NCBI GenBank assembly: GCA_029776225.1
Contig: JAKOTR010000035.1
Coordinates: forward strand, 186,001 to 250,000
Source: Acidobacteriota bacterium
GTDB lineage: Bacteria; Acidobacteriota; Terriglobia; Bryobacterales; Bryobacteraceae
Reading direction: 5' to 3'
DNA length: 64,000 nucleotides
In this document: positions 1-64,000 of the stretch, piece by piece
Position numbering within the stretch: position 1 is the first letter of the stretch
Layout: each line of letters begins with the position of its first letter
Made by a program: the position numbers and the translations under genes
Notes under the pieces: model-generated
Databases searched by the model: none
What the model was told of the DNA's origin: nothing
Seen by the model: only the letters and a program-made list of their open reading frames with translations

Positions 1-1225
1 CGACGTGGGTGAGCACCAAATCGAGATGGGGCCGCTTCTCCCGAATCGCTCCGATCTGTTCCAGCCACTCCACCTGGGCGCGGCGCGCCAGTTCGGCCCG
101 GAAGTCCAGAAACAGCCGCAGCTTCGCGGGCGTGCGGGCGGACGGGTCGCGGAACAGCTCGACGGGGTCGAAACCGTGCAGACCGCGGAACTCCCGGCGC
201 ACGTCGTCGTTCATCGGGGTGAACCGGGAGGCATTATCCGCGCCCTCCAGAGATTCGAAGTACAACTCGGCGAGATTGATACCGTCCCAGTCGAAACGGT
301 TGATGAGATCCCGGACTCCTTGCGCAACGGCTCGGAAGCACTCCCGGTTGTTTAAATTCATCAGCTTGCGCCAGTCGAGGTGGGCATCCTGAAGGGTAGC
401 GGTCTTTTCCCGCCACTCCGGGTGGTCCCTCCAGAACTGCTCGCTGACGTGGGGTAGTTCGAGCCAGGCGTACACCAGGATGGCGTTGCGGTGGCAGGTC
501 TCGATCAGGCCGGTAAGCCAGTTGTCGCGCCAGGGCTCAGGCTCGAAGTAGTGCCAGGCGGCTACGTGGAGCGCGGCAATTCCCGCCATTCTCCAGCGCT
601 TCGCCAGGTACTCGAGGTCGGCGCGGGAGCGGTATGAGGAATCGAAAAACGCCCAGGTCCGCCGGGCACGGAACGGCGGGGAGAGGCCCAGATCTGTAAG
701 TGCTTGAAGCAGATAGGGAAACCGCTCGTAGCCGCGCTCGCCGGGCGAAGCCGCCACCCAGAGCACGCCGCCCGCACCCTTCTTGAAGCCGGCCATCAAG
801 GGAGCACCGCCGTGGCGCTCACGGACGAAGATGCGGGCTTCCGGCGGGACCTCGAAAACCGGGATCTCCAGAGCCTGTTCCCAGATAATGGGCAGTTTCG
901 GGCGCCGCTCGTCAACGGTATTTTGAACTCTGACTTTCCTGCTGCCTGCGCGGAAACCAAAAGCCTCCGCTACCGGGGACGCGCCTTCCAGAATCACGAA
1001 CCCTCCGGCTTCGGCGTGTTCGAGCCACGGCTCGGCGGGTGCGGCCGCATCCCCGCGCAGGACGACGATTCCGGCTTTGCCGTTGGCGGGCAGAAAACCC
1101 ACCGACGAGAGAACGTCCGGCCAGCTCCCCGGATCCTTGCCTTCCACCCGGAAGTCGATAGTCCCGGGGGCGGCGGCCGCGCTGGCGGCCAGCAGCAGAA
1201 GCAGGGAGCTAGCGGCTAAACGCAT
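1..1225 (-). CDS. Secreted glycoside-hydrolase-like TIM-barrel protein (partial)
   Basis: The reading frame stays open for 408 codons and runs off the left edge, so the C-terminus is missing. The start at 1225 gives a clear signal peptide (MRLAASSLLLLLAASAAAA), so the product is exported. The N-terminal ~190 residues look like a small regulatory or GATase-like fold. From about residue 190 the protein resembles the glycosidase-like barrels of GHL10/PgaB type: a WAFFDSSYRS strand, then HVAAWHYFEPEPW, VYAWLELP, and WDGINLAELYFES, with acidic residues at strand ends. The start overlaps the end of the upstream TPR/outer-membrane gene by 17 bases, so the two are probably translated together. By analogy with PgaA/PgaB or PelB/PelA it may trim an exported polysaccharide; the substrate is not visible. 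The family assignment is inference. Confidence 0.6.
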   Translation of the reverse strand, partial: MRLAASSLLLLLAASAAAAPGTIDFRVEGKDPGSWPDVLSSVGFLPANGKAGIVVLRGDAAAPAEPWLEHAEAGGFVILEGASPVAEAFGFRAGSRKVRVQNTVDERRPKLPIIWEQALEIPVFEVPPEARIFVRERHGGAPLMAGFKKGAGGVLWVAASPGERGYERFPYLLQALTDLGLSPPFRARRTWAFFDSSYRSRADLEYLAKRWRMAGIAALHVAAWHYFEPEPWRDNWLTGLIETCHRNAILVYAWLELPHVSEQFWRDHPEWREKTATLQDAHLDWRKLMNLNNRECFRAVAQGVRDLINRFDWDGINLAELYFESLEGADNASRFTPMNDDVRREFRGLHGFDPVELFRDPSARTPAKLRLFLDFRAELARRAQVEWLEQIGAIREKRPHLDLVLTHV

Positions 1226-3200
1226 ACCAGAAGCCCGCTCTCAATTCGAAAAAGTTGGGGTCCCGCGGATTACCCGCGTTGTTCGTGTAGACGCCGCGCA
1301 GCAGGTTCACCGAAAAAACGAGTGACGGCGGAAGAGCCTCCCAGCGGAAACGCAGTCCCGGGCCGAACTCGACGAAATTTGCCCAGTACTCGCGCTTTAC
1401 GTCGGTGGTGAAATTGGCGTTGGCGTAAAGTTGCGTTTGCAAGCCGGAGAGCGACGGCGGCGTGTATCCGATGCGGTTCTGAAGGTAGACGATAAAGTCG
1501 TTGTTAAACCGGCTGATGAAGACGCCGTCAGCGGTGGTTTCGGCGAACCAACCGGGCGCTTCACCGCCGAGCAATTGGCCCTTTGCCCTGCTGAACGCGA
1601 TGCCGCCCCGGTAATCCGGCAGCATGCGGCCCTCCGAGCGCCCTCCCAGGTAGCTGATCGCCTGGCCGGCCTCGGCCCACAGACTCGCCCCGTGGAAGGA
1701 GGCGGTGGCGATTCCGGCGCCCAGGATGAAGGAGCTCTCGGAGAGGTACTGCGGAAGCGCGCCCCCGGTGGTCCCGCGTGTGTCTCCGATGAAGCGCAGC
1801 GAAACGTAGGGGCGGAAGGGAAGTTTTCCCAGGCGCAGGTCCGTTTTGACCTGGCCGTACGAGAACACGTCCTTCCAGCGCGTTGAATAGAACGGGAACA
1901 GCCACGCCGTGGTGCGAAAACGGGCAAGCCCCGGCCTCAGGTTCCGGTAAGCCTTTCGGGCTTCGGCCGCGAGGGCCGGGTCCGGGCTTTGCCGCGCCAG
2001 ATCGAACCAGTGTATGGCGTGCTCGTCCTGGCGTAGCAGGTTATGGACCTGGCCGAGGCGCATCATCACGGGGAAATCGACGGGATCGGCCTCCAGAGCG
2101 GCGCTGTAGTATTTCAGGGCGTCCTTGAGGTAGCCTGCGCGGAAGCTCCGTTCGCCCATTTCCCTGGGGCCGGGTTGCGGTTCCCGGCGGGGAGGGGGCG
2201 GCTCCGGAGGCAGGCCGAGCGCCGTCCGGACGGTCTTGCGCAGCTTCTCATCGGTGGTTTCGAGCGCCCGCTGGAGCAGCGGCACGGCTGCTTCGCGGTC
2301 GCCGCGGTCCAGGAGCAACAGGCCGAGTTGGGCGGCGGCCAGATAGTCTTTTGGCGCCTGCTCTGTGATGATCTTGAATTCCGCCTCGGCCTCCTCGCGC
2401 CAGCCCATTTCCAGCAGCAGGTATCCCAGCTCGCGCCGCAGCTCTATGTTTTGGGGATCGAATGCGAGGGCCTGCCGGAACTCGCTTACGTATGGATAGC
2501 GCAGCGGCAGCATTTCACGGGCTTCCTCGGCCGCCCGGGGGCGAGAGCCGCGGGAAGCAGCGAGCAGCGGCGCGAAGGCTTCCTCATCTCTGCCATCGAG
2601 TTGCAGGACGCGCCCGAGATCCACCAGCAGCGAGCGCTCGTCCGGGCGCAGCCGCCAGGCGTTCAAATAGTTTTCCGCCGCCAATCTGAGCAGCCCGCGC
2701 TGTTCGGCCAGCCGGGCCAGTTCGAGCCGCGCGCTGAAGTTGCCCGGCTCGGCCGCGACCACCTCGGACCAGCGTTGAATCCCCTCGGCGAGCGGGCGGT
2801 CGATGTTCTCGAAGCCCTCAGCGGCCTTGGCGCGGATTGCGGCGTCCGGGCTGTTGCGCAAGCGCTCGAAAAGACGCCGGGCCTCGGCCGTTTTCCGGGT
2901 CTCGTGGCAGAGAAAAGCGTACTCCAAAGCGGCGTTCTCATCCGACGGATCCAACCGCAGGACTTCGGCGAACTCGTCGCGCGCCGCCTCGGTCTCCCCC
3001 ATCTTCAGATAGGTGTAGGCGAGATCCTTGCGAAGCGCCGCGCGCGCCGGTGCATCGCGGAGCGCCTGAAGGAATAGCGGCACCGCCGCGTCGTAATCCC
3101 GGGCGCGGAGAGCCTCATAGGCCCGGGCGGCCGGATCGGGCGCCTGCGCATGCGCGAGCCCGGCCACACACAACGCCGCAAGCATAGCCGCGCGTGCCAT
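1209..3200 (-). CDS. TPR-repeat protein with C-terminal outer-membrane barrel
   Basis: 663 residues from an ATG at 3200 that opens a signal peptide (MARAAMLAALCVAGLAHAQA). The frame is open further upstream, but that part is antisense to the divergent dehydrogenase gene and was excluded. Residues ~25-420 are tandem TPR units (for example DYDAAVPLFLQALRDAP, ETEAARDEFAEVLRLDP). The last ~230 residues are rich in alternating aromatic and glycine strands (PYVSLRFIGDTRG, LWAEAGQAISYLGG) and end in FELRAGFWYAFSR, as expected of an outer-membrane barrel of the NfrA_C/BcsC/PgaA kind. Such proteins pass polysaccharide across the outer membrane with the TPRs in the periplasm. The overlapping downstream gene encodes a secreted glycosidase-like protein, which fits this role. 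No synthase is in view; it may lie beyond the left edge. Confidence 0.65.
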   Translation of the reverse strand: MARAAMLAALCVAGLAHAQAPDPAARAYEALRARDYDAAVPLFLQALRDAPARAALRKDLAYTYLKMGETEAARDEFAEVLRLDPSDENAALEYAFLCHETRKTAEARRLFERLRNSPDAAIRAKAAEGFENIDRPLAEGIQRWSEVVAAEPGNFSARLELARLAEQRGLLRLAAENYLNAWRLRPDERSLLVDLGRVLQLDGRDEEAFAPLLAASRGSRPRAAEEAREMLPLRYPYVSEFRQALAFDPQNIELRRELGYLLLEMGWREEAEAEFKIITEQAPKDYLAAAQLGLLLLDRGDREAAVPLLQRALETTDEKLRKTVRTALGLPPEPPPPRREPQPGPREMGERSFRAGYLKDALKYYSAALEADPVDFPVMMRLGQVHNLLRQDEHAIHWFDLARQSPDPALAAEARKAYRNLRPGLARFRTTAWLFPFYSTRWKDVFSYGQVKTDLRLGKLPFRPYVSLRFIGDTRGTTGGALPQYLSESSFILGAGIATASFHGASLWAEAGQAISYLGGRSEGRMLPDYRGGIAFSRAKGQLLGGEAPGWFAETTADGVFISRFNNDFIVYLQNRIGYTPPSLSGLQTQLYANANFTTDVKREYWANFVEFGPGLRFRWEALPPSLVFSVNLLRGVYTNNAGNPRDPNFFELRAGFWYAFSR

Positions 3201-3266
3201 AGAAAATGGTAGTGCCTCCGGAGGGACGTTTTTCGCGCGGAAATTTGCGGGGTTTACCATGAAACC

Positions 3267-4436
3267 ATGGAAAAGTTCAGGGGCGTGGATTTTCTCTCGA
3301 TTGACTCGCAGTTCAGCGCTGAGGAGCTGCTCGTCAGGCAGGAGGCGCGCAAGTTCGTCGACGAGCGGGTCTTGCCCATCATCCGCGACTGCTACCGCGA
3401 GGGACGCTTCCCGGCGGAACTGATCCGGGAGATGGGCAAGATGGGCTTCCTCGGCGCCAGTCTCGAGGGCTACGGCTGCGCCGGGATGAACAGCGTGGAG
3501 TACGGGCTGCTCATGCAGGAACTCGAACGCGGCGATTCCGCAATCCGGAGTTTTGCCTCCGTTCAGGGCGCGCTGGTGATGTACCCGATTCTGACTTTCG
3601 GCTCGGAAGAGCAGAAGCAGCGCTGGCTGCCGCGGCTGCAATCGGGCGAAGCGGTGGGCTGTTTCGGGCTCACGGAGCCGGATTTCGGCTCGAATCCCGG
3701 GGGCATGCGGACGCAGGCGCGCCGCGAGGGAGACTGCTGGGTGCTCAACGGCGAGAAGACCTGGATTACCAATGGCTCGCTGGCGGACGTGGCCGTCATC
3801 TGGGCGCGGACCGATGAGGGAATCCGCGGATTCCTGGTGGAGAAGGGCACACCCGGCTTCTCAAGCTCGGATATCCACGGCAAGCTGTCGATGCGAGCGT
3901 CGGTGACCTCCAGCCTTTCGTTTTCCGATTGCCGCATTCCGGCTGAAAACCAGTTGCCGGGGGCGAAAGGTCTGAGGAGCGCCCTCATGTGCCTGACCGA
4001 GGCGCGTTACGGCATCGGCTGGGGCGCGATCGGCGCCGCCATGGAGTGTTACGAAACCGCGCGGCAATACGCCCTCGTCCGGAAGCAATTCAACGAACGG
4101 CCGATCGCCTCCCACCAGCTCGTCCAGGAAAAACTCGCCTGGATGATCACGGAGATTACCAAGGCGCAGTTACTTGCCCTCCATGTCGGGCGGCTGAAGG
4201 ACCGGAAAAAAGCCGAGCCGGCGCACATTTCGATGCTCAAGCGCAATAACGTGGCCATAGCGCTGGAGTGCGCGCGGTTAAGCCGCGATCTTCTCGGCGC
4301 CAACGGCATCACCGACGAGTACCCCATCATGCGGCATATGTGCAATCTGGAAACGGTGAAGACCTACGAGGGCACTGACCATATTCATGCACTGATCATC
4401 GGTGAGAAGGTGACGGGTATCGCGGCTTACGAGTAA
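3267..4436 (+). CDS. gcdH: Glutaryl-CoA dehydrogenase
   Basis: 389-residue acyl-CoA dehydrogenase that oxidises and decarboxylates glutaryl-CoA to crotonyl-CoA with FAD in lysine, tryptophan and benzoyl-CoA breakdown. The subgroup is recognisable from SVQGALVMYPILTFGSEEQK, CFGLTEPDFGSNP (FAD/acyl-CoA binding region) and the C-terminal TYEGTDHIHALIIG, where E368 is the expected catalytic base. Length is normal for the family. It stands alone, divergent from the TPR/barrel gene across a 66-base gap, and its 3' end nearly abuts the convergent PilZ gene. Other short-chain acyl-CoA dehydrogenases are less likely because the serine/valine-rich substrate loop and YEGT motif match GcdH. Confidence 0.88.
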   Translation: MEKFRGVDFLSIDSQFSAEELLVRQEARKFVDERVLPIIRDCYREGRFPAELIREMGKMGFLGASLEGYGCAGMNSVEYGLLMQELERGDSAIRSFASVQGALVMYPILTFGSEEQKQRWLPRLQSGEAVGCFGLTEPDFGSNPGGMRTQARREGDCWVLNGEKTWITNGSLADVAVIWARTDEGIRGFLVEKGTPGFSSSDIHGKLSMRASVTSSLSFSDCRIPAENQLPGAKGLRSALMCLTEARYGIGWGAIGAAMECYETARQYALVRKQFNERPIASHQLVQEKLAWMITEITKAQLLALHVGRLKDRKKAEPAHISMLKRNNVAIALECARLSRDLLGANGITDEYPIMRHMCNLETVKTYEGTDHIHALIIGEKVTGIAAYE

Positions 4437-4442
4437 GCGGCG

Positions 4443-4793
4443 TCAGAGGAGGCCGTGGCTGCCCTGCGTACGGAACTCATAGCGCTCGATCGCGATGGCC
4501 GCCATCGCGCCGTTGGTACGCACGACGCGGCCGGTGGTCACGAGCTTCAGCGGGCAGCGGTTATCGAGCTGCGCCGGCCAGTTCACCGATAGTTCGACGC
4601 GCTCCCCCGGTCCCAGCACTCGCTCAGTGGTAAACAGCACTCCTCTGGAACTCATATTCACGGTCCTGCCGGAGCCGACTTCGATCGTGTTCCGGTTGAA
4701 AACCTTATAACGGACTTCCTGTTCAATCGGAAACCTGGCCGAGGACCGCCGTTCCGCCCCTTCCGTTTGCAATGCCATTCTCGCTGCTCCCAT
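4443..4793 (-). CDS. PilZ-domain c-di-GMP receptor protein
   Basis: 116 residues, essentially a single PilZ domain. Both c-di-GMP binding signatures are present: RxxxR at R16-R20 (RRSSARF) and NxSxxG at N46-G51 (NMSSRG). No effector domain is fused, so it probably works by binding a partner protein. Its upstream gap carries AGTACCG inverted elements also found before the Tad pilin genes. A diguanylate cyclase with an intact inhibitory site lies at 42.2 kb, but no direct link is visible. Confidence 0.85.
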   Translation of the reverse strand: MGAARMALQTEGAERRSSARFPIEQEVRYKVFNRNTIEVGSGRTVNMSSRGVLFTTERVLGPGERVELSVNWPAQLDNRCPLKLVTTGRVVRTNGAMAAIAIERYEFRTQGSHGLL

Positions 4794-5030
4794 ACTGGCT
4801 CTCTCACTATTCAGTCAAACATGGCGCGGTCGCGGAGAACCATAGGCGAAAGGGTTCAATTCCAACCCAGAACGAAAGTACCGATATGGAATTCCGGTAC
4901 TCCCCCACGCCCTCGATCGTACCCAGGATATCAAGATCGGGGAGTCTTGTCTGTAAATTTAGTTACAGAGCACTTCTGCCCTGGATGGCCGTTGAGTATC
5001 GCGCTTTGAACCCAACGGCTGAACTCTAGT
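4794..5030. promoter_or_regulatory. Intergenic leader of the PilZ gene with inverted elements
   Basis: This 237-base gap has no supported gene. It holds AGTACCG at 4877-4883 facing CGGTACT at 4895-4901, an inverted pair flanking GAATTCC, and a perfect 6-base inverted repeat CTGTAA-6-TTACAG at 4961-4978 that contains the AT-rich word TAAATTTA. The same 7-mer clusters, and TAAATTTA, recur in the leader of the pilin genes at 13.1-13.3 kb. They may be operators or promoter parts for the PilZ gene, which is transcribed leftward from 4793. Function is inference. Confidence 0.45.
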
Positions 5031-6869
5031 TTACTGTAGTTCGGCTTTCCGGCTGGTGGGCGGCAACTTGCCCGAGTGTATTTCGAACAGGCGCCTGTTA
5101 GTGGCCTGAACGGCCTCCACCAGTTCCGGGTAGGGGCGGTCCGTAACGTCCACCAGGCCGATGTTGTAGTTTTCGCCGTCCATGCGTCCGGTGGAAGGCT
5201 CGTCCACATACTGGAACCAGTGCACCCCGATCATGGCCGGCATGGCGGCGGCATTCTCGACATAGTAAGAGTACGCCGCCCCGCGCTCCTGCTGGTTGCG
5301 CGTCTGCCTGAGCCCCGGGGCGAGGCCTCTGCCCGGCGTGCCGAAGTGGAATTCCCCGATCAGCAACGGGCGCCCGGAGAGCCGGTACGCTTTCTCCAGG
5401 TCGGCGGGATCGGGGGCGTACGAGTAAATGTTCAGGCTATAGACATCGCAGACCCGCATGACGCGAATCATCTCGTCCGGGGTCGAGCCGCCGAACCGTA
5501 TGCCGAGATTGAGGTGGTTGGGGTCGTGCTTCTTGATCGCCGCGCTGATGGTCTGGATGTACCGCTCGAACGCCCGATAAACAAATTCCTTCCTTCGCTC
5601 GGGAGTGTCTCCAGCGGCCAGAAAACTCTTCAGTTCGCGCTGCACGGCGGTTTGCGGGCCTTCCAGGATCGCATCCACGACGACGGATTCCCGATGAGCC
5701 CACGGAGGCTCGTTCGCGATGAAATACCCGATCAGGTACGGATCGTCCTTGCGGGGCGCGCACTGGCTCGCCGCGGCCTTGTCTACCTGAAGAGCGAACT
5801 CGGGGGAGTAGACGTCTGGCAGCCCGAGGTAAGTGGGTCCGGTTCCCCACTGGCCAAGAGGCAGCACATAGGGCTTGCGGCCCGAATTGATGAATTTCTG
5901 ATCAGACCAGTTCGCGATGGTGTTCAGACCCCACGCATCCATGCGCCGCACCGAAAAGTCGATCCATTTCGCTTCCCAGTCCGGACCGAAGCGGCGCAGC
6001 AGGTTCCAGGTGTAAAACGACACGAAGGAAGGTCTGGCGCGCAGTTCGGGCGGGGGCAGGGCGGCAAACAGATCCTCGCGGCCCTCCACGCGCGTTTCCG
6101 AGTACGGCCGCATGCAATCGGCGCCGATGGAAAAGAACAGGTGCCCGTCCGGATCGACAAACCACCATTTCCCGTCCACTTGCTCGACGCGGAAAAAGCC
6201 GGTGGCTTTCGCCTTGGTGTTGCGGTAACCGCCGTACCGGCAATAGTCGAAACCACCCGCGCGGAGGGTCTTGTCTTCGCGGTCCCAGTCGCGCCGGAGG
6301 TCGTCGATGGAGCGAGCCTTGCCGGGCCACTCCGCATGAATCCACTGGCCGAACTCATCGACCAGAGGCTTGGGCTCGAGAACGGCATCGCCGGGGGACT
6401 CCTTGGCGAGCGAGGCGGAGCGCAGCTCCAGCGTGGGCTTCCCGATCGGCCTCTCCATGGCAACGGCGATCGCCTCGACGGCGTTCAGGGGGCCGAACGG
6501 ACCTCCGATGTTCATCCAGTACGAGACGCGGGGCTTGTTGCCGATCGAAGCCAGGTCGTGGCCCTCGCGGTCGGGCGCTAAAAAGTATTTCAGCGGCACC
6601 GAAGCGCGGATCCAGGCGCCGGGGAACGGGTGAATGCGCATCCGGCGTTGGCCGTCGGCGGTGTAGATCTTGAATTCGAACCGCTGGGGCGAGGACGCCC
6701 TGAGCTCAAGCACGAGGAACTCATATCCGGACCAATCCGAGGGAAGACCGGTCTCTTTCACCGTCCATCTGTGCTCCGAGACCGCGCCTTCAAAGGTTAC
6801 TTTGCGTGTTTCCGCGGCATTGAGGAAGGCCGCAGCGGTGAACACGAGAAGAAAAGCCGCCGTGCGCAT
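5031..6869 (-). CDS. Secreted glycoside hydrolase of the GH-A (beta-agarase-like) type
   Basis: 612 residues from the ATG at 6869, chosen because it is preceded by a strong GGGAGG ribosome binding site and starts a signal peptide (MRTAAFLLVFTAAAFLNAAE); a start 12 codons upstream has neither. Residues ~25-170 look like a carbohydrate-binding or beta-sandwich region. The rest is a TIM barrel with the two GH-A acids: acid/base E387 in GYFIANEPPW and nucleophile E506 in LLIGEFHFG. The layout resembles GH50-type agarases and related exo-glycosidases, but the substrate cannot be read from sequence. No sugar-utilisation genes adjoin it. A tandem ATGAAGAT repeat (6885-6900) lies just upstream of the binding site. 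Confidence 0.65.
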   Translation of the reverse strand: MRTAAFLLVFTAAAFLNAAETRKVTFEGAVSEHRWTVKETGLPSDWSGYEFLVLELRASSPQRFEFKIYTADGQRRMRIHPFPGAWIRASVPLKYFLAPDREGHDLASIGNKPRVSYWMNIGGPFGPLNAVEAIAVAMERPIGKPTLELRSASLAKESPGDAVLEPKPLVDEFGQWIHAEWPGKARSIDDLRRDWDREDKTLRAGGFDYCRYGGYRNTKAKATGFFRVEQVDGKWWFVDPDGHLFFSIGADCMRPYSETRVEGREDLFAALPPPELRARPSFVSFYTWNLLRRFGPDWEAKWIDFSVRRMDAWGLNTIANWSDQKFINSGRKPYVLPLGQWGTGPTYLGLPDVYSPEFALQVDKAAASQCAPRKDDPYLIGYFIANEPPWAHRESVVVDAILEGPQTAVQRELKSFLAAGDTPERRKEFVYRAFERYIQTISAAIKKHDPNHLNLGIRFGGSTPDEMIRVMRVCDVYSLNIYSYAPDPADLEKAYRLSGRPLLIGEFHFGTPGRGLAPGLRQTRNQQERGAAYSYYVENAAAMPAMIGVHWFQYVDEPSTGRMDGENYNIGLVDVTDRPYPELVEAVQATNRRLFEIHSGKLPPTSRKAELQ

Positions 6870-6936
6870 GAGATCCCTCCCGAGATGAAGATATGAAGAT
6901 ATCACGATGCGTCAGTGGACGAGAGGGCGCCGGGCG

Positions 6937-8253
6937 TTACTGCTGTTTGCGCGCCTTGCGTATCTCTTCGAGCCGCTCGGCAATGCGCTTCTCTACGCCG
7001 CGGTCCGTGGGCTGGTAGAAGCGGCGGCCGGCCAGCGACGGCGGGAGGCACTCCATATCGGTGATCGCTCCCTCAAAGTGATGGGCGTGGCGGTATCCTT
7101 CGCCGTAACCCCACTCCTTCATGTGCCTGGTCACCGGGTTGCGCAAATGAAGCGGTACGGGTTCGGCCACGGTCTCGCTGGCGGCTGCGCGCGCCGCATT
7201 GAGCGCCTGGTAAGCGGCGTCGGATTTCGGCGCGGCGGCCAGGTAGATGGCTGCCTGGGCGAGAGCCTGGTCGCCTTCGGGAATTCCAAGGAAATGCACC
7301 GCCTGCATGGCGGCCACGGCCTGCTCGAGCGCGCGCGGGTCGGCGAGGCCGATGTCCTCGATCGCCATACGGATGAGACGGCGCGCGATATACAGGCGGT
7401 CCTCGCCGGCTTCCAGCATGCGCCCGAGCCAGTACAGCGCGGCGTCCACGTCGCTGGAGCGCACCGATTTGTGCAGCGCCGAGATGATGTTGTAGTGCTC
7501 CTCACCGGCTTTGTCGTAAAGCAGCACCTTGCGCTGGATCGCATCCTCCACGGCTTGCGTGGTGAGGACCTTGCCTCCGGAGGCGGCAACAGCGGCCTCC
7601 AGCGTGTTGTACGCGGCGCGCGCGTCCCCGTTGGCGAAGATGGCGATCTGCTCCAGCAGGTCATCGGGCGCTTCGATTTCCAAATTGCCGAGCCCGCGTT
7701 CGCGGTCGGCCAGCGCGCGGCGGAGCAGCTCAACAATCTCCCGCACGGTGAGGGCGCGCAGGTTGTAAACCTTCGAGCGCGAGAGCAGCGCGGAGATGAT
7801 TTCGAACGACGGGTTTTCGGTGGTGGCGCCGATGAGGGTGATGTCGCCGCGCTCGACATAAGGCAGAAAGGCGTCCTGCTGCGCTTTGTTGAACCGGTGA
7901 ATCTCATCGACGAACAGCAGGGTGCGGCGGCCGTAGCGGCGGTTGCGTTCGGCTTCCGCCATCACCGCCTTCACTTCCTTGATGCCGCTGAGCACGGCGC
8001 TGAAAGGGACGAAGTCCGCGTTTGTAAGGCGGGCGATGAGGCGGGCCAGCGTCGTTTTGCCGACGCCGGGCGGCCCCCAAAGGATGATGGATCCCATCTC
8101 GCCGCGCTCGATTTGCGCCCGCAGCGGCTTACCCGGACCGACGATGTGTTCCTGCCCGACGAAATCCTCCCAGCGCTCCGGACGCATGCGTTCGGCCAGC
8201 GGCGTTGTCTTATCGGGCCTGCTTGGGACGGGCGTGGCGTCAAAAAGGCCCAT
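6937..8253 (-). CDS. rarA: Replication-associated recombination ATPase RarA (MgsA)
   Basis: 438-residue AAA+ clamp-loader-like ATPase that acts at stalled replication forks. Walker A is GPPGVGKTT and Walker B LLFVDEIHRF; sensor 1 is IGATTENPSFE. The C-terminal half carries the typical helical tetramerisation region (YNIISALHKSVRSSDVDAALYWLGRMLEAGED, quoted in part: ISALHKSVRSSDVDAALYW). Length and order match the family. It starts three bases after the stop of the SpoU methyltransferase gene and is probably cotranscribed with it. Confidence 0.93.
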   Translation of the reverse strand: MGLFDATPVPSRPDKTTPLAERMRPERWEDFVGQEHIVGPGKPLRAQIERGEMGSIILWGPPGVGKTTLARLIARLTNADFVPFSAVLSGIKEVKAVMAEAERNRRYGRRTLLFVDEIHRFNKAQQDAFLPYVERGDITLIGATTENPSFEIISALLSRSKVYNLRALTVREIVELLRRALADRERGLGNLEIEAPDDLLEQIAIFANGDARAAYNTLEAAVAASGGKVLTTQAVEDAIQRKVLLYDKAGEEHYNIISALHKSVRSSDVDAALYWLGRMLEAGEDRLYIARRLIRMAIEDIGLADPRALEQAVAAMQAVHFLGIPEGDQALAQAAIYLAAAPKSDAAYQALNAARAAASETVAEPVPLHLRNPVTRHMKEWGYGEGYRHAHHFEGAITDMECLPPSLAGRRFYQPTDRGVEKRIAERLEEIRKARKQQ

Positions 8254-8256
8254 AAT

Positions 8257-9057
8257 TCACATTACAGCCGATCCCGGCGTGCGCTGACGCCGCGCTTCGT
8301 AGAGCAGAATGCCGGCGGCCATGGCGGCGTTCAGGGATTCCACGCCGGTAACAGGGATACGGAGATCGAGGGCGGCAGAGCGCAGCCGCTCGCCGATGCC
8401 GCGTCCTTCGTTGCCGATGATGAAGGCGCAAGGGCGCGTGAGGTCGCATTCCTGGAGGTCGCGTTTGCCCCTTGGCATGGCGGCGTAAATGTCGAGCCGG
8501 CGCTGCTGGAGGGCCGCGAGCGCTGTGGTTTCATCCAGGCCGGAAACCAGCGGAAGGCGGAACAGCGAACCGGCCGAGGCCCGCACGGTCTTGGGGTTGT
8601 AGGGATTGACCGTCCCTTTGAGAAACATGGCGCCGCTGGCCCCGAAGGCTTCTGCGGCGCGAACGATGGCGCCGGCGTTGCCCGGGTCCTGCACGCCGTC
8701 CAGAACAACGACCAGGGTCGGGTCGCGAAAGAGTTGATCCAGGCGCCAGGCGGGAGGGCGCACGAGCGTCAGCACGCCCTGCGTAGTCTCGGTGGCGGAC
8801 ACAGTCTGAAACAGCCCGTCTTCAAGAACCACCACGCGCAGGTCCCGGCCGCGCACCTGGCTCTCCACCGCCGCCCGGACCGGCGCCGCGGCAAGCACCG
8901 CCTTGACCTCGCACTCGCTCCGCAGCGCCTCTTCCAGCAGGTGAAAACCTTCCGCGACGCAGTAGCCGTCGTGGGTGAGATCGCCGCGCGCGACGGCCCG
9001 CCGGACGTCCTTGAGCAGAGGATTTGCCCGGCTGGTGAGAATTTCGGTCCTGGCCAT
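8257..9057 (-). CDS. SpoU/TrmH-family RNA 2'-O-methyltransferase
   Basis: 266 residues. It has an N-terminal substrate-binding domain (SRANPLLKDVRRAV) and a C-terminal SPOUT domain with the three SAM-knot motifs: GVQDPGNAGAIVRAAEAFG, FIIGNEGRGI and IPVTGVESLNAAMAAGIL. The family methylates ribose in 23S rRNA or tRNA; the overall architecture is like RlmB or YsgA-type enzymes, and the exact target base is not deducible. First gene of a likely two-gene unit with rarA. Divergent from the YdcF gene across 48 bases. Confidence 0.88.
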   Translation of the reverse strand: MARTEILTSRANPLLKDVRRAVARGDLTHDGYCVAEGFHLLEEALRSECEVKAVLAAAPVRAAVESQVRGRDLRVVVLEDGLFQTVSATETTQGVLTLVRPPAWRLDQLFRDPTLVVVLDGVQDPGNAGAIVRAAEAFGASGAMFLKGTVNPYNPKTVRASAGSLFRLPLVSGLDETTALAALQQRRLDIYAAMPRGKRDLQECDLTRPCAFIIGNEGRGIGERLRSAALDLRIPVTGVESLNAAMAAGILLYEARRQRTPGSAVM

Positions 9058-9105
9058 AAGCCTAATAGAATCGTAGACTGAACATAATAGAGACGGTACG
9101 GAGCG

Positions 9106-9693
9106 ATGAGGAAAATTCTGTGCCTCGCGGGGATTGTTCCGGCGCTGCTACTCGGGGGCTACATCCTGGTCATCGCGTGGCAGATACACGAGCAGTCCAC
9201 CGTCGACGAGGCGCAGCCGGCCGACGTCATTCTGATTCTGGGCGCCGCGGAGTATCGCGGCAAGCCGTCTCCGGTTTTGAAAGCGCGGCTTGACCACGGA
9301 CTGGAGTTGTACCGCGAAAAGCAGGCGCCGCGCATCCTGACCACCGGCGGAGCGGGAGGCGACCCCGTCTTCACCGAGGGCGAGGTGGCGCGAACCTACC
9401 TGGTCAAGAAGGGCGTTCCCTCCGAAGCGATCCTGGTGGAGGCCGAGGGCGAAAGCACCATGCACAGCACGGCTGCGGCGGCGGAGATCATGCGGCGTGT
9501 GGGCCTGAAATCCTGCATCGTAGTGAGCGACGGCTACCATATCTTCCGGGCAAAAAAGATGCTCGAAGCGCAGGGGATGAAGGTATACGGTTCGCCGCGC
9601 CCGGCCGCGCCGCGGAACGATCTCAAGCAGTGGTGGCTGTATTTCAGGCAGTCGGTTGGTTACGTGCTCTGGTCCGTGGGAATCCGGATTTAG
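9106..9693 (+). CDS. YdcF/SanA-type DUF218 membrane-anchored protein
   Basis: 195 residues with one N-terminal membrane segment (ILCLAGIVPALLLGGYILVI) followed by a DUF218 domain: ADVILILGAAEYRGKP, ARLDHGLELYR, TTGGAG, EAILVEAEGESTMHS and IVVSDGYHIFRAKKM. The family includes SanA and ElyC, linked to cell-envelope integrity and peptidoglycan-precursor handling. The reaction is unknown. A GGAG-like site precedes the ATG. Confidence 0.75.
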   Translation: MRKILCLAGIVPALLLGGYILVIAWQIHEQSTVDEAQPADVILILGAAEYRGKPSPVLKARLDHGLELYREKQAPRILTTGGAGGDPVFTEGEVARTYLVKKGVPSEAILVEAEGESTMHSTAAAAEIMRRVGLKSCIVVSDGYHIFRAKKMLEAQGMKVYGSPRPAAPRNDLKQWWLYFRQSVGYVLWSVGIRI

Positions 9694-9705
9694 CCTCGCC
9701 CGGCC

Positions 9706-10485
9706 TTACAGCTTCAGCAACGTCCTGAGCCGTTTGGTTTGCACCCGGCTGACCGGAATCTCCGTCTGCCTCTTGTCGTCCATCCGCAGCATGTAGCTGG
9801 ATTTGAACCACGGGATCACTTCTTTGATCCGGTTGATGTTCACCAGGTAGGAGCGGTGGACGCGCCAGAAGGTGTCCGGGTCGAGGTTGGATTGCAACTC
9901 TTCGATCGTGCGGTAGTTGGACTGCCCCTCAAGGTTCGTGGCGACAATTGTGATCAGGCCGTCATCGATGGTGGCGTAGATGACGTCATTGGCGTCCACA
10001 ATCAGGTTGCGGTTCCCGCTCCGGACGAGCAGCTTGGTGCGGTGGGGAGCGGGGCGTGGCGGGGGTACGGATTCCGCCGGAGTGGCCTTGTTCTTCTCGG
10101 CCACGATGCGCCGCGCGCGCTCGATGGTGAGGGCGAGCCGCTCTTTTTCAATTGGTTTCAGCAGGTAATCCAGCGCTTCCAGCTTGAACGCTTCAACGGC
10201 GTACTGATCGTAAGCGGTGGCCAGAATGAAATGCGGCAGCCGGCCGCCTTTCTCCTTCAGCTTGCGGATGACACCCAGCCCATCCAGCCCCGGCATCTGC
10301 ACGTCCAGGAATACGACGTCCGGTTCGAGATCTTCGATCAGCTTAAGTGCCTGGAGCCCGTGTTTGGCGGTTCCGACTACCTCAAAATCGGGGAACTCTT
10401 TGAGCAGGTAAGCGAGCTCGTCACAGGCAAGCTGTTCGTCCTCGACAATGAGCGCTGAGATAACGGAAGTCGCACGCTCCGACAT
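9706..10485 (-). CDS. LytTR-family response regulator
   Basis: 259 residues. Receiver domain at ~8-130 with acidic pocket (VEDEQ) and phospho-acceptor D61 (VVFLDVQMPG), conserved LLKP lysine region, a proline-rich linker (~135-150), then a LytTR DNA-binding domain (KLLVRSGNRNLIVDANDVIYA...FWRVHRSYLVNINRIKEV). No histidine kinase is adjacent, so the partner is elsewhere. Domain order matches AlgR/LytR regulators. Confidence 0.92.
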   Translation of the reverse strand: MSERATSVISALIVEDEQLACDELAYLLKEFPDFEVVGTAKHGLQALKLIEDLEPDVVFLDVQMPGLDGLGVIRKLKEKGGRLPHFILATAYDQYAVEAFKLEALDYLLKPIEKERLALTIERARRIVAEKNKATPAESVPPPRPAPHRTKLLVRSGNRNLIVDANDVIYATIDDGLITIVATNLEGQSNYRTIEELQSNLDPDTFWRVHRSYLVNINRIKEVIPWFKSSYMLRMDDKRQTEIPVSRVQTKRLRTLLKL

Positions 10486-10562
10486 GAGAATGCTAGTATA
10501 TCATTTCGGTAGTTTTACCCAGCCGCGGTTAGACGGCGGCGTGCTGTGCGAAGGAGAAAAGC

Positions 10563-11882
10563 TTGGCTCAGAATGAGAACGTGTCGATCGCTCCGCCAGT
10601 AGGAAAACTCGGCGTACTGACTCCCGGAATCGGCGCGGTAACTACTACTTTCATCGCGGGAGTGGAGGCCATTCGCAGAGGCCTCGGACAGCCGATTGGC
10701 TCGCTGACCCAATTGGCTACCATCCGGCTTGGCAAGCGGACCGAGGGCCGCACGCCCATGATCAAGGATTTCGTTCCGCTGGCCGGGCTCGACGATCTCG
10801 TATACGGCGGCTGGGACATCTTCGAGGACAATGCCTACGAAGCGGCGCTGAAGGCGGGCGTACTGGAAAAGACCCTGCTGGACCAGGTGAAGGAGCCGCT
10901 CGAGGCAATCCGGCCGATGAAGGCCGTTTTCGATCCGGCATATGTGAAGCGCCTGAACGGCCCGAACGTGAAGACGGGCGGCTCGAAAATGGACAAGGCG
11001 CAGGCCCTCATCGCCGATATCGAGGAGTTCCGGCGCTCGACCGGGGTCTCGCGGATGGTAATGATCTGGTGCGGATCGACGGAAGTGTACCACCGGCCGT
11101 CGGCGGTCCACCAGACGCTGAAGGACTTCGAGTGCGGGCTGCAAAAAGACGATCCGGAGATTTCGCCCAGCCAGATTTACGCGTACGCGTCGTTGATGTG
11201 CGGCGTTCCTTACGCCAACGGCGCCCCGCATTACTCTCACGACGTTCCGGCGCTGTTGGAACTGGCGCGGGAGCGGCAGGTTCCGATCGCCGGCAAGGAC
11301 TTCAAGACCGGCCAGACGTTCATGAAAACGCTCGTCGCCCCGGGATTGAAGGCACGGATGCTCGGCGTGCGGGGATGGTTCTCGACCAACATCCTGGGCA
11401 ATCGTGACGGCGAAGTGCTCGATGAGCCCGGGTCTTTCAAGTCGAAGGAAGAAACAAAGCTTTCGGTGCTGGAGCACATCCTGCAACCGGATCTGTACCC
11501 GATGCTGTACAAAGACCTGTATCACCGGGTACGCATCAATTACTATCCTCCGCGGGGAGACGCCAAGGAAGGCTGGGACAATATCGACATTTTCGGCTGG
11601 CTCGGCTACCCGATGCAGATCAAAATCGACTTCCTCTGCCGGGATTCGATTCTGGCCGCGCCGATCGTGCTCGACCTGGTGCTGTTCCTTGACCTGGCCC
11701 AGCGCGCCGGGATGAAGGGGATCCAGGAGTGGCTGTCGTTCTACTTCAAGGCGCCGATGACCGCTCCCGGACTGTACCCCGAGCACGATATTTTCATCCA
11801 GTTGATGAAGCTTAAGAACACGCTGCGCTGGATGCGTGGCGAGGACCTGATTACGCACCTCGGGCTGGAGTACTACGACTAG
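10563..11882 (+). CDS. ino1: Inositol-3-phosphate synthase
   Basis: 439 residues of the myo-inositol-1-phosphate synthase family, which converts glucose 6-phosphate to inositol 3-phosphate with NAD+. The N-terminal Rossmann loop is GVLTPGIGAVTTTFIAGVE; the family core is seen in SMDKAQALIADIEEFRRS-like helix, IAGKDFKTGQT and GWFSTNILGNRDG. The start is a TTG, set by AAGGAG six bases upstream (10551-10556) and by the absence of any nearby ATG in frame. Inositol is used by few bacteria, for phospholipids, thiols or compatible solutes. The next gene is a sugar-nucleotide epimerase 162 bases downstream. Confidence 0.9.
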   Translation: MAQNENVSIAPPVGKLGVLTPGIGAVTTTFIAGVEAIRRGLGQPIGSLTQLATIRLGKRTEGRTPMIKDFVPLAGLDDLVYGGWDIFEDNAYEAALKAGVLEKTLLDQVKEPLEAIRPMKAVFDPAYVKRLNGPNVKTGGSKMDKAQALIADIEEFRRSTGVSRMVMIWCGSTEVYHRPSAVHQTLKDFECGLQKDDPEISPSQIYAYASLMCGVPYANGAPHYSHDVPALLELARERQVPIAGKDFKTGQTFMKTLVAPGLKARMLGVRGWFSTNILGNRDGEVLDEPGSFKSKEETKLSVLEHILQPDLYPMLYKDLYHRVRINYYPPRGDAKEGWDNIDIFGWLGYPMQIKIDFLCRDSILAAPIVLDLVLFLDLAQRAGMKGIQEWLSFYFKAPMTAPGLYPEHDIFIQLMKLKNTLRWMRGEDLITHLGLEYYD

Positions 11883-11935
11883 TACGGGCCTGGGCCGGGT
11901 GGCCAGCGCCGCGGTGCCGAAATAGCCAAATTCGC

Positions 11936-11975
11936 GGGCCGGGACGAGCCGGCCCCTACGGGAATGCGTCATTCC
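11936..11975. repeat. Two adjacent perfect hairpins between ino1 and the epimerase gene
   Basis: GGGCCGG (11936-11942) pairs with CCGGCCC (11949-11955) across a 6-base loop. GGAATG (11961-11966) pairs with CATTCC (11970-11975) across a CGT loop. No T-run follows, so this is not a classic terminator. It could be a short interspersed repeat or an mRNA-stability structure. The rest of the 162-base gap shows nothing recognisable. Confidence 0.5.
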
Positions 11976-12044
11976 GCACGTGGGGCGTCCCGTGGCAACG
12001 CAAGACGGCGCGGGCCGTGAGCGCCGCGCAATTGGAAGAGCCAA

Positions 12045-13079
12045 ATGAACCTTGGTGAGCGGGGCTCCGCAAGCCGCCGGAAAATCCTGGTTATCGGCGG
12101 AACCCAGTTTATCGGCCGCGCATTGGTTCCCGAGCTGTTGAAGGCGGGACACGACGTCTCTGTGCTACACCGCAAGCCGGACCACGGCTTCGGCAAGCGC
12201 GTAACCAACATCGTTGCCGACCGCAACGACTGCGAGCAGATGCGCCGCATCCTGTCGGAAGGGCGCTTCGAGGTGGTGTTCGACAACGTTTACGACTGGG
12301 AGCGGGGGACAACCGCCGCACACGTCGAAGCCGCCGCCCGGGCCTGCGGGGATCGCTTGCACCGGTACGTGTTCATGTCGAGTGTGGCGGCATACGGCGA
12401 CGGCCTGAACCACCACGAAGGCGACGCGCTGGCGCCCGACGACCACCCGGACCCCTATGTCCGCAACAAGGCCACCAGCGAGCGGGCGCTGTTCCGCCTC
12501 CATCAGCGGAACGGCTTCCCGGTGGTCACCCTGCGGCCTCCGTTCATCTACGGTCCCGGCAACCCGTTTTACCGCGAGGCCTTTTTCTGGGACCGGATGC
12601 GGGACAACCGGCCGATCGTGCTGCCGGGCGACGGGCGTCGCCTCATGCAGTTCGTTTACATCAAGGACTTGGTGGCCGCTTGCCTGCGCGTCATGGAGGA
12701 GCCCGCCGCGGTGGGGCACGCCTTCAACATCGCCAACCAGCGGGCCATCACCCAGGCCGACGCGGTAGCGGCCTTCGCCGCAGCGGCGGGCAAGAAGCCC
12801 ACGATCGTCCGGGTGCCGCGCGAACGGATATATCAGCTCGGCGGCCACCCGATGGGCCCCCTCCTCTACTTCGGCTACTATTTCGACCTGCCCCCGATCA
12901 CCCAGATTGTTACCAAGGCGCAGCGGGTGCTGGGGTTCAAGCCGACCGATTTTCTGGCTGGCCTGAAGCAGACCTACCGGTGGTACCTGCGGCACCACCC
13001 CAAGCGGGAGATAGACTACAGCTACGAGGAGAAGCTGCTGGGAGCGGTCCAGGCCCACGCGAGCGCCGGGGCGCAGTAA
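12045..13079 (+). CDS. NAD-dependent epimerase/dehydratase (extended SDR)
   Basis: 344 residues. Nucleotide-binding loop GGTQFIGRALVPELL near residue 19, catalytic SS(V)/YxxxK pattern as MSSVAAYG then PYVRNKATSE, and substrate-domain region RPPFIYGPGNPFYREAFFW. The GGTQFIGR variant is typical of the CSP41/isoflavone-reductase-like branch of sugar-nucleotide epimerases. The tyrosine and lysine are spaced as in active enzymes. Follows ino1 in the same direction; whether it acts on an inositol compound is unknown. Confidence 0.72.
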   Translation: MNLGERGSASRRKILVIGGTQFIGRALVPELLKAGHDVSVLHRKPDHGFGKRVTNIVADRNDCEQMRRILSEGRFEVVFDNVYDWERGTTAAHVEAAARACGDRLHRYVFMSSVAAYGDGLNHHEGDALAPDDHPDPYVRNKATSERALFRLHQRNGFPVVTLRPPFIYGPGNPFYREAFFWDRMRDNRPIVLPGDGRRLMQFVYIKDLVAACLRVMEEPAAVGHAFNIANQRAITQADAVAAFAAAAGKKPTIVRVPRERIYQLGGHPMGPLLYFGYYFDLPPITQIVTKAQRVLGFKPTDFLAGLKQTYRWYLRHHPKREIDYSYEEKLLGAVQAHASAGAQ

Positions 13080-13358
13080 CCCATCCCTCCCCCTTTTGCG
13101 ATATCCCTGTCCCCCCTGGACGGAACAGTTCGAATTCCGGGACTCCAAATCGCTGATACCCCCACCGTGAGGGGGTGTATATTGGGATGAATCGGTACTG
13201 ATACTCCGAATTCATAGAGTAAAAGGGGAGTTAGAAAAGTACCGAAAGTACTAGTACCGTACCCGCAGGGATATCCCTAAATTTACTGCTTTCCCCTTCC
13301 TTTGCGGGCCTCCCTAAAGCACAATTAATTTGGGGCTTGTAAATATAGGAGCGGACCC
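13080..13358. promoter_or_regulatory. Repeat-rich leader of the Tad pilin genes
   Basis: This 279-base gap is AT-richer than its surroundings and has no supported gene. It holds CGGTACT (13193-13199), AGTACCG (13238-13244), AGTAC (13247-13251) and AGTACCG (13253-13259) in close array, a perfect 12-base palindrome AGGGATATCCCT (13267-13278), an earlier GATATCCCT half copy (13100-13108), TAAATTTA just after the palindrome, and a CCCCC/GGGGG hairpin (13159-13175 region). The position directly before the pilin operon suggests control of that operon. No known riboswitch consensus was recognised. Confidence 0.5.
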
Positions 13359-14639
13359 ATGGTCAAGTGTGGCAAAGTTGGTACACCGAGGCGAACGACG
13401 CCGGCCCGCAAGGGCGGGTTCGTAATGATCGCCTTGGCCCTGTCTATTTTCTTTCTGCTGGGTGTAGTGGGTCTGGCGGTTGATCTGGGAAGGATGTATG
13501 TCGTCAAGAACGAATCACAGTCCTTCTGTGATTCTGCTGCGCTGTTCGCGGCTAAGGAACTGGACGGAACGGCTGACGGCATCGCCAAAGCGGTGAACAA
13601 AGTCACCTGGGTTGCCCAGGATCCCAACGGGCCCATGAAGGGATTCGAGTTCGGCACCCGGCAGTTTCAAAACATTATCACTGAATTCGCGACAAACTGG
13701 AACGGGCCCACGTGGGTGGATGCCGCGGCCGCAGCGGCGGATCCCACCGACTACTATTTCGTTCGAGTTCGGACAAGCAACTCGGTAAACCTGTGGTTTC
13801 TACCGGTGATTGTAGGTAGCGATGCGGGTAGTGTCGCCGCGGTTGCCGTTGCAGGGCGAGCAGTTGAGGACACGATGGTGCAGGGTCTTGCCCCGTTTGC
13901 TCCCTTTCAACTTCCAACCGACTATACGCTTTGCACCGCTGCTGAACTCGCAGGGTGTTCGATAGACCCCAACGACAGGTTCGGCATGGTTAAGGGCGAA
14001 TGGTACACGATCCGTTGGATGTCCGGGAATCTCAAGAAAGATGAGATTCCGAACTTCTGTCCTGGAGACAGGTGTGAATGCATGATGAAGATGGCAAACG
14101 CCAGCGCGGCATCCGCCGGGTATGCGCTCTATCAGGGCGCCAGGGATATTCGTGAAGCCATTGTCGGAACGCCCCCGCTCGGTACGCCTATCACGATAGG
14201 GTCAGAAATTCCTTTGGACAACGGAGAAATGCAAACCGAGATGAGGGCGCTGGATGACCGCATCGCTCAGGATACGGATCAGACCTCAAACCATTACATG
14301 CCGGAGTGGAGCGGCTATCCAGGCCAGCCTACGTCCCCGAACTCCTACTCGGGAAACGGAAGAAGGATCATGGTCACCCCGGTCCAGTCCGCGGCCGGCG
14401 GGATGGACGGCAATGCCAAACTCAACACTGTCGTGGGGTTCGCCGGGTTCTTTCTGGGGCCTTTATGCCCAGATCTTTCCACTAGCTGCAAGGACCAAAA
14501 CCGCACCTACGAACAATTTCCACCCTCGAAAAAGTCAGCATGCGCCCAGTACCTCGGCGAGTTTACTATAGGCGCGCCCGGATCGGGTGGTTCCGGCCCC
14601 GGTGGCTCCACTGTTTACACCTTGAGGCTCTATCGATGA
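13359..14639 (+). CDS. TadG-like pilus-assembly protein
   Basis: 426 residues. A short basic head with KGGFVMIALALSIFFLLGVV (membrane segment at ~19-40) and then GLAVDLGRMYVVKNESQSFCDSAALFAAKELDG, the usual TadG signature (the D-SAALFAA helix). The remaining ~370 residues are a Cys-containing extracellular region with no enzymatic motif seen, ending in a glycine-rich tail. TadG proteins are minor components of Flp/Tad pili. The stop overlaps the next start as ATGA. Codon use looks less GC-biased than in neighbouring housekeeping genes. Confidence 0.75.
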   Translation: MVKCGKVGTPRRTTPARKGGFVMIALALSIFFLLGVVGLAVDLGRMYVVKNESQSFCDSAALFAAKELDGTADGIAKAVNKVTWVAQDPNGPMKGFEFGTRQFQNIITEFATNWNGPTWVDAAAAAADPTDYYFVRVRTSNSVNLWFLPVIVGSDAGSVAAVAVAGRAVEDTMVQGLAPFAPFQLPTDYTLCTAAELAGCSIDPNDRFGMVKGEWYTIRWMSGNLKKDEIPNFCPGDRCECMMKMANASAASAGYALYQGARDIREAIVGTPPLGTPITIGSEIPLDNGEMQTEMRALDDRIAQDTDQTSNHYMPEWSGYPGQPTSPNSYSGNGRRIMVTPVQSAAGGMDGNAKLNTVVGFAGFFLGPLCPDLSTSCKDQNRTYEQFPPSKKSACAQYLGEFTIGAPGSGGSGPGGSTVYTLRLYR

Positions 14640-15106
14640 AAAGGCAGCGAACAGCGAGAGATTCTGGCAGCGCAATGGTAGAGTTTGCGCTGGCAGTGCC
14701 GCTTCTGACCGTGCTGTTTCTGGGCACGTTCCAGTACGGTTACGCCTTTTTCCTCTACAGCGAGCTTGAGAAATCGGTTCGCGCAGGCGCCCGGTACGCA
14801 TCGGTGCGGACCTATTCACCACCCACAGTTGAAGCGGGAGCCGACCCGGCATCGGCAGATCCGGATTATGTGGACGCGGTGCGTGATACGGTTTTGTACG
14901 GTGATATCACCACTAAAGACATCACCGTTGTGCCCGGTCTGCGGCCGGAGCACATTGTCGTGACAATGCCCGAGTACTCCGCGGGACCGACCCGCGTGCG
15001 CGTCTGTATCAATGGCTACTCGGTGGGCTTCTTCTGGCCGGTGCAGATGAATAACAAGCCGTGTGTGGAGTTTCCTTATGTCGGCAATTTTGCGCCAAGA
15101 AACTAG
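14636..15106 (+). CDS. TadE-like minor pilin
   Basis: 156 residues from the ATG at 14636, which overlaps the TadG stop by four bases (ATGA); a longer upstream frame is antisense-like and was excluded. The head RDSGSAMVEFALAVPLLTVLF is the TadE prepilin motif, with the conserved glutamate at E16 followed by a hydrophobic segment and QYGYAFFLYSELEKSVRAGARYASVR. It is probably cleaved by a prepilin peptidase of the TadV type and inserted in the inner membrane. No TadA ATPase, TadB/C platform or TadV is in the window. Confidence 0.8.
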   Translation: MKRQRTARDSGSAMVEFALAVPLLTVLFLGTFQYGYAFFLYSELEKSVRAGARYASVRTYSPPTVEAGADPASADPDYVDAVRDTVLYGDITTKDITVVPGLRPEHIVVTMPEYSAGPTRVRVCINGYSVGFFWPVQMNNKPCVEFPYVGNFAPRN

Positions 15107-15575
15107 CCGCTTGACCCGCCGCAACTCCGGCGCGGCGGTCGTGGAAGCGTCGCTGATCCTGATGCTGTATCTGGCGTTCGTGTTCTCCATATTCGATTTC
15201 GGGTTTGTGACTTTCAGCTTCCACACGATCCAGGAGCGCGCGGCCGAGGCGGTGCGGTACGGCGTGGTGAGGCCCATATCGATCACCGCCGGGTGCGTCA
15301 CGGGAAGTGCGGCGAGCGGCACCGAAGCCGAAATGGTGAACATCCTAATGTACGGCGCGCCGAATGCGAGCGGCGGCAGCACGGGACTGCTTGGGTTGAC
15401 CAAAGACAAGATACAAATCTGCCGGGACTATGCGCCGTTCGCCGAGGAGCGATTGCGGCTGCGGATCACCGGGTTTCGATACCCGCTGATCAACTACTTC
15501 ATTCCTGGCTGGCACACGGCGAGAACCTTCACAGCCAGTCTGCCGATGGAGTACGCTCCTCCGCCGTCGCCGTAG
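15078..15575 (+). CDS. Second TadE-like minor pilin
   Basis: 165 residues from the ATG at 15078, preceded by GGAG at 15067-15070; it overlaps the previous pilin gene by 29 bases, so translation is coupled. Prepilin motif RRNSGAAVVEASLILMLYLAF with glutamate E23, then FDFGFVTFSFHTIQERAAEAVRYG. Together with the two upstream genes it forms a compact three-gene pilin unit. Confidence 0.78.
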   Translation: MSAILRQETSRLTRRNSGAAVVEASLILMLYLAFVFSIFDFGFVTFSFHTIQERAAEAVRYGVVRPISITAGCVTGSAASGTEAEMVNILMYGAPNASGGSTGLLGLTKDKIQICRDYAPFAEERLRLRITGFRYPLINYFIPGWHTARTFTASLPMEYAPPPSP

Positions 15576-15587
15576 CACGGGGCTGGG

Positions 15588-16514
15588 CTATCGCCCCTTC
15601 CACCCCACCCGCTCCAGCACTTCTTTGGCGATTTTGGCGGTGTTGACGTGGATGGTCACGGTGTCGTTGACGTCCACCGCGTAGCCTCCGGCCAGTGTGA
15701 TCGCCACCGGCACTTTATTCAGCAGCGCGGTTCCCAGCACCAGGTGGTCACGGGCTTTCAAGCCTTCCAGCGTGAGCGCGAGGCCGCCTAACTGGTCCTG
15801 GTAATAGGGGTCGGCGCCGGCCACGTAGATGAGCAGTTGCGGCTGAAACTCGCTGAGTGCGGGCACGAAGGCGGCGCGCAGGCGCTCCAGGTACTCCTCG
15901 TCGCCCACCTCGTCTTCCAGGTTGATGTCTATATTCGAAGGCGGCTTCTCGGCCGGGTAGTTGTTGAACTGATGGATGGAGAGGGTGAATACGCTTTCGT
16001 CTCCTTCAAAAATCGCGGCCGTGCCGTTGCCCTGATGGACGTCGCAATCCACCACCATTGCGCGCTCGATCAAGCCTTCCTTCTTCAGCCGGCGTATGGC
16101 AACCGCAACGTCGTTAATGGCGCAAAAGCCCTCTCCGTGGCCGGGAAAGGCATGGTGGAAGCCGCCGCCGATGTTGTATCCGCAGCCGTCGCGCAGCGCC
16201 AGCCGCGCGGCAAGCGTCGTGCCTCCGGCGGCAAGGAAAAACGCCTTCACCATCTGGCGGGAATACGGCACCTCGAGCTTGAGGATGTCGTAAAAGCTGA
16301 GCGTGCCGTTGGCGAGCCGCTCCACCCAGTCCCGGTCGTGAACGAGCAGCAAATCCTCTTCAGGAGCGGCTTCGGGCTGTACAAAATCGGCGGAACCGGC
16401 GAAACTCTCGGCGCGGAGCCGTTCGTAGACCAGCCGGTATTTCTGGGAAGGGAAAACGTGGTCGCCGAAGTTCAGGTCGTAATCGGGATGGTAGACGAGT
16501 TTGAAGGGGAGCAT
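15588..16514 (-). CDS. AcuC/HDAC-family deacetylase
   Basis: 308 residues from the ATG at 16514, directly after the pta-like stop at 16517; the longer open frame upstream is antisense to nothing useful and lies inside the pta-like gene. Arginase/deacetylase fold with the active-site histidines H120-H121 (GGGFHHAFPGHGEGFC), zinc ligands D158 and H160 (VVDCDVHQGNGT), a third acid in YVAGADPYYQDQLGG, and the GGYA loop near the end. AcuC removes acetyl groups from acetyl-CoA synthetase in Bacillus; here it is paired with a phosphotransacetylase, which points to acetate/acetyl-CoA metabolism. Confidence 0.85.
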   Translation of the reverse strand: MLPFKLVYHPDYDLNFGDHVFPSQKYRLVYERLRAESFAGSADFVQPEAAPEEDLLLVHDRDWVERLANGTLSFYDILKLEVPYSRQMVKAFFLAAGGTTLAARLALRDGCGYNIGGGFHHAFPGHGEGFCAINDVAVAIRRLKKEGLIERAMVVDCDVHQGNGTAAIFEGDESVFTLSIHQFNNYPAEKPPSNIDINLEDEVGDEEYLERLRAAFVPALSEFQPQLLIYVAGADPYYQDQLGGLALTLEGLKARDHLVLGTALLNKVPVAITLAGGYAVDVNDTVTIHVNTAKIAKEVLERVGWKGR

Positions 16515-16516
16515 CC

Positions 16517-17530
16517 CTAGACGGTGGCGGCAAGGGCGCCCCCTGCCTGAAGCGCGGTGATGATGGCGGCGTTGTAGGCGTCCTCGACCGAGCAGCCGCG
16601 GGAAATTATGCTCACCGGCTTCACGATTCCCTGCAGCACCACGGCGAGCAGCGCGCCCGAGCCCAGGCGCTCGACGAGCTTGTAGCCGATGTTGGCGGAG
16701 TTGAGGTCGGGGAAGATCAGAACGTTGGCGCAGCCGGCCACCGTTGAGCCGGGCGCTTTCGAACGGCCCACCTCGGGCACGAGCGCGGCGTCGGCCTGCA
16801 GTTCGCCGTCGACGTTGAGCTCCGGCGCGCGCTCCCGGATGTACCGCAGCGCCTCCACCACCTTGTCCACTTCCTTGTGCTTCGCGCTCCCCTTGGTGGA
16901 GAACGAGAGCAGCGCGACCAGCGGCTCGGTTTCGAGCACGGCGCGCGCGGTATCGGCGGAGGCAATGGCGATCTCGGCCAGTTGCACCGGGGTAGGCGAG
17001 ACGATAACGGCTGCGTCGGAAAAAACAAACAGGCCCTTGTGGCCGTAGCTCTGGTCCTGGACAGCCATGATGTGCGCGCTCGACAGGCGGCGGAAGCCGG
17101 GCCGCAACTCGATGCACTGGAGGATGGAGCGCACGAACTCGGCGGTGGTGTGGACGGCGCTGCCGACCTCACCGTCCGCGTCTCCCGCCATAGTCATCAG
17201 CGCGGCGAAGTACAGCCGGTGGCGGGCGATGTCCGCGGCTTCCATTTGCGTGATGCCTTTGGCGCGGCGGCGTTCGTAATAGATCTCGGCGTATTTCCTC
17301 GCCAGAGGCGACTCTGCCGGATCAATGAACGTGACTCCGCCGGGCGCCCCGGCGGGCGGGCGGCCGATCAGAATGGGCTCGAGAATCTCCTCGCGCGCCA
17401 GGCGCGCGGCGGCCTGGAGCACGCGCCCGTCGTCCCCTTCCGGGAACACGATTCTCGCCTTTCGATTGAGCCGGCGCAGCCGCTCGATGCGTGCCGTGAT
17501 AAAAGCGGCCGCGCTCTCAGGGATGTGCAT
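16517..17530 (-). CDS. pta: Phosphate acetyl/butyryltransferase
   Basis: 337 residues of the PTA_PTB family, which interconverts acetyl-CoA and acetyl phosphate. Recognisable segments are ARIVFPEGDDGRVLQAA, YYERRRAKGITQMEA, AHIMAVQDQSYGHKG, LSFSTKGSAKHKEVDKV, GELQADAALVPEVGRSKAPGS (in two parts) and NVLIFPDLNSANIGYKLVERL. Length equals the catalytic form without the DRTGG regulatory domain. It starts a two-gene unit with the AcuC-like deacetylase two bases downstream. No acetate kinase lies nearby. Confidence 0.82.
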   Translation of the reverse strand: MHIPESAAAFITARIERLRRLNRKARIVFPEGDDGRVLQAAARLAREEILEPILIGRPPAGAPGGVTFIDPAESPLARKYAEIYYERRRAKGITQMEAADIARHRLYFAALMTMAGDADGEVGSAVHTTAEFVRSILQCIELRPGFRRLSSAHIMAVQDQSYGHKGLFVFSDAAVIVSPTPVQLAEIAIASADTARAVLETEPLVALLSFSTKGSAKHKEVDKVVEALRYIRERAPELNVDGELQADAALVPEVGRSKAPGSTVAGCANVLIFPDLNSANIGYKLVERLGSGALLAVVLQGIVKPVSIISRGCSVEDAYNAAIITALQAGGALAATV

Positions 17531-17650
17531 AGAAATTTCCTATTGTAGCGTCAGTGCCACGGGAGCCGAGAGCCGGTCCCACCAGAATCCCAAACGAGCG
17601 CGCAAGGAAGCGGCGCAAACCGGGAGGGAAAATGGCGCCTCTCAAAATAA

Positions 17651-17665
17651 ATCATATGATATGAT
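17651..17665. promoter_or_regulatory. Probable operator of the FadR-type regulator
   Basis: ATCATATGAT (17651-17660) is a perfect 10-base palindrome, extended by a further ATGAT to 17665. It lies 9-23 bases before the GTG start of the GntR/FadR gene in an otherwise GC-rich region. GntR-family regulators of this type commonly bind short AT-rich palindromes at their own promoter, so autoregulation of the regulator-mtaC-mtaB unit is likely. Confidence 0.5.
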
Positions 17666-17673
17666 GTTTTACC

Positions 17674-18438
17674 GTGACTGCCGGCTTTGATGCCTTGCCC
17701 CGCCGCGAACGGCTCCACGCGCGCGTCACCGAAGCCCTGGCCCGCCGCGTGATCCAAGCCGAACAGAACGCCGAACCGCTGGTGTTTCCTAAGGAAGAGA
17801 TTCTCTGTCAACAGCTTGGCGTCAGCCGCACCGTTCTTCGGGAATCCATGAAGGTGCTGGCCGACAAGGGGATGGTCGAGATGAAGCCTCGCGCGGGAAC
17901 GCGGGCCAGGCCGCGCTCCGAATGGCGGCTGCTCGATCCCGACATTCTGGCGTGGCAGGCGGAGATCTACGCCGACGCGGCGTTTCTCCGCGACCTGTGC
18001 GAAGTGAGGCTGGCCATCGAGCCGACCGCCGCCGGTTTTGCGGCCGTGCGGGCGACGCCCGAGGAGATCGCCGAAATCGAAAACTCGCTGCGCGAGCGGG
18101 AGGCCAGGTCGGGATCGGCGAACGGCGAGGAACTGATCGAACTCGACCTGAAATTTCACACCGCGGTGGTGGCGGCCAGCCACAATCCGTTGCTGAAGGA
18201 GTTGAGCGGCATCATCCGCGAGCCCTTCCGCATCGCACTCTCCATCACCTCGCGATTCCCTTCGACGGTGCAACTGGGGCTGGAGGCGCACCACGCGCTG
18301 CTGGCGGCCCTGCGAAGGCGCGATCCCATGGCGGCGCGGCGGGCGGCGGAGGAAGTTGTCGGGCTGGCCATGCTGGCGGTGGAAAAGGCGATCCGCACCC
18401 GGAGCCGCAAGAAATCCACAGTGGAGCAATTCAAATGA
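17674..18438 (+). CDS. FadR-subfamily GntR transcriptional regulator
   Basis: 254 residues from a GTG at 17674. N-terminal winged helix (EALARRVIQAEQ...FPKEEILCQQLGVSRTVLRESMKVLADKGMVEMKPRAGT, quoted in pieces) and a C-terminal all-helical FCD ligand domain with the metal-binding pattern D-x3-H and two later histidines (ELDLKFHTAVVAASHNPLL, GLEAHHALLAAL). Such regulators usually sense small organic acids or sugar acids. Its stop overlaps the corrinoid protein start as ATGA, so regulator, MtaC and MtaB are one unit. Confidence 0.88.
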   Translation: MTAGFDALPRRERLHARVTEALARRVIQAEQNAEPLVFPKEEILCQQLGVSRTVLRESMKVLADKGMVEMKPRAGTRARPRSEWRLLDPDILAWQAEIYADAAFLRDLCEVRLAIEPTAAGFAAVRATPEEIAEIENSLREREARSGSANGEELIELDLKFHTAVVAASHNPLLKELSGIIREPFRIALSITSRFPSTVQLGLEAHHALLAALRRRDPMAARRAAEEVVGLAMLAVEKAIRTRSRKKSTVEQFK

Positions 18439-19082
18439 GCGAACCAAGCCGTCTTTATCAAGCGATTCTGGAGGGCAACGCGAAGGACGCGCTTGCCATA
18501 ACGCAGCAGGCGCTGGCTGAAGGCGCCAACGCCCTGGAACTGGTGAACGGCCACATGATCCCGGCAATGGACGAGGTTGGCCGGCGGTTCGAAAACGAAG
18601 ACTATTTCGTCCCCGAACTGTTGCTTTCGGCGCGCGCGATGAAGGCGGCGCTGGATCTGATTCGCCCGCAGCTCGCATCGAGCGGCGCTCAGCCCGCCGG
18701 GCGCGTGGTGATTGGAACGGTCAAGGGCGACCTGCACGATATCGGCAAGAACCTGGTCGCATCCATGCTGGAGGGCGGCGGGTTCGAGGTCCACGATCTG
18801 GGCGCGGACGTACCCCCTGAAAAGTTTATCGAGGCCGTACGCACGACCGGCGCGGACATCGTAGCGCTCTCCGCCCTGCTCACCGTTACGATGCCCGCCA
18901 TGCGCACGACCATTGAAGCGCTGAGCCAGGCGGGCCTGCGGGACCGCATCAAGGTCATGGTGGGCGGAGCCCCCGTTACCGACCAATACGCGCGCGAAAT
19001 CGGCGCGGACGGCTACAGCGAGAACGCCAGCGCCGCCGTTGCGCTCGCGCGGCGCCTGATGGCCGCACGCACTGCTGCCTGA
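18435..19082 (+). CDS. mtaC: Methyltransferase cognate corrinoid protein (MtaC-like)
   Basis: 215 residues. N-terminal helical cap (residues ~5-85) and C-terminal cobalamin-binding Rossmann domain with DxHxxG as DLHDIGKN, the cobalt-ligating histidine being H101, followed by SALLTVTMP and VMVGGAPV. Such proteins carry the methyl group from a substrate-specific methyltransferase on cobalamin. Directly followed by an MtaB-type enzyme 12 bases downstream, its expected partner. No MtaA/second methyltransferase or corrinoid reductase lies nearby, so the methyl acceptor step must be encoded elsewhere. Confidence 0.88.
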   Translation: MSEPSRLYQAILEGNAKDALAITQQALAEGANALELVNGHMIPAMDEVGRRFENEDYFVPELLLSARAMKAALDLIRPQLASSGAQPAGRVVIGTVKGDLHDIGKNLVASMLEGGGFEVHDLGADVPPEKFIEAVRTTGADIVALSALLTVTMPAMRTTIEALSQAGLRDRIKVMVGGAPVTDQYAREIGADGYSENASAAVALARRLMAARTAA

Positions 19083-19094
19083 TGGGAGTGACTC

Positions 19095-20495
19095 ATGTCC
19101 ACCTACACTTGTGAGCTGGCCGTATCGAACCCGGACGAGCTCGTTTTCGGGAGCGCGCCGAAACCCGTCCGCTGCGGCTTCGACATGGAGATCGGAGCGG
19201 GCACGGTGTTTCCGGAAGTCAACTTCACTCTTCCGGCGATGGAAATCTCCGACGCCACCTGGGGGGAAGTCGTCGGGCATTACGAGGAGATGGCGCGGAA
19301 CGTTTTGAAGCGGGCCGTGTCGCTCCAGGCGCCTGGGATCGTGCTGGAATTCGAGCTGCTGCCGCCGATGACGGAGCGCCCGGAGTGGGGCGCGGAAATC
19401 ACGGCCTTGCTGCGCCGCCACTTGGCCGCAGCTTACGAAAAGTCCGGCCTGAAGTCGGCGCTCCGGGTGACGCCCACCGATATTCGCGATCAGGGCAAGC
19501 CGCCGCTGCTACGCACGGGCGAGGCCTGGGAGAAGCTGAAGCGCTCGTTCGAGCTGTGCATCGCCGCCGGAGCGGACATCGTTTCGATCGAGTCCGTGGG
19601 CGGTAAGGAGGTCCACGACCTGGGGCTCATGTACGGCGATCTGCGCTCGATCGTGTTCGCACTGGGCTGCCTGGCTCCGAGAGACATGGCATGGCTCTGG
19701 GACCACATCTCCGCCATGTGCGCGGAAGCCGGCGGGAGGACCGTTCCCGGCGGCGACACGGCGTGCGGTTTCGCGAACACAGCCATGCAGCTCGCCCATC
19801 AGAAAATGCTGCCCGAGGTCCTGGCCGCCGTGGTGAGGGCGATGAGCGCCGCGCGCAGCCTGGTTGCGTTCGAACACGGCGCCGTCGGGCCCTCGAAGGA
19901 TTGCGCGTACGAAGGCCCGATTCTGAAGGCCATTACCGGGTGCCCCATCTCGATGGAGGGCAAGTCCGCTGCCTGCGCGCATTTCAGCCCCCTGGGCAAC
20001 ATCGCCGCCGCGATGTGCGATTTGTGGAGCAACGAGTCGGTGCAGAACGTCCGGCTGCTTTCCGGAAACGCGCCTGAGGCGTACGCGGAGCTTCTTTCCT
20101 ACGACTGCCGCCTGATGAACGTGGCCGCGCGCAACGGCCAGAGCAAGCTGCTGCGCGACTGGCTCACCGAATCCGATGAATGGCTCAGCCCGCAGGCGGC
20201 GATCCTGTCCGCGCCGGCGGCTTGGGAGATCGCAGAGGCAATCGTGAATGCCGGGGACGGCTACCAGCGCTGCCTCGCGGCAGGCCATGCGGCAGCGGGA
20301 ATTCTCCGCCGCGCGGTCGATGAAGGGCGGCTCCGCCTGCCGGCCAAGGAACTGCTATGGCTGGAGCGGATCGAAGCCGGGCTGCGGGAGATGCCATCCG
20401 CGGAAACCGGGCTATGGGACGAGATGCTGGAAAAGCACGCCGGCGTGTTCGAGCCTTCCAGCTACGGCTGGCCTCATTTTGACTTGGGCCATTGA
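19095..20495 (+). CDS. mtaB: Methanol:corrinoid methyltransferase family (MtaB-like)
   Basis: 466 residues, normal MtaB length, with GGGAG before the ATG. The zinc site known from the Methanosarcina enzyme (Glu, Cys, Cys) is retained: E166 in SIESVGGKEVHD, C224 in PGGDTACGFANTAM and C270 in GPSKDCAYEGPILKAI. The surrounding blocks SLVAFEHGAVG, SMEGKSAACAH and DLWSNESVQNVRLL also match the family. MtaB activates methanol and moves its methyl to the corrinoid of MtaC. In a chromosome with otherwise aerobic-looking metabolism the physiological substrate may be methanol or another methyl donor. Its 3' end overlaps a convergent decayed TPR gene by 22 bases. Confidence 0.85.
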   Translation: MSTYTCELAVSNPDELVFGSAPKPVRCGFDMEIGAGTVFPEVNFTLPAMEISDATWGEVVGHYEEMARNVLKRAVSLQAPGIVLEFELLPPMTERPEWGAEITALLRRHLAAAYEKSGLKSALRVTPTDIRDQGKPPLLRTGEAWEKLKRSFELCIAAGADIVSIESVGGKEVHDLGLMYGDLRSIVFALGCLAPRDMAWLWDHISAMCAEAGGRTVPGGDTACGFANTAMQLAHQKMLPEVLAAVVRAMSAARSLVAFEHGAVGPSKDCAYEGPILKAITGCPISMEGKSAACAHFSPLGNIAAAMCDLWSNESVQNVRLLSGNAPEAYAELLSYDCRLMNVAARNGQSKLLRDWLTESDEWLSPQAAILSAPAAWEIAEAIVNAGDGYQRCLAAGHAAAGILRRAVDEGRLRLPAKELLWLERIEAGLREMPSAETGLWDEMLEKHAGVFEPSSYGWPHFDLGH

Positions 20496-21207
20496 AAACT
20501 GGCTGACCACGTCCGGAACTCGTGCAGTTTCGCTTCGTTTTTCTGAAGCCACTCGGCGGCGTCGGGCATCCGCGCCGCCTGCCACGCATGGGCGACGAAC
20601 GCCTCCAGGTGCTCCGCTTGCTGCATGGCTGCGAAGTACGGGGCATAGTAACCAGCGGCGAAGCCCTTCCGTTTGGCCGTCGCCTCGAGGGTGGATGCAA
20701 TGACGCCGTAAATCGTGACCAGCCTCTTGTAGGGAGACAGCTTTTCCCCCTCTCGAATGTGGTAGCCGCGACGCTCACAGACATCGCGAGTTCAGTAGCA
20801 AGGAAATCTCCTTCATCCTTCGGGGAGTCGGGCGTCAGATAGACCGTGATGTTGGCCTGCCCTGGCTTGCCGCCGCTGCTCACTCCGCTGCGATGAGTCC
20901 TTCCAGAGCCGGGAGAACCTGCACGCTTCGCGGCGTTCTCGTAATCTTTCAGGGCAAAGTACGTCATGGACACCTCGTGCAGCGCATGAACCTGGTCGGG
21001 CGACTCGGACAGCACCTGCTTGTACTTCGCCAGCGCTCCTTCGTAATCGCCAGCGTCACGGAGAGCGATGCCTCCTCTGATGAGTTGCCGCTGATAAGGC
21101 GTGGGAGCCGGCGGCACGCGCTTCGGCTTGGGAAGCTTTTCGGCACAGAGCGCCGCCGCGGGAAGCGAGGCAAACACCAGCAAAGCACAAGCAAACGGTC
21201 TTGGCAT
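20474..21207 (-). pseudogene. Frameshifted TPR-protein gene
   Basis: Starts at 21207 with a signal peptide (MPRPFACALLVFASLPAAALCA) and a TPR unit (YQRQLIRGGIALRDAGDYEG...). It continues to SGGKPGQANITVYLTPDSPK and FLATELAMSVSVAATTFERG. At the run of five G and four A (revcomp of about 20740-20750) the sensible frame shifts by one base: the old frame becomes basic nonsense, while the new one reads KLSPYKRLVTIYGVIASTLE, YYAPYFAAMQQAEHLEAFV and FRTWSASFQWPKSK and stops at 20474. The stretch between the TPR unit and SGGKPGQ (RAGSPGSGRTHR) also looks unnatural, so a second lesion or a deletion of further TPR units is possible. A sequencing indel in the homopolymer is the alternative. Confidence 0.6.
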
Positions 21208-21388
21208 GGTCTTTCGGGGCGGTCGCAATGGACCGCCACGGCGATGATGGTGCACACGCCGTGCGAGACGGCGCCGAGCCATTTCACTTCAGCATGAGCA
21301 AACGCGGACCCGTGAAACGTGAAAAAGGTTTTATTTGCGTCCGCAGAGGTTTGCGCGTATTTCCGGCCGTTGGCAGCCTTCCCAGGAC

Positions 21389-21397
21389 TAGTACCGT
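21389..21397. promoter_or_regulatory. AGTACCGT element in the 21.2-21.5 kb gap
   Basis: TAGTACCGT here matches 13252-13260 exactly, with the preceding C also shared. It lies about 105 bases before the outer-membrane barrel gene in the 295-base gap between that gene and the decayed TPR gene. A TATCAT word (21405-21410) follows and could be a -10 box. Nothing else was recognised in this gap. Confidence 0.35.
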
Positions 21398-21502
21398 CGC
21401 GGTGTATCATTTTAGATTCACATGGCCCGCTATTGGGCGACCAGGGGTCCGCAAGTTGATGTACTCGCAAAGTGGGCAGAGGACGTCTGTTAGGAATTGT
21501 TG

Positions 21503-22315
21503 ATGAGTATGAAATTCAAAGCCTGTTTTCTTATGGCAATGGCGGCGGGTGCGCTGTGGGGGCAGGAAGCGCCGCAGGAAACCAAGCCTCAGCCGAGGCA
21601 GCCGCCGCCGCTGTCTACGGGGGCTGTCTTCAAGGAGCCGGTGTACGTGCGCCGGTTCTCGGCCGGAGTGACCCTCAGCGTCCTGGGCCTGTCGCCCTTC
21701 CGCAGGGACAGCGCGTTTGTTTATACGGAACTGCCGCCCGTGGACGCTGTTCACGATACCGAGGACATATCGCGGCGGGTCGGCTTTGGGCTCACCGTTC
21801 AGGGCGCTGTCTCCGAGCGCTGGGCGGTGAACGCCGGTATCTTCCTCCGTCCCAATATCGGTTATACGCGTTTCAGCGATATCTACGAGGGGACTGATAA
21901 CCCGAGCACCCCACAGGATGACCGGACGCACATCAACCGGCGTGAGGAAACAAGGTTTCGCTACTACGATATCCCAGTAACGCTCCGGTACTACGGCCTG
22001 GACCGCCACGATCCGGGTCCGCGGTGGTTCATCGAGTTCGGTGGCGCTTTGCGCCGCGTCGCCCGCGTCAGGACCTCGATCAGCCAGCAGGTCGGCGATG
22101 AAGACATGCAGTGCTGCGACACCACCCCCGCGACCCCGGCGCGCCGCACGATTCGCGGCCTGGTGGCCGGTTTCGGAGTTCAGGTGATTGACCCCGTGGG
22201 AGTTCGAGTCGTTCCGCAAGTGCGCTTTACCCGCTGGGCCGCCGACACGTTTGATCAGCCCTCCACCTCCACTCAGCGGAACCAGTTGGAAGCGATGATT
22301 TCGCTCACGTTCTGA
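21503..22315 (+). CDS. Predicted outer-membrane beta-barrel protein
   Basis: 270 residues from the ATG at 21503, set by AGGAA six bases upstream. Signal peptide (KFKACFLMAMAAGALWGQ), a proline-rich linker, then ~220 residues of amphipathic strands (FSAGVTLSVLGLSPF, VGFGLTVQGAVSERWAVNAGIFLRPNIGYTRF in pieces, RWFIEFGGALRRVARVR, VRVVPQVRFTRWAADTF) ending in LEAMISLTF, whose terminal phenylalanine is the usual barrel-assembly signal. A Cys-Cys pair occurs in a periplasmic or surface loop. Function unknown. It converges on the deformylase gene with an 11-base overlap. Confidence 0.65.
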   Translation: MSMKFKACFLMAMAAGALWGQEAPQETKPQPRQPPPLSTGAVFKEPVYVRRFSAGVTLSVLGLSPFRRDSAFVYTELPPVDAVHDTEDISRRVGFGLTVQGAVSERWAVNAGIFLRPNIGYTRFSDIYEGTDNPSTPQDDRTHINRREETRFRYYDIPVTLRYYGLDRHDPGPRWFIEFGGALRRVARVRTSISQQVGDEDMQCCDTTPATPARRTIRGLVAGFGVQVIDPVGVRVVPQVRFTRWAADTFDQPSTSTQRNQLEAMISLTF

Positions 22316-22847
22316 CGAGGGAAGCAGCGGGCCCGGCGGAGAGGCGCGTCAGCCCGGCCCGCTGGAATTCCTCGCGCGTGGCGAGGCTGCCGGGGCCGCT
22401 TGCGCGATCTATGGCCAGAATGCCGTCCAGGTGGTCCATCTCGTGCTGGAGCAACTCCGAGAACGCGCCGGAGACATTCAGCGTCCGGGATTCGCCCGCG
22501 GGGGTCAGATAGCGCACCGTGACCGAAACGGAGCGCTTGACCCGAACCACGAGGCTGGGGAAGGAAAAACAATCATCCCAGACCAGGCATTTCTCCCTGC
22601 TCCTGCGCGCGTAGACAGGGTTGATGAGCGCGTACGGCACGCCGTCGAATTCGATGTAGATGATGCGCTGAAGCTCCCCGATCTGCACCGCGCTGATTCC
22701 GCGGCCGAAGCCGTGCGTCCGGCGGAAATCCCGCAACGTGGCACGCAGGTCGCGCAGAATCAGGCGGGCGTCGGCAGGGCGCGCGACGGGCGAGGAGACC
22801 TGTCTGAGCATCGGGTCGCCAAGCTGAAGGATGCGGCGCACTGGCAT
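22305..22847 (-). CDS. def: Peptide deformylase family protein
   Basis: 180 residues from the ATG at 22847 (a GTG 7 codons upstream is the alternative). The three deformylase motifs are present in modified form: GRGISAVQIG for GxGxAAxQ, WDDCFSF for EGCLS, and the metal helix QHEMDHLDG (HExxDH type). The cysteine and two histidines that bind the metal are intact, so activity is plausible, but motif 2 lacks the usual EGCLS context. It may be an accessory deformylase with another specificity. Confidence 0.75.
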   Translation of the reverse strand: MPVRRILQLGDPMLRQVSSPVARPADARLILRDLRATLRDFRRTHGFGRGISAVQIGELQRIIYIEFDGVPYALINPVYARRSREKCLVWDDCFSFPSLVVRVKRSVSVTVRYLTPAGESRTLNVSGAFSELLQHEMDHLDGILAIDRASGPGSLATREEFQRAGLTRLSAGPAASLVRT

Positions 22848-22903
22848 AGTCAAATGATAGCCCGGCACACCCCCGGATTCAGGATATAGTGGTCGTTTCG
22901 CCT

Positions 22904-23908
22904 ATGAAACTGACCAGCAAAGCACCATGCCGGGTCGACCTGGCCGGCGGAACCCTGGACATCTGGCCGCTCTACCTGTACCACTCCCACGCGGTCACTG
23001 TGAACTTCGCGATCAACCGCTATGCGACGTGCGTTCTGGAAACCCGGGACGACGACCGCATCGTTTTGAGTTCCAAGGACCTCAAGGGCGAGGAGGAGTT
23101 TGAGTCCCTCGACGCCCTCCGAAGCGCCACGAAGTACCGCCTCCCGCTTGCAGCCTACCTGGTGCGCTTCTTCGCGCCGAAGACGGGCCTGACTCTCAGG
23201 ACGGATTCCGAGGCGCCGGCGGGGGCGGGCATCGCGGGCTCCTCCACGCTCATCATCGCGACCGTGAGTGCGCTGAACCGGCTCACCGGCGCGGGTTACA
23301 AGTTGGAGCAGCTCCGCGAAATTTCGCAAAACATCGAAGCCCAGATCATCCGCGTGCCCACGGGATCGCAGGACTATTATCCGGCGATGTACGGCGGCGT
23401 CAGCGCCATCGAACTCGGGCCGGCGGGCATCGTACGCAAGCAGATCCCAGTGGATCTGGAGGATTTCAACGAGCGCATCGTGCTGGCCTACACCGGAGTG
23501 CCGCGCAATTCCGGGATCAATAACTGGGAAGTGACCAAGGCCCACATCGACGGCGACCGCAAGGTGCACCGCAACTTCGACCGCATCGCCGCCATTGCCA
23601 ACGCCATGCGCGGCGCGCTCGAAAAGAGCGATTGGCCCGAGGTGGGGCGGTTGCTGCGCGAGGAGTGGGCACACCGCCGCAAAAACGCGCCCGGGATCAC
23701 CACGCCCCTGATCGACCGCCTCGTTGCGGTAACGCGGCGGGCGGGCGCGATCGGCGCCAAGGTGTGCGGCGCGGGCGGCGGCGGCTGCGTTTTCTTCCTG
23801 GTGGAACGCGGCGCAAAGCAGAAGGTTTCCGAGGTCATCGAGCGCGAGGGAGCCAGCGTGCTGCCCGTCCAGGTAGCGCCCTGTGGAGTCAAGGTCAGCG
23901 TGCGATGA
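22904..23908 (+). CDS. GHMP-family sugar kinase
   Basis: 334 residues from the ATG at 22904; a GTG five codons upstream is less likely. GHMP fold: N-terminal substrate strand KAPCRVDLAGGTLDIWPLYL, phosphate loop EAPAGAGIAGSSTLIIATV, and C-terminal motif AKVCGAGGGGCVFFLV. The RVDLAGGTLD start resembles heptose 7-phosphate kinases (HddA) and related sugar kinases. A heptose-phosphate adenylyltransferase gene lies at 43.3 kb, which would suit a heptose role. Its stop overlaps the CPBP protease start as ATGA. Confidence 0.75.
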   Translation: MKLTSKAPCRVDLAGGTLDIWPLYLYHSHAVTVNFAINRYATCVLETRDDDRIVLSSKDLKGEEEFESLDALRSATKYRLPLAAYLVRFFAPKTGLTLRTDSEAPAGAGIAGSSTLIIATVSALNRLTGAGYKLEQLREISQNIEAQIIRVPTGSQDYYPAMYGGVSAIELGPAGIVRKQIPVDLEDFNERIVLAYTGVPRNSGINNWEVTKAHIDGDRKVHRNFDRIAAIANAMRGALEKSDWPEVGRLLREEWAHRRKNAPGITTPLIDRLVAVTRRAGAIGAKVCGAGGGGCVFFLVERGAKQKVSEVIEREGASVLPVQVAPCGVKVSVR

Positions 23909-24762
23909 CGACGCGGCTGCCGGACAAGGCGCTGGCGACGATCCTAAGGGTCGGGGTATTCGTCATTTTGGCCATCGCCGGGCTGTACGTGTTCGGATGG
24001 GCCTTATTCCCGTTCGGATACCTGGTGGCGAGCGCCCTCAGCGTCTTTGCGGCGGCCGCCGCTGCCAATGCGCTGGCAATGCGGATCTACGAGCAGGCCT
24101 CTCTGGTGGAAACCGGGCTGCACTGGACCCCGGCTTCGGCCCGCAACCTGCTGGTGGGGCTGGGGAGCGGGATCGCGGCGGCGGTCTTGATCCTGGCTGG
24201 GCCGCTGGTGGCCGGCGCTGCGGAGCTGGTGAAAGCGCCGGGAGCCGAGGCGCAGGCGTCTTCGATTCTGATGCTGCTGGTGATTCTGATATTTGGCGGC
24301 ATCGGCGAGGAGCTGCTGTTCCACGGCTACGGTTTTCAAGTTCTGCTGGGCGCGGTGGGACCGGTAGCGGCGATTCTGCCGGTCAGCGTGTTGTTCGCGC
24401 TGGCGCACAGTGGGAATCTCAACGTAAGCACGCTCGGCCTGATCAACACGGGGCTGTGGGGGGTCGTTCTGGGATACGCCTTCTGGCGGAGCGGCGACCT
24501 TTGGCTGCCGATCGGCCTGCACGTGGGCTGGAATTGGATGCTGCCGCTTTTCGGCACGAATCTGAGCGGGTTTACAATGAATGTAACGGGTTACGTGATG
24601 CGCTGGCACGCGGGGCCGTTGTGGAGCGGAGGCGACTACGGGCCGGAAGGAGGCCTGCTGACCAGCGCGGTGGTTGTTGTGCTGTTCGTCTGGCTGGCTT
24701 TTAAAGCGCCTGTCCGGCGGCAAAGGCCGTTTCTGCTGCGAGAGCGCCGGCAGGCTGAATAG
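23905..24762 (+). CDS. CPBP-family intramembrane metalloprotease
   Basis: 285 residues from the ATG at 23905, overlapping the kinase stop. About six to eight membrane segments. CPBP/Abi motifs: GGIGEELLFHGYGFQ (the EExxxR-type motif, with H in place of the usual R), FALAHSGN (FxxxH) and LHVGWNW (HxxxN/D). Family members include CAAX prenyl proteases and bacteriocin-immunity proteins. The H-for-R change in motif 1 makes activity slightly uncertain. Confidence 0.8.
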   Translation: MTTRLPDKALATILRVGVFVILAIAGLYVFGWALFPFGYLVASALSVFAAAAAANALAMRIYEQASLVETGLHWTPASARNLLVGLGSGIAAAVLILAGPLVAGAAELVKAPGAEAQASSILMLLVILIFGGIGEELLFHGYGFQVLLGAVGPVAAILPVSVLFALAHSGNLNVSTLGLINTGLWGVVLGYAFWRSGDLWLPIGLHVGWNWMLPLFGTNLSGFTMNVTGYVMRWHAGPLWSGGDYGPEGGLLTSAVVVVLFVWLAFKAPVRRQRPFLLRERRQAE

Positions 24763-24791
24763 CACAAGGCAAAGACCCGCGGGAGGTTCCG

Positions 24792-25589
24792 ATGCGCAGA
24801 TGCTTTCCCCTCGCGCTGGCAATCGTTTCGGTGACTGGGCTCGCCGCTGGAGAAGAAAAACTAACCAACGAGCAGCGGATCGAATTGATCCGCGGGTTGA
24901 CCGCCGAGTACGCAACCGTCAAAGCGCAGCTTCCGCGATCGAAAAAGGACCTTCCATTCCACAGCACGGGCGAGTATGACAAGGAAGTCTGGGCCGACGC
25001 CTGGAGGGAATTCGGCCCGGCGGCCCGCGTTGGCGATCTCGTGCAGGTGAGCAAGATCGAGATCCAGGACAAGAAAATCGTGCTGGAGATCAACGGCGGC
25101 TTCAACAGCGGCAAGCCGAAGTGGTACGAGCGGATCGAAGTCGGAATGGGCACCAGCGGCCGGACTACGACGATCGGCCAGCCCACGACGAATGCGCCCA
25201 GCGGAACCTCCATAGCGCTGCTGTTTCCGGGACGCGTGCCGCCCCTCAGGCCGGACGACGTCAAGAAGATGCTCGCGCCGATTCTGGATTTTGAGAAGCG
25301 CTCCGCCGCGGAGACCTTTATGGAGAGCCTGCCACCCGAGTTTCAGGAGGCGGTGAAGGAGAAGCGCGCGGTGGAGGGGATGAACCGCGACCAGGTCATC
25401 TTCGCGATGGGCAGGCCCGCGCGCAAGGTGCGTGAGACCAAGGATGGCATGGAACTGGAGGACTGGATTTACGGCACGCCTCCGGGCCGGATCGTGTTCG
25501 TTACGTTCCACGGCGACAAGGTGATCAAGGTCAAGGAAGACTACGCCGGGCTGGGCATGGCGGCTCCGCCGCTCGACCCGCCGCGGTGA
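24792..25589 (+). CDS. Secreted hypothetical protein with BamE-like C-terminal region
   Basis: 265 residues with a signal peptide (MRRCFPLALAIVSVTGLAAG). The middle is a beta-rich domain (VGDLVQVSKIEIQDKKIVLE, IEVGMGTSGRTTTIG). The last ~70 residues read GMNRDQVIFAMGRPARKVRE, then WIYGTPPGRIVFVTFHGDKV, the pattern of SmpA/OmlA (BamE-like) folds that often sit in outer-membrane assembly factors. The function is not known. It follows the CPBP gene and its stop abuts the stop of the convergent sensor kinase. Confidence 0.55.
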   Translation: MRRCFPLALAIVSVTGLAAGEEKLTNEQRIELIRGLTAEYATVKAQLPRSKKDLPFHSTGEYDKEVWADAWREFGPAARVGDLVQVSKIEIQDKKIVLEINGGFNSGKPKWYERIEVGMGTSGRTTTIGQPTTNAPSGTSIALLFPGRVPPLRPDDVKKMLAPILDFEKRSAAETFMESLPPEFQEAVKEKRAVEGMNRDQVIFAMGRPARKVRETKDGMELEDWIYGTPPGRIVFVTFHGDKVIKVKEDYAGLGMAAPPLDPPR

Positions 25590-26744
25590 TCACGCTGTGA
25601 CGGGCACGCGGATCTTCAGGCCCGCGCCGTGGCCCGGCCGCGATTCGATCTGAAGATCGCCGCCGAGGCTGCGGACGCGCCTTTTGATGCTCTGCGGGCC
25701 GAGGCGCAGCAGGTCCAGTTCATCCAAGGAAAACGTGCCGCTGAAGGCGAACCCCGTTCCGTCGTCGTCCACCGAAATCTCCACGTTCTTGCCCGCATGC
25801 TCGAGGGCGACCACCACGCGCGACGCCTTGGAGTGCTTCTGCACGTTGTGCAGCGCTTCGCGGAGGATCTGGAGCACCTCCTGGCCGATCTCCGGCGGCA
25901 GCCGCACCTCGCTCTGCGCGCTGATGAAGCGCGCGGAAATTGCGGTGTCCTTCTGGAAGTACTCGACAATGCGGCGGACGGAGGTCACCAGGTCGCTCGA
26001 GTCCACTTCGACCGGCTTCATGCTGCGCAGGAACGAGCGGATCTCGCTGACCTGCGAACGCGCGATCTGCTGTAATTCCCGGAGGTCCTCCAGGGCGGCG
26101 TTCCGGTCGCGCTTGAAGAGCGTTTCGAGGATGTCCAGGCGCACTTGCAGCCCGATAAAGCTTTGCAGCGGGCCGTCGTGGAAGTCGCCGGCGATCCGCT
26201 GGCGTTCCTGGTCGCGGATATGCTCGGCCTCGGCGCGCAGAGCGGCCTCGCGGCGCCCGGCTTCGAGCAGCCGGTCCTGAAGGCGCCGCTTCATATCGCC
26301 GGCCAGACAGGCGAGCAGTCCGGTGGCGACGACGACGTGCCGCAGGGCGGCGGCGTCGGGCCTGCGGACGAAGGCGTAGAATCCGATGCAGGCGCCGACA
26401 ATGATGCAAACGTCGCTCCAGTCGTGATGCATCACGGCCACGGTCATCAGGTAGAGGAACAGCATGGTTCCGATCCACCCGCTCTTGTCCGCGCCGTAAA
26501 CCGAAAATGCGATGAAAAAGGCGGTGTCTACGAAAAGGCTGGGGAGGGAAACCTGGATCTCATCAATCTTCTTCCACAGCAGCGCGACCAGGCTGTACAC
26601 GACGTACGCAGCCGTGACCATCGTCAGCGGGCGCTCGAGGGAAGAGAAGAAGACCTGCGCGTACAGGCAGGCGAATGCAAGCACCGCGCGGACGACGCTG
26701 CGCAGCCATCGTGACTCCCGCGCGAGCGATCCTGCGGCGGCCAT
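25590..26744 (-). CDS. NarL-type sensor histidine kinase (HisKA_3)
   Basis: 384 residues. Four to five N-terminal membrane segments (residues ~15-155) with no recognised sensor domain, then a coiled coil, the HisKA_3 dimerisation helix with phospho-acceptor histidine in RIAGDFHDGPLQSFIGLQ, and a HATPase_c domain (EALHNVQKHSKA, DDDGTGF, GLKIRV end). The glycine-rich ATP lid is partly altered (SIKRRVRSLGGDL). No LuxR-type regulator adjoins it. Confidence 0.85.
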   Translation of the reverse strand: MAAAGSLARESRWLRSVVRAVLAFACLYAQVFFSSLERPLTMVTAAYVVYSLVALLWKKIDEIQVSLPSLFVDTAFFIAFSVYGADKSGWIGTMLFLYLMTVAVMHHDWSDVCIIVGACIGFYAFVRRPDAAALRHVVVATGLLACLAGDMKRRLQDRLLEAGRREAALRAEAEHIRDQERQRIAGDFHDGPLQSFIGLQVRLDILETLFKRDRNAALEDLRELQQIARSQVSEIRSFLRSMKPVEVDSSDLVTSVRRIVEYFQKDTAISARFISAQSEVRLPPEIGQEVLQILREALHNVQKHSKASRVVVALEHAGKNVEISVDDDGTGFAFSGTFSLDELDLLRLGPQSIKRRVRSLGGDLQIESRPGHGAGLKIRVPVTA

Positions 26745-26755
26745 CTCCGGTCCGG

Positions 26756-27292
26756 CTACCTGCGATACAGGTAGAGCGTATGGCTGCGGCCCTCGCCGTC
26801 ATCCTCGATCTGTTCGACTTTTTCGGGTGTCCAGCCGGAAAACTCGAAGTCGTGCGCGACAACGCGCGCGCCCTTCTTGAGCTGCTTTTCGAGCAGCGGG
26901 CGCAGCTTGTCGTTGGAGGAGGGCAGCAGGTAGACCGTCAGCAGGTCAGCCGAGCTGTAATCCTGCTTCATGATGTCGCCGCGAATGATGCGGGCCCGTT
27001 TTTCCAGCCCCAGCGCCTTGATCCGGTCGGTGCTCTGCTTCCAGAGGTCCTTGTCGAACTCGACGCCGGTGGCATCGGCCTGGAACTTGCTCGCGGCCAT
27101 GATCACGATGCGGCCATCGCCGCTGCCGAGATCGAACATCTTTTCGCCCGGCTTCAGACCGCCGAGCTGAAGCATCTTCTCGACGATGGTTTCCGGGGTC
27201 GGGTAGTACGGCGCGAGTTTTTCGGTTTGGTTGTCCTGGGCGAGGCAAAGAACGCCGAGCAAGACAGGCAAAACGAACGTTCTCTTCAGCAT
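26756..27292 (-). CDS. Signal-peptide-bearing class I SAM methyltransferase
   Basis: 178 residues beginning with a signal peptide (MLKRTFVLPVLLGVLCLAQ). The rest is a compact class I methyltransferase: motif I is MFDLGSGDGRIVIMAA, the SAM-binding acid is ATGVEFDKDLW, and IIRGDIMKQDYSSADLL follows. The DOT1-like order suggests a protein or small-molecule target, but a SAM-dependent enzyme outside the cytoplasm is puzzling because SAM is not known to be available there. The signal could instead act as a membrane anchor. It lies between two sensor kinase genes on the same strand. Confidence 0.7.
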   Translation of the reverse strand: MLKRTFVLPVLLGVLCLAQDNQTEKLAPYYPTPETIVEKMLQLGGLKPGEKMFDLGSGDGRIVIMAASKFQADATGVEFDKDLWKQSTDRIKALGLEKRARIIRGDIMKQDYSSADLLTVYLLPSSNDKLRPLLEKQLKKGARVVAHDFEFSGWTPEKVEQIEDDGEGRSHTLYLYRR

Positions 27293-27390
27293 GCGAACCT
27301 CAGGCTAGCAGTGTACCAGAACCGCCGGCCCCGGGGCGCCGGGGGCCTTGCCGCCGCGGCATCCGGAGGCGCCCTGCGCGGCGTCTTGGC

Positions 27391-29088
27391 CTACCTGCCC
27401 TCCAGTACCTCCCGGATTTTCCGTCCCAGCGCTTCCGGAGTGAACGGCTTCTGAATGAAGGCGGCGGTTCCCAAAGAGATGCTCCTGTCGGTGTACCCAG
27501 ACATGAACAGCACTTTCAGGCGGGGGTGGAGCGCCAGCAGTTTTTCGGAGAGTTCCTGGCCGCTCATCTCGGGCAGGACCACGTCTGTCAGCAGCAGGTG
27601 AATCGGGCCGGTATACCGGTGCTGGAACATCAACGCCTCGCTCGGCTTGGCGGCCTCGAAGACGGTATAGCCGCGTGCGGACAGCACGGTGCGGACGAGC
27701 AGCCGCACTTTTTCGTCGTCCTCGACGACCAGAATCGTCTCGGTGCCGCGCGCGTCCGGCGCTTCGATCTCCGGCGCTTCGACAACGGCCTCTTCCACGC
27801 GCGGGAGATAGATTTTGAAAACCGAGCCTTGCCCAGGTTCGCTGTAGACCCAGAGACTTCCGCCGCTCTGCTTCACGATGCCGAAAACCGTCGAGAGCCC
27901 GAGTCCCGTTCCTTTTCCGTATTCCTTGGTTGTAAAGAACGGCTCAAAGATCCGTTCCTTCGTTGTCTGATCCATTCCGATCCCGGTATCGGTAATCGCC
28001 AGCATGACGTGCGGGCCGGCGCGCGCCTCCACGTGCTCGCGCGCGTATTCTTCGCTGAGTTCCACGTTCGCGGTTTCGATCGTCAGCCTGCCGCCGCGGG
28101 GCATCGCATCGCGGGCATTGACGGCCAGGTTCATGATGACCTGTTCAATCTGCGTGGGATCCGCTCTGACCTGCCCCAGGTCCCGGGCCAGAATGGTCGT
28201 AAGTTCGATATCGTCTCCCATCAGGCGCCTGAGCATCTTTTCTATCTCCATCACCACGCTGTTCAAGTTGATAACTTTGGGCTGGAGCATTTGCTTGCGG
28301 CTGAAGGCGAGTAACTGTTGAGTAAGTGACGCGGCCCGTTCGGCGGCGACTCTGATCTGTTCAACCTGGGAGTAAGTTGCTGTGGACCGGTCGGCGCCGG
28401 AGAGCACCAGGTCGGAAAAGCCCAGAATGACCGTGAGCAGGTTGTTGAAATCGTGGGCGACCCCGCCGGCGAGCCGCCCGATCGCTTCCATCTTTTGCGA
28501 CTGCATCAACTGCTCCTGCAAGTGCCGCCGCTGCGCCATTTCTTCGGACAGCTCGCGATTCGTGCTGCTCAGCCGTTCATTCGCTGTGGTGAGCTCTAGC
28601 GTGCGGGCGGCGACGCGCCGCTCGAGCTCCTCGTTAATCAGGCGCACTCGTTCCTCCGCCGCCCTTCGCTCTTCGATTTCGTTCGCCAGCGCTTCGTTGA
28701 TCTCTTGTAACTGAGCCGGACTTGGCATAACGAGCAGTGCGGGAACCAGTTGCCATAGCGCTATCGCCGTGGCGATGGAAGCCACCGCGGTGATCGCCTT
28801 GATGACCCCGTCGAGCCGGTAAGTCGGGTTCCAAACCGTCCAAACGCCCATCACGTGGGTCGTTCCGCAGGCAAAAATGAATGCCGCGAAGGCGAGAAAT
28901 ATCCAACTGAAGCTAAGGTCCGTCCGTTTTCGCGCGAACGAGAACAGGATAAGAGGAATGGAGTAGTAAGCCAGCGCGATCACCACGTCGGACACCACGT
29001 TGAGCCACAACACACTGGGCTCCCAGAAATAGCAGTGTCCGTGAGGCATGAACTCGCTTCCGAACAGGTTGCGGAAAAAATCCAGCAT
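27391..29088 (-). CDS. Ethylene-receptor-like hybrid histidine kinase
   Basis: 565 residues, with GGAGGGG before the ATG. Residues ~20-118 form three membrane helices matching the copper/ethylene-binding domain of plant ETR1 and cyanobacterial Etr1: D34, Y41, P45, C74 and H78 sit at the spacing of ETR1 Asp25, Tyr32, Pro36, Cys65 and His69 (SDVVIALAYYSIP, FACGTTHVMGVWT). A coiled coil (~125-195) replaces the GAF domain of ETR1. Then come a HisKA domain (H212 in GGVAHDFNNLL), HATPase_c (NLAVNARDA, DTGIGM, GTGLGLS) and a C-terminal receiver with D502 (LLLTDVVLPEMSG). It probably senses ethylene or another small ligand through Cu(I). Confidence 0.88.
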   Translation of the reverse strand: MLDFFRNLFGSEFMPHGHCYFWEPSVLWLNVVSDVVIALAYYSIPLILFSFARKRTDLSFSWIFLAFAAFIFACGTTHVMGVWTVWNPTYRLDGVIKAITAVASIATAIALWQLVPALLVMPSPAQLQEINEALANEIEERRAAEERVRLINEELERRVAARTLELTTANERLSSTNRELSEEMAQRRHLQEQLMQSQKMEAIGRLAGGVAHDFNNLLTVILGFSDLVLSGADRSTATYSQVEQIRVAAERAASLTQQLLAFSRKQMLQPKVINLNSVVMEIEKMLRRLMGDDIELTTILARDLGQVRADPTQIEQVIMNLAVNARDAMPRGGRLTIETANVELSEEYAREHVEARAGPHVMLAITDTGIGMDQTTKERIFEPFFTTKEYGKGTGLGLSTVFGIVKQSGGSLWVYSEPGQGSVFKIYLPRVEEAVVEAPEIEAPDARGTETILVVEDDEKVRLLVRTVLSARGYTVFEAAKPSEALMFQHRYTGPIHLLLTDVVLPEMSGQELSEKLLALHPRLKVLFMSGYTDRSISLGTAAFIQKPFTPEALGRKIREVLEGR

Positions 29089-29207
29089 CCGTGCCCCTCC
29101 AAGCTAGACCGATTATATCTCCGGGGCATTCAGAACCCGGGTGAGCTGCGGCAATGTTCAGAAGTTGCCAGAGCGCAAATAAGGTTTTCTCGCAGCGAAG
29201 CGCCCAG

Positions 29208-29687
29208 TTACCGGCGGATGTAGATCTGGACCAGATACACCGTGCCGTCTGGCGCGCGGGTGGCGCCGGTGCCCGCGCGGTTGAGGTCGCGGTCGAGCGC
29301 GTTCTGGCGGTGGCCGGGGCTTTTCATCCAACCCTCAACCGCTGCTTGTGCGAGATCCTGCGGACCCTTGCCGGCGTAGAGGTTTTCCGCTGCTTTTCTC
29401 CAGGAGATCCTCGCCAACTTTAGCCGGTCGCTAAGATTGCCGCGGATGGGATCGGAGTGTGAGAAGAACCTGTATTTCGCCATTCTTGCGGCGTGTTCGC
29501 GGGCAGCGGCGGCGAGCCGGTCGTCCCACTCCAGCGCGTTCAGCCCGAGCTCGGCGCGTTCCCGGTTGACAAGTTCCCAGACGCGCCGCTCGATCACGGC
29601 AAGCGGCTGTTCCGAAGTCTCCGGCTGTCCGGCCCACACCGCGAGGCAAGAGGCAAGCAGAAGCAGAGCCCGCACGGGATGGCGCAT
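29208..29687 (-). CDS. Secreted CAP-domain (SCP/PR-1-like) protein
   Basis: 159 residues from the ATG at 29687 (a TTG two codons upstream is possible). Signal peptide (RALLLLASCLAVWAG), then a CAP domain: VNRERAELGLNALEWDDRLAAAAREHA, FFSHSDP, AAENLYAGKG, GWMKSPGHRQNALD and VYLVQIY. The histidine and glutamate ring of the CAP cavity is present (REHA, FSHSD, AENL, PGHR). The role in bacteria is uncertain. Confidence 0.85.
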   Translation of the reverse strand: MRHPVRALLLLASCLAVWAGQPETSEQPLAVIERRVWELVNRERAELGLNALEWDDRLAAAAREHAARMAKYRFFSHSDPIRGNLSDRLKLARISWRKAAENLYAGKGPQDLAQAAVEGWMKSPGHRQNALDRDLNRAGTGATRAPDGTVYLVQIYIRR

Positions 29688-29750
29688 ACTCAATTATCGC
29701 CCGCTGCATTCACCTTTGGTTTTCGGTTACTGTAGTCTGATAACTGGCCC

Positions 29751-31169
29751 ATGACCCAAGTACTGATGGTGGCATCCGAAGCGATCCCGTTCGCGAAGAC
29801 GGGGGGACTCGCCGATGTGGTGGGCTCGCTCTCTCCGACGCTGCTGGCGCAGGGCGAGCAGGTAGCCGTGCTCATGCCTCGCTACCGCGGAATCAGCGTC
29901 CAAGGTCTGCCGCGCGTCTATGAGGATCTGCGCGTGTGGTTCGGACCGGACTGCTACGTGTCGCACCTGTACCGCGCCGAACACCGCGGCGTCCCCTACT
30001 TCCTGCTGGATAACCCGGCGCTGTTCGAGCGCGATGGCCTCTACCAGGACCCCAACGGCGTCGATTACCCGGACAACTATCTCCGCTTCGCCGTGCTTTC
30101 CGGCGCCGCGCTCATCGTTGTCCGGCACCTGTTCCGCCCGCAGGTGATCCACTGCCACGACTGGCAGGCAGCGCTCGTTCCCGTCTATATGCGCACGCGC
30201 TTTGGTCTCGACCCGACGTTCATGGGCATCAAGACGCTGCTCACCATTCACAACCTCGGCTATCAGGGCCTGTTCCCGCCGTCGATCTTGCCGAAGATCG
30301 GGCTCGACCCGGGGCTGTTCCGGCCGGAAGCGCTGGAATTCTACGGGCAGGTGAACCTGTTGAAGGGCGGTTTGATTTACAGCGACGCCATCAACACCGT
30401 CAGCCGGAAATACGCCGAGGAGATCCAAACGCCGGAGCTCGGCTTCGGACTCGATGGCGTGCTGCGCGAGCGCAGCGACGTGCTGAGCGGCATCCTCAAT
30501 GGCGTCGATTATTCCGAGTGGGATCCGCGCGTCGACCGGTACATCGCCGCCCGCTATTCGGCCGAGGACCTCGAAGGAAAGCGGGCCTGCAAGGCGGACC
30601 TGATCAACGAACTCGGTCTTTCCACCGGGCTCGAAACGCCGCTGATCGGCATTATTTCCCGTTTTGCCGGCCAGAAAGGTTTTGATTTGATTGAGGAGAT
30701 TGCGCCGCGGCTGCTCGAGCACGACGTTGCAGTGGCGGCTCTGGGCAGCGGCGATCCCAGCTACGAACGGATGTTTACGGACCTGGCGGCGGCGTACCCT
30801 GGGAGAGTCGCCGTGCGCATCGCTTTCGACGAAGCCCTGGCGCACAAAATCGAGGCCGGCGCCGATATATTCCTCATGCCGAGCCGGTACGAGCCTTGCG
30901 GGCTGAACCAGATCTACAGCCTGCGCTACGGAACCGTGCCGGTGGTCCGCGCGACCGGCGGCCTGGATGATACGATTGATACAGATACGGGCTTTAAATT
31001 CAACGGCTACACGGGGGAGGCCCTGCTGGAGGCCGTCCGCGCCGCGCTGGCCGCTTATCAAAATCGGGAACAATGGAGGCGCATGATGCTGGCCGGAATG
31101 CGCAAGGATTATTCCTGGAGCGCGTCGGCGATTGAGTATGCGGCAGTGTACAGGCGGCTGGTGGAATGA
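29751..31169 (+). CDS. glgA: Glycogen synthase
   Basis: 472-residue GT5 enzyme that extends alpha-1,4-glucan from ADP-glucose. N-terminal KTGGLADVVGSL gives the nucleotide-sugar lysine (K16). The C-terminal domain carries GSGDPSYERMF, FDEALAHKIEAGADIFLMPSRYEPCGLNQ in pieces (the conserved MPSRYEPCGLNQ) and VVRATGGLDDTI. Length and order are normal. It stands alone, with thioredoxin following after a 94-base gap. Confidence 0.92.
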   Translation: MTQVLMVASEAIPFAKTGGLADVVGSLSPTLLAQGEQVAVLMPRYRGISVQGLPRVYEDLRVWFGPDCYVSHLYRAEHRGVPYFLLDNPALFERDGLYQDPNGVDYPDNYLRFAVLSGAALIVVRHLFRPQVIHCHDWQAALVPVYMRTRFGLDPTFMGIKTLLTIHNLGYQGLFPPSILPKIGLDPGLFRPEALEFYGQVNLLKGGLIYSDAINTVSRKYAEEIQTPELGFGLDGVLRERSDVLSGILNGVDYSEWDPRVDRYIAARYSAEDLEGKRACKADLINELGLSTGLETPLIGIISRFAGQKGFDLIEEIAPRLLEHDVAVAALGSGDPSYERMFTDLAAAYPGRVAVRIAFDEALAHKIEAGADIFLMPSRYEPCGLNQIYSLRYGTVPVVRATGGLDDTIDTDTGFKFNGYTGEALLEAVRAALAAYQNREQWRRMMLAGMRKDYSWSASAIEYAAVYRRLVE

Positions 31170-31170
31170 A

Positions 31171-31207
31171 TCCCCTCAGCCGTTTTCTGCATCATGTATT
31201 TTTGACA
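31171..31207 (+). promoter_or_regulatory. Shared intergenic motif and -35-like box before trxA
   Basis: TCCCCTCAGCCGTTTTCT (31171-31188) matches TCCCCTGAGCCGTTTTTT at 41372-41389 in 16 of 18 positions. Downstream, TTGACA (31202-31207) is a perfect -35 hexamer 57 bases before the trxA start, with a weak TATCGC 16 bases on. A GAGGAA binding site precedes the trxA ATG. The promoter call is tentative. Confidence 0.35.
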
Positions 31208-31263
31208 GGGGAGGGCTCAAGATTATCGCCCAAACCCCCGATCATTGTGAGGAATGAATTAGC

Positions 31264-31596
31264 ATGGCGGGTGCAAACGTACTGACATTCAGCGATTCGA
31301 CTTTCGACAAGGACGTTCTCAATTCGGACGTGCCCGTGCTGGTCGATTTCTGGGCCGAGTGGTGCGGTCCGTGCAAGATGATGGCGCCGACGGTTGATCA
31401 GATTGCAGCCGAGTACGCCGGCAAGCTGAAGGTGGGCAAAGTCGATGTGGACGAAAACGGCGGCACGGCTATGCGCTTCAACATCCGCGGCATCCCTACG
31501 CTGCTGCTTTTCAAGAACGGCCGTGTAGTGGATTCGCGCGTTGGCGCGGTGGGCAGGTCCGAAGTCCTCAAGATGCTTGAGCCCCACATTCAGTAG
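31264..31596 (+). CDS. trxA: Thioredoxin
   Basis: 110 residues, classic thioredoxin with the WCGPC active site (C34, C37), the buried aspartate in VDFWAEW, cis-proline in RGIPTLLLFKNG and the terminal VGAVGRSEVLKML helix. Cytoplasmic; it reduces protein disulfides with NADPH through thioredoxin reductase. Followed by rlmN after 74 bases. Confidence 0.95.
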   Translation: MAGANVLTFSDSTFDKDVLNSDVPVLVDFWAEWCGPCKMMAPTVDQIAAEYAGKLKVGKVDVDENGGTAMRFNIRGIPTLLLFKNGRVVDSRVGAVGRSEVLKMLEPHIQ

Positions 31597-31670
31597 GTAT
31601 CCGCACCATTTCCGTCCTTTGATGTGCATGGAGGCCGGAGCCCAGCCGGCAAAGACTTGGATGGAGGATT

Positions 31671-32696
31671 ATGCAAGCCCTTCTGGGCTTGGAAGTCCAG
31701 GACATTGAACGGATCCTCGGGCCCGGCGAGCCGCGCTTCCGGGCGCGCCAGATCTACCGGGCGCTGTACCGGGAGCGGCAGCTCGATTTGATGCAAATTT
31801 CGACGCTGCCGCTCGAGTTGCGGCGGGAGCTGGCCTCCACGTATTCCGTGGGCATCCCCTCCGTGGAGCGGAGGTTCGAGTCGCAGGACGGAACGCGGCG
31901 CTACCTGCTGGCGCTTGAGGACGGCAAGACGGTCGAAGCCGTCTGGATGCCTGAGGAGAAGCGGCAGACCATCTGCATCTCCACCCAGGTGGGTTGCGCG
32001 GTGGGTTGCCGGTTCTGCATGACGGCGCTGCTGGGGTTCGAGCGCAACCTGAGCGCCGGAGAGATCGTGGGCCAGGTGCTGGCGGCGGCTGCTGATAACG
32101 GCCTCCCCGTTGGGGGGGAACGCCTCAACGTGGTCATGATGGGCCAGGGTGAGCCGCTGCTGAACCTGCCCAACGTCGTCAAGGCGACGCGCATTCTGAC
32201 CGATCCGGCCGGATGCGGCATTTCGCCGCGGCGCATCACGCTTTCCACTTCCGGCATCGTTCCCAAGATCCAGGAACTGGGGCACCAGGAGGTCCGTCCG
32301 AAGCTCGCCATCTCGCTCAACGCATCCACGGAAGAGATGCGGCGCGAGTTGATGCCCATCACCAGGAAGTATCACCTGAAGGATTTAATGGAAGCCTGCC
32401 GCGCCTACCCGCTGCGGCCCTGGGAGCGGCTGACGTTCGAGTACGTGCTGCTCAAGGGCGTCAACGACAGCGATGCGGACGCGCGGCGCGTGGTGAAGCT
32501 GCTGGCGAACCTCAAGTGCAAGGTGAACCTGATCGCTCTGAACCCGGGTCCGGAAATCCCGTTCGACACGCCGGAGGAGGAGAGAGTGCTGGCGTTTCAG
32601 CGGATCGTGAGCCGGGCCGTGCCCTGCTTTATCCGCAAGCCGCGCGGGCGGGACGTGTACGCGGCTTGCGGGCAGTTGAAGAAAGTCAGCCTGTAG
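31671..32696 (+). CDS. rlmN: 23S rRNA (adenine-2503-C2)-methyltransferase
   Basis: 341-residue radical SAM enzyme that methylates A2503 of 23S rRNA and A37 of some tRNAs. The iron-sulfur cysteines are C109, C113 and C116 ([11 protein letters not shown]), and the methyl-carrying cysteine is the C in YAACGQL near the C-terminus. [11 protein letters not shown] and [16 protein letters not shown] are family hallmarks. Preceded by a GGAGG-like site. Confidence 0.94.
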
Positions 32697-33539
32697 CTAC
32701 TTGGGCATGGGGCGCGGAGTCGCGTCGCCCGGGACCATTCCCATCAGCCACTTGACGTGCTCGACTAACATCTTCTGGATGTCGGAGCGGTCCCACACGG
32801 CTTCCACGTGGCCAAGCCCGTTGTACATTACGCGGCCCTTCCCGTAGTTGCGCACCCAGATGACGGCGAAGTCTTTATCGGTGCGGTGGACGCGCCGGTT
32901 ATTCAGATTGAGCTTATCTGCATCCAGCCTGAGCAGCACGCGGACCTTGTCGCGCGAGTAATCTTTCACCTGGTAAATTTCATCCCTCAACGTAAAGGCC
33001 CGCGGCAGGAAATTCATGCCGGGAAAGTTGGGGTCTTCGACTATAAGCGGAGCTTCGAAGGTGTCCCACGGGTGCTCATCGAAATAGCCGCCCACCATTT
33101 CGCCGTACTCCGGCCATTTGTAAAACGTATCGTTGCCGCTGTGGATGGCCAGAAAGCCCTTGCCGTCGTCCCTCACGAAGGAGAGCAAGTCGGCCTTCTG
33201 GGACTCATCCATATCGAGTTCGCCGCTTGTATAGAAAGCTACCGCGTCGAAGAAATTGAGGTTCTTGGCATTGTTTTGAAGCCTTTTCTTGGTGACGAGC
33301 TCGCAATCCGTTCTGATGTAAGTGTCCCAGAGGCCTGTTTCCTGGCCGAGTTTCCAGAGCGTCCCGGCGGCATGGGAAACCGCGTCATGCTGGAAACCTT
33401 TGGACTGGCCCACAAAGAGCAGCCTTTTTTTCTTGGCTTGCTGGGCGCCGGGCGCACTTTTCTTGGCCTGCTGGGCGGTGAGCGAACCGGCGAGCACCAG
33501 CCCGAGAACACCAACTATCGCGACACGAACCAGCTTCAT
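32697..33539 (-). CDS. Secreted ThuA-domain protein
   Basis: 280 residues. Signal peptide (LVRVAIVGVLGLVLAGSL), a short duplicated linker (QQAKK-SAPGA-QQAKKK), then a ThuA domain with a GATase-like fold: RLLFVGQSKGFQHDAVSHAA, FDAVAFYTSGEL, GFLAIHSGNDTFYKWPEYGE, GGYFDEHPW and the end VYNGLGH-like RVMYNGLGHVEAVW. Family members are tied to trehalose or other sugar use and are common as secreted proteins in soil acidobacteria and planctomycetes. The reaction is unknown. Stop abuts the convergent rlmN stop. Confidence 0.82.
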   Translation of the reverse strand: MKLVRVAIVGVLGLVLAGSLTAQQAKKSAPGAQQAKKKRLLFVGQSKGFQHDAVSHAAGTLWKLGQETGLWDTYIRTDCELVTKKRLQNNAKNLNFFDAVAFYTSGELDMDESQKADLLSFVRDDGKGFLAIHSGNDTFYKWPEYGEMVGGYFDEHPWDTFEAPLIVEDPNFPGMNFLPRAFTLRDEIYQVKDYSRDKVRVLLRLDADKLNLNNRRVHRTDKDFAVIWVRNYGKGRVMYNGLGHVEAVWDRSDIQKMLVEHVKWLMGMVPGDATPRPMPK

Positions 33540-33590
33540 CGAAACCTCCGCCCCGTCATCTTCTCACCGGCGAGTTTCCGGATGCAAGCG

Positions 33591-36113
33591 CTACCCGGCG
33601 AGTGCGCGGCGCAGCCGGTCCAGAGCGGGTTCGATGCGCTGGCGCGACTCCCAGAAATCGGCCCACAAGTCGCCGGTCCTTTCCAGGCGCGCGGGCATGG
33701 TTTTTATGGTGAACTGCTCGGGTCTCAGCGACGGGCGGAGTTCACCGGGCGTGATGGGCGCTGAAACGCAGGCCTGCGGAGTCGGGCGCACGCTATAGAC
33801 TGAGGCGAGCGGCCGCGAGTAGTTGAGCTGCGAGTAATCCAGCAGCACCCGGTTGTGCGGGCGCCTTTCCACGACGCGTTCGAAGGTCACCTTGTCCGGC
33901 ACGCGCGCGGCAGCCACTCGCGCGATGATTTCCGTGAAACGGTTTGCCTGCTCGAAATCGTAAACGCGCTCCAGGGGCACGAAAATATGCATGCCGCTGG
34001 CGCCCGAGGTCTTCAGATATCCCTTGAGCCCGATCTCGCTCAGCACATCGTGCACGGCGCGCGCCACCGCGACCACGGTCGAGTAGGGCGTCTCTTCGGT
34101 GGGATCGAGATCGATGAACAGGTAGTCGGGATGCGTGAGGTCGTCCACGCGGCTGGCCCAGGGGTTGTGGTCGATGCAGCCGAGGTTCGTCAGGTAGAGC
34201 AGCCCGGCGAGGTCGTTGACCATAAAGTAGCGGACGCCGTCGATGGGGACGGTGGGCATCCAATCCGCCGCGTACTCGCCCGCGTCCTTCTGGTAGAACA
34301 ACTGGCCGCGCATGCCTTCGGGCATGCGGCGCAGCACAAGCGGGCGGTCCCGGAGGAAAGGCAGAATCAGGGGTGCCACGTTGAGGTAATAACAGAGAAG
34401 GTCGCGCTTGGTGAGGTTTTCCTCGGGAAAGTAAAGCTTGTTCAGATGGGTGAAACGGAGGCGCCGCCCTTCAATCTCCGCGCTGACGGTCTCTGCGGTG
34501 GAGCGGCACAGTTCGGCCTGGAGCGTGTCCGCGGGTGCGGGGGGAGCAGCGGCGTCCATCATGACGCACTCGCGCGGATCCACGTCGGGGCGCAGGCCAA
34601 GAAACACCGGCGCGCGCAGGTGCTTGTCCCGCGTCCACTCGGAAAATTTAACTCGGGCTACCAGCGAAGGCCGCACCCATTCGGCTTTCTCGCGCGTCTG
34701 CGGCTTCTCCGCGAACGGAGGCTTGGGAGTGATGAGCGGGTTGAGCAGCTCCCGGACCTGCTCCTCCGATTTTCCGGTCAAGCCGCTGCCGCAGCCGCCG
34801 ACAAACCGCAGGTTCGGGCCGTCGTAAAGGCCCAGCAGCAGCGCGCCGATGCGGCCGCGGGCGCCGCGCTGGGCCGTAATACCACCTATGACCGCGTCCA
34901 ACTCGCTGGTGGATTTCAGCTTGACCCACTCGGCGCTGCGCCCGCTGCTGTAGCGGCTCTTGGCGCGCTTGCCGACAATGCCTTCCAGTTGCCGCTCCCG
35001 CGCTAGCCGGTACAGATCCTCGCCGCGGCCGGCGATGTGATCGGAAAAACGGAAAGGTCCCCCTGCCGGCAGTATCCGTTTCAAAAAATCTTTTCTGGCG
35101 CTGAGCGGGACGCCTCGCAGGTCGTACCCGTCGCAGTAGAGTATGTCGAACAGGTAATAGATCACGGGCACTTCGGCCAGCAAGGCCGCCGAAGGGCGCG
35201 CGGCGCTCATCCGCTGCTGCATCAGGGAGAAGTCGGGCCGGCCCTCGCTATCGGGCGCCACGACCTCGCCATCGAGCACCGCCTGTTTCACCGGGAGCCT
35301 TGCGGGCAGGCCGGCGAGTTCGGGGAACTGCTGCGTGACGATCCGATTGCGGCGCGACCGCAGCTCCAGCGCGCCGTCGCGCACAAAGGCGAGCACGCGC
35401 ATGCCGTCCCACTTCAATTCGAACAGCCAGTCGGGATCGGAAAACGGCTTTTCGATCAGCGTGGCGAGCATGGGCTCGACTGAGGCGGGCATGGGCGCTT
35501 TCCGCGCGCCTTCCAATCCCTCGGGACCGGTTGGACGCGCCGGTAGTCCCGCTTCGATTTCACTCATGCTGCGGCCGGAGAGCACGGACCAGTTCAGCTT
35601 CTCGATGTCCCAGTCCGGGTCAGCCGCTTCGTCGCGATGCTTGATGAGCAGCCAGTTCTTCTGGTCCTTGGGATCGGCGGCGCGCCTGCCGCTGTGTACG
35701 AGCGCGAAGCCGCCGCGCAGCTTGCGGCCGTAAAGCCGGATCTTCATCTCCCCGCGCGCAAGCTGCTCGGCCGCGCTTCCGCCACCCTCAACCTCGTATG
35801 TGCCGTTGTCCCAAACCATCACCGTGCCGGCGCCGTAATTGCCTTCGGGGATGATGCCTTCGAACGTGGCGTAGTCGAGAGGATGGTCCTCGGTTTGGAC
35901 CGCCAGGCGTTTGTCGGCCGGATTGAGAGACGGGCCTTTCGGCACCGCCCAGGAAACCAGCACGCCGTTGATCTCCAGCCGCAGATCCCAGTGCATGCGC
36001 GTGGCGTCGTGCTGCTGGACGACGAAGCTGTTTCCGCCGCTGCCCGCCGGCTTGGGTGGCGGCTCCGGCGTCGCTTCAAACTTGCGCTTTTTCCGGTATT
36101 CTTCCAGCGGCAA
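33591..36113 (-). CDS. ligD: Fused DNA ligase D (phosphoesterase-ligase-polymerase)
   Basis: 840 residues. Order is PE (1-~170), LIG (~205-520), POL (~545-835). The PE metal residues H35, H41, D43 and H77 are present. The ligase nucleotidyl lysine is K234 in FELKWDGMR, with VVAPDSEG, GIVGKRAKSRYSSGRS and VKLKSTSELDAV as later motifs. The POL domain has the catalytic DLDP (LFIDLDPTEET) and TSGASGMHIFVPL. It starts at a TTG nine bases after the stop of a separate PE gene, with AGGGG as binding site. LigD repairs double-strand breaks with Ku; no Ku gene is in the window. Confidence 0.92.
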   Translation of the reverse strand: MPLEEYRKKRKFEATPEPPPKPAGSGGNSFVVQQHDATRMHWDLRLEINGVLVSWAVPKGPSLNPADKRLAVQTEDHPLDYATFEGIIPEGNYGAGTVMVWDNGTYEVEGGGSAAEQLARGEMKIRLYGRKLRGGFALVHSGRRAADPKDQKNWLLIKHRDEAADPDWDIEKLNWSVLSGRSMSEIEAGLPARPTGPEGLEGARKAPMPASVEPMLATLIEKPFSDPDWLFELKWDGMRVLAFVRDGALELRSRRNRIVTQQFPELAGLPARLPVKQAVLDGEVVAPDSEGRPDFSLMQQRMSAARPSAALLAEVPVIYYLFDILYCDGYDLRGVPLSARKDFLKRILPAGGPFRFSDHIAGRGEDLYRLARERQLEGIVGKRAKSRYSSGRSAEWVKLKSTSELDAVIGGITAQRGARGRIGALLLGLYDGPNLRFVGGCGSGLTGKSEEQVRELLNPLITPKPPFAEKPQTREKAEWVRPSLVARVKFSEWTRDKHLRAPVFLGLRPDVDPRECVMMDAAAPPAPADTLQAELCRSTAETVSAEIEGRRLRFTHLNKLYFPEENLTKRDLLCYYLNVAPLILPFLRDRPLVLRRMPEGMRGQLFYQKDAGEYAADWMPTVPIDGVRYFMVNDLAGLLYLTNLGCIDHNPWASRVDDLTHPDYLFIDLDPTEETPYSTVVAVARAVHDVLSEIGLKGYLKTSGASGMHIFVPLERVYDFEQANRFTEIIARVAAARVPDKVTFERVVERRPHNRVLLDYSQLNYSRPLASVYSVRPTPQACVSAPITPGELRPSLRPEQFTIKTMPARLERTGDLWADFWESRQRIEPALDRLRRALAG

Positions 36114-36122
36114 TGCCGCCCC

Positions 36123-36686
36123 TCACTCAATCTCTTGGATGCCGCGATGGGTCAGGACGGACCAATCCTGTTCGTCGATATTCCAGGACGGATCGGCGAA
36201 CTCGTCGCGCTCCTTGATCAGCAGCCAGCGCCTCTGCTGTCGGGGATCGGCCGCGCGGCGGCCGGTGTTGATGAGGGCGAAGCCGCCGCGCAGCTTTTCG
36301 CCCTTAAGCGTGAACTTCAACGAGCCTTCGGCAAGCTGCTCGGCCGCCGGCTTGCCCTGCACCTCGTAAGTGCCCTGGTCCCAGACCATCACCTTGCCGG
36401 CGCCGTAATTGCCTTCGGGAATCACGCCTTCGAAATCCGCGTACTCCAGCGGGTGGTCCTCGGTCATCATGGCGAGGCGCTTATCGCGCGGGTTGAGCGA
36501 CGGGCCTTTCGGCACGGCCCAGGAAGCGAGCACGCCGTCGATCTCCAGGCGGAAATCGTAATGCAGGTGGGAGGCGAGGTGTTTCTGGACGACGAACCTG
36601 GCCTGCTCCGAGCTTTTTTGAGCGCTGCCGGCCGGCTCGGGTGTCTCATCGAACTTACGTTTTTTCCGGTACTCTTCGAGCGCCAT
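36123..36686 (-). CDS. Stand-alone LigD 3'-phosphoesterase domain protein
   Basis: 187 residues from the ATG at 36686; the frame open further upstream is antisense-like. The whole protein is the PE domain, with metal and catalytic residues H36, H42, D44 and H78 ([30 protein letters not shown]). Its N-terminus ([18 protein letters not shown]) is nearly the same as that of the fused LigD, so one probably arose by duplication of the other. It overlaps the polymerase gene by 32 bases and precedes fused ligD by nine. Confidence 0.88.
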
Positions 36687-37563
36687 CGACTTCCACTTTA
36701 CCGACCGCCACGGCGCTCTGGGAAAAATCCTTCCACGGGTCCGGCATGCTCTCGAGCCGCTTGAAAACGTCCCGGATGGTGCAGCCGTCGGAGCGCAGGC
36801 CGTTGCGATCGAGTTCTTCCCATTCGAGCGGGACCGCCACCGGTGCCCCGGGACGCACCCGCACGGCGTAAGCGGGCGCCGCGGTCTGCCCGTACGAGTT
36901 GCGGTGCGTGTCAATGAACACGCGGCCACGGCGCTTGGTCTTCCGCACCTCCGTCGTCCACTGCTCGGGATTGCGCGAAACCAGTATCTTCGCGAACGCG
37001 AGCGCCAGGGCGCGGACCTGCTCGAAGGTTTCGGTCCGTTTCAACGGCACAACCACGTGGAGGCCGCGCGAGCCGGTGGCTTTGACGAACGCCGGGAGGC
37101 CGTGTTCGGCGAGCAGGCCGCGGAGGACGCGCGCGGCGCTCTTGACAGCGTCAAACTCCGCATCCGACGGATCGAGGTCGAACATCATCTGGTCGGGATA
37201 ATCGAGTTTGTCTTCCCGGCTGAGCCAGACGTGCGGCGTAATGCAGGCCTGGGTGGCAAGATAAACGAGGATCGCTTCGTTGTCGCAGACGACGTGCGTG
37301 ATCTCGCCGCCCGCCTTTTTCACCGTCACCCGTTTCACCCAATCCGGAGCGAAGCGCGGCGCTGCCTGCTGGAAGAAGCCGGGCGCCTCGATGCCGTCGG
37401 GGAAGCGCTGCATGGAAACGGGCCTGCCGCGCAAGTGCGGCACCATCCAGCCGGCGACGCGGCGGTAGTAATCCACCAGTTCCGCCTTGGTGATGCCGGC
37501 GTCCGGGAACAGGACTTTGTCCGGGCGGGTGAGCTTGACGGCCTGGCTGTCGGCCTGAATCAT
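36655..37563 (-). CDS. Stand-alone LigD polymerase (primase-like) domain protein
   Basis: 302 residues from the ATG at 37563, chosen because GGAG lies nine bases upstream; a GTG at 37581, right after the ligase stop, is the alternative. The AEP-type polymerase domain has [20 protein letters not shown], the metal pair D129/D131 in MMFDLDPSD, and [16 protein letters not shown]. It carries no ligase or PE part. It would add nucleotides or ribonucleotides at break ends as the middle member of a split LigD set. Confidence 0.9.
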
Positions 37564-37581
37564 GATGCTTTTCTCCGGCAC

Positions 37582-38529
37582 TCACCCCTCCCTGACCACC
37601 TCTCGTGCGGCCTTGTCCGTACGCAGGCCGAGAAAGCGCGGGTGGCGCAGCTTTCCGCCCCCGGTCCATTCGGTGAAGCCGATTTCGGCCACCAGTTCCG
37701 GTTTCACCCAATGCAGGCCGCGGCGTGGCAGCACGGGTTCGGAAAACGGCGGCGCTTCGGTCCTGAGAGCCGCCAACCGCCTGGCCAGCCCGCGCAGCGT
37801 TTCGTCCGTAAACCCTGTCCCGACCTTGCCCGCGTAGCGCAGCTTGCCGCCTTCGTAATAGCCCACCAGCAGCGCTCCGAATTCCGCGCGGGCGCCCTGC
37901 GGGTCGGTGTAGCCGCCGATGACGAACTCCTGCTGGTTGACGCACTTGAACTTCAGCCAGTCGCGCGAGCGGCCGGAGACATACGGGCTGGCGGCGCGCT
38001 TGGCGATCAGTCCTTCCCATCCTTTCTTGCACGCCTCCGCGTAGTAGACTTCCCCGGCGGTTTCGCGATGCGTGGTGAAGCGCAAGGGATCGGCGAAGCG
38101 AAACTTCGCTTCGAGCAGCCGCTTGCGCTCGGCCAGCGGCTTGTTCCTGAGGTCTTCGTCGTTGAGAAACAGCAAATCGAAAAGGTAGTAGAACACCGGG
38201 ATCCGGCTGGCGAGCGCCTGCTGGGGAACGCGAATCTGCATCCGCTGTTGCAGGCGGCTGAAGCTGGTTAGCTCGCCCTCGAACGCCACAATTTCGCCGT
38301 CGGCGACAAACGAGCGGGCGGGTTGGCCGGCCAGCGGCTCGATCAGTTCCGGATAGGCGCCATCCAGCGGCTTGCGGTTGCGCGAATACAAGTGCACGCG
38401 GCCCGCGCTGCACACCGCCAGGCAACGCTCGCCGTCGAACTTGGATTCAAAAAGCCAGCCTTCACGCGAGAACGGTTCGTGGGTGAGGGTGGCCAGCATC
38501 GGCTCGACCCAGCGGGGTTCCGCCCCCAT
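37582..38529 (-). CDS. Stand-alone ATP-dependent DNA ligase (LigD-ligase type)
   Basis: 315 residues. The nucleotidyltransferase lysine is K30 in ESKFDGERC, with RNRKPLDGAYPELIE, FVADGEIVAFEG, GWEGLIAKRAASPYVSGRS (two pieces), LKFKCVNQQEFVIGGYT and the OB-fold LRYAGKVGTGFTDE. No PE or POL domain is fused. First gene of the five-gene minus-strand run (ligase, polymerase, PE, fused LigD, and after a 51-base gap ThuA). Divergent from rhamnulokinase. Confidence 0.9.
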   Translation of the reverse strand: MGAEPRWVEPMLATLTHEPFSREGWLFESKFDGERCLAVCSAGRVHLYSRNRKPLDGAYPELIEPLAGQPARSFVADGEIVAFEGELTSFSRLQQRMQIRVPQQALASRIPVFYYLFDLLFLNDEDLRNKPLAERKRLLEAKFRFADPLRFTTHRETAGEVYYAEACKKGWEGLIAKRAASPYVSGRSRDWLKFKCVNQQEFVIGGYTDPQGARAEFGALLVGYYEGGKLRYAGKVGTGFTDETLRGLARRLAALRTEAPPFSEPVLPRRGLHWVKPELVAEIGFTEWTGGGKLRHPRFLGLRTDKAAREVVREG

Positions 38530-38597
38530 ATCTTCATTGTCGCGCCGGTCAAAAGGGAGCCCCGTTTGTTCGCGGGCTCTGAACAGTGCGGGTGGAG

Positions 38598-38603
38598 TAT
38601 ACT
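38598..38603 (+). promoter_or_regulatory. Possible -10 box of rhaB
   Basis: TATACT lies 33 bases before the rhaB ATG in the 106-base divergent gap. No good -35 is at the usual spacing. A GAGCCC/GGGCTC inverted repeat (about 38558-38581) lies upstream and could be an operator or a structure shared with the divergent ligase gene. Confidence 0.35.
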
Positions 38604-38635
38604 AGCTCGTCAGCCGCTGCCGCGGCGTAAACGAT

Positions 38636-40102
38636 ATGAAACACTATCTCGCTATCGACCTCGGCGCCGAGAGCGGCCGGGCCATGCTGGGAACGCTGTC
38701 CGACGACTCGCTGGCGCTCGAAGAGTTGCACCGCTTTCCGAACACGCCGGTACGGCTTCCCACCGGTTTGTATTGGGACACCTTCCGGCTTTTTCATGAG
38801 ATCCAGCAGGGGCTCGCGATTGCCGGTCGCGACCGCAAGCTCTCGCTCGACGGTATCGGAGTGGATACGTGGGGCGTGGATTTCGGCCTGCTCGGCTGTG
38901 ACGGCGCGCTGGTGGACAACCCCCGCCACTACCGCGACTCCCGCAACAACGGAATGCTCGAAAAAACCTTCGCGGTTGTTCCGCGGGAGGAGATTTTTTC
39001 GCAGACCGGGATCCAGTTCATGCAATTCAACTCCCTGTACCAGTTGTATGCGGCGAAACTGGCGGGGGCGCCCGGGCTGCAGGCCGCCGAACGGCTCCTG
39101 TTCATGCCGGATCTGTTCAATTACTGGCTTTCCGGGGTGCAGGTAACGGAACTCAGCATCGCGAGCACGTCGCAATTTTACAATCCGTCGAAAAAGCGCT
39201 GGGCGACGGAACTGTTTGCCAAACTGGAGCTGCCCGAGAAGATCCTGCCGGATATCGTCCAGCCGGGCACGCTGTTGGGGGCGCTGCTGCCGCACGTCGC
39301 CGAAGCAACGGGCCTTGAGGCCGCCACGCCGGTCTTTGCCACCTGCGGGCACGACACTGCGTCCGCCGTTGCGGCAGTGCCGGCCACCGGCGAAGACTGG
39401 TGTTACATCAGCTCGGGCACGTGGTCGTTGATGGGGGTGGAGCTTGCCGAGCCCGTCATCAACGAGGGCAGCCTTGCGCTGAATTTCACCAACGAGATCG
39501 GCGCCAACGGCACGATCCGGTTCCTGAAGAACATCGCCGGGCTCTGGCTGCTTCAGGAATGCCGGCGCGCCTGGGCGCTCGAGGGACGGGAGTATACGTA
39601 CGCGGAACTGGCCGGGATGGCGTCCACCGCGCCTCCTTTCACTGCAATCATCGACCCCGATGCGTTCCTCGAACCCGGGGGAATGCCGGATAAGATCGCT
39701 GCGTTCTGCCGTCAACACGGTCAGCCCGTTCCGGAAACGCCCGCGGCGATGTGCCGTTCGATTCTGGAGAGCCTTGCCCTCAGATACCGGCAGGTGCTGG
39801 AGAGTCTGGAGTCGCTGCTCGGGCGTAAGCTCGGCGTCATCCACATTGTGGGAGGGGGCTCGCGCAACCAGGTGCTGAACCAGTTTGTGGCGGACGCTAC
39901 GGGGCGGCCGGTGGTTGCCGGACCGGCCGAAGCCACCGCGCTCGGCAATGTGCTCGTGCAGGCGATCGGTTCGGGAGAGCTGAAAGGGCTTGACGAGGCG
40001 CGCCGCCTTATCGCGCGCTCATTCCCGCTTGAAAGATTCGAACCGCGGCCGCAGGCGGACTGGAACGCCGCTTACGAACGCTTCTGCCGCCTGAAAGCGT
40101 AA
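38636..40102 (+). CDS. rhaB: Rhamnulokinase
   Basis: 488-residue FGGY kinase. YLAIDLGAESGRAMLG at the N-terminus is the rhamnulokinase version of the phosphate-binding strand; VDTWGVDFGLLG, HYRDSRNNGM, FLKNIAGLWLLQECRRAW and the C-terminal HIVGGGSRNQVLNQFVADATG complete the picture. It phosphorylates L-rhamnulose. No rhamnose isomerase, aldolase or transporter is adjacent, so the pathway is dispersed. Confidence 0.9.
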   Translation: MKHYLAIDLGAESGRAMLGTLSDDSLALEELHRFPNTPVRLPTGLYWDTFRLFHEIQQGLAIAGRDRKLSLDGIGVDTWGVDFGLLGCDGALVDNPRHYRDSRNNGMLEKTFAVVPREEIFSQTGIQFMQFNSLYQLYAAKLAGAPGLQAAERLLFMPDLFNYWLSGVQVTELSIASTSQFYNPSKKRWATELFAKLELPEKILPDIVQPGTLLGALLPHVAEATGLEAATPVFATCGHDTASAVAAVPATGEDWCYISSGTWSLMGVELAEPVINEGSLALNFTNEIGANGTIRFLKNIAGLWLLQECRRAWALEGREYTYAELAGMASTAPPFTAIIDPDAFLEPGGMPDKIAAFCRQHGQPVPETPAAMCRSILESLALRYRQVLESLESLLGRKLGVIHIVGGGSRNQVLNQFVADATGRPVVAGPAEATALGNVLVQAIGSGELKGLDEARRLIARSFPLERFEPRPQADWNAAYERFCRLKA

Positions 40103-40111
40103 CAGGGGATT

Positions 40112-40133
40112 GCGGGCGGCCTGTCCCGCCCGC
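40112..40133. terminator. Hairpin between convergent rhaB and clpP
   Basis: GCGGGCGG (40112-40119) pairs perfectly with CCGCCCGC (40126-40133) over a 6-base loop, in the 61-base gap between two converging genes. The following plus-strand bases (TCTTCACG) are only weakly T-rich, so termination may be partial or bidirectional. Confidence 0.5.
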
Positions 40134-40163
40134 TCTTCACGATCCTCTCCCGCGCTTTTCCCT

Positions 40164-40781
40164 TCAGACTTTTGCAGTCGGCGCGAGTTCCCGGCTGGTA
40201 ATGACGCGGTCGATCATCCCGTATTCGAGGGCCTGTTCCGCATCCATGATGTAGTCGCGGTCGACATCGCGCGCAATCTTCTCCACAGGCTGGCCAGTGG
40301 ACTCTGCCAGGATCTGGTTGAGAATTTCACGCATGCGGAGAATCTCTTTGGCGTAAATATCGATATCGGCTGCCTGACCGGCCAGCCCGCTCATGGAGGG
40401 CTGGTGGATCAGGATGCGGGAATGGGGCAAGCTGTAACGCTTGCCTTTGGTGCCGGCGGCCAGCAGCACCGCCGCCATCGAGGCGGCCTGACCGACGCAG
40501 ATGGTCACGATGTCGGGTTCCACGAAGCGCATCGTGTCCAGAATGGCCAGCCCGGACGATATCGATCCCCCAGGAGAGTTGATATACAGCGAAATGTCCC
40601 TCTGAGGGTCCTCCGCCGCCAGGAAAAGCATCTGGGCGATCACCAGGTTGGCGACCGTATCGTCAATCGGCGTGCCCAGAAAAATGATGTTTTCCTTCAG
40701 CAGCCGAGAGTAGATGTCGTACGCACGTTCTCCCCGCGATGTCTGCTCGACCACCATGGGGACCAGGATGGAATTGCCCAT
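40164..40781 (-). CDS. clpP: ATP-dependent Clp protease proteolytic subunit
   Basis: 205 residues. Catalytic triad S101 (GQAASMAA), H126 ([12 protein letters not shown]) and D176 (VDRDYIMDA). [15 protein letters not shown] is the substrate-loop signature. GAGGAGG precedes the ATG. ClpP normally pairs with ClpX or ClpA; no such gene is adjacent here, and no trigger factor gene either. Confidence 0.95.
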
Positions 40782-40818
40782 CGGGTTCCTCCTCTGCGAC
40801 CCGACTGGCGGGTCCGTT

Positions 40819-41286
40819 TTATTTCTTCGCGGCGGCAGCCCTTTTCACTTTTTTCGGCTTTTCCAACGCCCGGCGCTTCTGCTCGAGCGCGGCAGCCAGG
40901 TCTGCGATCGTCGTCGTCTCTAAATATTCCATGATACGCGAACGCAGGTGCTTCCACGAATCATGCATGCCGCAAGGCGCATCATCCGTGCATTCCGCCA
41001 GCCCGCTCACGCACTTTTGGTAATCGCTCAGCCCGTCGAGAGCTTCCACCAGTTGGATGAGGCTGATCTCCTTGGGCGAAGTACGCAGGCTGAAGCCGCC
41101 GGTGGGACCCTTGCTCGAACGGAGCAGACCCTTGCGCGCCAGTTGTTGCAGAATCTTGGCCAGGAAATGAGCAGGGATGCCTTCCTGTTCGGCAATCTGC
41201 TTAACCATGGCATACTTGCCGTCCGGGACCTGCGCCAGATTCACGAAGGCACGGATGGCATATTCCGTGGAACGCGAGTAGATCAT
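40819..41286 (-). CDS. Rrf2-family iron-sulfur transcriptional regulator
   Basis: 155 residues. N-terminal winged helix ([37 protein letters not shown]) and three cysteines C92, C99 and C105 ([21 protein letters not shown], spacing as in IscR/NsrR/RsrR-type cluster regulators). The last ~15 residues ([13 protein letters not shown]) are a basic tail not typical of the family. Inverted half-sites GTACT-TC-AGTAC lie 20 bases upstream of the start, a possible autoregulatory operator. Cluster type and signal are unknown. Confidence 0.88.
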
Positions 41287-41305
41287 CGATTTCCCCTCCT
41301 GATAG

Positions 41306-41317
41306 GTACTTCAGTAC
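41306..41317. promoter_or_regulatory. Inverted GTACT/AGTAC half-sites upstream of the Rrf2 gene
   Basis: GTACTTCAGTAC has perfectly inverted 5-base arms around TC and sits 20-31 bases before the Rrf2 start on its promoter side. The 120-base gap also holds TCCCCTGAGCCGTTTTTT (41372-41389), shared with the trxA leader, and several CCCC/GGGG complementary runs that could fold in the minus-strand transcript. Confidence 0.35.
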
Positions 41318-41406
41318 GCCTTTATCTTAAAAGCTTAGCGATACCCCTCGCAAGCAGGGGGAGTCTGAAATTCCCCTGAGCCGTTTTTTCAGGCGATATT
41401 TGGGTC

Positions 41407-42108
41407 TCATTTAGTACCGTATAAGGATGGGTACAGCATCCCCGTCCAACGGCCGAATACCAGGCCGGCTATCTCTGCAAGTCTCCGGGAATTCTGATTG
41501 GGATCGATGGGAGATGCAAGTTCCCGGACGTCGTCCGCGTTGGTTTCCTCCGTGCACCAGGAGGCGATCATTTCCGGCGTGACTTCGAGATGGAATTGCA
41601 GCCCGTACGCTGATCCTACACGAAAAGCCTGATGCGGGCAGGCGGCCGAATACGCCAGCCACACCGCACCCGCAGGGAGATCGAAGGTTTCGGCGTGCCA
41701 GTGAAAGACCATCTCCGGCCGGTTGAAATCATGGAATAACGGATCATGGCGGGCTTCCGGCCTCCAGCAAACCGGGGCCCACCCGATCTCTTTTGTATGA
41801 TTCCTGTAGACTTTCGCGCCCAGCGCCCGGGCGATCAATTGCGCCCCCAGACAGATCCCCAATACCGGTTTGGATGCCGCGACCGCCTTTTCGATCAGCC
41901 GTAATTCGGCGTTGACGAATGGCAAATCGTCATTTGCGGACATCGGCCCTCCCATAAAGATGAGGGCCGCGGCCGATTCCCAATCGGCAGGTATGGTGGG
42001 ATCCGCGACGACGTCGGCGTACCGGCAGGCAATCCCCCGTTCTTCAAGCGCCGGAAGGATCAGACCCAGATCCTCGAACTGCACATGCCGGAAGGCGAGG
42101 ACGTGCAT
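41407..42108 (-). CDS. Class I glutamine amidotransferase-like protein
   Basis: 233 residues from the ATG at 42108, preceded by GGAGGAAAGC. The catalytic cysteine is C86 in VLGICLGAQLIARALG; the histidine is in YGLQFHLEVTPEM with the following glutamate. FMGGPMSANDDLPFV marks the oxyanion region. The family resembles GMP-synthase-type amidotransferase subunits and gamma-glutamyl peptidases acting alone. No synthetase partner is adjacent, so it may hydrolyse a gamma-glutamyl compound. Confidence 0.82.
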   Translation of the reverse strand: MHVLAFRHVQFEDLGLILPALEERGIACRYADVVADPTIPADWESAAALIFMGGPMSANDDLPFVNAELRLIEKAVAASKPVLGICLGAQLIARALGAKVYRNHTKEIGWAPVCWRPEARHDPLFHDFNRPEMVFHWHAETFDLPAGAVWLAYSAACPHQAFRVGSAYGLQFHLEVTPEMIASWCTEETNADDVRELASPIDPNQNSRRLAEIAGLVFGRWTGMLYPSLYGTK

Positions 42109-42222
42109 GCTTTCCTCCAGCTTACCAAGGTCTGAGGGTCTAGGGGGGAAGTGCTGCTCAACTCCCCTTAAGAAACCCCAACGGGTTTGCCGATATGAAG
42201 ACCTGAAGAAAGGCGGGCTTCC

Positions 42223-43164
42223 ATGCAGGTACTCATAGCAGACGACGATGCCGTATCCCGCCGGATGCTTGCGAGGACACTCGAGTCCTGGCACTACGAG
42301 GTGATTTCCGCCTGCGACGGCAACGAGGCCTGGCGGCTTCTCCAGCGCGATGATGCGCCGCAACTGGCGATTCTCGACTGGATGATGCCCGGCATGACGG
42401 GTCCGGCCGTCTGCGGGGCACTGCGGCGCCGGCAACGAGACGTCTACACCTACGTGCTTCTGCTGACCGCTCGCACGGAGAAACAGGCCCTCATCGAAGG
42501 CATGGAGTCCGGGGCGGACGACTACATCACCAAGCCGTTCGACGCTCAGGAGCTGAAGGTGAGGCTGCGGGCGGGGCTCCGCATCCTGGAGCTTCAGGCC
42601 CAGTTGGTCGCCGCGCGGGAAGCCTTGCGCGAGCAGGCTACGCGGGATCCGCTGACCTGCCTCTGGAATCGCTATTCCATTCTGGATATCCTCAACCGGG
42701 AAGTGAACCGCGCCAACCGCGACGGCACCGGGCTGGGCGTGATCATGGCCGACCTCGACCACTTCAAAAGGGTGAACGATACCTACGGGCACTTGGCCGG
42801 CGACGCCGTGCTCCGCGAAACAGCCCGGCGCATGCAGGCCGCGGTGCGCAGCTACGACGCCGTAGGCCGGTACGGGGGAGAGGAGTTTTTGATTGTGCTG
42901 CCTGGTTCCGGAGATTCCAGCGCCATGCAGCTCGCCGAGCGGCTTCGCGAAACCATCTGTGCCGAACCCATCAGCATCCCGGAAGGCTCTCTGCGAACCA
43001 CCATGAGCCTCGGGGTGACCGCCTGGCAGCGCGGCGTCTATCCCACACCGGAAATGCTGCTCCGCGCGGCCGACATGGGCCTTTACCGCGCGAAAAAACA
43101 CGGCCGCAACCAGGTGGAATGGGTCAGCCTGCAGCGCGCCGGCCGGACAATGCACGCCCGTTAG
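42223..43164 (+). CDS. Response regulator-GGDEF diguanylate cyclase
   Basis: 313 residues. Receiver at 1-120 with D52 (AILDWMMPGMTG) and the lysine in DYITKPF, then a short coiled coil (LQAQLVAAREALREQATR) and a GGDEF domain. The active site is GGEEF (RYGGEEFLIVLPGS), a catalytically competent variant, and the product-inhibition site RSYD lies exactly five residues before it. No kinase adjoins. It makes c-di-GMP, which the PilZ protein at 4.4 kb could read. The leader has an AAACCC-CAAC-GGGTTT hairpin (42173-42188). Confidence 0.93.
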   Translation: MQVLIADDDAVSRRMLARTLESWHYEVISACDGNEAWRLLQRDDAPQLAILDWMMPGMTGPAVCGALRRRQRDVYTYVLLLTARTEKQALIEGMESGADDYITKPFDAQELKVRLRAGLRILELQAQLVAAREALREQATRDPLTCLWNRYSILDILNREVNRANRDGTGLGVIMADLDHFKRVNDTYGHLAGDAVLRETARRMQAAVRSYDAVGRYGGEEFLIVLPGSGDSSAMQLAERLRETICAEPISIPEGSLRTTMSLGVTAWQRGVYPTPEMLLRAADMGLYRAKKHGRNQVEWVSLQRAGRTMHAR

Positions 43165-43252
43165 CGGCGTTTGCCTGTCTGCCGCCTTTCCACCACCGCT
43201 CGAGCCCTCCGCCTACGATCATTTCAGTTAGCGGCGTTTGCCCGCCTGCCGC
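43160..43252. repeat. 26-base direct repeat behind the diguanylate cyclase
   Basis: Copy 1 (43160-43185) and copy 2 (43227-43252) differ at two of 26 positions; both begin GTTAGCGGCGTTTGCC. The first contains the stop codon of the cyclase gene, and the second lies 35 bases before the next start. The 41 bases between them show no similarity to what follows copy 2, so this is not a simple tandem array. Confidence 0.55.
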
Positions 43253-43286
43253 GCCTCCGATAGCGGACTGCCGTAAGATAAAGTTC

Positions 43287-43760
43287 GTGGGCCGAATCTA
43301 TACACGCGAAGAGCTGGCCGTTGCCCGCGAGAACTGGCGCCGCGAGGGCAAGACGGTTGTTTTTACCAACGGATGCTACGACATTCTGCACCCCGGCCAC
43401 ATACGGCTGCTCGAACGCGCACGATCGATGGGCGACGTCCTGATTCTGGCCCTGAACACGGACGCCAGCGTCGCGCGCCTCAAGGGACCCACCCGGCCCC
43501 ACATCCCGGAAGCGGAGCGGGCGGAACTGGCCGCCGCGCTTGAGGCGGTCGACGCGGTCACATTTTTCGACGAAGACACGCCCCGCGAGCTTATCGCCGC
43601 CATACTACCCGATATACTGGTGAAAGGAGCCGATTGGGCTCATTGGATAGCAGGCCGGGAAGAGGTGGAGGCCGCGGGCGGTAAAGTGTTCGCGCTTCCC
43701 CTGGAACCGGGCTATTCTACTACTGACATAGTAGAAAAGATCCTCTCTCGTCAACCTTGA
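43287..43760 (+). CDS. rfaE2: D-glycero-beta-D-manno-heptose 1-phosphate adenylyltransferase
   Basis: 157 residues from a GTG at 43287; upstream frame has no start with a binding site. The nucleotidyltransferase motif is VVFTNGCYDILHPGHIRLLE (HxGH), with LNTDASVARLKGP, FFDEDTPRELI and PDILVKGADWA. It equals the C-terminal half of HldE and lacks the kinase half, so a separate heptose 7-phosphate kinase is needed. Its stop overlaps the mfd TTG start (TTGA), so the two are translated together. Confidence 0.9.
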   Translation: MGRIYTREELAVARENWRREGKTVVFTNGCYDILHPGHIRLLERARSMGDVLILALNTDASVARLKGPTRPHIPEAERAELAAALEAVDAVTFFDEDTPRELIAAILPDILVKGADWAHWIAGREEVEAAGGKVFALPLEPGYSTTDIVEKILSRQP

Positions 43761-46700
43761 CTCACCCTGCGATACGAGACTTGTTATCCGGGTTGGGAAA
43801 ACATCCCGCCTTCCAGGAACTCGTACGCCTGCTCATCTCCGGAACCAGCCCCCTCAGACTGTCCCTTTCGGGATTGACCACCACCGCCAAAGCCATCTAC
43901 ACAGTCCTGCTTTGGCAGGCCATCGAGCGCCCGATCATCGTCATTGCCGACGGAAACAGGCAGGCCGAGGCGCTCGCCGAGGCGGTTGAAACCTTTTTCG
44001 AGCTGCTGGCGGGAGGGCGCGGCATTCCCAAGCCGCAGCTTCTGCCGGCGCTGGACGTTTTGCCCAACCAGCGTATGTCGCCGCACGCCGAAATCAGCGA
44101 GCAGCGCGCGATCGCGCTATGGCGGCTGGCCGGCGAGCGCGTTCCCATCACGGTCACTCCGGTGGCCTCGGCACTTCAGCGGACGGAGACGGCGGAGTTC
44201 TACCGCCAGCTTGCGCTACGGCTTCGCGCCGGAGACGAGATTCCGCTCGAGGACCTCACGGCGCATTTGGAAAGCGTCGGCTATGAGCGCCGCGAGCCCG
44301 TGGAGATGGTGGGCGAGTATTCCGTCCGCGGCGGCATCCTGGACGTGTTCCCGCCCGAGTCCGGTAAGCCCGTGCGGGTGGAGTTTTTCGGGGACCAGAT
44401 CGAATCGATGCGGCGATTCGACGTGGACACGCAGCGGTCGGTCCTGAAGGTAGACGAAGCCATGCTGCTGCCGCTGCTCGAGTATCCGAAATCGCGCGAG
44501 CTTTTCGCCGAGATCAGCGAGGCTTCGGGCGGCGAAATACCATTTACCGGCGAGCCGTTTCCCGGATGGGAACTCGCGGCGCCGCTGGTGAGGCCGCGTC
44601 CGGGGTCGGTGCTAAGCCTCCCGGAGCGCCCCGTTGTGCTTTGGGACGAGCCGGAGCAGCTGCGTGGTGCCGCCGAGCGGCTTTGGAAGCGGCTGGAAGA
44701 TCCGGACCGGCCCTCGCTGTGCCCGCCCGAGCGCGTCTTCCTGCGCTGGGAGGAGCTGGAAGAGCAGGCGGCGGGCTCATCGCAGGTTGCCCTGCGGGAA
44801 CTCGGTCTGGAGGTCGAAGACAGCGGCCTCCACGTCCCCAGCAGGCCGACGATGGCCTTCCAGGGCAACATGGCCGTGGCGGTCGCCGAGGCCCGCGGCT
44901 TTGTGGAGAGCGGCGGGCGCGTGGTTTGCTTCGGCGCTTCCAACGGAGAACTGGAACGCCTGGCCGAGATTTTCCAGGAATACTCCGTGCCGTACCAGCT
45001 TGCCCTGGAGCCCACGGCGGGCAGCCAGTCCTATCTGGCCGAACGGTCCTACCTGGCGGGCTCGGTGGCCAGCACGTTTTTGGTGAAAGGGCTGGTTCGC
45101 CGCGGCGTCGTCCTCCCGGATGCTGGGGTAGCGATCTTCGGCTCGGAAGACCTGTTCGGGGTCACCGAGTGGGTGACGAGACGCTCCCCGTCAAAGAAGG
45201 GGCTTTCGGCTTTTGCCGCGGATCTCGCCGACCTCAAGCCCGGCGATTACGTCGTCCATGCCGAGCACGGCGTCGGGCGATTCCTGGGCCTCCGCGAGAT
45301 TGCTCAGGGCGATCACCGGGGCGACTACATGCTGGTGGAATATGCCGGGGGAGCGCGGCTCTACGTTCCCTTGGCGCGCCTCGACCTGATTCAGAAGTAT
45401 CGCGGCGCGGGCGAGGCCGTCCCGCCGCTCGACCGTCTGGGCGGCGCCACCTGGGCGCGCACCAAATCGCGCGTCAAGGCCAAGATGCGCGACATGGCGG
45501 ACGAACTCCTGAAGCTCTACGCGGAACGGCAGATGGCCGAGGGGTTCGCCTTCTCGCCGGACAGCAACTGGCAGCGCGAGTTCGAGGACGCCTTCGAGTT
45601 CACCGAAACCGAAGACCAGCTCGCCGCGGTGAGGGACATCAAGCATGACATGGAGCGCCCGCAGCCCATGGACCGCCTGCTGTGCGGCGACGTCGGCTAC
45701 GGAAAAACCGAGGTCGCCATGCGGGCGGCTTTCAAGGCGCTGGGCGACGGCAAACAGGTGGCGGTGCTGGCGCCCACCACCGTCCTGTGTTTCCAGCACT
45801 ATGAGACCTTCAAGCGGCGGTTCGCTCCGTTTCCCGTGCGCGTGGAGATGCTGAGCCGGTTCCGGTCGAAGAAGGAGATCGAAGCCACCCTGGCCGACAC
45901 CGCCGACGGCAAGGTGGACATACTGATCGGAACGCACCGCCTGCTATCGAATGACGTGCAGTTCCGCGACCTGGGGCTGCTGATTATCGACGAGGAACAG
46001 CGGTTCGGCGTGCGGCACAAGGAGCGGCTGAAGCAGATTCGCAAGAACGTGGACGTCCTCACGATGACGGCGACGCCGATTCCTCGTACACTACACATGT
46101 CGTTGTTGGGATTGCGCGACCTATCCGTCATCGAAACCCCGCCCAAGGACCGGCTTGCCATACACACCGTAGTCGCCCACTTTGAGCCGGAACTGCTGCG
46201 CGCGGCCATCGAGCAGGAGCTCGGGCGTGGCGGGCAAGTCTATTACGTGTATAACCGGGTGGACACCATTTGGTCGCGCGCCTCGATGATTCAGAACCTG
46301 GTGCCGGGGGCCAGAATCGGCGTGGGCCACGGGCAGATGAGCGAGAAGGAGCTCGAGAAAGTGATGCTGGGGTTCATGCAGCACAAGTATGACGTGCTTG
46401 TATGTACTACAATTGCAGAAAACGGTCTCGACATCCCCCTCGCCAACACCATAATCATTGAAAACGCTGAACGTTACGGCTTGGCCGAGCTCTATCAGCT
46501 TCGCGGCCGCGTGGGACGTTCCAACCGCCGCGCCTATGCCTACCTGCTGGTGCCCCCCGACGCCGAATTAAGTGAAACCGCGCGCAAGCGGTTGGCCGCG
46601 CTCAAGGAGTTCAGCGATCTTGGGGCGGGCTTTAAAATCGCAGCTCTCGACCTGGAACTCCGCGGCGCCGGCAACCTGCTGGGCGGCGAACAGCACGGGC

Positions 46701-47233
46701 ATATCAACGCCGTCGGCTTCGATATGTACGTGCGCATGCTCGAGGAAACGGTGCGTGAACTGAAGGGCGAGGAAGTGCCGCTGGAAGTTCACGCCAACAT
46801 CAATCTCGGGCTGGATTTGCGTATCCCGCCAGATTACATCGCCGACGAGCGGCAACGGCTCCGCGCGTACAAACGGATCGCCGAAGCCTCCACGCACGAA
46901 GAAGCGGAAAGAATCCGCGCGGAACTGACCGACCGCTACGGTCCGGCGCCCGAAGCCGTAGGATATTTGCTGGAGTACTCGGTCTTGAAGAGCCTGGCGG
47001 AGAAACTGGGCATCGAAGCCATCGACCGCCGCCAGGGCCAGCTCAATATCAAGTTCCACGGCGAATCCAGAGTGGATCCGGCGCGGCTGATGGCGTTGGT
47101 TAAGGAAACCAAAGGCGCGCAGTTCACGCCCGCGGGCGTCTTGCGCCTCCCGTTGGACGGGCACGGAGCGCCCGGGCAGCTCCTCGAGCTGATCAAGGAA
47201 AAGCTGGGCGCGCTCGCCGTGGCGGAGGCCTGA
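43757..47233 (+). CDS. mfd: Transcription-repair coupling factor
   Basis: 1158 residues from a TTG at 43757. N-terminal UvrB-homology region (to ~residue 350), RNA-polymerase-interaction domain around GDYVVHAEHGVGRFLGL, then the RecG-like helicase: Walker A LLCGDVGYGKTEVAM, DEEQ box LLIIDEEQRFGVRHKE, TMTATPIPRTLHMSL, and motif VI AYAYLLVPP vicinity with YQLRGRVGRSNR. The C-terminal TRCF domain is complete. Removes RNA polymerase stalled at lesions and recruits UvrA. Confidence 0.96.
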   Translation: MTHPAIRDLLSGLGKHPAFQELVRLLISGTSPLRLSLSGLTTTAKAIYTVLLWQAIERPIIVIADGNRQAEALAEAVETFFELLAGGRGIPKPQLLPALDVLPNQRMSPHAEISEQRAIALWRLAGERVPITVTPVASALQRTETAEFYRQLALRLRAGDEIPLEDLTAHLESVGYERREPVEMVGEYSVRGGILDVFPPESGKPVRVEFFGDQIESMRRFDVDTQRSVLKVDEAMLLPLLEYPKSRELFAEISEASGGEIPFTGEPFPGWELAAPLVRPRPGSVLSLPERPVVLWDEPEQLRGAAERLWKRLEDPDRPSLCPPERVFLRWEELEEQAAGSSQVALRELGLEVEDSGLHVPSRPTMAFQGNMAVAVAEARGFVESGGRVVCFGASNGELERLAEIFQEYSVPYQLALEPTAGSQSYLAERSYLAGSVASTFLVKGLVRRGVVLPDAGVAIFGSEDLFGVTEWVTRRSPSKKGLSAFAADLADLKPGDYVVHAEHGVGRFLGLREIAQGDHRGDYMLVEYAGGARLYVPLARLDLIQKYRGAGEAVPPLDRLGGATWARTKSRVKAKMRDMADELLKLYAERQMAEGFAFSPDSNWQREFEDAFEFTETEDQLAAVRDIKHDMERPQPMDRLLCGDVGYGKTEVAMRAAFKALGDGKQVAVLAPTTVLCFQHYETFKRRFAPFPVRVEMLSRFRSKKEIEATLADTADGKVDILIGTHRLLSNDVQFRDLGLLIIDEEQRFGVRHKERLKQIRKNVDVLTMTATPIPRTLHMSLLGLRDLSVIETPPKDRLAIHTVVAHFEPELLRAAIEQELGRGGQVYYVYNRVDTIWSRASMIQNLVPGARIGVGHGQMSEKELEKVMLGFMQHKYDVLVCTTIAENGLDIPLANTIIIENAERYGLAELYQLRGRVGRSNRRAYAYLLVPPDAELSETARKRLAALKEFSDLGAGFKIAALDLELRGAGNLLGGEQHGHINAVGFDMYVRMLEETVRELKGEEVPLEVHANINLGLDLRIPPDYIADERQRLRAYKRIAEASTHEEAERIRAELTDRYGPAPEAVGYLLEYSVLKSLAEKLGIEAIDRRQGQLNIKFHGESRVDPARLMALVKETKGAQFTPAGVLRLPLDGHGAPGQLLELIKEKLGALAVAEA

Positions 47234-47347
47234 GACGCGCTTCCGCCTGCATTCCGGATAGCGCCGAACCCCCGGAGAACTCACGCTCCCCTCCCCAAAA
47301 AAGGTTGCAAGCAGGACTACTCGGGACTGGTAGAATGATCGAAGGGT

Positions 47348-48502
47348 ATGTCTACGAAGTTGGTAGTATCGCTGTGCTTCCTCGGACTTGCGGGAGGCGC
47401 ACAGGCGGCGGAGGTCCAGGTTGTCGAGCGGATCATCGCCAAGGTGAACAACGAAATCATCACCATGGGCGACCTGGAGCGTGCGCGCGAACAGATCGAG
47501 GAGGAGCTGAAGCGCCAGAATCTGCCGCAGGATCAGTTTCAGAAAGTCCTCAAGCAGCACGAAGCCGACCTGCTGCGCGACCGCATCGACAACATGCTGT
47601 TAGTCCAGAAGGCGAAGGACCTGGAGATCAACGTCGATCAGGAGCTGAGCAAGTACATGGCTCAGATCCAGTCCGAAAGCAAGATCGCAGACCCCGATAA
47701 GTTCGCGCAGTACGTTCGCGAGCAGACCGGCATGTCGCTTGAGGACTTCAAGCAGCAGCTCAAGGAAAATATGCTGACGCGCGAGGTTGTGCGCCGTGAG
47801 GTAGGCTCGCGGATCGTGATTCCCCGGGCGGAGCTCAAGAAGTATTACGACGAGCATCAAGACGAGTTCATCCGCGAGGAGCACGTCGTGCTGCGGGAGA
47901 TCTTCATTTCGACCGAGGGCAAGGATGCCGAGGGCATCGCCGCCGCCGAGAAGAAAGCCAAGGAGCTGGTAGCCCGGGCGCGGAAGAACGAAAACTTCGG
48001 CGAAATGGCGAGGGACAACTCCGAATCGCCGTCGGCACGCGACTACGGCGCGCTGCCGCCGTTTAAGCGGGGCGAACTCAAGAAGGAAATCGAGGACCTC
48101 GTTTTTGACAAGGAGAGGGGATACGTCACGGATCCGATCAAGCAGCCGAACGGTTTCTTGATTCTCAAGGTGGAAGACCACCCGAAGGCCGGCTTGCAGC
48201 CGTTCGAGAACGTAGAGAACGAAATTATGGAAAAGCTCTACATGCCGAGGATGCAGCCGGCGCTGCGCGCGTATCTCACCAGATTGCGCGAGCAGGCGTT
48301 TCTGGAGATCCGGGAGGGCTACATTGATTCCGGCGCCGCGCCGGGCAAGGACACCGCCTGGAAGGATCCCGCCAAGCTTGTCCCCGCCACCGTCACCAAG
48401 GAAGAGGTGATCAGCCGGCAGCGGCGGAAGCGGCTCTTGTGGATGGTTCCCATCCCGGGAACGGCGCCGAAGCCGAAGGCTGAGGAGGACGCCACGAACT
48501 AA
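47348..48502 (+). CDS. SurA-like periplasmic peptidyl-prolyl isomerase
   Basis: 384 residues with a signal peptide (KLVVSLCFLGLAGGAQA). N-terminal SurA-type chaperone helices (IIAKVNNEIITMGDLERAR), then one PpiC/parvulin domain (VVLREIFISTEG, ENFGEMARDNSESPSARDYG, LPPFKRGEL, NGFLILKVEDH). SurA of E. coli has two parvulin domains; this one has one. It helps fold outer-membrane proteins. A TAGAAT word lies about 15 bases before the start and may be a -10 box. Confidence 0.85.
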   Translation: MSTKLVVSLCFLGLAGGAQAAEVQVVERIIAKVNNEIITMGDLERAREQIEEELKRQNLPQDQFQKVLKQHEADLLRDRIDNMLLVQKAKDLEINVDQELSKYMAQIQSESKIADPDKFAQYVREQTGMSLEDFKQQLKENMLTREVVRREVGSRIVIPRAELKKYYDEHQDEFIREEHVVLREIFISTEGKDAEGIAAAEKKAKELVARARKNENFGEMARDNSESPSARDYGALPPFKRGELKKEIEDLVFDKERGYVTDPIKQPNGFLILKVEDHPKAGLQPFENVENEIMEKLYMPRMQPALRAYLTRLREQAFLEIREGYIDSGAAPGKDTAWKDPAKLVPATVTKEEVISRQRRKRLLWMVPIPGTAPKPKAEEDATN

Positions 48503-48524
48503 GGCCGCCAGAATTGCAGAAGAA

Positions 48525-49637
48525 ATGAAGTCCCCGTTCGTAGCTGAGCTGGAGGCGAATAAGGTTGCCACGGGAACCTTTCTGGTCCAGTCGAAGGAGA
48601 TTCGGCAGAAGAAGACCGGTGAACCGTACCTTTCCCTGCTGTTGAGCGACCGCACCGGCGATATCGACGCCAAGATGTGGGACAACGTCGCCGACGTGAT
48701 GCACACGTTCGAGCGCGACGACTTCGTCCGCGTGAAAGGGCTGCTGCAGATCTACAACAACCGGCCGCAGCTCACCATTCACAAGATGCAGAAGGTGGAC
48801 GAAGCGACAGTGGACCTGGCGGATTTTCTGCCCGCCTCCAAGCGCGACCCCGGGGAGATGTTCCGCGAACTGCGCGGGATCGTGGCGTCGATCGGCAACC
48901 CGCACCTGCGGCGGCTCCTGGAATTGATTCTGAGCGATGAGGACATCGCACGCCGCTACCAAAAAGCCCCGGCCGCGAAGTTCATCCACCACGCTTACCT
49001 GGGAGGGCTGCTGGAGCATGTGCTCTCGCTGTGCGGTCTGTGCCGGCTGGCCGTGCGGCACTACCCCGGCCTGGACGAGGACCTGCTGCTGGCCGGCGCC
49101 ATCCTGCACGACATCGGTAAGATTTACGAACTGAGTTACGCGCGCAGCTTCGGGTACACCACCGAGGGACAGCTCTTGGGGCACATCATGATCGGTCTGC
49201 GGCTGATCGAAGCCAAGCTCGCCCAGGTGCCGGATTTTCCGCCGCGCCTGCGCATGCTGCTGGAGCATCTTGTGCTGAGCCATCACGGGTCGCTCGAGTT
49301 TGGGTCGCCCAAAGTCCCGATGTTTCCGGAAGCGCTGCTGCTGCACTACCTCGACGATCTGGACGCAAAGATGGCGTGCATGACCTCTCTGGTGGAGAAT
49401 GACCGACAGGTGGAAGGGCATTTCACTCCCTACAGCGCGCAGCTCGAACGAGTGGTACTCAAAAAGGCCAAATTCCTTGAGGATGGTGAGCCGGAGCGGG
49501 CGGAATCCGAGGCGGCGCCTCCGGTAGCGGCGTCCGCTTCGTCCAAGCCCCGGCCGTCCCCGCCACCGAAAAGTCCGATGGGAAGCCTTTTCGCCGAGAA
49601 GCTCGGAGAGGCGTTGGGTTTGAAAGTGGAGGATTAG
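48525..49637 (+). CDS. OB-fold/HD-domain nuclease (YhaM-like)
   Basis: 370 residues. N-terminal OB fold (TGTFLVQSKEIRQKKTGEPYLSL, FVRVKGLLQIYNNRPQLTIHK in pieces) and a metal-dependent HD domain (FIHHAYLGGLLEHVLSLC, ILHDIGKIYEL, LVLSHHGSLEFGSPKVPM, HYLDDLDAKM). This order is that of YhaM, a 3'-5' exoribonuclease. The last ~60 residues are a proline/alanine-rich tail ending in LFAEKLGEALGL. Follows surA and precedes blaI, all on one strand. Confidence 0.87.
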   Translation: MKSPFVAELEANKVATGTFLVQSKEIRQKKTGEPYLSLLLSDRTGDIDAKMWDNVADVMHTFERDDFVRVKGLLQIYNNRPQLTIHKMQKVDEATVDLADFLPASKRDPGEMFRELRGIVASIGNPHLRRLLELILSDEDIARRYQKAPAAKFIHHAYLGGLLEHVLSLCGLCRLAVRHYPGLDEDLLLAGAILHDIGKIYELSYARSFGYTTEGQLLGHIMIGLRLIEAKLAQVPDFPPRLRMLLEHLVLSHHGSLEFGSPKVPMFPEALLLHYLDDLDAKMACMTSLVENDRQVEGHFTPYSAQLERVVLKKAKFLEDGEPERAESEAAPPVAASASSKPRPSPPPKSPMGSLFAEKLGEALGLKVED

Positions 49638-49643
49638 CCGCCG

Positions 49644-50021
49644 ATGAGGTACACCCGCGCGTCGCGGAACATACCGCCCCCGCTCGAACTGGAATGCTTG
49701 AAGGCTCTGTGGACGCTGGGTGAGGCCAACGTGAGGAGCATCCGGCAGGCGCTGCTGCCGGGCCGCAACCTTGCGTACACGACCGTTATGACCATCATGG
49801 ACCGGCTGGCGCGCAGGGGCGCCGTCGAGAGGCGCAAAGTGGGCCGGTCATTCCTGTACAGGCCGGTGCTCTCGCGCGAAACATTGAGGAAGCTGGCGGT
49901 GCGGGAGCTGGTCGACTCGTTTTTCAGCGGCTCGGAAGACGAGCTGGTTTCCTACCTTCGTTCGCGGGAGAGCGCGGAGACCGTGCCGCCCGCACCGGAA
50001 CTCGACACGGCCCTGCTGTAG
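49644..50021 (+). CDS. BlaI/MecI-family repressor
   Basis: 125 residues with the BlaI winged helix: PLELECLKALWTLGEANVRSIR, NLAYTTVMTIMDRLARRGAVE, RRKVGRSFLYRPVL and VRELVDSFFSGSEDELV. Such proteins repress beta-lactamase, efflux or stress genes until a BlaR-type sensor protease cleaves them. No BlaR or beta-lactamase is adjacent, so it is an orphan. It starts six bases after the nuclease stop. Confidence 0.88.
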   Translation: MRYTRASRNIPPPLELECLKALWTLGEANVRSIRQALLPGRNLAYTTVMTIMDRLARRGAVERRKVGRSFLYRPVLSRETLRKLAVRELVDSFFSGSEDELVSYLRSRESAETVPPAPELDTALL

Positions 50022-50037
50022 CCCCGGCGCCCGGCGC

Positions 50038-51018
50038 TTACTCGTACCCGTTTGGGTGGGCGAGGCGCCAGTTCCAGGCGGTGCGGATGATTTCGTCCAG
50101 ATCCGGGCAGGCGGGTTCCCATCCGAACAGCCGGCGCGCCTTGTCGGCGCACGCCACCAGATGCGAAGGGTCGCCGGGGCGGGGAGGCTGCTGCCGAATT
50201 TTGATCTCCCGTCCAGTGACCCGGCGCGCCGCCTCGATCACCTCGAGCACCGAATAGCCCTTGCCGTTTCCCAGGTTCACGAATTCCGATGGCCCGCCCT
50301 CGCGCAGGTAGTCGAGCGCCAGCAGGTGGGCGGAGCCCAGGTCGGCCACGTGGATATAGTCGCGAATCGGCGTGCCGTCCGGAGTGGGGTAATACTGCCC
50401 GAAAACGGGAACGTCCGGGCGGACCTGGAGCGCGGCGCTTAGCACGTTCGGAATCAGGTGGCTTTCGGGCTCGTGATGTTCGCCGTGCTCGGCAGTGGCG
50501 CCCGCGGCGTTGAAGTAGCGCAGCGAAACGAACTTTAGCCCGTAAGCACGATCGTAGCTTTCCAGAATCTTTTCCACGAACAGCTTTGACCAGCCATAGG
50601 GGTTCACCGGCGACAGCGGGTGGTCTTCCGTGATTGGAATCTGCTTCGGATGCCCGTAGACCGCCGCGGTGGAGGAGAACACGAACCGGTTCACGCCCGC
50701 CGCGCGCAGGGCATCCAAAAGCGCCATGGCCTGGACGGTGTTGTTCTGGAAGTACATTGCCGGGGCGGAGACCGACTCGCCCACCTCGATCAGGGCGGCG
50801 AAATGGATGCACGCTTCGATCTCATGCTCGGCGGCGATACGGGCTACAAGCGCGGCGTCGCCGGCCTTCCCCTCGTAGAAAGGGATGTCCCCGGGGAGCG
50901 CGGCGCGGTGCCCGCGGTAAAGATCGTCCAGCACGACGACTTCTTCGCCGCGTTTCCGCAGCAGTTCGACAGTCACACTTCCGATGTATCCCGCGCCGCC
51001 GGTGACAAGTATGGCCAT
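50038..51018 (-). CDS. galE: UDP-glucose 4-epimerase
   Basis: 326-residue extended SDR. NAD loop [18 protein letters not shown], catalytic SSTAAVYG and [11 protein letters not shown] (Y, K), [25 protein letters not shown] and [16 protein letters not shown] are typical of GalE. It interconverts UDP-glucose and UDP-galactose for envelope polysaccharide or galactose use. Confidence 0.93.
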
Positions 51019-51063
51019 AGACTTGATGTTACTGTAGCAGAAGCCAATCGCAAAGCAGCGGGA

Positions 51064-51082
51064 TATAATTCAGCGAGGAGGT
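51064..51082 (+). promoter_or_regulatory. -10 box and strong ribosome binding site of the oxidoreductase run
   Basis: A perfect TATAAT (51064-51069) is followed by GAGGAGGT (51075-51082), five bases before the ATG at 51087. The leader would be only about 10-15 bases. No TTGACA-like -35 was seen at normal spacing. Confidence 0.45.
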
Positions 51083-51086
51083 ACCG

Positions 51087-52235
51087 ATGGACACGAATCA
51101 TTCCGCCGCGTCGCGGCGCAGTTTTATTTCGAGGGCTGCTGGAGCGGCGGCCGGCGCCTTCATGATCGTGAAGCCGGAGTCGGTGCGCGGTTCGCAGGCG
51201 AACTCGAAAGTTTCCGTCGGCCTGATCGGGGCGGGGAACCGCGGCACATACGACGCCAGCATTGTGCATGCCGATCCGCGCGCGCAGATCACGGCGATCT
51301 GCGACCTGTTCGACGACCGCATCGAAGCGGCCTCGGCGAAGATGAAACTTCAGAAGCCGGCCGTTTACAAGGATTTTGAGAAAGCGCTCGCCTCGGATCT
51401 CGACGCGGTAATCATCGCCACGCCGCCGTTTGAGCACCCGCAGATGCTCGAAGCCGCCATCCAGGCGCGCAAGCACGTCTACTGCGAGAAACCGATGGCG
51501 GTCGACTACGCGGGCTGCAAGCGCGTGATCGCGGCGGGACGCAAGGCCGACCCGAAGAAGTGCGTTTCAACGGGATTCCAGCAGCGCTACGGCCCGGTTT
51601 ACCTGGAAGCGTACAAGCGGATGAAGGAGGGCCAGGTCGGCGAAATCGTCAACGCGCGAGCGTTCTGGATTGCCAGCGACCCGTTCAAGCGCGTGCCGTA
51701 CGACGATCCGAAGATCGAAAGGGTGCGCAACTGGTTTTGCTACCGGGAACTGTCGGGCGACATCATCGTCGAGCAGGACTGCCACAATCTCGACGTCCTC
51801 TACTGGTTCCTCGGCGCTACCCCGATCCGCGCCGTCGGCTACGGCGGGCGCAAAGTGCGCACCACGATGGACATTCTCGACCACCTCTCGCTTACTTTCG
51901 AGTTCCCGAACGGCATACACGTCAACTTCGAAGCGAACCAGCTCAGCCCGCCGGGCTTCAGCAACGTCGGCGAGGAGTTCACGGGAACGAAGGGCGTGCT
52001 GCAGACGTCCCGCGCGCGCCTGGTGCATGTGAAGGGTCCCGGCCAGCGGGAGACCATCCCGTCGAAGCGCGATATCACCATGGACGCCATCGAGGCGTTT
52101 ATCGGCCGCATTATCAGCGGCGATGTCGAAAACGTGGCGGAGCGGTCCGCAATCAGCACGATGATCGCCATCCTGGGGCGAACCGCTCTTTACAGGCGGA
52201 GGGAAGTCACTTGGAAGAGTCTCTACGGAGCGTGA
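51087..52235 (+). CDS. Tat-exported Gfo/Idh/MocA-family oxidoreductase
   Basis: 382 residues. The N-terminus has a twin-arginine signal (ASRRSFISRAAGAAAGAFMIV), so it is exported folded with its cofactor. Rossmann loop VGLIGAGNRGTYDA, cofactor strand KHVYCEKPMAVDYAG (EKP motif) and active-site region VEQDCHNLDVLYWFLG. Exported members of this family are abundant in acidobacteria and act on sugars, often as redox-neutral glycosidases. Followed four bases later by a PIG-L deacetylase. Confidence 0.85.
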   Translation: MDTNHSAASRRSFISRAAGAAAGAFMIVKPESVRGSQANSKVSVGLIGAGNRGTYDASIVHADPRAQITAICDLFDDRIEAASAKMKLQKPAVYKDFEKALASDLDAVIIATPPFEHPQMLEAAIQARKHVYCEKPMAVDYAGCKRVIAAGRKADPKKCVSTGFQQRYGPVYLEAYKRMKEGQVGEIVNARAFWIASDPFKRVPYDDPKIERVRNWFCYRELSGDIIVEQDCHNLDVLYWFLGATPIRAVGYGGRKVRTTMDILDHLSLTFEFPNGIHVNFEANQLSPPGFSNVGEEFTGTKGVLQTSRARLVHVKGPGQRETIPSKRDITMDAIEAFIGRIISGDVENVAERSAISTMIAILGRTALYRRREVTWKSLYGA

Positions 52236-52239
52236 CAAA

Positions 52240-53106
52240 ATGCTCAGACTTTGCTTTGCACTACTGTTGGGAACGGCCATGTTGACAGCCCAGGAAGGAA
52301 AACTTCGCGTGATCGCTTTCGGCGCGCACCCGGATGACTGCGATATTCGCGCCGGAGGGACCGCGGCGAAATTCGCCGCCATGGGCCATCTTGTGAAGTT
52401 CGTCTCTCTGACCAACGGCGACGCAGGGCACCAGAGCCAGGGGGGCGGGGCGCTGGCGATGCGGCGGCGCGCGGAAGCGGCCGAGGCGGGCCGGCGGCTC
52501 GGCATCGCCGAGTACATCACCCTCGATAACCACGACGGCGAATTGATGCCAACACTCGAGGTAAGGAACCAGGTCATCCGGCTTATCCGGCAGTGGCAGG
52601 CCGATCTCGTGCTGCTGCCGCGTCCCAACGACTACCACCCGGACCACCGCTATACGGGGATAATCGTGCAGGATGCCGCCTATATGGTCGTGGTGCCGAA
52701 CATCTGTCCCGACACCCCGCCGCTGCGGAACAACCCCGTCTTCATGTACTTCCAGGACGGATTCCAAAAACCGGCGCCGTTCCGGCCGGACATCGCGGTG
52801 GACATCGACGACGTCTGGGAAAAGAAGATCGATGCTCTTGACGCCCACGTATCCCAGGTGTACGAGTGGCTGCCCTGGGTAGACCACGCCCTCGACCAGG
52901 TTCCGAAGGATCCGGCCGAGCGCAAGAAATGGCTCGCCAGCCAGCGCGACCGCGGCGTGAACCCCGAGGTCCGGAAGGCCCTCATCAAGTGGTACGGGCC
53001 GGAGCGCGGCAACAAGATCCGGCACGCCGAGGCGTTCGAAATCTGCGAGTTCGGGCGGCGGCCCGACGAAGCCACTCTGCGCAAGCTGTTCCCGATGGTA
53101 AAGTAG
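52240..53106 (+). CDS. Secreted PIG-L family deacetylase
   Basis: 288 residues. Signal peptide (LRLCFALLLGTAMLTAQ). Zinc motif AFGAHPDDCDIRAGGT (HPDD) and third ligand region PNDYHPDHRYTG; LPRPNDYH is family-typical. PIG-L enzymes remove N-acetyl groups from glucosamine-containing glycans or conjugates. The neighbour oxidoreductase is also exported, suggesting joint processing of an amino sugar outside the cytoplasm. Confidence 0.85.
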   Translation: MLRLCFALLLGTAMLTAQEGKLRVIAFGAHPDDCDIRAGGTAAKFAAMGHLVKFVSLTNGDAGHQSQGGGALAMRRRAEAAEAGRRLGIAEYITLDNHDGELMPTLEVRNQVIRLIRQWQADLVLLPRPNDYHPDHRYTGIIVQDAAYMVVVPNICPDTPPLRNNPVFMYFQDGFQKPAPFRPDIAVDIDDVWEKKIDALDAHVSQVYEWLPWVDHALDQVPKDPAERKKWLASQRDRGVNPEVRKALIKWYGPERGNKIRHAEAFEICEFGRRPDEATLRKLFPMVK

Positions 53107-53111
53107 CCCGA

Positions 53112-54458
53112 ATGACGAACCGGGAGGGAGAGCTGCGCTCGCTGCCTTCCGTGGACGCGGTGCTTGGGAGACTGGCGCACCTCGCTGGGAGGTACCCGCG
53201 GGCGCTGATCACGGACGAGGTGCGCCGCGTTCTGGACGAAGCGCGTGAAGCGATCCGCGCGGGACGCAAGCCCGATCCGGGGCCGGTCGAAGAGGTCGTG
53301 GAGCGCCGCCTGGCGCGGCTCGCGTCGCCGTCGCTGCGCGCGGTGATCAATGCGACCGGCGTCGTGCTGCACACGAATCTTGGCCGCGCTCCCCTGCCGC
53401 GCTTCGAGCCGCTCTGCGGCTACTCGAACCTGGAGTACGACCTGGAGGAGGGGACGAGGGGCCGGCGCGACGTTCACATATCGGGCTTGATTGAGCGCCT
53501 GCTCGGAAAACCGGGCATCGCCGTCAACAACAACGCCGCCGCCGTCTACCTTGTATTAAGGGAACTTGCCGCGGGCGGCGAGGTGGTGGTTTCCCGCGGA
53601 GAACTCATCGAGATCGGCGACGGGTTTCGCATCCCGGAAATCATGGCGGAGTCCGGCGCGGTGCTCCGCGAGGTGGGCACGACCAACCGCACGCGAATCG
53701 AGGACTACCGCGCGGCCATCAATGAGCGCACGCGCCTGCTGCTGCGCGTGCATCAGAGCAATTTCCGCATCACCGGATTCACCGCGCGGCCGTCCCTGGG
53801 CGAGTTGGCGGCGCTCGGCAAAGAGGCGGGCATTCCGGTGTACGAAGATCTGGGGAGCGGCTGCGTGGCGGATTTGTCCGGCTACGGCGTCGATGAGCCG
53901 CTGGCCGCCGCGAGTCTGCGCGCCGGGGCGGCCGTCGTGTCATTCAGCGGAGACAAGCTGCTCGGCGGGCCGCAAGCCGGCATTATTGCGGGCGAAGCCG
54001 GACTCATCGCGCGGATCAGGCGCAACCCGATGTATCGCGCGCTCCGGCTCGATAAGCTGATCCTGCAAGCGCTTGAGACGACGCTGCGGAGCCTGCTGAT
54101 GGAGCGCTGGGACGATGTGCCGGCGCTGCGCATGATCCGGGAGAGCCCGGAGGCGCTGCGGGCGCGCGCGGAACGGCTCGTCGCGCGGCTGCAGGGCGTG
54201 AAGGCGGAAATCGTGGCTGGCGAATCGGTGATCGGAGGCGGATCTACGCCCGAGCAGTCGCTGCCCACCTGGGTGATCGCGATCGCCGCAGCGGATGTGC
54301 CTGGGCTGGAGCGCGCTCTGCGCACCGGCGACCCGCCGGTGATTGCCCGCATCGAGGACAACCGGCTGCTGCTGGACCTGCGTACAGTCTTTCCCGAAGA
54401 GGAACCCACGCTGCTTTCGGCGCTCGCGGGAGCGATGGAACGAATACGGCGGGCGTGA
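53112..54458 (+). CDS. selA: L-seryl-tRNA(Sec) selenium transferase
   Basis: 448 residues from the ATG at 53112, five bases after the PIG-L stop; the longer open frame upstream overlaps that gene. The N-terminal domain LPSVDAVLGRLAHLAGRYPR and AVINATGVVLHTNLGRAPL are SelA hallmarks. The PLP lysine is K282 in SFSGDKLLGGPQAGII. GGGSTPEQSLPTW matches the SelA C-terminal region, so this is not one of the shorter SelA-like ammonia-lyases. The enzyme makes selenocysteyl-tRNA; selB, selD and tRNA-Sec were not found in the window. Confidence 0.9.
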   Translation: MTNREGELRSLPSVDAVLGRLAHLAGRYPRALITDEVRRVLDEAREAIRAGRKPDPGPVEEVVERRLARLASPSLRAVINATGVVLHTNLGRAPLPRFEPLCGYSNLEYDLEEGTRGRRDVHISGLIERLLGKPGIAVNNNAAAVYLVLRELAAGGEVVVSRGELIEIGDGFRIPEIMAESGAVLREVGTTNRTRIEDYRAAINERTRLLLRVHQSNFRITGFTARPSLGELAALGKEAGIPVYEDLGSGCVADLSGYGVDEPLAAASLRAGAAVVSFSGDKLLGGPQAGIIAGEAGLIARIRRNPMYRALRLDKLILQALETTLRSLLMERWDDVPALRMIRESPEALRARAERLVARLQGVKAEIVAGESVIGGGSTPEQSLPTWVIAIAAADVPGLERALRTGDPPVIARIEDNRLLLDLRTVFPEEEPTLLSALAGAMERIRRA

Positions 54459-54473
54459 GCGCCCGCGATGAGA

Positions 54474-55031
54474 TCAGGCGCGTTCCAGGTACGTGCCTTC
54501 CGCGGTGTTGACCCGAATCTTCTCGCCGGCGTTGATGAACGGGGGTACTTGCACGACGAGGCCGGTCTCCAGCTTCGCGGGCTTGGTCACATTGGAAACG
54601 GTAGCGCCTCTCAGGCCCGGCTCGGTTTCAACCACAGTGAGATCGACCGTCGGAGGGAGTTCGACGCTGATCGGCTTGCCCTCATAGAACTCGACCGTGA
54701 CGTTCAATTGAGGAACCAGGTACTTGATGGCGTCGCCAAGCAGGTCCTTGGTGAGGTGCATCTGTTCGAACGTTTCGGTGTTCATAAAATAATAGAACTC
54801 ACCGTCGTCGTACAGATACTCCATCGTGTGTTCTTCGAGGGCGGCGCGCTCGACGCGGTCCTCCGACGCGAACCGGTGTTCGATCATCGTTCCGCTGCGC
54901 AGGTTGCGCATTTTGGCCTGAACAAAGCCGCGGAGATTGCCCGGGGTCCGATGGAAAACGCTGAACACGGAATACAGTTCATCGTTGAACTTGATCACCA
55001 TGCCCGGGCGCAATTGTGTTGCCGAAATCAT
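54474..55031 (-). CDS. efp: Elongation factor P
   Basis: 185 residues from the ATG at 55031. Three OB/KOW domains: [34 protein letters not shown] and [18 protein letters not shown]. It relieves ribosome stalling at polyproline. The tip loop reads HRTPGNLRG: Asn32 sits where E. coli has the modified Lys34 and Pseudomonas Arg32, so known lysyl or rhamnosyl tip modifications at that position are not possible; an Arg lies two residues on. Convergent with selA. Confidence 0.93.
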
Positions 55032-55156
55032 ATGTTTAACAAGGTAATACACATCTTATCAGATCCCGGAATGTGGATCAGGGAAGGGGAGTATCTGGAA
55101 GCGCGCTGAAGGGCCGGATCCAGCGCTGTGGAGCGAGGGCGGCCAGGCCCGATGTA

Positions 55157-55885
55157 TCACGCAAACCCGCCATTTACCCGCAGGACCTGCGCATTCACCC
55201 AGCCGCCATCTGGACTTGCCAGGAACGAAACCACGTTAGCGATGTCTTCAGGCCGGCCCAGCCTTTCGAGCGGAGCCAGCCTGCTCAGTTTCGCGATCCG
55301 CTCAGGCGTCTTGTCCTTCAGAAAGAGATCAGTTCCGGTGGGTCCTGGAGCGATGGCATTCACGGTGATGCCGCGTCCCCGCAGTTCGTTGGCCAGTACG
55401 CGGACCAAGCCCTCGACGCCGGCTTTCGATGCGATATAAGGTCCGTACGTTGGGAACGACTTCGCCAGCACACTGCTGGAAAAGGCGATGATGCGCCCGC
55501 CTTCGCCCAGATGCTTCGCTGCCTGCGCGAATACCAGGAAAGTGCCGCGAAGGTTCACGGCAACTACCCTGTCAAAGGTATCCAAATCGCAGTTCTCAAT
55601 GGTTGAGAGCGGCATGATGCCGGCGCTGTTGACCACAACGTCCACGCGTCCAAACGTCTCAATCGTCTGCTCGAACAGTTGTCTCACCTCTTCCGGGTCG
55701 CTCACATCCGCCTTGATTGCGTGTGCTTTTGCACCGGTACTACGAATCTCGTTCACGGCCTCCTGGGCCTGATCCGCATTGCTCGAGTAGTTCACTATGA
55801 CGTTGAATCCATCGGCAGCCAGCCGTTTGGCGATGCTGCGCCCAATGCCGCGGGATGCGCCCGTAACGATCGCTGTCTTGGCCAT
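55157..55885 (-). CDS. Short-chain dehydrogenase/reductase (FabG-like)
   Basis: 242 residues, classical SDR: IVTGASRGIGRSIAKRLAADG (cofactor loop), VVNSAGIMPL (NAG), catalytic S in AFSSSVL and YxxxK in YGPYIASKAG, and VNAIAPGPTGTDLF. The asparagine-serine-rich NYSSN after strand 2 favours NADP(H). It resembles 3-oxoacyl reductases and glucose-1-dehydrogenases; substrate unknown. Confidence 0.85.
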   Translation of the reverse strand: MAKTAIVTGASRGIGRSIAKRLAADGFNVIVNYSSNADQAQEAVNEIRSTGAKAHAIKADVSDPEEVRQLFEQTIETFGRVDVVVNSAGIMPLSTIENCDLDTFDRVVAVNLRGTFLVFAQAAKHLGEGGRIIAFSSSVLAKSFPTYGPYIASKAGVEGLVRVLANELRGRGITVNAIAPGPTGTDLFLKDKTPERIAKLSRLAPLERLGRPEDIANVVSFLASPDGGWVNAQVLRVNGGFA

Positions 55886-55925
55886 TGCCCCTCCGTGCTT
55901 CCCAGTCTAGCCAACGGAAATCTGA

Positions 55926-57461
<1,536 letters not shown>

Positions 57462-57539
57462 GACCAGCGCCGGCGCGAACTCCGCTTGCCGTCCGGATCT
57501 GCTGCTTGCGAAGGCAGGCCGGAGACGCCGCGCCGGCCT

Positions 57540-57710
57540 TTACTCCTCTTCTTCGGCTTCGGCCGCCTTCACCAACTCCCAGCGCCCGCGGCCGCACTTA
57601 TTTCTGCACTCCGGCAGGTCCTCGCCCTTCTTGAAGCTGGCGGGCAGCTTGCACACGCTGCACCAGTAAATCCCATCGGCGGGAGCGGGAGTTCCGGGCT
57701 TATACGTCAT
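57540..57710 (-). CDS. Small zinc-ribbon-like protein
   Basis: 56 residues from the ATG at 57710. It begins MTYKPGTPAPADGIYWC and has four cysteines as C17xxC20 and C35xxxC39 (YWCSVCKLP, ECRNKCG), probably a single zinc site, then an acidic tail (AAEAEEEE). The N-terminal GTPAPxxGxY pattern is like that of YjzC-type small proteins. Its start overlaps the phosphatase stop by 11 bases, so it depends on that gene for translation. Function unknown. Confidence 0.6.
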   Translation of the reverse strand: MTYKPGTPAPADGIYWCSVCKLPASFKKGEDLPECRNKCGRGRWELVKAAEAEEEE

Positions 57711-58380
57711 ATGATCCAGTAATACCTCGTGCTTTCCTTTCGGCGATCACGGCCCGCACCAGTTCTTCGGGCCGGTCTACCATCATATCCGGCGGATGTT
57801 CCCGGAAGGAATCTGGCTGGAAACCGTAGGTCACGCCGCAGACCCTGATGCCGGCATTCCGGGCGGTGCGCACATCGACGGCGCTGTCGCCCACCAGCAT
57901 GGTGCGATCCGCGGCAACGCCGAGTTCCTCCAGAAGTTTATGCACTCCGGCCGGGTGCGGCTTCTTGTTCTCAAAGCTGTTGCCGCCATATATGCGTGCG
58001 AAGTAGGGCGCGAGGTTCAGTTGCTCGAGAATGTGGCGGGAGACGGCGTCGGGCTTGTTGGTGAGCACGGCCATGAGGAGGCCCGCGGCGGCGAGTTGTG
58101 ACAGCGCCTCGGGAATGCCGGCGTAAGGGCGCGTATTCTCCACCGCGTGGTCCTTGTAGTAGGCGAGGAAATACTGGAGCGCGCCGGCAAGCTCTTCTTC
58201 TGAGGCTTCCGGCAGCGCGCGCCGCATCAGAACCGGGGCGCCGTTGCCTACATAGGTCGAGATCAGCTCGGTGTCGAGAGGCGGCAGGTTGAAATGACGG
58301 CGCGTGGCGTTGACCGCGTGCGCGAGGTCAAGCTTCGAATCGATCAGCGTGCCGTCGAGATCGAAAATCAGCAGGTCCAT
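57700..58380 (-). CDS. gph: HAD-family phosphoglycolate phosphatase
   Basis: 226 residues. HAD motif I LLIFDLDGTLIDSKLDL, motif II VLTNKP, motif III lysine in ENKKPHPAG and motif IV MLVGDSAVDVRTARNAG. The cap domain (RRHFNLPPLDTELISTYVGNG) is of the Gph/PGP type. It hydrolyses 2-phosphoglycolate, a by-product of DNA 3'-end repair and of Rubisco-type chemistry; other phosphates are possible. Overlaps the small zinc-ribbon gene. Confidence 0.88.
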   Translation of the reverse strand: MDLLIFDLDGTLIDSKLDLAHAVNATRRHFNLPPLDTELISTYVGNGAPVLMRRALPEASEEELAGALQYFLAYYKDHAVENTRPYAGIPEALSQLAAAGLLMAVLTNKPDAVSRHILEQLNLAPYFARIYGGNSFENKKPHPAGVHKLLEELGVAADRTMLVGDSAVDVRTARNAGIRVCGVTYGFQPDSFREHPPDMMVDRPEELVRAVIAERKARGITGSYDV

Positions 58381-58489
58381 GGGTATAGCATCTGGTTGAA
58401 AGCGGATCCCGATCCGGTGGAGCGGCGGGCGAACCGGACTGAGCCGCCCGGAGTTTCGCTACAATGTTCAGGTTCTCCGGAGGGACTCC

Positions 58490-59260
58490 ATGCGGCTTGG
58501 CGCGGTCACCTACAACGTCCTGAAAGACTGGGATCTGGAAACCATTATCACAAAGCTGGAAGCCGCGGGATTCGAAGCCGTCGAGCTGCGGACGGAGCAC
58601 AAGCACGGCATCGAGCCCTCCATTTCCGCGGCGGAGCGGGAGGCCGTGCGCCGGCGGTTCGCCCGCAGCAAAATCAGGCTGCTCAGCTACGGCACCACCT
58701 GCGAGTTCCATTCGGCCGAAGCCACCGTGCGCCGGAAGAACGTCGAGCTGGCCAAACAGTTCGTCGACCTGGCGCACGACACCGGCGCGTGGGGAGTCAA
58801 AGTGCGCCCCAACGGATTCGCGAAAGAGGTCTCGCGGGAACAGACTATCCAGAACATTGCCGCGTCGTTGCGCGAGTTGGGCGACTATGGCGAGGGGCGC
58901 GGAGTCGAGATCTGGCTCGAAGTGCATGGCAGCGGGACGCAGCAGCCTGCCGTGGCGGCGGAAATCATGCGCGCCACCAGGCACAGGAACGTGGGTCTCT
59001 GCTGGAACTCGAACCCGACGGACGTAGTGAACGGCTCCGTAAAGCAGAGCTGGGAGCTGCTCAGGCCGTGGGTGCGCAACGCGCACATCACGGAGCTGGC
59101 CAATCCCGCCTACCCGTGGCGTGAGTTGTTCACGCTCATGCGGCAATCCGGCTATGACCGGTACACGCTCTGCGAGACCCAGGAGAGCAAGGAACCGGAG
59201 CGCTTTTTGCGGTGGTACAAGGCGCTCTGGACCGAACTGGTGCGGCCATGCGCGGCGTAG
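58490..59260 (+). CDS. Sugar-phosphate isomerase/epimerase family protein
   Basis: 256 residues of the xylose-isomerase-like TIM barrel family: RLGAVTYNVLKDWDLETII, AVELRTEHKHGIEPS, VEIWLEVHGSG, VGLCWNSNPTD and RYTLCETQESKEP. The metal-binding glutamate of strand 5-6 (LEVHG) and the late glutamate (CETQE) are retained. Substrate unknown. GGAGGG precedes the ATG and a TACAAT word lies 25 bases upstream. It overlaps the M14 peptidase gene by 13 bases. Confidence 0.75.
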   Translation: MRLGAVTYNVLKDWDLETIITKLEAAGFEAVELRTEHKHGIEPSISAAEREAVRRRFARSKIRLLSYGTTCEFHSAEATVRRKNVELAKQFVDLAHDTGAWGVKVRPNGFAKEVSREQTIQNIAASLRELGDYGEGRGVEIWLEVHGSGTQQPAVAAEIMRATRHRNVGLCWNSNPTDVVNGSVKQSWELLRPWVRNAHITELANPAYPWRELFTLMRQSGYDRYTLCETQESKEPERFLRWYKALWTELVRPCAA

Positions 59261-61644
59261 TCCGGCTGCTCGCCGTCGTGGCGGCGTGTACCGCGGCGCT
59301 GCTCGCGGCGGCCGGGCTGCCCTCGCCCGAATCGCACTTTGGCCATAAGATCGGCGCCGACCGCACCGTTCTCGACTGGGATCGCGTGGTCTCCTACTAC
59401 CAGTCGCTGGCCAGGAGCTCGGACCGCATTCTCGTGAGGGAACTCGGCAAAAGCACAGAAGGCCGGCCGTTCATTTCCGCGGTGATCGCATCCCCCGAAA
59501 CTCTTCGCAGGCTGGACCGTTACGCGTGGATCCAGAAGAAACTCGCCGATCCGCGCATCACGCCCGAAGCGGAGGCCGAAAAGCTCATTGCCGAAGGCAA
59601 GGCCGTGGTGCTGATCACCTGCTCGATCCATGCCACGGAAATCGCTTCCAGCCACACCGCCATCGAGTTCGTCTACCGCCTGCTGACCGAAGATACGGCG
59701 CGCAACCGGGCCATTCTGGACAACACGATTTTTCTGCTTGTGCCCTCGCTCAATCCGGACGGCATGGATATCGTCACGCGCTGGTACCGGAAGACGCTCG
59801 GCACGCCGTACGAAGGCACATCGCCGCCGGAGTTGTACCAGAAGTACACCGGGCACGATAACAACCGCGACTGGTATTTCTTCACTCAGGCCGAAACACG
59901 GCTGACAATCGAGCACCTGCACAATGTCTGGCATCCGCAGATCGTCTATGACATCCACCAGCAGGGGCCGTATGCTTCGCGCATGTTTGTGCCGCCGTGG
60001 ATGGACCCGATCGAGCCCAATATCGACCCGATCCTCGTGCAGCAGTGCAACATGATCGGCGCGGGGATCGCGGCGGACCTCACCGCTGCGGGAAAGACCG
60101 GCGTGGTCATCAATGCGCTTTACGATTTCTGGAGTCCGGCGCGCCACTACCAGGCCTATCACGGCGGCATGCGCATCCTTTCGGAATCCGCGAGCGTGCG
60201 GATCGCCTCGCCGATCGTGGTGAAGCCCGATCAGATCCAGCACCGCGCGGCGGGGTACGACCCGCGGCAGTCAAGCTGGAACCACCTGGAGCCATGGCTG
60301 GGCGGGGAATGGAGGCTGCGCGACATCATCGACTACCAGATGATCGCGATGCAGTCGGTCCTGTATCAGGCTGCATGCCGCCGCGAAGATCTGCTGCGGA
60401 ATTTCTACCGGATCGGCTGCCGCGCGGTCGCGCGGAAAACGCCATGGGCGTTCGCGATTCCGGCCGAGCAGCGCGATCCCGGGGCCCTGCGCAAGCTGCT
60501 GGAAACCCTCCGGTTCGGGCTGGTGGAAATCGAGCAGGCGGCGCAGGCGTTCGAAGCGGGAGGCCGGAAGTACGCCGCCGGAACCTACCTGGTGCGCATG
60601 CAACAACCCTACAGCGCGTTCGCCAAAACGCTGCTGGAGCGCCAGCGCTATCCCGACCTGCGGGTCTATCCCGGCGGTCCGCCCAAGCGCCCCTACGACG
60701 TGACGGCGCACACGCTGCCGCTGTTGCTGGGTGTTGAAGCCGACGCCATCGAGAGCCCTGTCTCCGTGGAACTGAAAGCCGTCGCGGAGGTCCCGGAGGG
60801 GCCGGTGAAGGGCATTCTGCCCGCCGCGTCGTCGGACACCTGGCGGACGGTCAATGCAGTGTGGAAGGCAGGCGGGACCGTATGGCGCGATCCCACCACA
60901 GGCGACTTTTCGACCTCGGAGGTCCCCAACTTCAGGCGCATCGCGCGCCCGCGCGTCGGGCTGTACAAGTCCCACATACCGAGCATGGACGAAGGCTGGA
61001 CGCGCTGGGTGTTGGAGCAGTTCGGGTTCGAATACGCTTCGGTTCGCAACCCAGAGATCCGGCGAGGCGGCTTGCGCAAGCGCTTCGACGTAATCATTTT
61101 TCCCGATCAGGGCGTGCGGGCGATCGCCGAAGGCTACCAGGCCGGAGAGATGCCCGAGGAGTATACCGGAGGTTTGGGCGACGCGGGCGCGGCGGAGCTG
61201 AAGCGCTTCGCTTCCGAAGGCGGAACGCTGGTGTTTCTGAACAACTCGACCGCATACGCGATCGAAAAGCTGGGCGTGGAGGTTCGCAACGTGGTTGCGG
61301 GGGTTCCCAGCAGCGAATTCTACTCACCCGGCTCACTGCTCAACGTGAGGCTGGATCCGCGGAGCCAATTGAGCCTGGGGCTGCCCGGCGAACTGGCCAT
61401 TTGGAGCGAGGGCAGCCCGGCCTGGGACGTGCCCGAGAACTCCCCGGCGTCCGTGGCGGCCCGCTACCCGTCCTCGGGCATTCTGGCCTCGGGATGGCTC
61501 CTTGGGGAAAAGCACCTTGCCGGTAAGGCAGCGCTGGTGGAGTACCCAATGGGGTCCGGGCGCATCGTGCTGTTCGGCATGCGCCCCCAGTATCGCGGGC
61601 AGAGCTACGCGACCTTCAAGCTCCTGTTTAACGCGCTCTTATAA
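59248..61644 (+). CDS. Large secreted M14-family metallopeptidase
   Basis: 798 residues from the ATG at 59248, which opens a signal peptide (MRGVVRLLAVVAACTAALLA) and overlaps the isomerase gene. The zinc ligands of M14 carboxypeptidases are H128 and E131 (SIHATEIASS), with the third histidine in VYDIHQQGPY; LVPSLNPDGMDIV is the usual NPDG motif and HDNNRDWYF the substrate-binding arginine region. After the ~360-residue peptidase domain there are ~430 residues of GATase-like and beta-rich sequence (FVFLNNSTAYAIEKLGVEV area). Such proteins are frequent in acidobacteria. Confidence 0.85.
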   Translation: MRGVVRLLAVVAACTAALLAAAGLPSPESHFGHKIGADRTVLDWDRVVSYYQSLARSSDRILVRELGKSTEGRPFISAVIASPETLRRLDRYAWIQKKLADPRITPEAEAEKLIAEGKAVVLITCSIHATEIASSHTAIEFVYRLLTEDTARNRAILDNTIFLLVPSLNPDGMDIVTRWYRKTLGTPYEGTSPPELYQKYTGHDNNRDWYFFTQAETRLTIEHLHNVWHPQIVYDIHQQGPYASRMFVPPWMDPIEPNIDPILVQQCNMIGAGIAADLTAAGKTGVVINALYDFWSPARHYQAYHGGMRILSESASVRIASPIVVKPDQIQHRAAGYDPRQSSWNHLEPWLGGEWRLRDIIDYQMIAMQSVLYQAACRREDLLRNFYRIGCRAVARKTPWAFAIPAEQRDPGALRKLLETLRFGLVEIEQAAQAFEAGGRKYAAGTYLVRMQQPYSAFAKTLLERQRYPDLRVYPGGPPKRPYDVTAHTLPLLLGVEADAIESPVSVELKAVAEVPEGPVKGILPAASSDTWRTVNAVWKAGGTVWRDPTTGDFSTSEVPNFRRIARPRVGLYKSHIPSMDEGWTRWVLEQFGFEYASVRNPEIRRGGLRKRFDVIIFPDQGVRAIAEGYQAGEMPEEYTGGLGDAGAAELKRFASEGGTLVFLNNSTAYAIEKLGVEVRNVVAGVPSSEFYSPGSLLNVRLDPRSQLSLGLPGELAIWSEGSPAWDVPENSPASVAARYPSSGILASGWLLGEKHLAGKAALVEYPMGSGRIVLFGMRPQYRGQSYATFKLLFNALL

Positions 61645-61702
61645 GGAGACAGGGGCGGGAGCAAGCGCGTAATCTTGCCAAAATGGCATACTCATAACAG
61701 TG

Positions 61703-62671
61703 ATGCCCCCGCGTGCCACAACCATTGAGCCGCCGCGCGCTCTCGCGAAAATTCCGGAGCTGGAAGCCACGCTTGCGTCCGCGATTCGCGGAAAACAGGA
61801 GGTTTTGCGGCTGTCGCTGGTCTGCCTGCTGGCCAGGGGCCACCTGCTGATCGAAGACGTCCCCGGAGTGGGAAAAACCACCCTGGCCCATGCGCTGGCG
61901 CGCTCGGTGGATTGCCAATTTCACCGCCTTCAGTTCACTTCCGACATGCTGCCGAGCGACGTTCTCGGCGTGACCATTTACAATGCCCGGACGCAGGCGT
62001 TCGAGTTCAAATCCGGGCCCATCTTCACGAATTTCCTGCTCGCCGACGAGATCAACCGGACCACGCCGAAGACGCAATCGGCGCTGTTGGAAGCGATGAA
62101 CGAGCGGCAGGTCACCATCGACGGCCACTCCCATCCGCTTCCGCAGCCGTTCATGGTGATGGCCACTCAGAACCCCGTCGAGCACCACGGAACCTACCCG
62201 CTGCCGGAATCCCAACTGGACCGCTTCTTCATGCGGCTGCGCATCGGCTACCCCGACCGCGGCAGCGAGCGCGAGATCCTGCGCAACAACGAGAACCCGT
62301 TAAGCAGGCGCATTGAGCCGGTGCTTACGGCCGAGGAAGTGTTGCAGCTTCAGGAGTGGTCGAATCACATCACGGTGGACGAGTCGCTCGTCGACTACAT
62401 GCTTGCCATCGTCGAAAAGACCCGCACCCACGATTCTCTTGCGCTCGGCGTCAGCCCGCGGGGCGCGCAGGCGCTCTACCGGGGGGCGCAGGCGCTGGCG
62501 ATGATCGAGGGGCGCGATTACGTCATTCCCGACGACGTAAAACGCCTGGTGGTGCCGGTGTTCGCCCACCGGGTGGTCATCAACACACGCCTGGCGCTCT
62601 CGCAACGCAGCTCGGACGCAAGCGACCGGATTTTGGAAGAGATTTTGACCCTGGTGGACATTCCTCTCTGA
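61703..62671 (+). CDS. MoxR-family AAA+ ATPase
   Basis: 322 residues from the ATG at 61703. Walker A LIEDVPGVGKTTLAHALA, Walker B FLLADEINRTTPKTQSALLEAM, sensor 1 MATQNPVEHHGTYPLPESQLDRF (two pieces), and the C-terminal lid ALGVSPRGAQALYRGAQA. MoxR ATPases usually act with a DUF58/VWA partner to activate enzymes or envelope functions; no such partner follows, as the next gene is YchF-like two bases downstream. Confidence 0.9.
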   Translation: MPPRATTIEPPRALAKIPELEATLASAIRGKQEVLRLSLVCLLARGHLLIEDVPGVGKTTLAHALARSVDCQFHRLQFTSDMLPSDVLGVTIYNARTQAFEFKSGPIFTNFLLADEINRTTPKTQSALLEAMNERQVTIDGHSHPLPQPFMVMATQNPVEHHGTYPLPESQLDRFFMRLRIGYPDRGSEREILRNNENPLSRRIEPVLTAEEVLQLQEWSNHITVDESLVDYMLAIVEKTRTHDSLALGVSPRGAQALYRGAQALAMIEGRDYVIPDDVKRLVVPVFAHRVVINTRLALSQRSSDASDRILEEILTLVDIPL

Positions 62672-62672
62672 G

Positions 62673-63746
62673 ATGAAGACTGCAATCATCGGCCTGCCCA
62701 TGGTGGGCAAGACATCCCTGTTCACGATTCTGACCGGCATTCACGAGGCTGCGCGCATTGGTTCGATGGCGACCCGGATCGGCGTTGCCAAAGTGCCGGA
62801 TCCGCGCATCGAAGCCCTTGCCGAAGTTTTTCAGCCCGCCAAGACCACGCACGCCGTGGTGGAGTACGTCGACACGCCCGCAATCTCCAAAGAGGCTCTC
62901 CGCGACCCGGGCTTCCTGGCGAGCCTGCGCGTGGTGGATGCGTTCGCCCACGTGCTGCGCGTGTTCGAGGACGACAGCGTGCCGCACGAGGCCGGCTCCA
63001 TCAATCCGCTGCGCGACCTCGAAAACGTGGATCTCGAACTGATCCTCAGCGACCTGATCGTAGTCGAGAAGCGCCTGGAGCGCCTCGAAAAGGACCGCAA
63101 GAAAATCAAGTCCCCCGAGCTCGACCGCGAGTTTGAAGCCCTGACGCGGTTCAAGGCCACGCTCGAAGCGAACAGGCCGCTCCGCGAACTGGACCTGAGC
63201 CCCGAGGAAGAGAAGAGCACCCGCGGCTTCCAGTTCCTCTCGCAGAAGCCGATGCTCTACGTGCTGAACCTCGGCGAATCCGATGCCCCCCGGTTGCACG
63301 AGATCGAAGAGGAGTATCGCCGGACGCACTTCGCCGGGCGCGCCCGCACGGCCGTCACCGCCATCTGCGGCAAGATCGAAGCCGAGCTCGCGGAGCTCTC
63401 CGAGGAGGACGCGCGAGAATACATGGCCAGCTACGGGCTGAAGGAGTCCGGGCTCGAGCGTTTGATTTCAGCCACGTACTCTCTGCTGGGCCTGATGTCG
63501 TTTCTGACCGCCGGAGAAACCGAAGTGCGCGCCTGGACGATTCCGGTCAACAGCACCGCTTTGAAGGCCGCCGGGACCATTCACACCGATTTTGAAAAAA
63601 AGTTCATCCGGGCCGAAGTCGTGAACTGGCGCGCGCTGGTTGAGCACGGCGGTTACGCGGGCGCCCGAGAAAAGGGGCTGCTCCGCCTCGAAGGCAAAGA
63701 GTACATCGTGCAGGACGGAGACGTGCTGGTCATCCGCCACGGTTGA
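62673..63746 (+). CDS. YchF/Ola1-like P-loop ATPase (Obg superfamily)
   Basis: 357 residues. G1 loop IIGLPMVGKTSLFTILTG; in YchF this is usually GLPNVGKS, so N and S are replaced by M and T. DTPAISKEAL replaces the usual VDIAGLVxGA switch. A coiled-coil insert (~120-175) and a C-terminal TGS-like domain (FLTAGETEVRAWTIPVNSTALKAAG, LLRLEGKEYIVQDGDVLVIRHG in pieces) follow. The NKxD motif is NLGESD, as in YchF, which prefers ATP. Its divergence from standard YchF suggests an accessory paralogue. Confidence 0.78.
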   Translation: MKTAIIGLPMVGKTSLFTILTGIHEAARIGSMATRIGVAKVPDPRIEALAEVFQPAKTTHAVVEYVDTPAISKEALRDPGFLASLRVVDAFAHVLRVFEDDSVPHEAGSINPLRDLENVDLELILSDLIVVEKRLERLEKDRKKIKSPELDREFEALTRFKATLEANRPLRELDLSPEEEKSTRGFQFLSQKPMLYVLNLGESDAPRLHEIEEEYRRTHFAGRARTAVTAICGKIEAELAELSEEDAREYMASYGLKESGLERLISATYSLLGLMSFLTAGETEVRAWTIPVNSTALKAAGTIHTDFEKKFIRAEVVNWRALVEHGGYAGAREKGLLRLEGKEYIVQDGDVLVIRHG

Positions 63747-63933
63747 ACGATGAGTAACTCTTAATGCCAAACTTATCCGGCACTTACTCGACCGGGCCCT
63801 AATCCCAGTCCTTTTCGCAAAATCCAAAAAGTTGGGAACACCTGCTCCGCGCCGTCTCTGTAAGCGGCTGATTTCCGGCAATCGGACGATGGCATCCCGT
63901 TTGCATTTTTCGCCGATGGGAAGCGGAGTGTGT
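63747..63933. promoter_or_regulatory. Sigma-54 promoter before the gene at the right edge
   Basis: TGGCATCCCGTTTGCA at 63890-63905 has the -24 GG and -12 GC elements exactly ten bases apart, with only C-to-T at the sixth position of the TGGCAC-N5-TTGCA consensus. It lies about 30 bases before an ATG with GGAG five bases upstream. The rest of this 187-base gap (63747-63889) has no recognised feature. Sigma-54 promoters need an activator, usually bound further upstream. Confidence 0.65.
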
Positions 63934-64000
63934 ATGTGGTTTAGTGACGTGCCGAAGTTCGACCAGCTTCAACTCGCAGCGCTGTTCTTCGCGGCTACAT
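63934..64000 (+). CDS. Start of an unidentified gene (partial)
   Basis: An ATG at 63934, with GGAG at 63925-63928, opens a frame that reads MWFSDVPKFDQLQLAALFF and continues to the edge. Only 22 codons are visible, too few to identify a family. Placement just behind a good sigma-54 promoter supports it as a real gene start. Confidence 0.45.
   Translation, partial: MWFSDVPKFDQLQLAALFFAAT

Follow-up and report, generated by a model that had tools for sequence, protein, structure and literature searches.

A probable Etr1-type bacterial ethylene receptor in an acidobacterium, with a near-invariant cysteine ahead of its predicted copper site

Arabidopsis ETR1 is located in the endoplasmic reticulum, and to our knowledge few bacterial ethylene receptors have been tested so far. 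AzoEtr1 of Azospirillum brasilense Sp7 (525 aa, OH82_RS30505) is a proven proteobacterial case: saturable 14C-ethylene binding was measured for its residues 1-130, and its D35A and C75A variants did not rescue biofilm formation, a result that the authors qualify by their two-plasmid setup (accessible text of PMC11819568). According to the same text, it contains a PAS domain, has no receiver of its own and is encoded beside a response regulator gene. SynEtr1 (slr1212) of Synechocystis shares the ETR1_N domain with other cyanobacterial Etr1 proteins and with the receptor described here; its GAF domain senses light, and a separate regulator, slr1213, is its putative target (PMC7700396, in part). 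The earlier note on this DNA had presented Etr1-like sensors as established in cyanobacteria, which understates their range in view of AzoEtr1, and had held that a C-terminal receiver sets the present protein apart from ETR1; the receiver is there, but ETR1 itself has one (accessible portion of PMC6586836). Seven residues are required for ethylene binding in ETR1, of which the accessible text of PMC11819568 reports the number; D25, C65 and H69 are named there, as is K91.

The window, that is, the whole 64,000-nucleotide stretch analysed, contains the receptor gene at the position given by the earlier note, on the minus strand (Table 1). The frame opens with an ATG at 29088, directly 5' of which lies a GGAGG stretch resembling a ribosome-binding site, and the last base of its stop codon is 27391. 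The earlier note had called for a profile comparison of the N-terminus, and the Pfam model ETR1_N (PF25487) matches it with an E-value of 7.4e-39 and 132.4 bits, far above the curated cut-off of 27 bits. A profile search of the 5.2 Mb assembly found this domain once. Downstream of the sensor, Pfam places HisKA at residues 204-266 and HATPase_c at 310-430. The kinase motifs are complete, with H212 in AHDFNN and the N, G1 and G2 boxes in place, as are those of the receiver (D457/D458, D502 and K547), in which D502 is the likely phospho-acceptor. GAF and PAS domains are absent from the Pfam scan of the 565-residue protein, which bears out the earlier description of a GAF-less kinase. The best NCBIfam match is to CckA-like hybrid kinases (NF046020), which have the HisKA-HATPase-receiver core in common with the receptor; identity with CckA was rejected, as the 423 bits lie far under the curated cut-off of 1000 and the sensor differs. 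Rfam gave 0 matches in 20000-36000, and a scan of 25400-29900 found no promoter and seven terminators, against 4.0 expected.

Table 1. Features of the receptor gene, in window positions
Feature	Position	Strand	Basis
Etr1-type hybrid histidine kinase, 565 aa	27391..29088	-	ORF and translation; Pfam ETR1_N, HisKA, HATPase_c and Response_reg
PHGHC motif, residues 15-19, with near-invariant Cys19	29032..29046	-	row counts in relatives
Ethylene-binding (ETR1_N) domain, residues 26-119	28732..29013	-	Pfam; residue columns; AlphaFold2 helices
Long helix, coiled-coil-like linker, about residues 124-203	28480..28719	-	AlphaFold2 models
HisKA and HATPase_c, residues 204-430	27799..28479	-	Pfam, motif positions
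Receiver domain, residues 452-558	27415..27735	-	Pfam, motif positions

The binding site of ETR1 is preserved in full. In the residue columns, D34, Y41, I44, P45, I71, C74 and H78 each stand at the ETR1 number plus 9, where we take Y32, I35, P36 and I62 to be the rest of the seven-residue site, and K97 occupies the place of ETR1 K91. Five of these pairs (D34, Y41, P45, C74 and H78 with ETR1 D25, Y32, P36, C65 and H69) had been proposed in the earlier note and hold at the constant offset of 9. In the window's six frames, the corresponding D/Y/P/C/H pattern at its exact spacing occurs once, where composition predicts 0.0015 occurrences. An Asp-to-Asn change in the ETR1 membrane domain weakens binding about 100-fold (accessible part of PMC13012798, where the residue number is not given); the residue concerned is presumably D25, and the receptor carries Asp at that position.

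The sensor is 52% identical to that of AzoEtr1 over residues 11-123, and AzoEtr1 D35, C75, H79 and K98 correspond to D34, C74, H78 and K97 here; the copy taken from the Sp7 plasmid (L095) has 525 aa counted from the first Met and D35, in agreement with PMC11819568. The two proteins have in common the site residues, an N-terminal PHGxC motif and a histidine kinase output, whereas the receptor here has a coiled-coil-like linker and a fused receiver, with no regulator among the scanned neighbours. Within the aligned stretch, two cyanobacterial Etr1 proteins, L096 from a Kovacikia plasmid and L099, are 60% and 63% identical to the receptor. Plant ETR1 is 41% identical over 91 residues of its N-terminus and resembles the receptor in the seven site residues, the K91 equivalent and the hybrid kinase architecture with a receiver, but the GAF domain of ETR1 is absent here and PHGHC stands in place of ETR1 Cys4/Cys6. 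The ETR1_N match, the seven site residues and the likeness to an ethylene-binding protein make binding of ethylene via Cu(I) likely, and the protein is probably an Etr1-type bacterial receptor that senses ethylene at the membrane. The earlier interpretation thus stands as to an ethylene-receptor-type sensor on a GAF-less hybrid kinase, and falls as to the receiver contrast, with a range beyond cyanobacteria that it understated. The sensor kind is already known from several bacteria, so the protein is a well-preserved new case of it, not a novel system: a complete-site ethylene receptor with a fused receiver and with neither GAF nor PAS.

Structural modeling agrees with this assignment. AlphaFold2, run on residues up to 165 with an alignment of 25 named relatives, gave helices at 24-54, 61-86 and 90-120 with a mean pLDDT of 91.7 (122/165 residues at or above 90). 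Three membrane-length helices are thus predicted to bear the binding-site residues, and an N-terminus on the outside would fit the basic character of first-loop residues 53-55. In the same model an output helix runs continuously through 124-164, with pLDDT of 92-98 in this block, and the coiled coil described in the earlier note fits this long helix from residue 124, as far as a model ending at residue 165 covers it. The full-length model made without an alignment is poor (mean pLDDT 46.6), but predicts helix beyond residue 164 as well. No solved structure matches the ETR1_N domain by sequence, in line with a review from 2026 describing the structural basis as only partially understood (accessible part of PMC13012798). 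Foldseek found no PDB match at E <= 0.001 for the model of the sensor domain. VIA-align gave Z-scores of up to 9.6 to BAR domains, NuoK-like proteins and other helical bundles; such matches are common for helical models, and the Foldseek and VIA-align matches were set aside as general helical bundles rather than taken as evidence of fold.

Starting from the computed domain, site residues, predicted helices, and kinase and receiver motifs, we infer copper and ethylene binding, dimerisation, a direction of signalling, an HPt partner and regulated genes. The three N-terminal helices would hold Cu(I) via C74 and H78, with D34, Y41 and P45 shaping a pocket close to the membrane's outer face. Binding of ethylene to the copper would move the helices, and the long coiled coil would relay this movement to the histidine kinase, altering phosphorylation at H212 and, in the attached receiver, at D502. 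A separate HPt protein would probably pass the phosphate on to a response regulator. Elsewhere, the genome encodes a free-standing 122-aa HPt protein (L190, 1417-1785), a possible phosphorelay partner of the hybrid kinase. Both this protein and a Cu+ P-type ATPase encoded in the genome fit the receptor reading.

Genomic neighborhood analysis did not reveal such a partner. On the same strand as the receptor, a scan of ten neighbours identified a methyltransferase downstream (26756-27292), a HisKA_3 kinase beyond it (25590-26744) and a CAP-domain protein upstream (29208-29693). The methyltransferase-fold protein has a signal-peptide-like start and lies about 100 bases past the receptor gene, with the HisKA_3 kinase about 11 bases further; these two genes and the receptor possibly form one transcript. 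The ten neighbouring proteins scanned included no recognisable response regulator, either next to the receptor or next to the HisKA_3 kinase, and none had an ethylene-specific or plant-related function; a search of the genome for ACC deaminase gave no match. The neighbourhood was compared with 40 regions of 3 to 16 kb extracted from relatives, some ending at contig ends, with gene calls from a basic script; the receptor could be identified in all of them but L183 (39 of the 40). No conserved set emerged for the 13 nearest gene picks: the sole neighbour match was that of peptide deformylase, with a homologue close to the receptor in a single region (L175), and the neighbouring kinase matched, in its two cases, the receptors themselves. 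Two picks were in the wrong frame (23883-24704 overlies a CAAX-protease frame at 23632-24762, and 31192-31629 a thioredoxin-like frame at 31264-31596); with at least 2 of the 13 misplaced, at most 11 neighbours were truly compared. Conserved neighbourhood was therefore dropped as a route to a partner, as no partner emerged.

The unexpected aspect of the receptor is Cys19, which, together with C74, makes up all its cysteines. Cys19 is present in 111/111 fetched relatives that keep D34, Y41, C74 and H78; apart from these four selection residues, only F70 (111/111) and S104 (110/110) are as fixed, when positions with letters in over 100 rows are compared. When rows are divided by the copper ligands, Cys19 occurs in 118/119 rows that have C74, H78 and a letter at position 19 (the exception being L026), against 1/9 rows lacking C74 or H78 (L050, in which Arg replaces His78). 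His16 follows a similar division, with 109/119 intact-site rows against 1/8 lost-site rows. Dropped before these counts were L077, which has no profile match, seven repeats of the same places (L085-L089, L091 and L092) and three rows with gaps at C74/H78; a further 5/124 intact-site and 5/14 lost-site rows are empty at position 19. The genome searches supplied loci of their best-scoring matches, which biases the sample to high-scoring copies. The motif reads PHGVC in AzoEtr1, and its P, H, G and C are found in 33/33 rows of the cyanobacterial set.

The tree tempers this pattern. Only three independent pairs on supported branches bear on the coupling of Cys19 with the copper site, with a median sign-test p of 0.25, so the counts alone do not make it statistically significant. 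The 14 lost-site rows keep Y90 in 3/14 and I71 in 3/14; since decaying copies shed many conserved positions together, the loss of Cys19 may be general decay. In view of the three-pair test and the high-scoring sample, the coupling is a lead, not a result, albeit one worth an experiment. One group of rows departs from the motif: L018-L021, L025, L026, L090 and L093 carry PRW in place of PHG, lack His16, and keep Cys19 except in L026. With L061, these rows form a starred clade with support of 100, and the members of the L061 clade come from Planctomycetota, Vampirovibrionales, Bacteroidota and others.

Two roles can be proposed for Cys19, and we regard as tentative the idea that the P-H-x-x-C cysteine, fixed like the copper ligands and tending to vanish with them, is a functional part of the site. 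It might serve copper entry or act as a third ligand that loads C74/H78, or it might form a redox disulfide that clamps the dimer and gates sensing. Cys19 may be a candidate for a disulfide-linked dimer, the clamp being the plain reading and copper entry or a third ligand the bolder one. In ETR1, Cys4 and Cys6 form a disulfide-linked dimer; with both changed, binding in yeast membranes is reduced and plant receptor mutants are still rescued (PMC2799528, in part), a rescue that by analogy counts against an essential role for Cys19. The genome also encodes an ordinary Cu+ P-type ATPase, which counts against a special copper route via Cys19. By our own count, ETR1 Cys6 presumably lies 19 residues before D25, and Cys19 here lies 15 before D34; homology of Cys19 to ETR1 Cys4/Cys6 is possible. 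In the main text of PMC11819568, the words 'cysteine', 'dimer' and 'disulfide' are absent. A role of Cys19 in copper loading or dimer gating, if true, would define a new element of the bacterial sensor and would be directly testable in AzoEtr1.

The same cysteines invite a different reading, in which the pocket reports Cu(I) availability or the oxidation of Cys19/C74 and ethylene is not the physiological signal. It draws on the position of the protein's sole two cysteines, C74 within the copper site and the near-invariant Cys19 preceding the first helix, and on the lack of an ethylene-related function among the scanned neighbours. Against it, D34, Y41, I44, P45 and I71, which ETR1 needs for ethylene binding besides its copper ligands, are all kept, and AzoEtr1 with the same motif binds ethylene; we consider this reading improbable.

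The ETR1_N domain is a known and widespread family, as its counts across many phyla indicate. Among genomes at least 80% complete, it is found in 30/150 of the receptor's own family and 23/396 of its own phylum (own genome included in both), in 64/244 of the phylum of a Vampirovibrionales genome, which we take to be Cyanobacteriota by GTDB usage, and in 18/241 of the class of a Methylobacterium genome. In the genus set, to which no completeness filter was applied, the domain occurs in 1/3 genomes, the one being the receptor's own; the other two (88% and 77% complete) gave no match, and the receptor may therefore be dispensable. The family count likewise suggests that ethylene sensing is common there but dispensable. 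Named carriers belong to Bacteroidota, Bdellovibrionota, Gemmatimonadota, Planctomycetota, Verrucomicrobiota and others, and the names or sources of some indicate sea or lake, which bears on the link to plants that the earlier note thought possible. The domain also occurs on 18 plasmid records, of which 7 are from Azospirillum; 14 control genomes and the phage records searched gave no match. A literature search with most subscription papers outside its scope found no paper on acidobacterial ethylene receptors by title (PMC4558063, in its accessible part, is a general survey), and within the same limits the ethylene-receptor papers checked for Solibacter do not mention it.

This breadth bears on the identity of the ligand. 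A Cu(I) olefin sensor tuned to a different small molecule, such as CO or an alkene other than ethylene, made by microbes and not by plants, would suit a domain widespread in lineages without obvious plant contact and a locus in which neither the ten neighbours nor the genome-wide ACC deaminase search yielded a plant-associated marker. The site residues are nevertheless identical to those of the proven ethylene receptor AzoEtr1, which leaves this reading quite unlikely. Retention of the sensor domain by descent with ligand binding lost has a precedent in the 14/138 relatives' rows without C74 or H78, but is hardly credible for a receptor that keeps every site residue and complete kinase and receiver motifs.

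Against the preferred reading, an ethylene receptor, stand the lack of a recognised regulator among the ten scanned neighbours, in contrast to AzoEtr1, the unconserved neighbourhood, the two genomes of the genus with no match and the lack of a match to a solved structure. This reading places the protein in a family of variable architecture. Across 40 scanned members, ETR1_N was found in 40, HATPase_c in 39, HisKA in 38, a receiver in 21 and any single PAS model in at most 15; GAF is absent from the 19 families found. Compared over its whole length with 39 receptors extracted from relatives, the protein is 56-60% identical to 12, each from its own family, and 29-44% identical to the remaining 27. 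In a tree of 117 rows and 120 columns (cyanobacterial rows thinned to 15, rows of fewer than 85 letters excluded), 58/114 inner branches are open. The receptor falls in an unstarred 18-row fork (86) with 13 other rows of its own family, two Pontibacter rows, one alphaproteobacterial row and one row of the same phylum.

Several genomes carry more than one copy. Two genomes of the receptor's own class, G489 (L064, L078, L081 and L084) and G342 (L059, L079, L082 and L083), encode four ETR1_N proteins each, several with the copper ligands replaced; L082 reads DFLFICR at the seven site positions. L072, from a further genome, reads NFLSVCQ there; L080 was noted alongside these copies. Copies with replaced copper ligands look, from these residues, as if they no longer serve ethylene. 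In the cyanobacterial set, up to nine ETR1_N proteins are encoded per genome (G677), with open frames of very different lengths, and two matches in G977 (L146 and L149) contain an internal TAG stop and are apparently broken genes.
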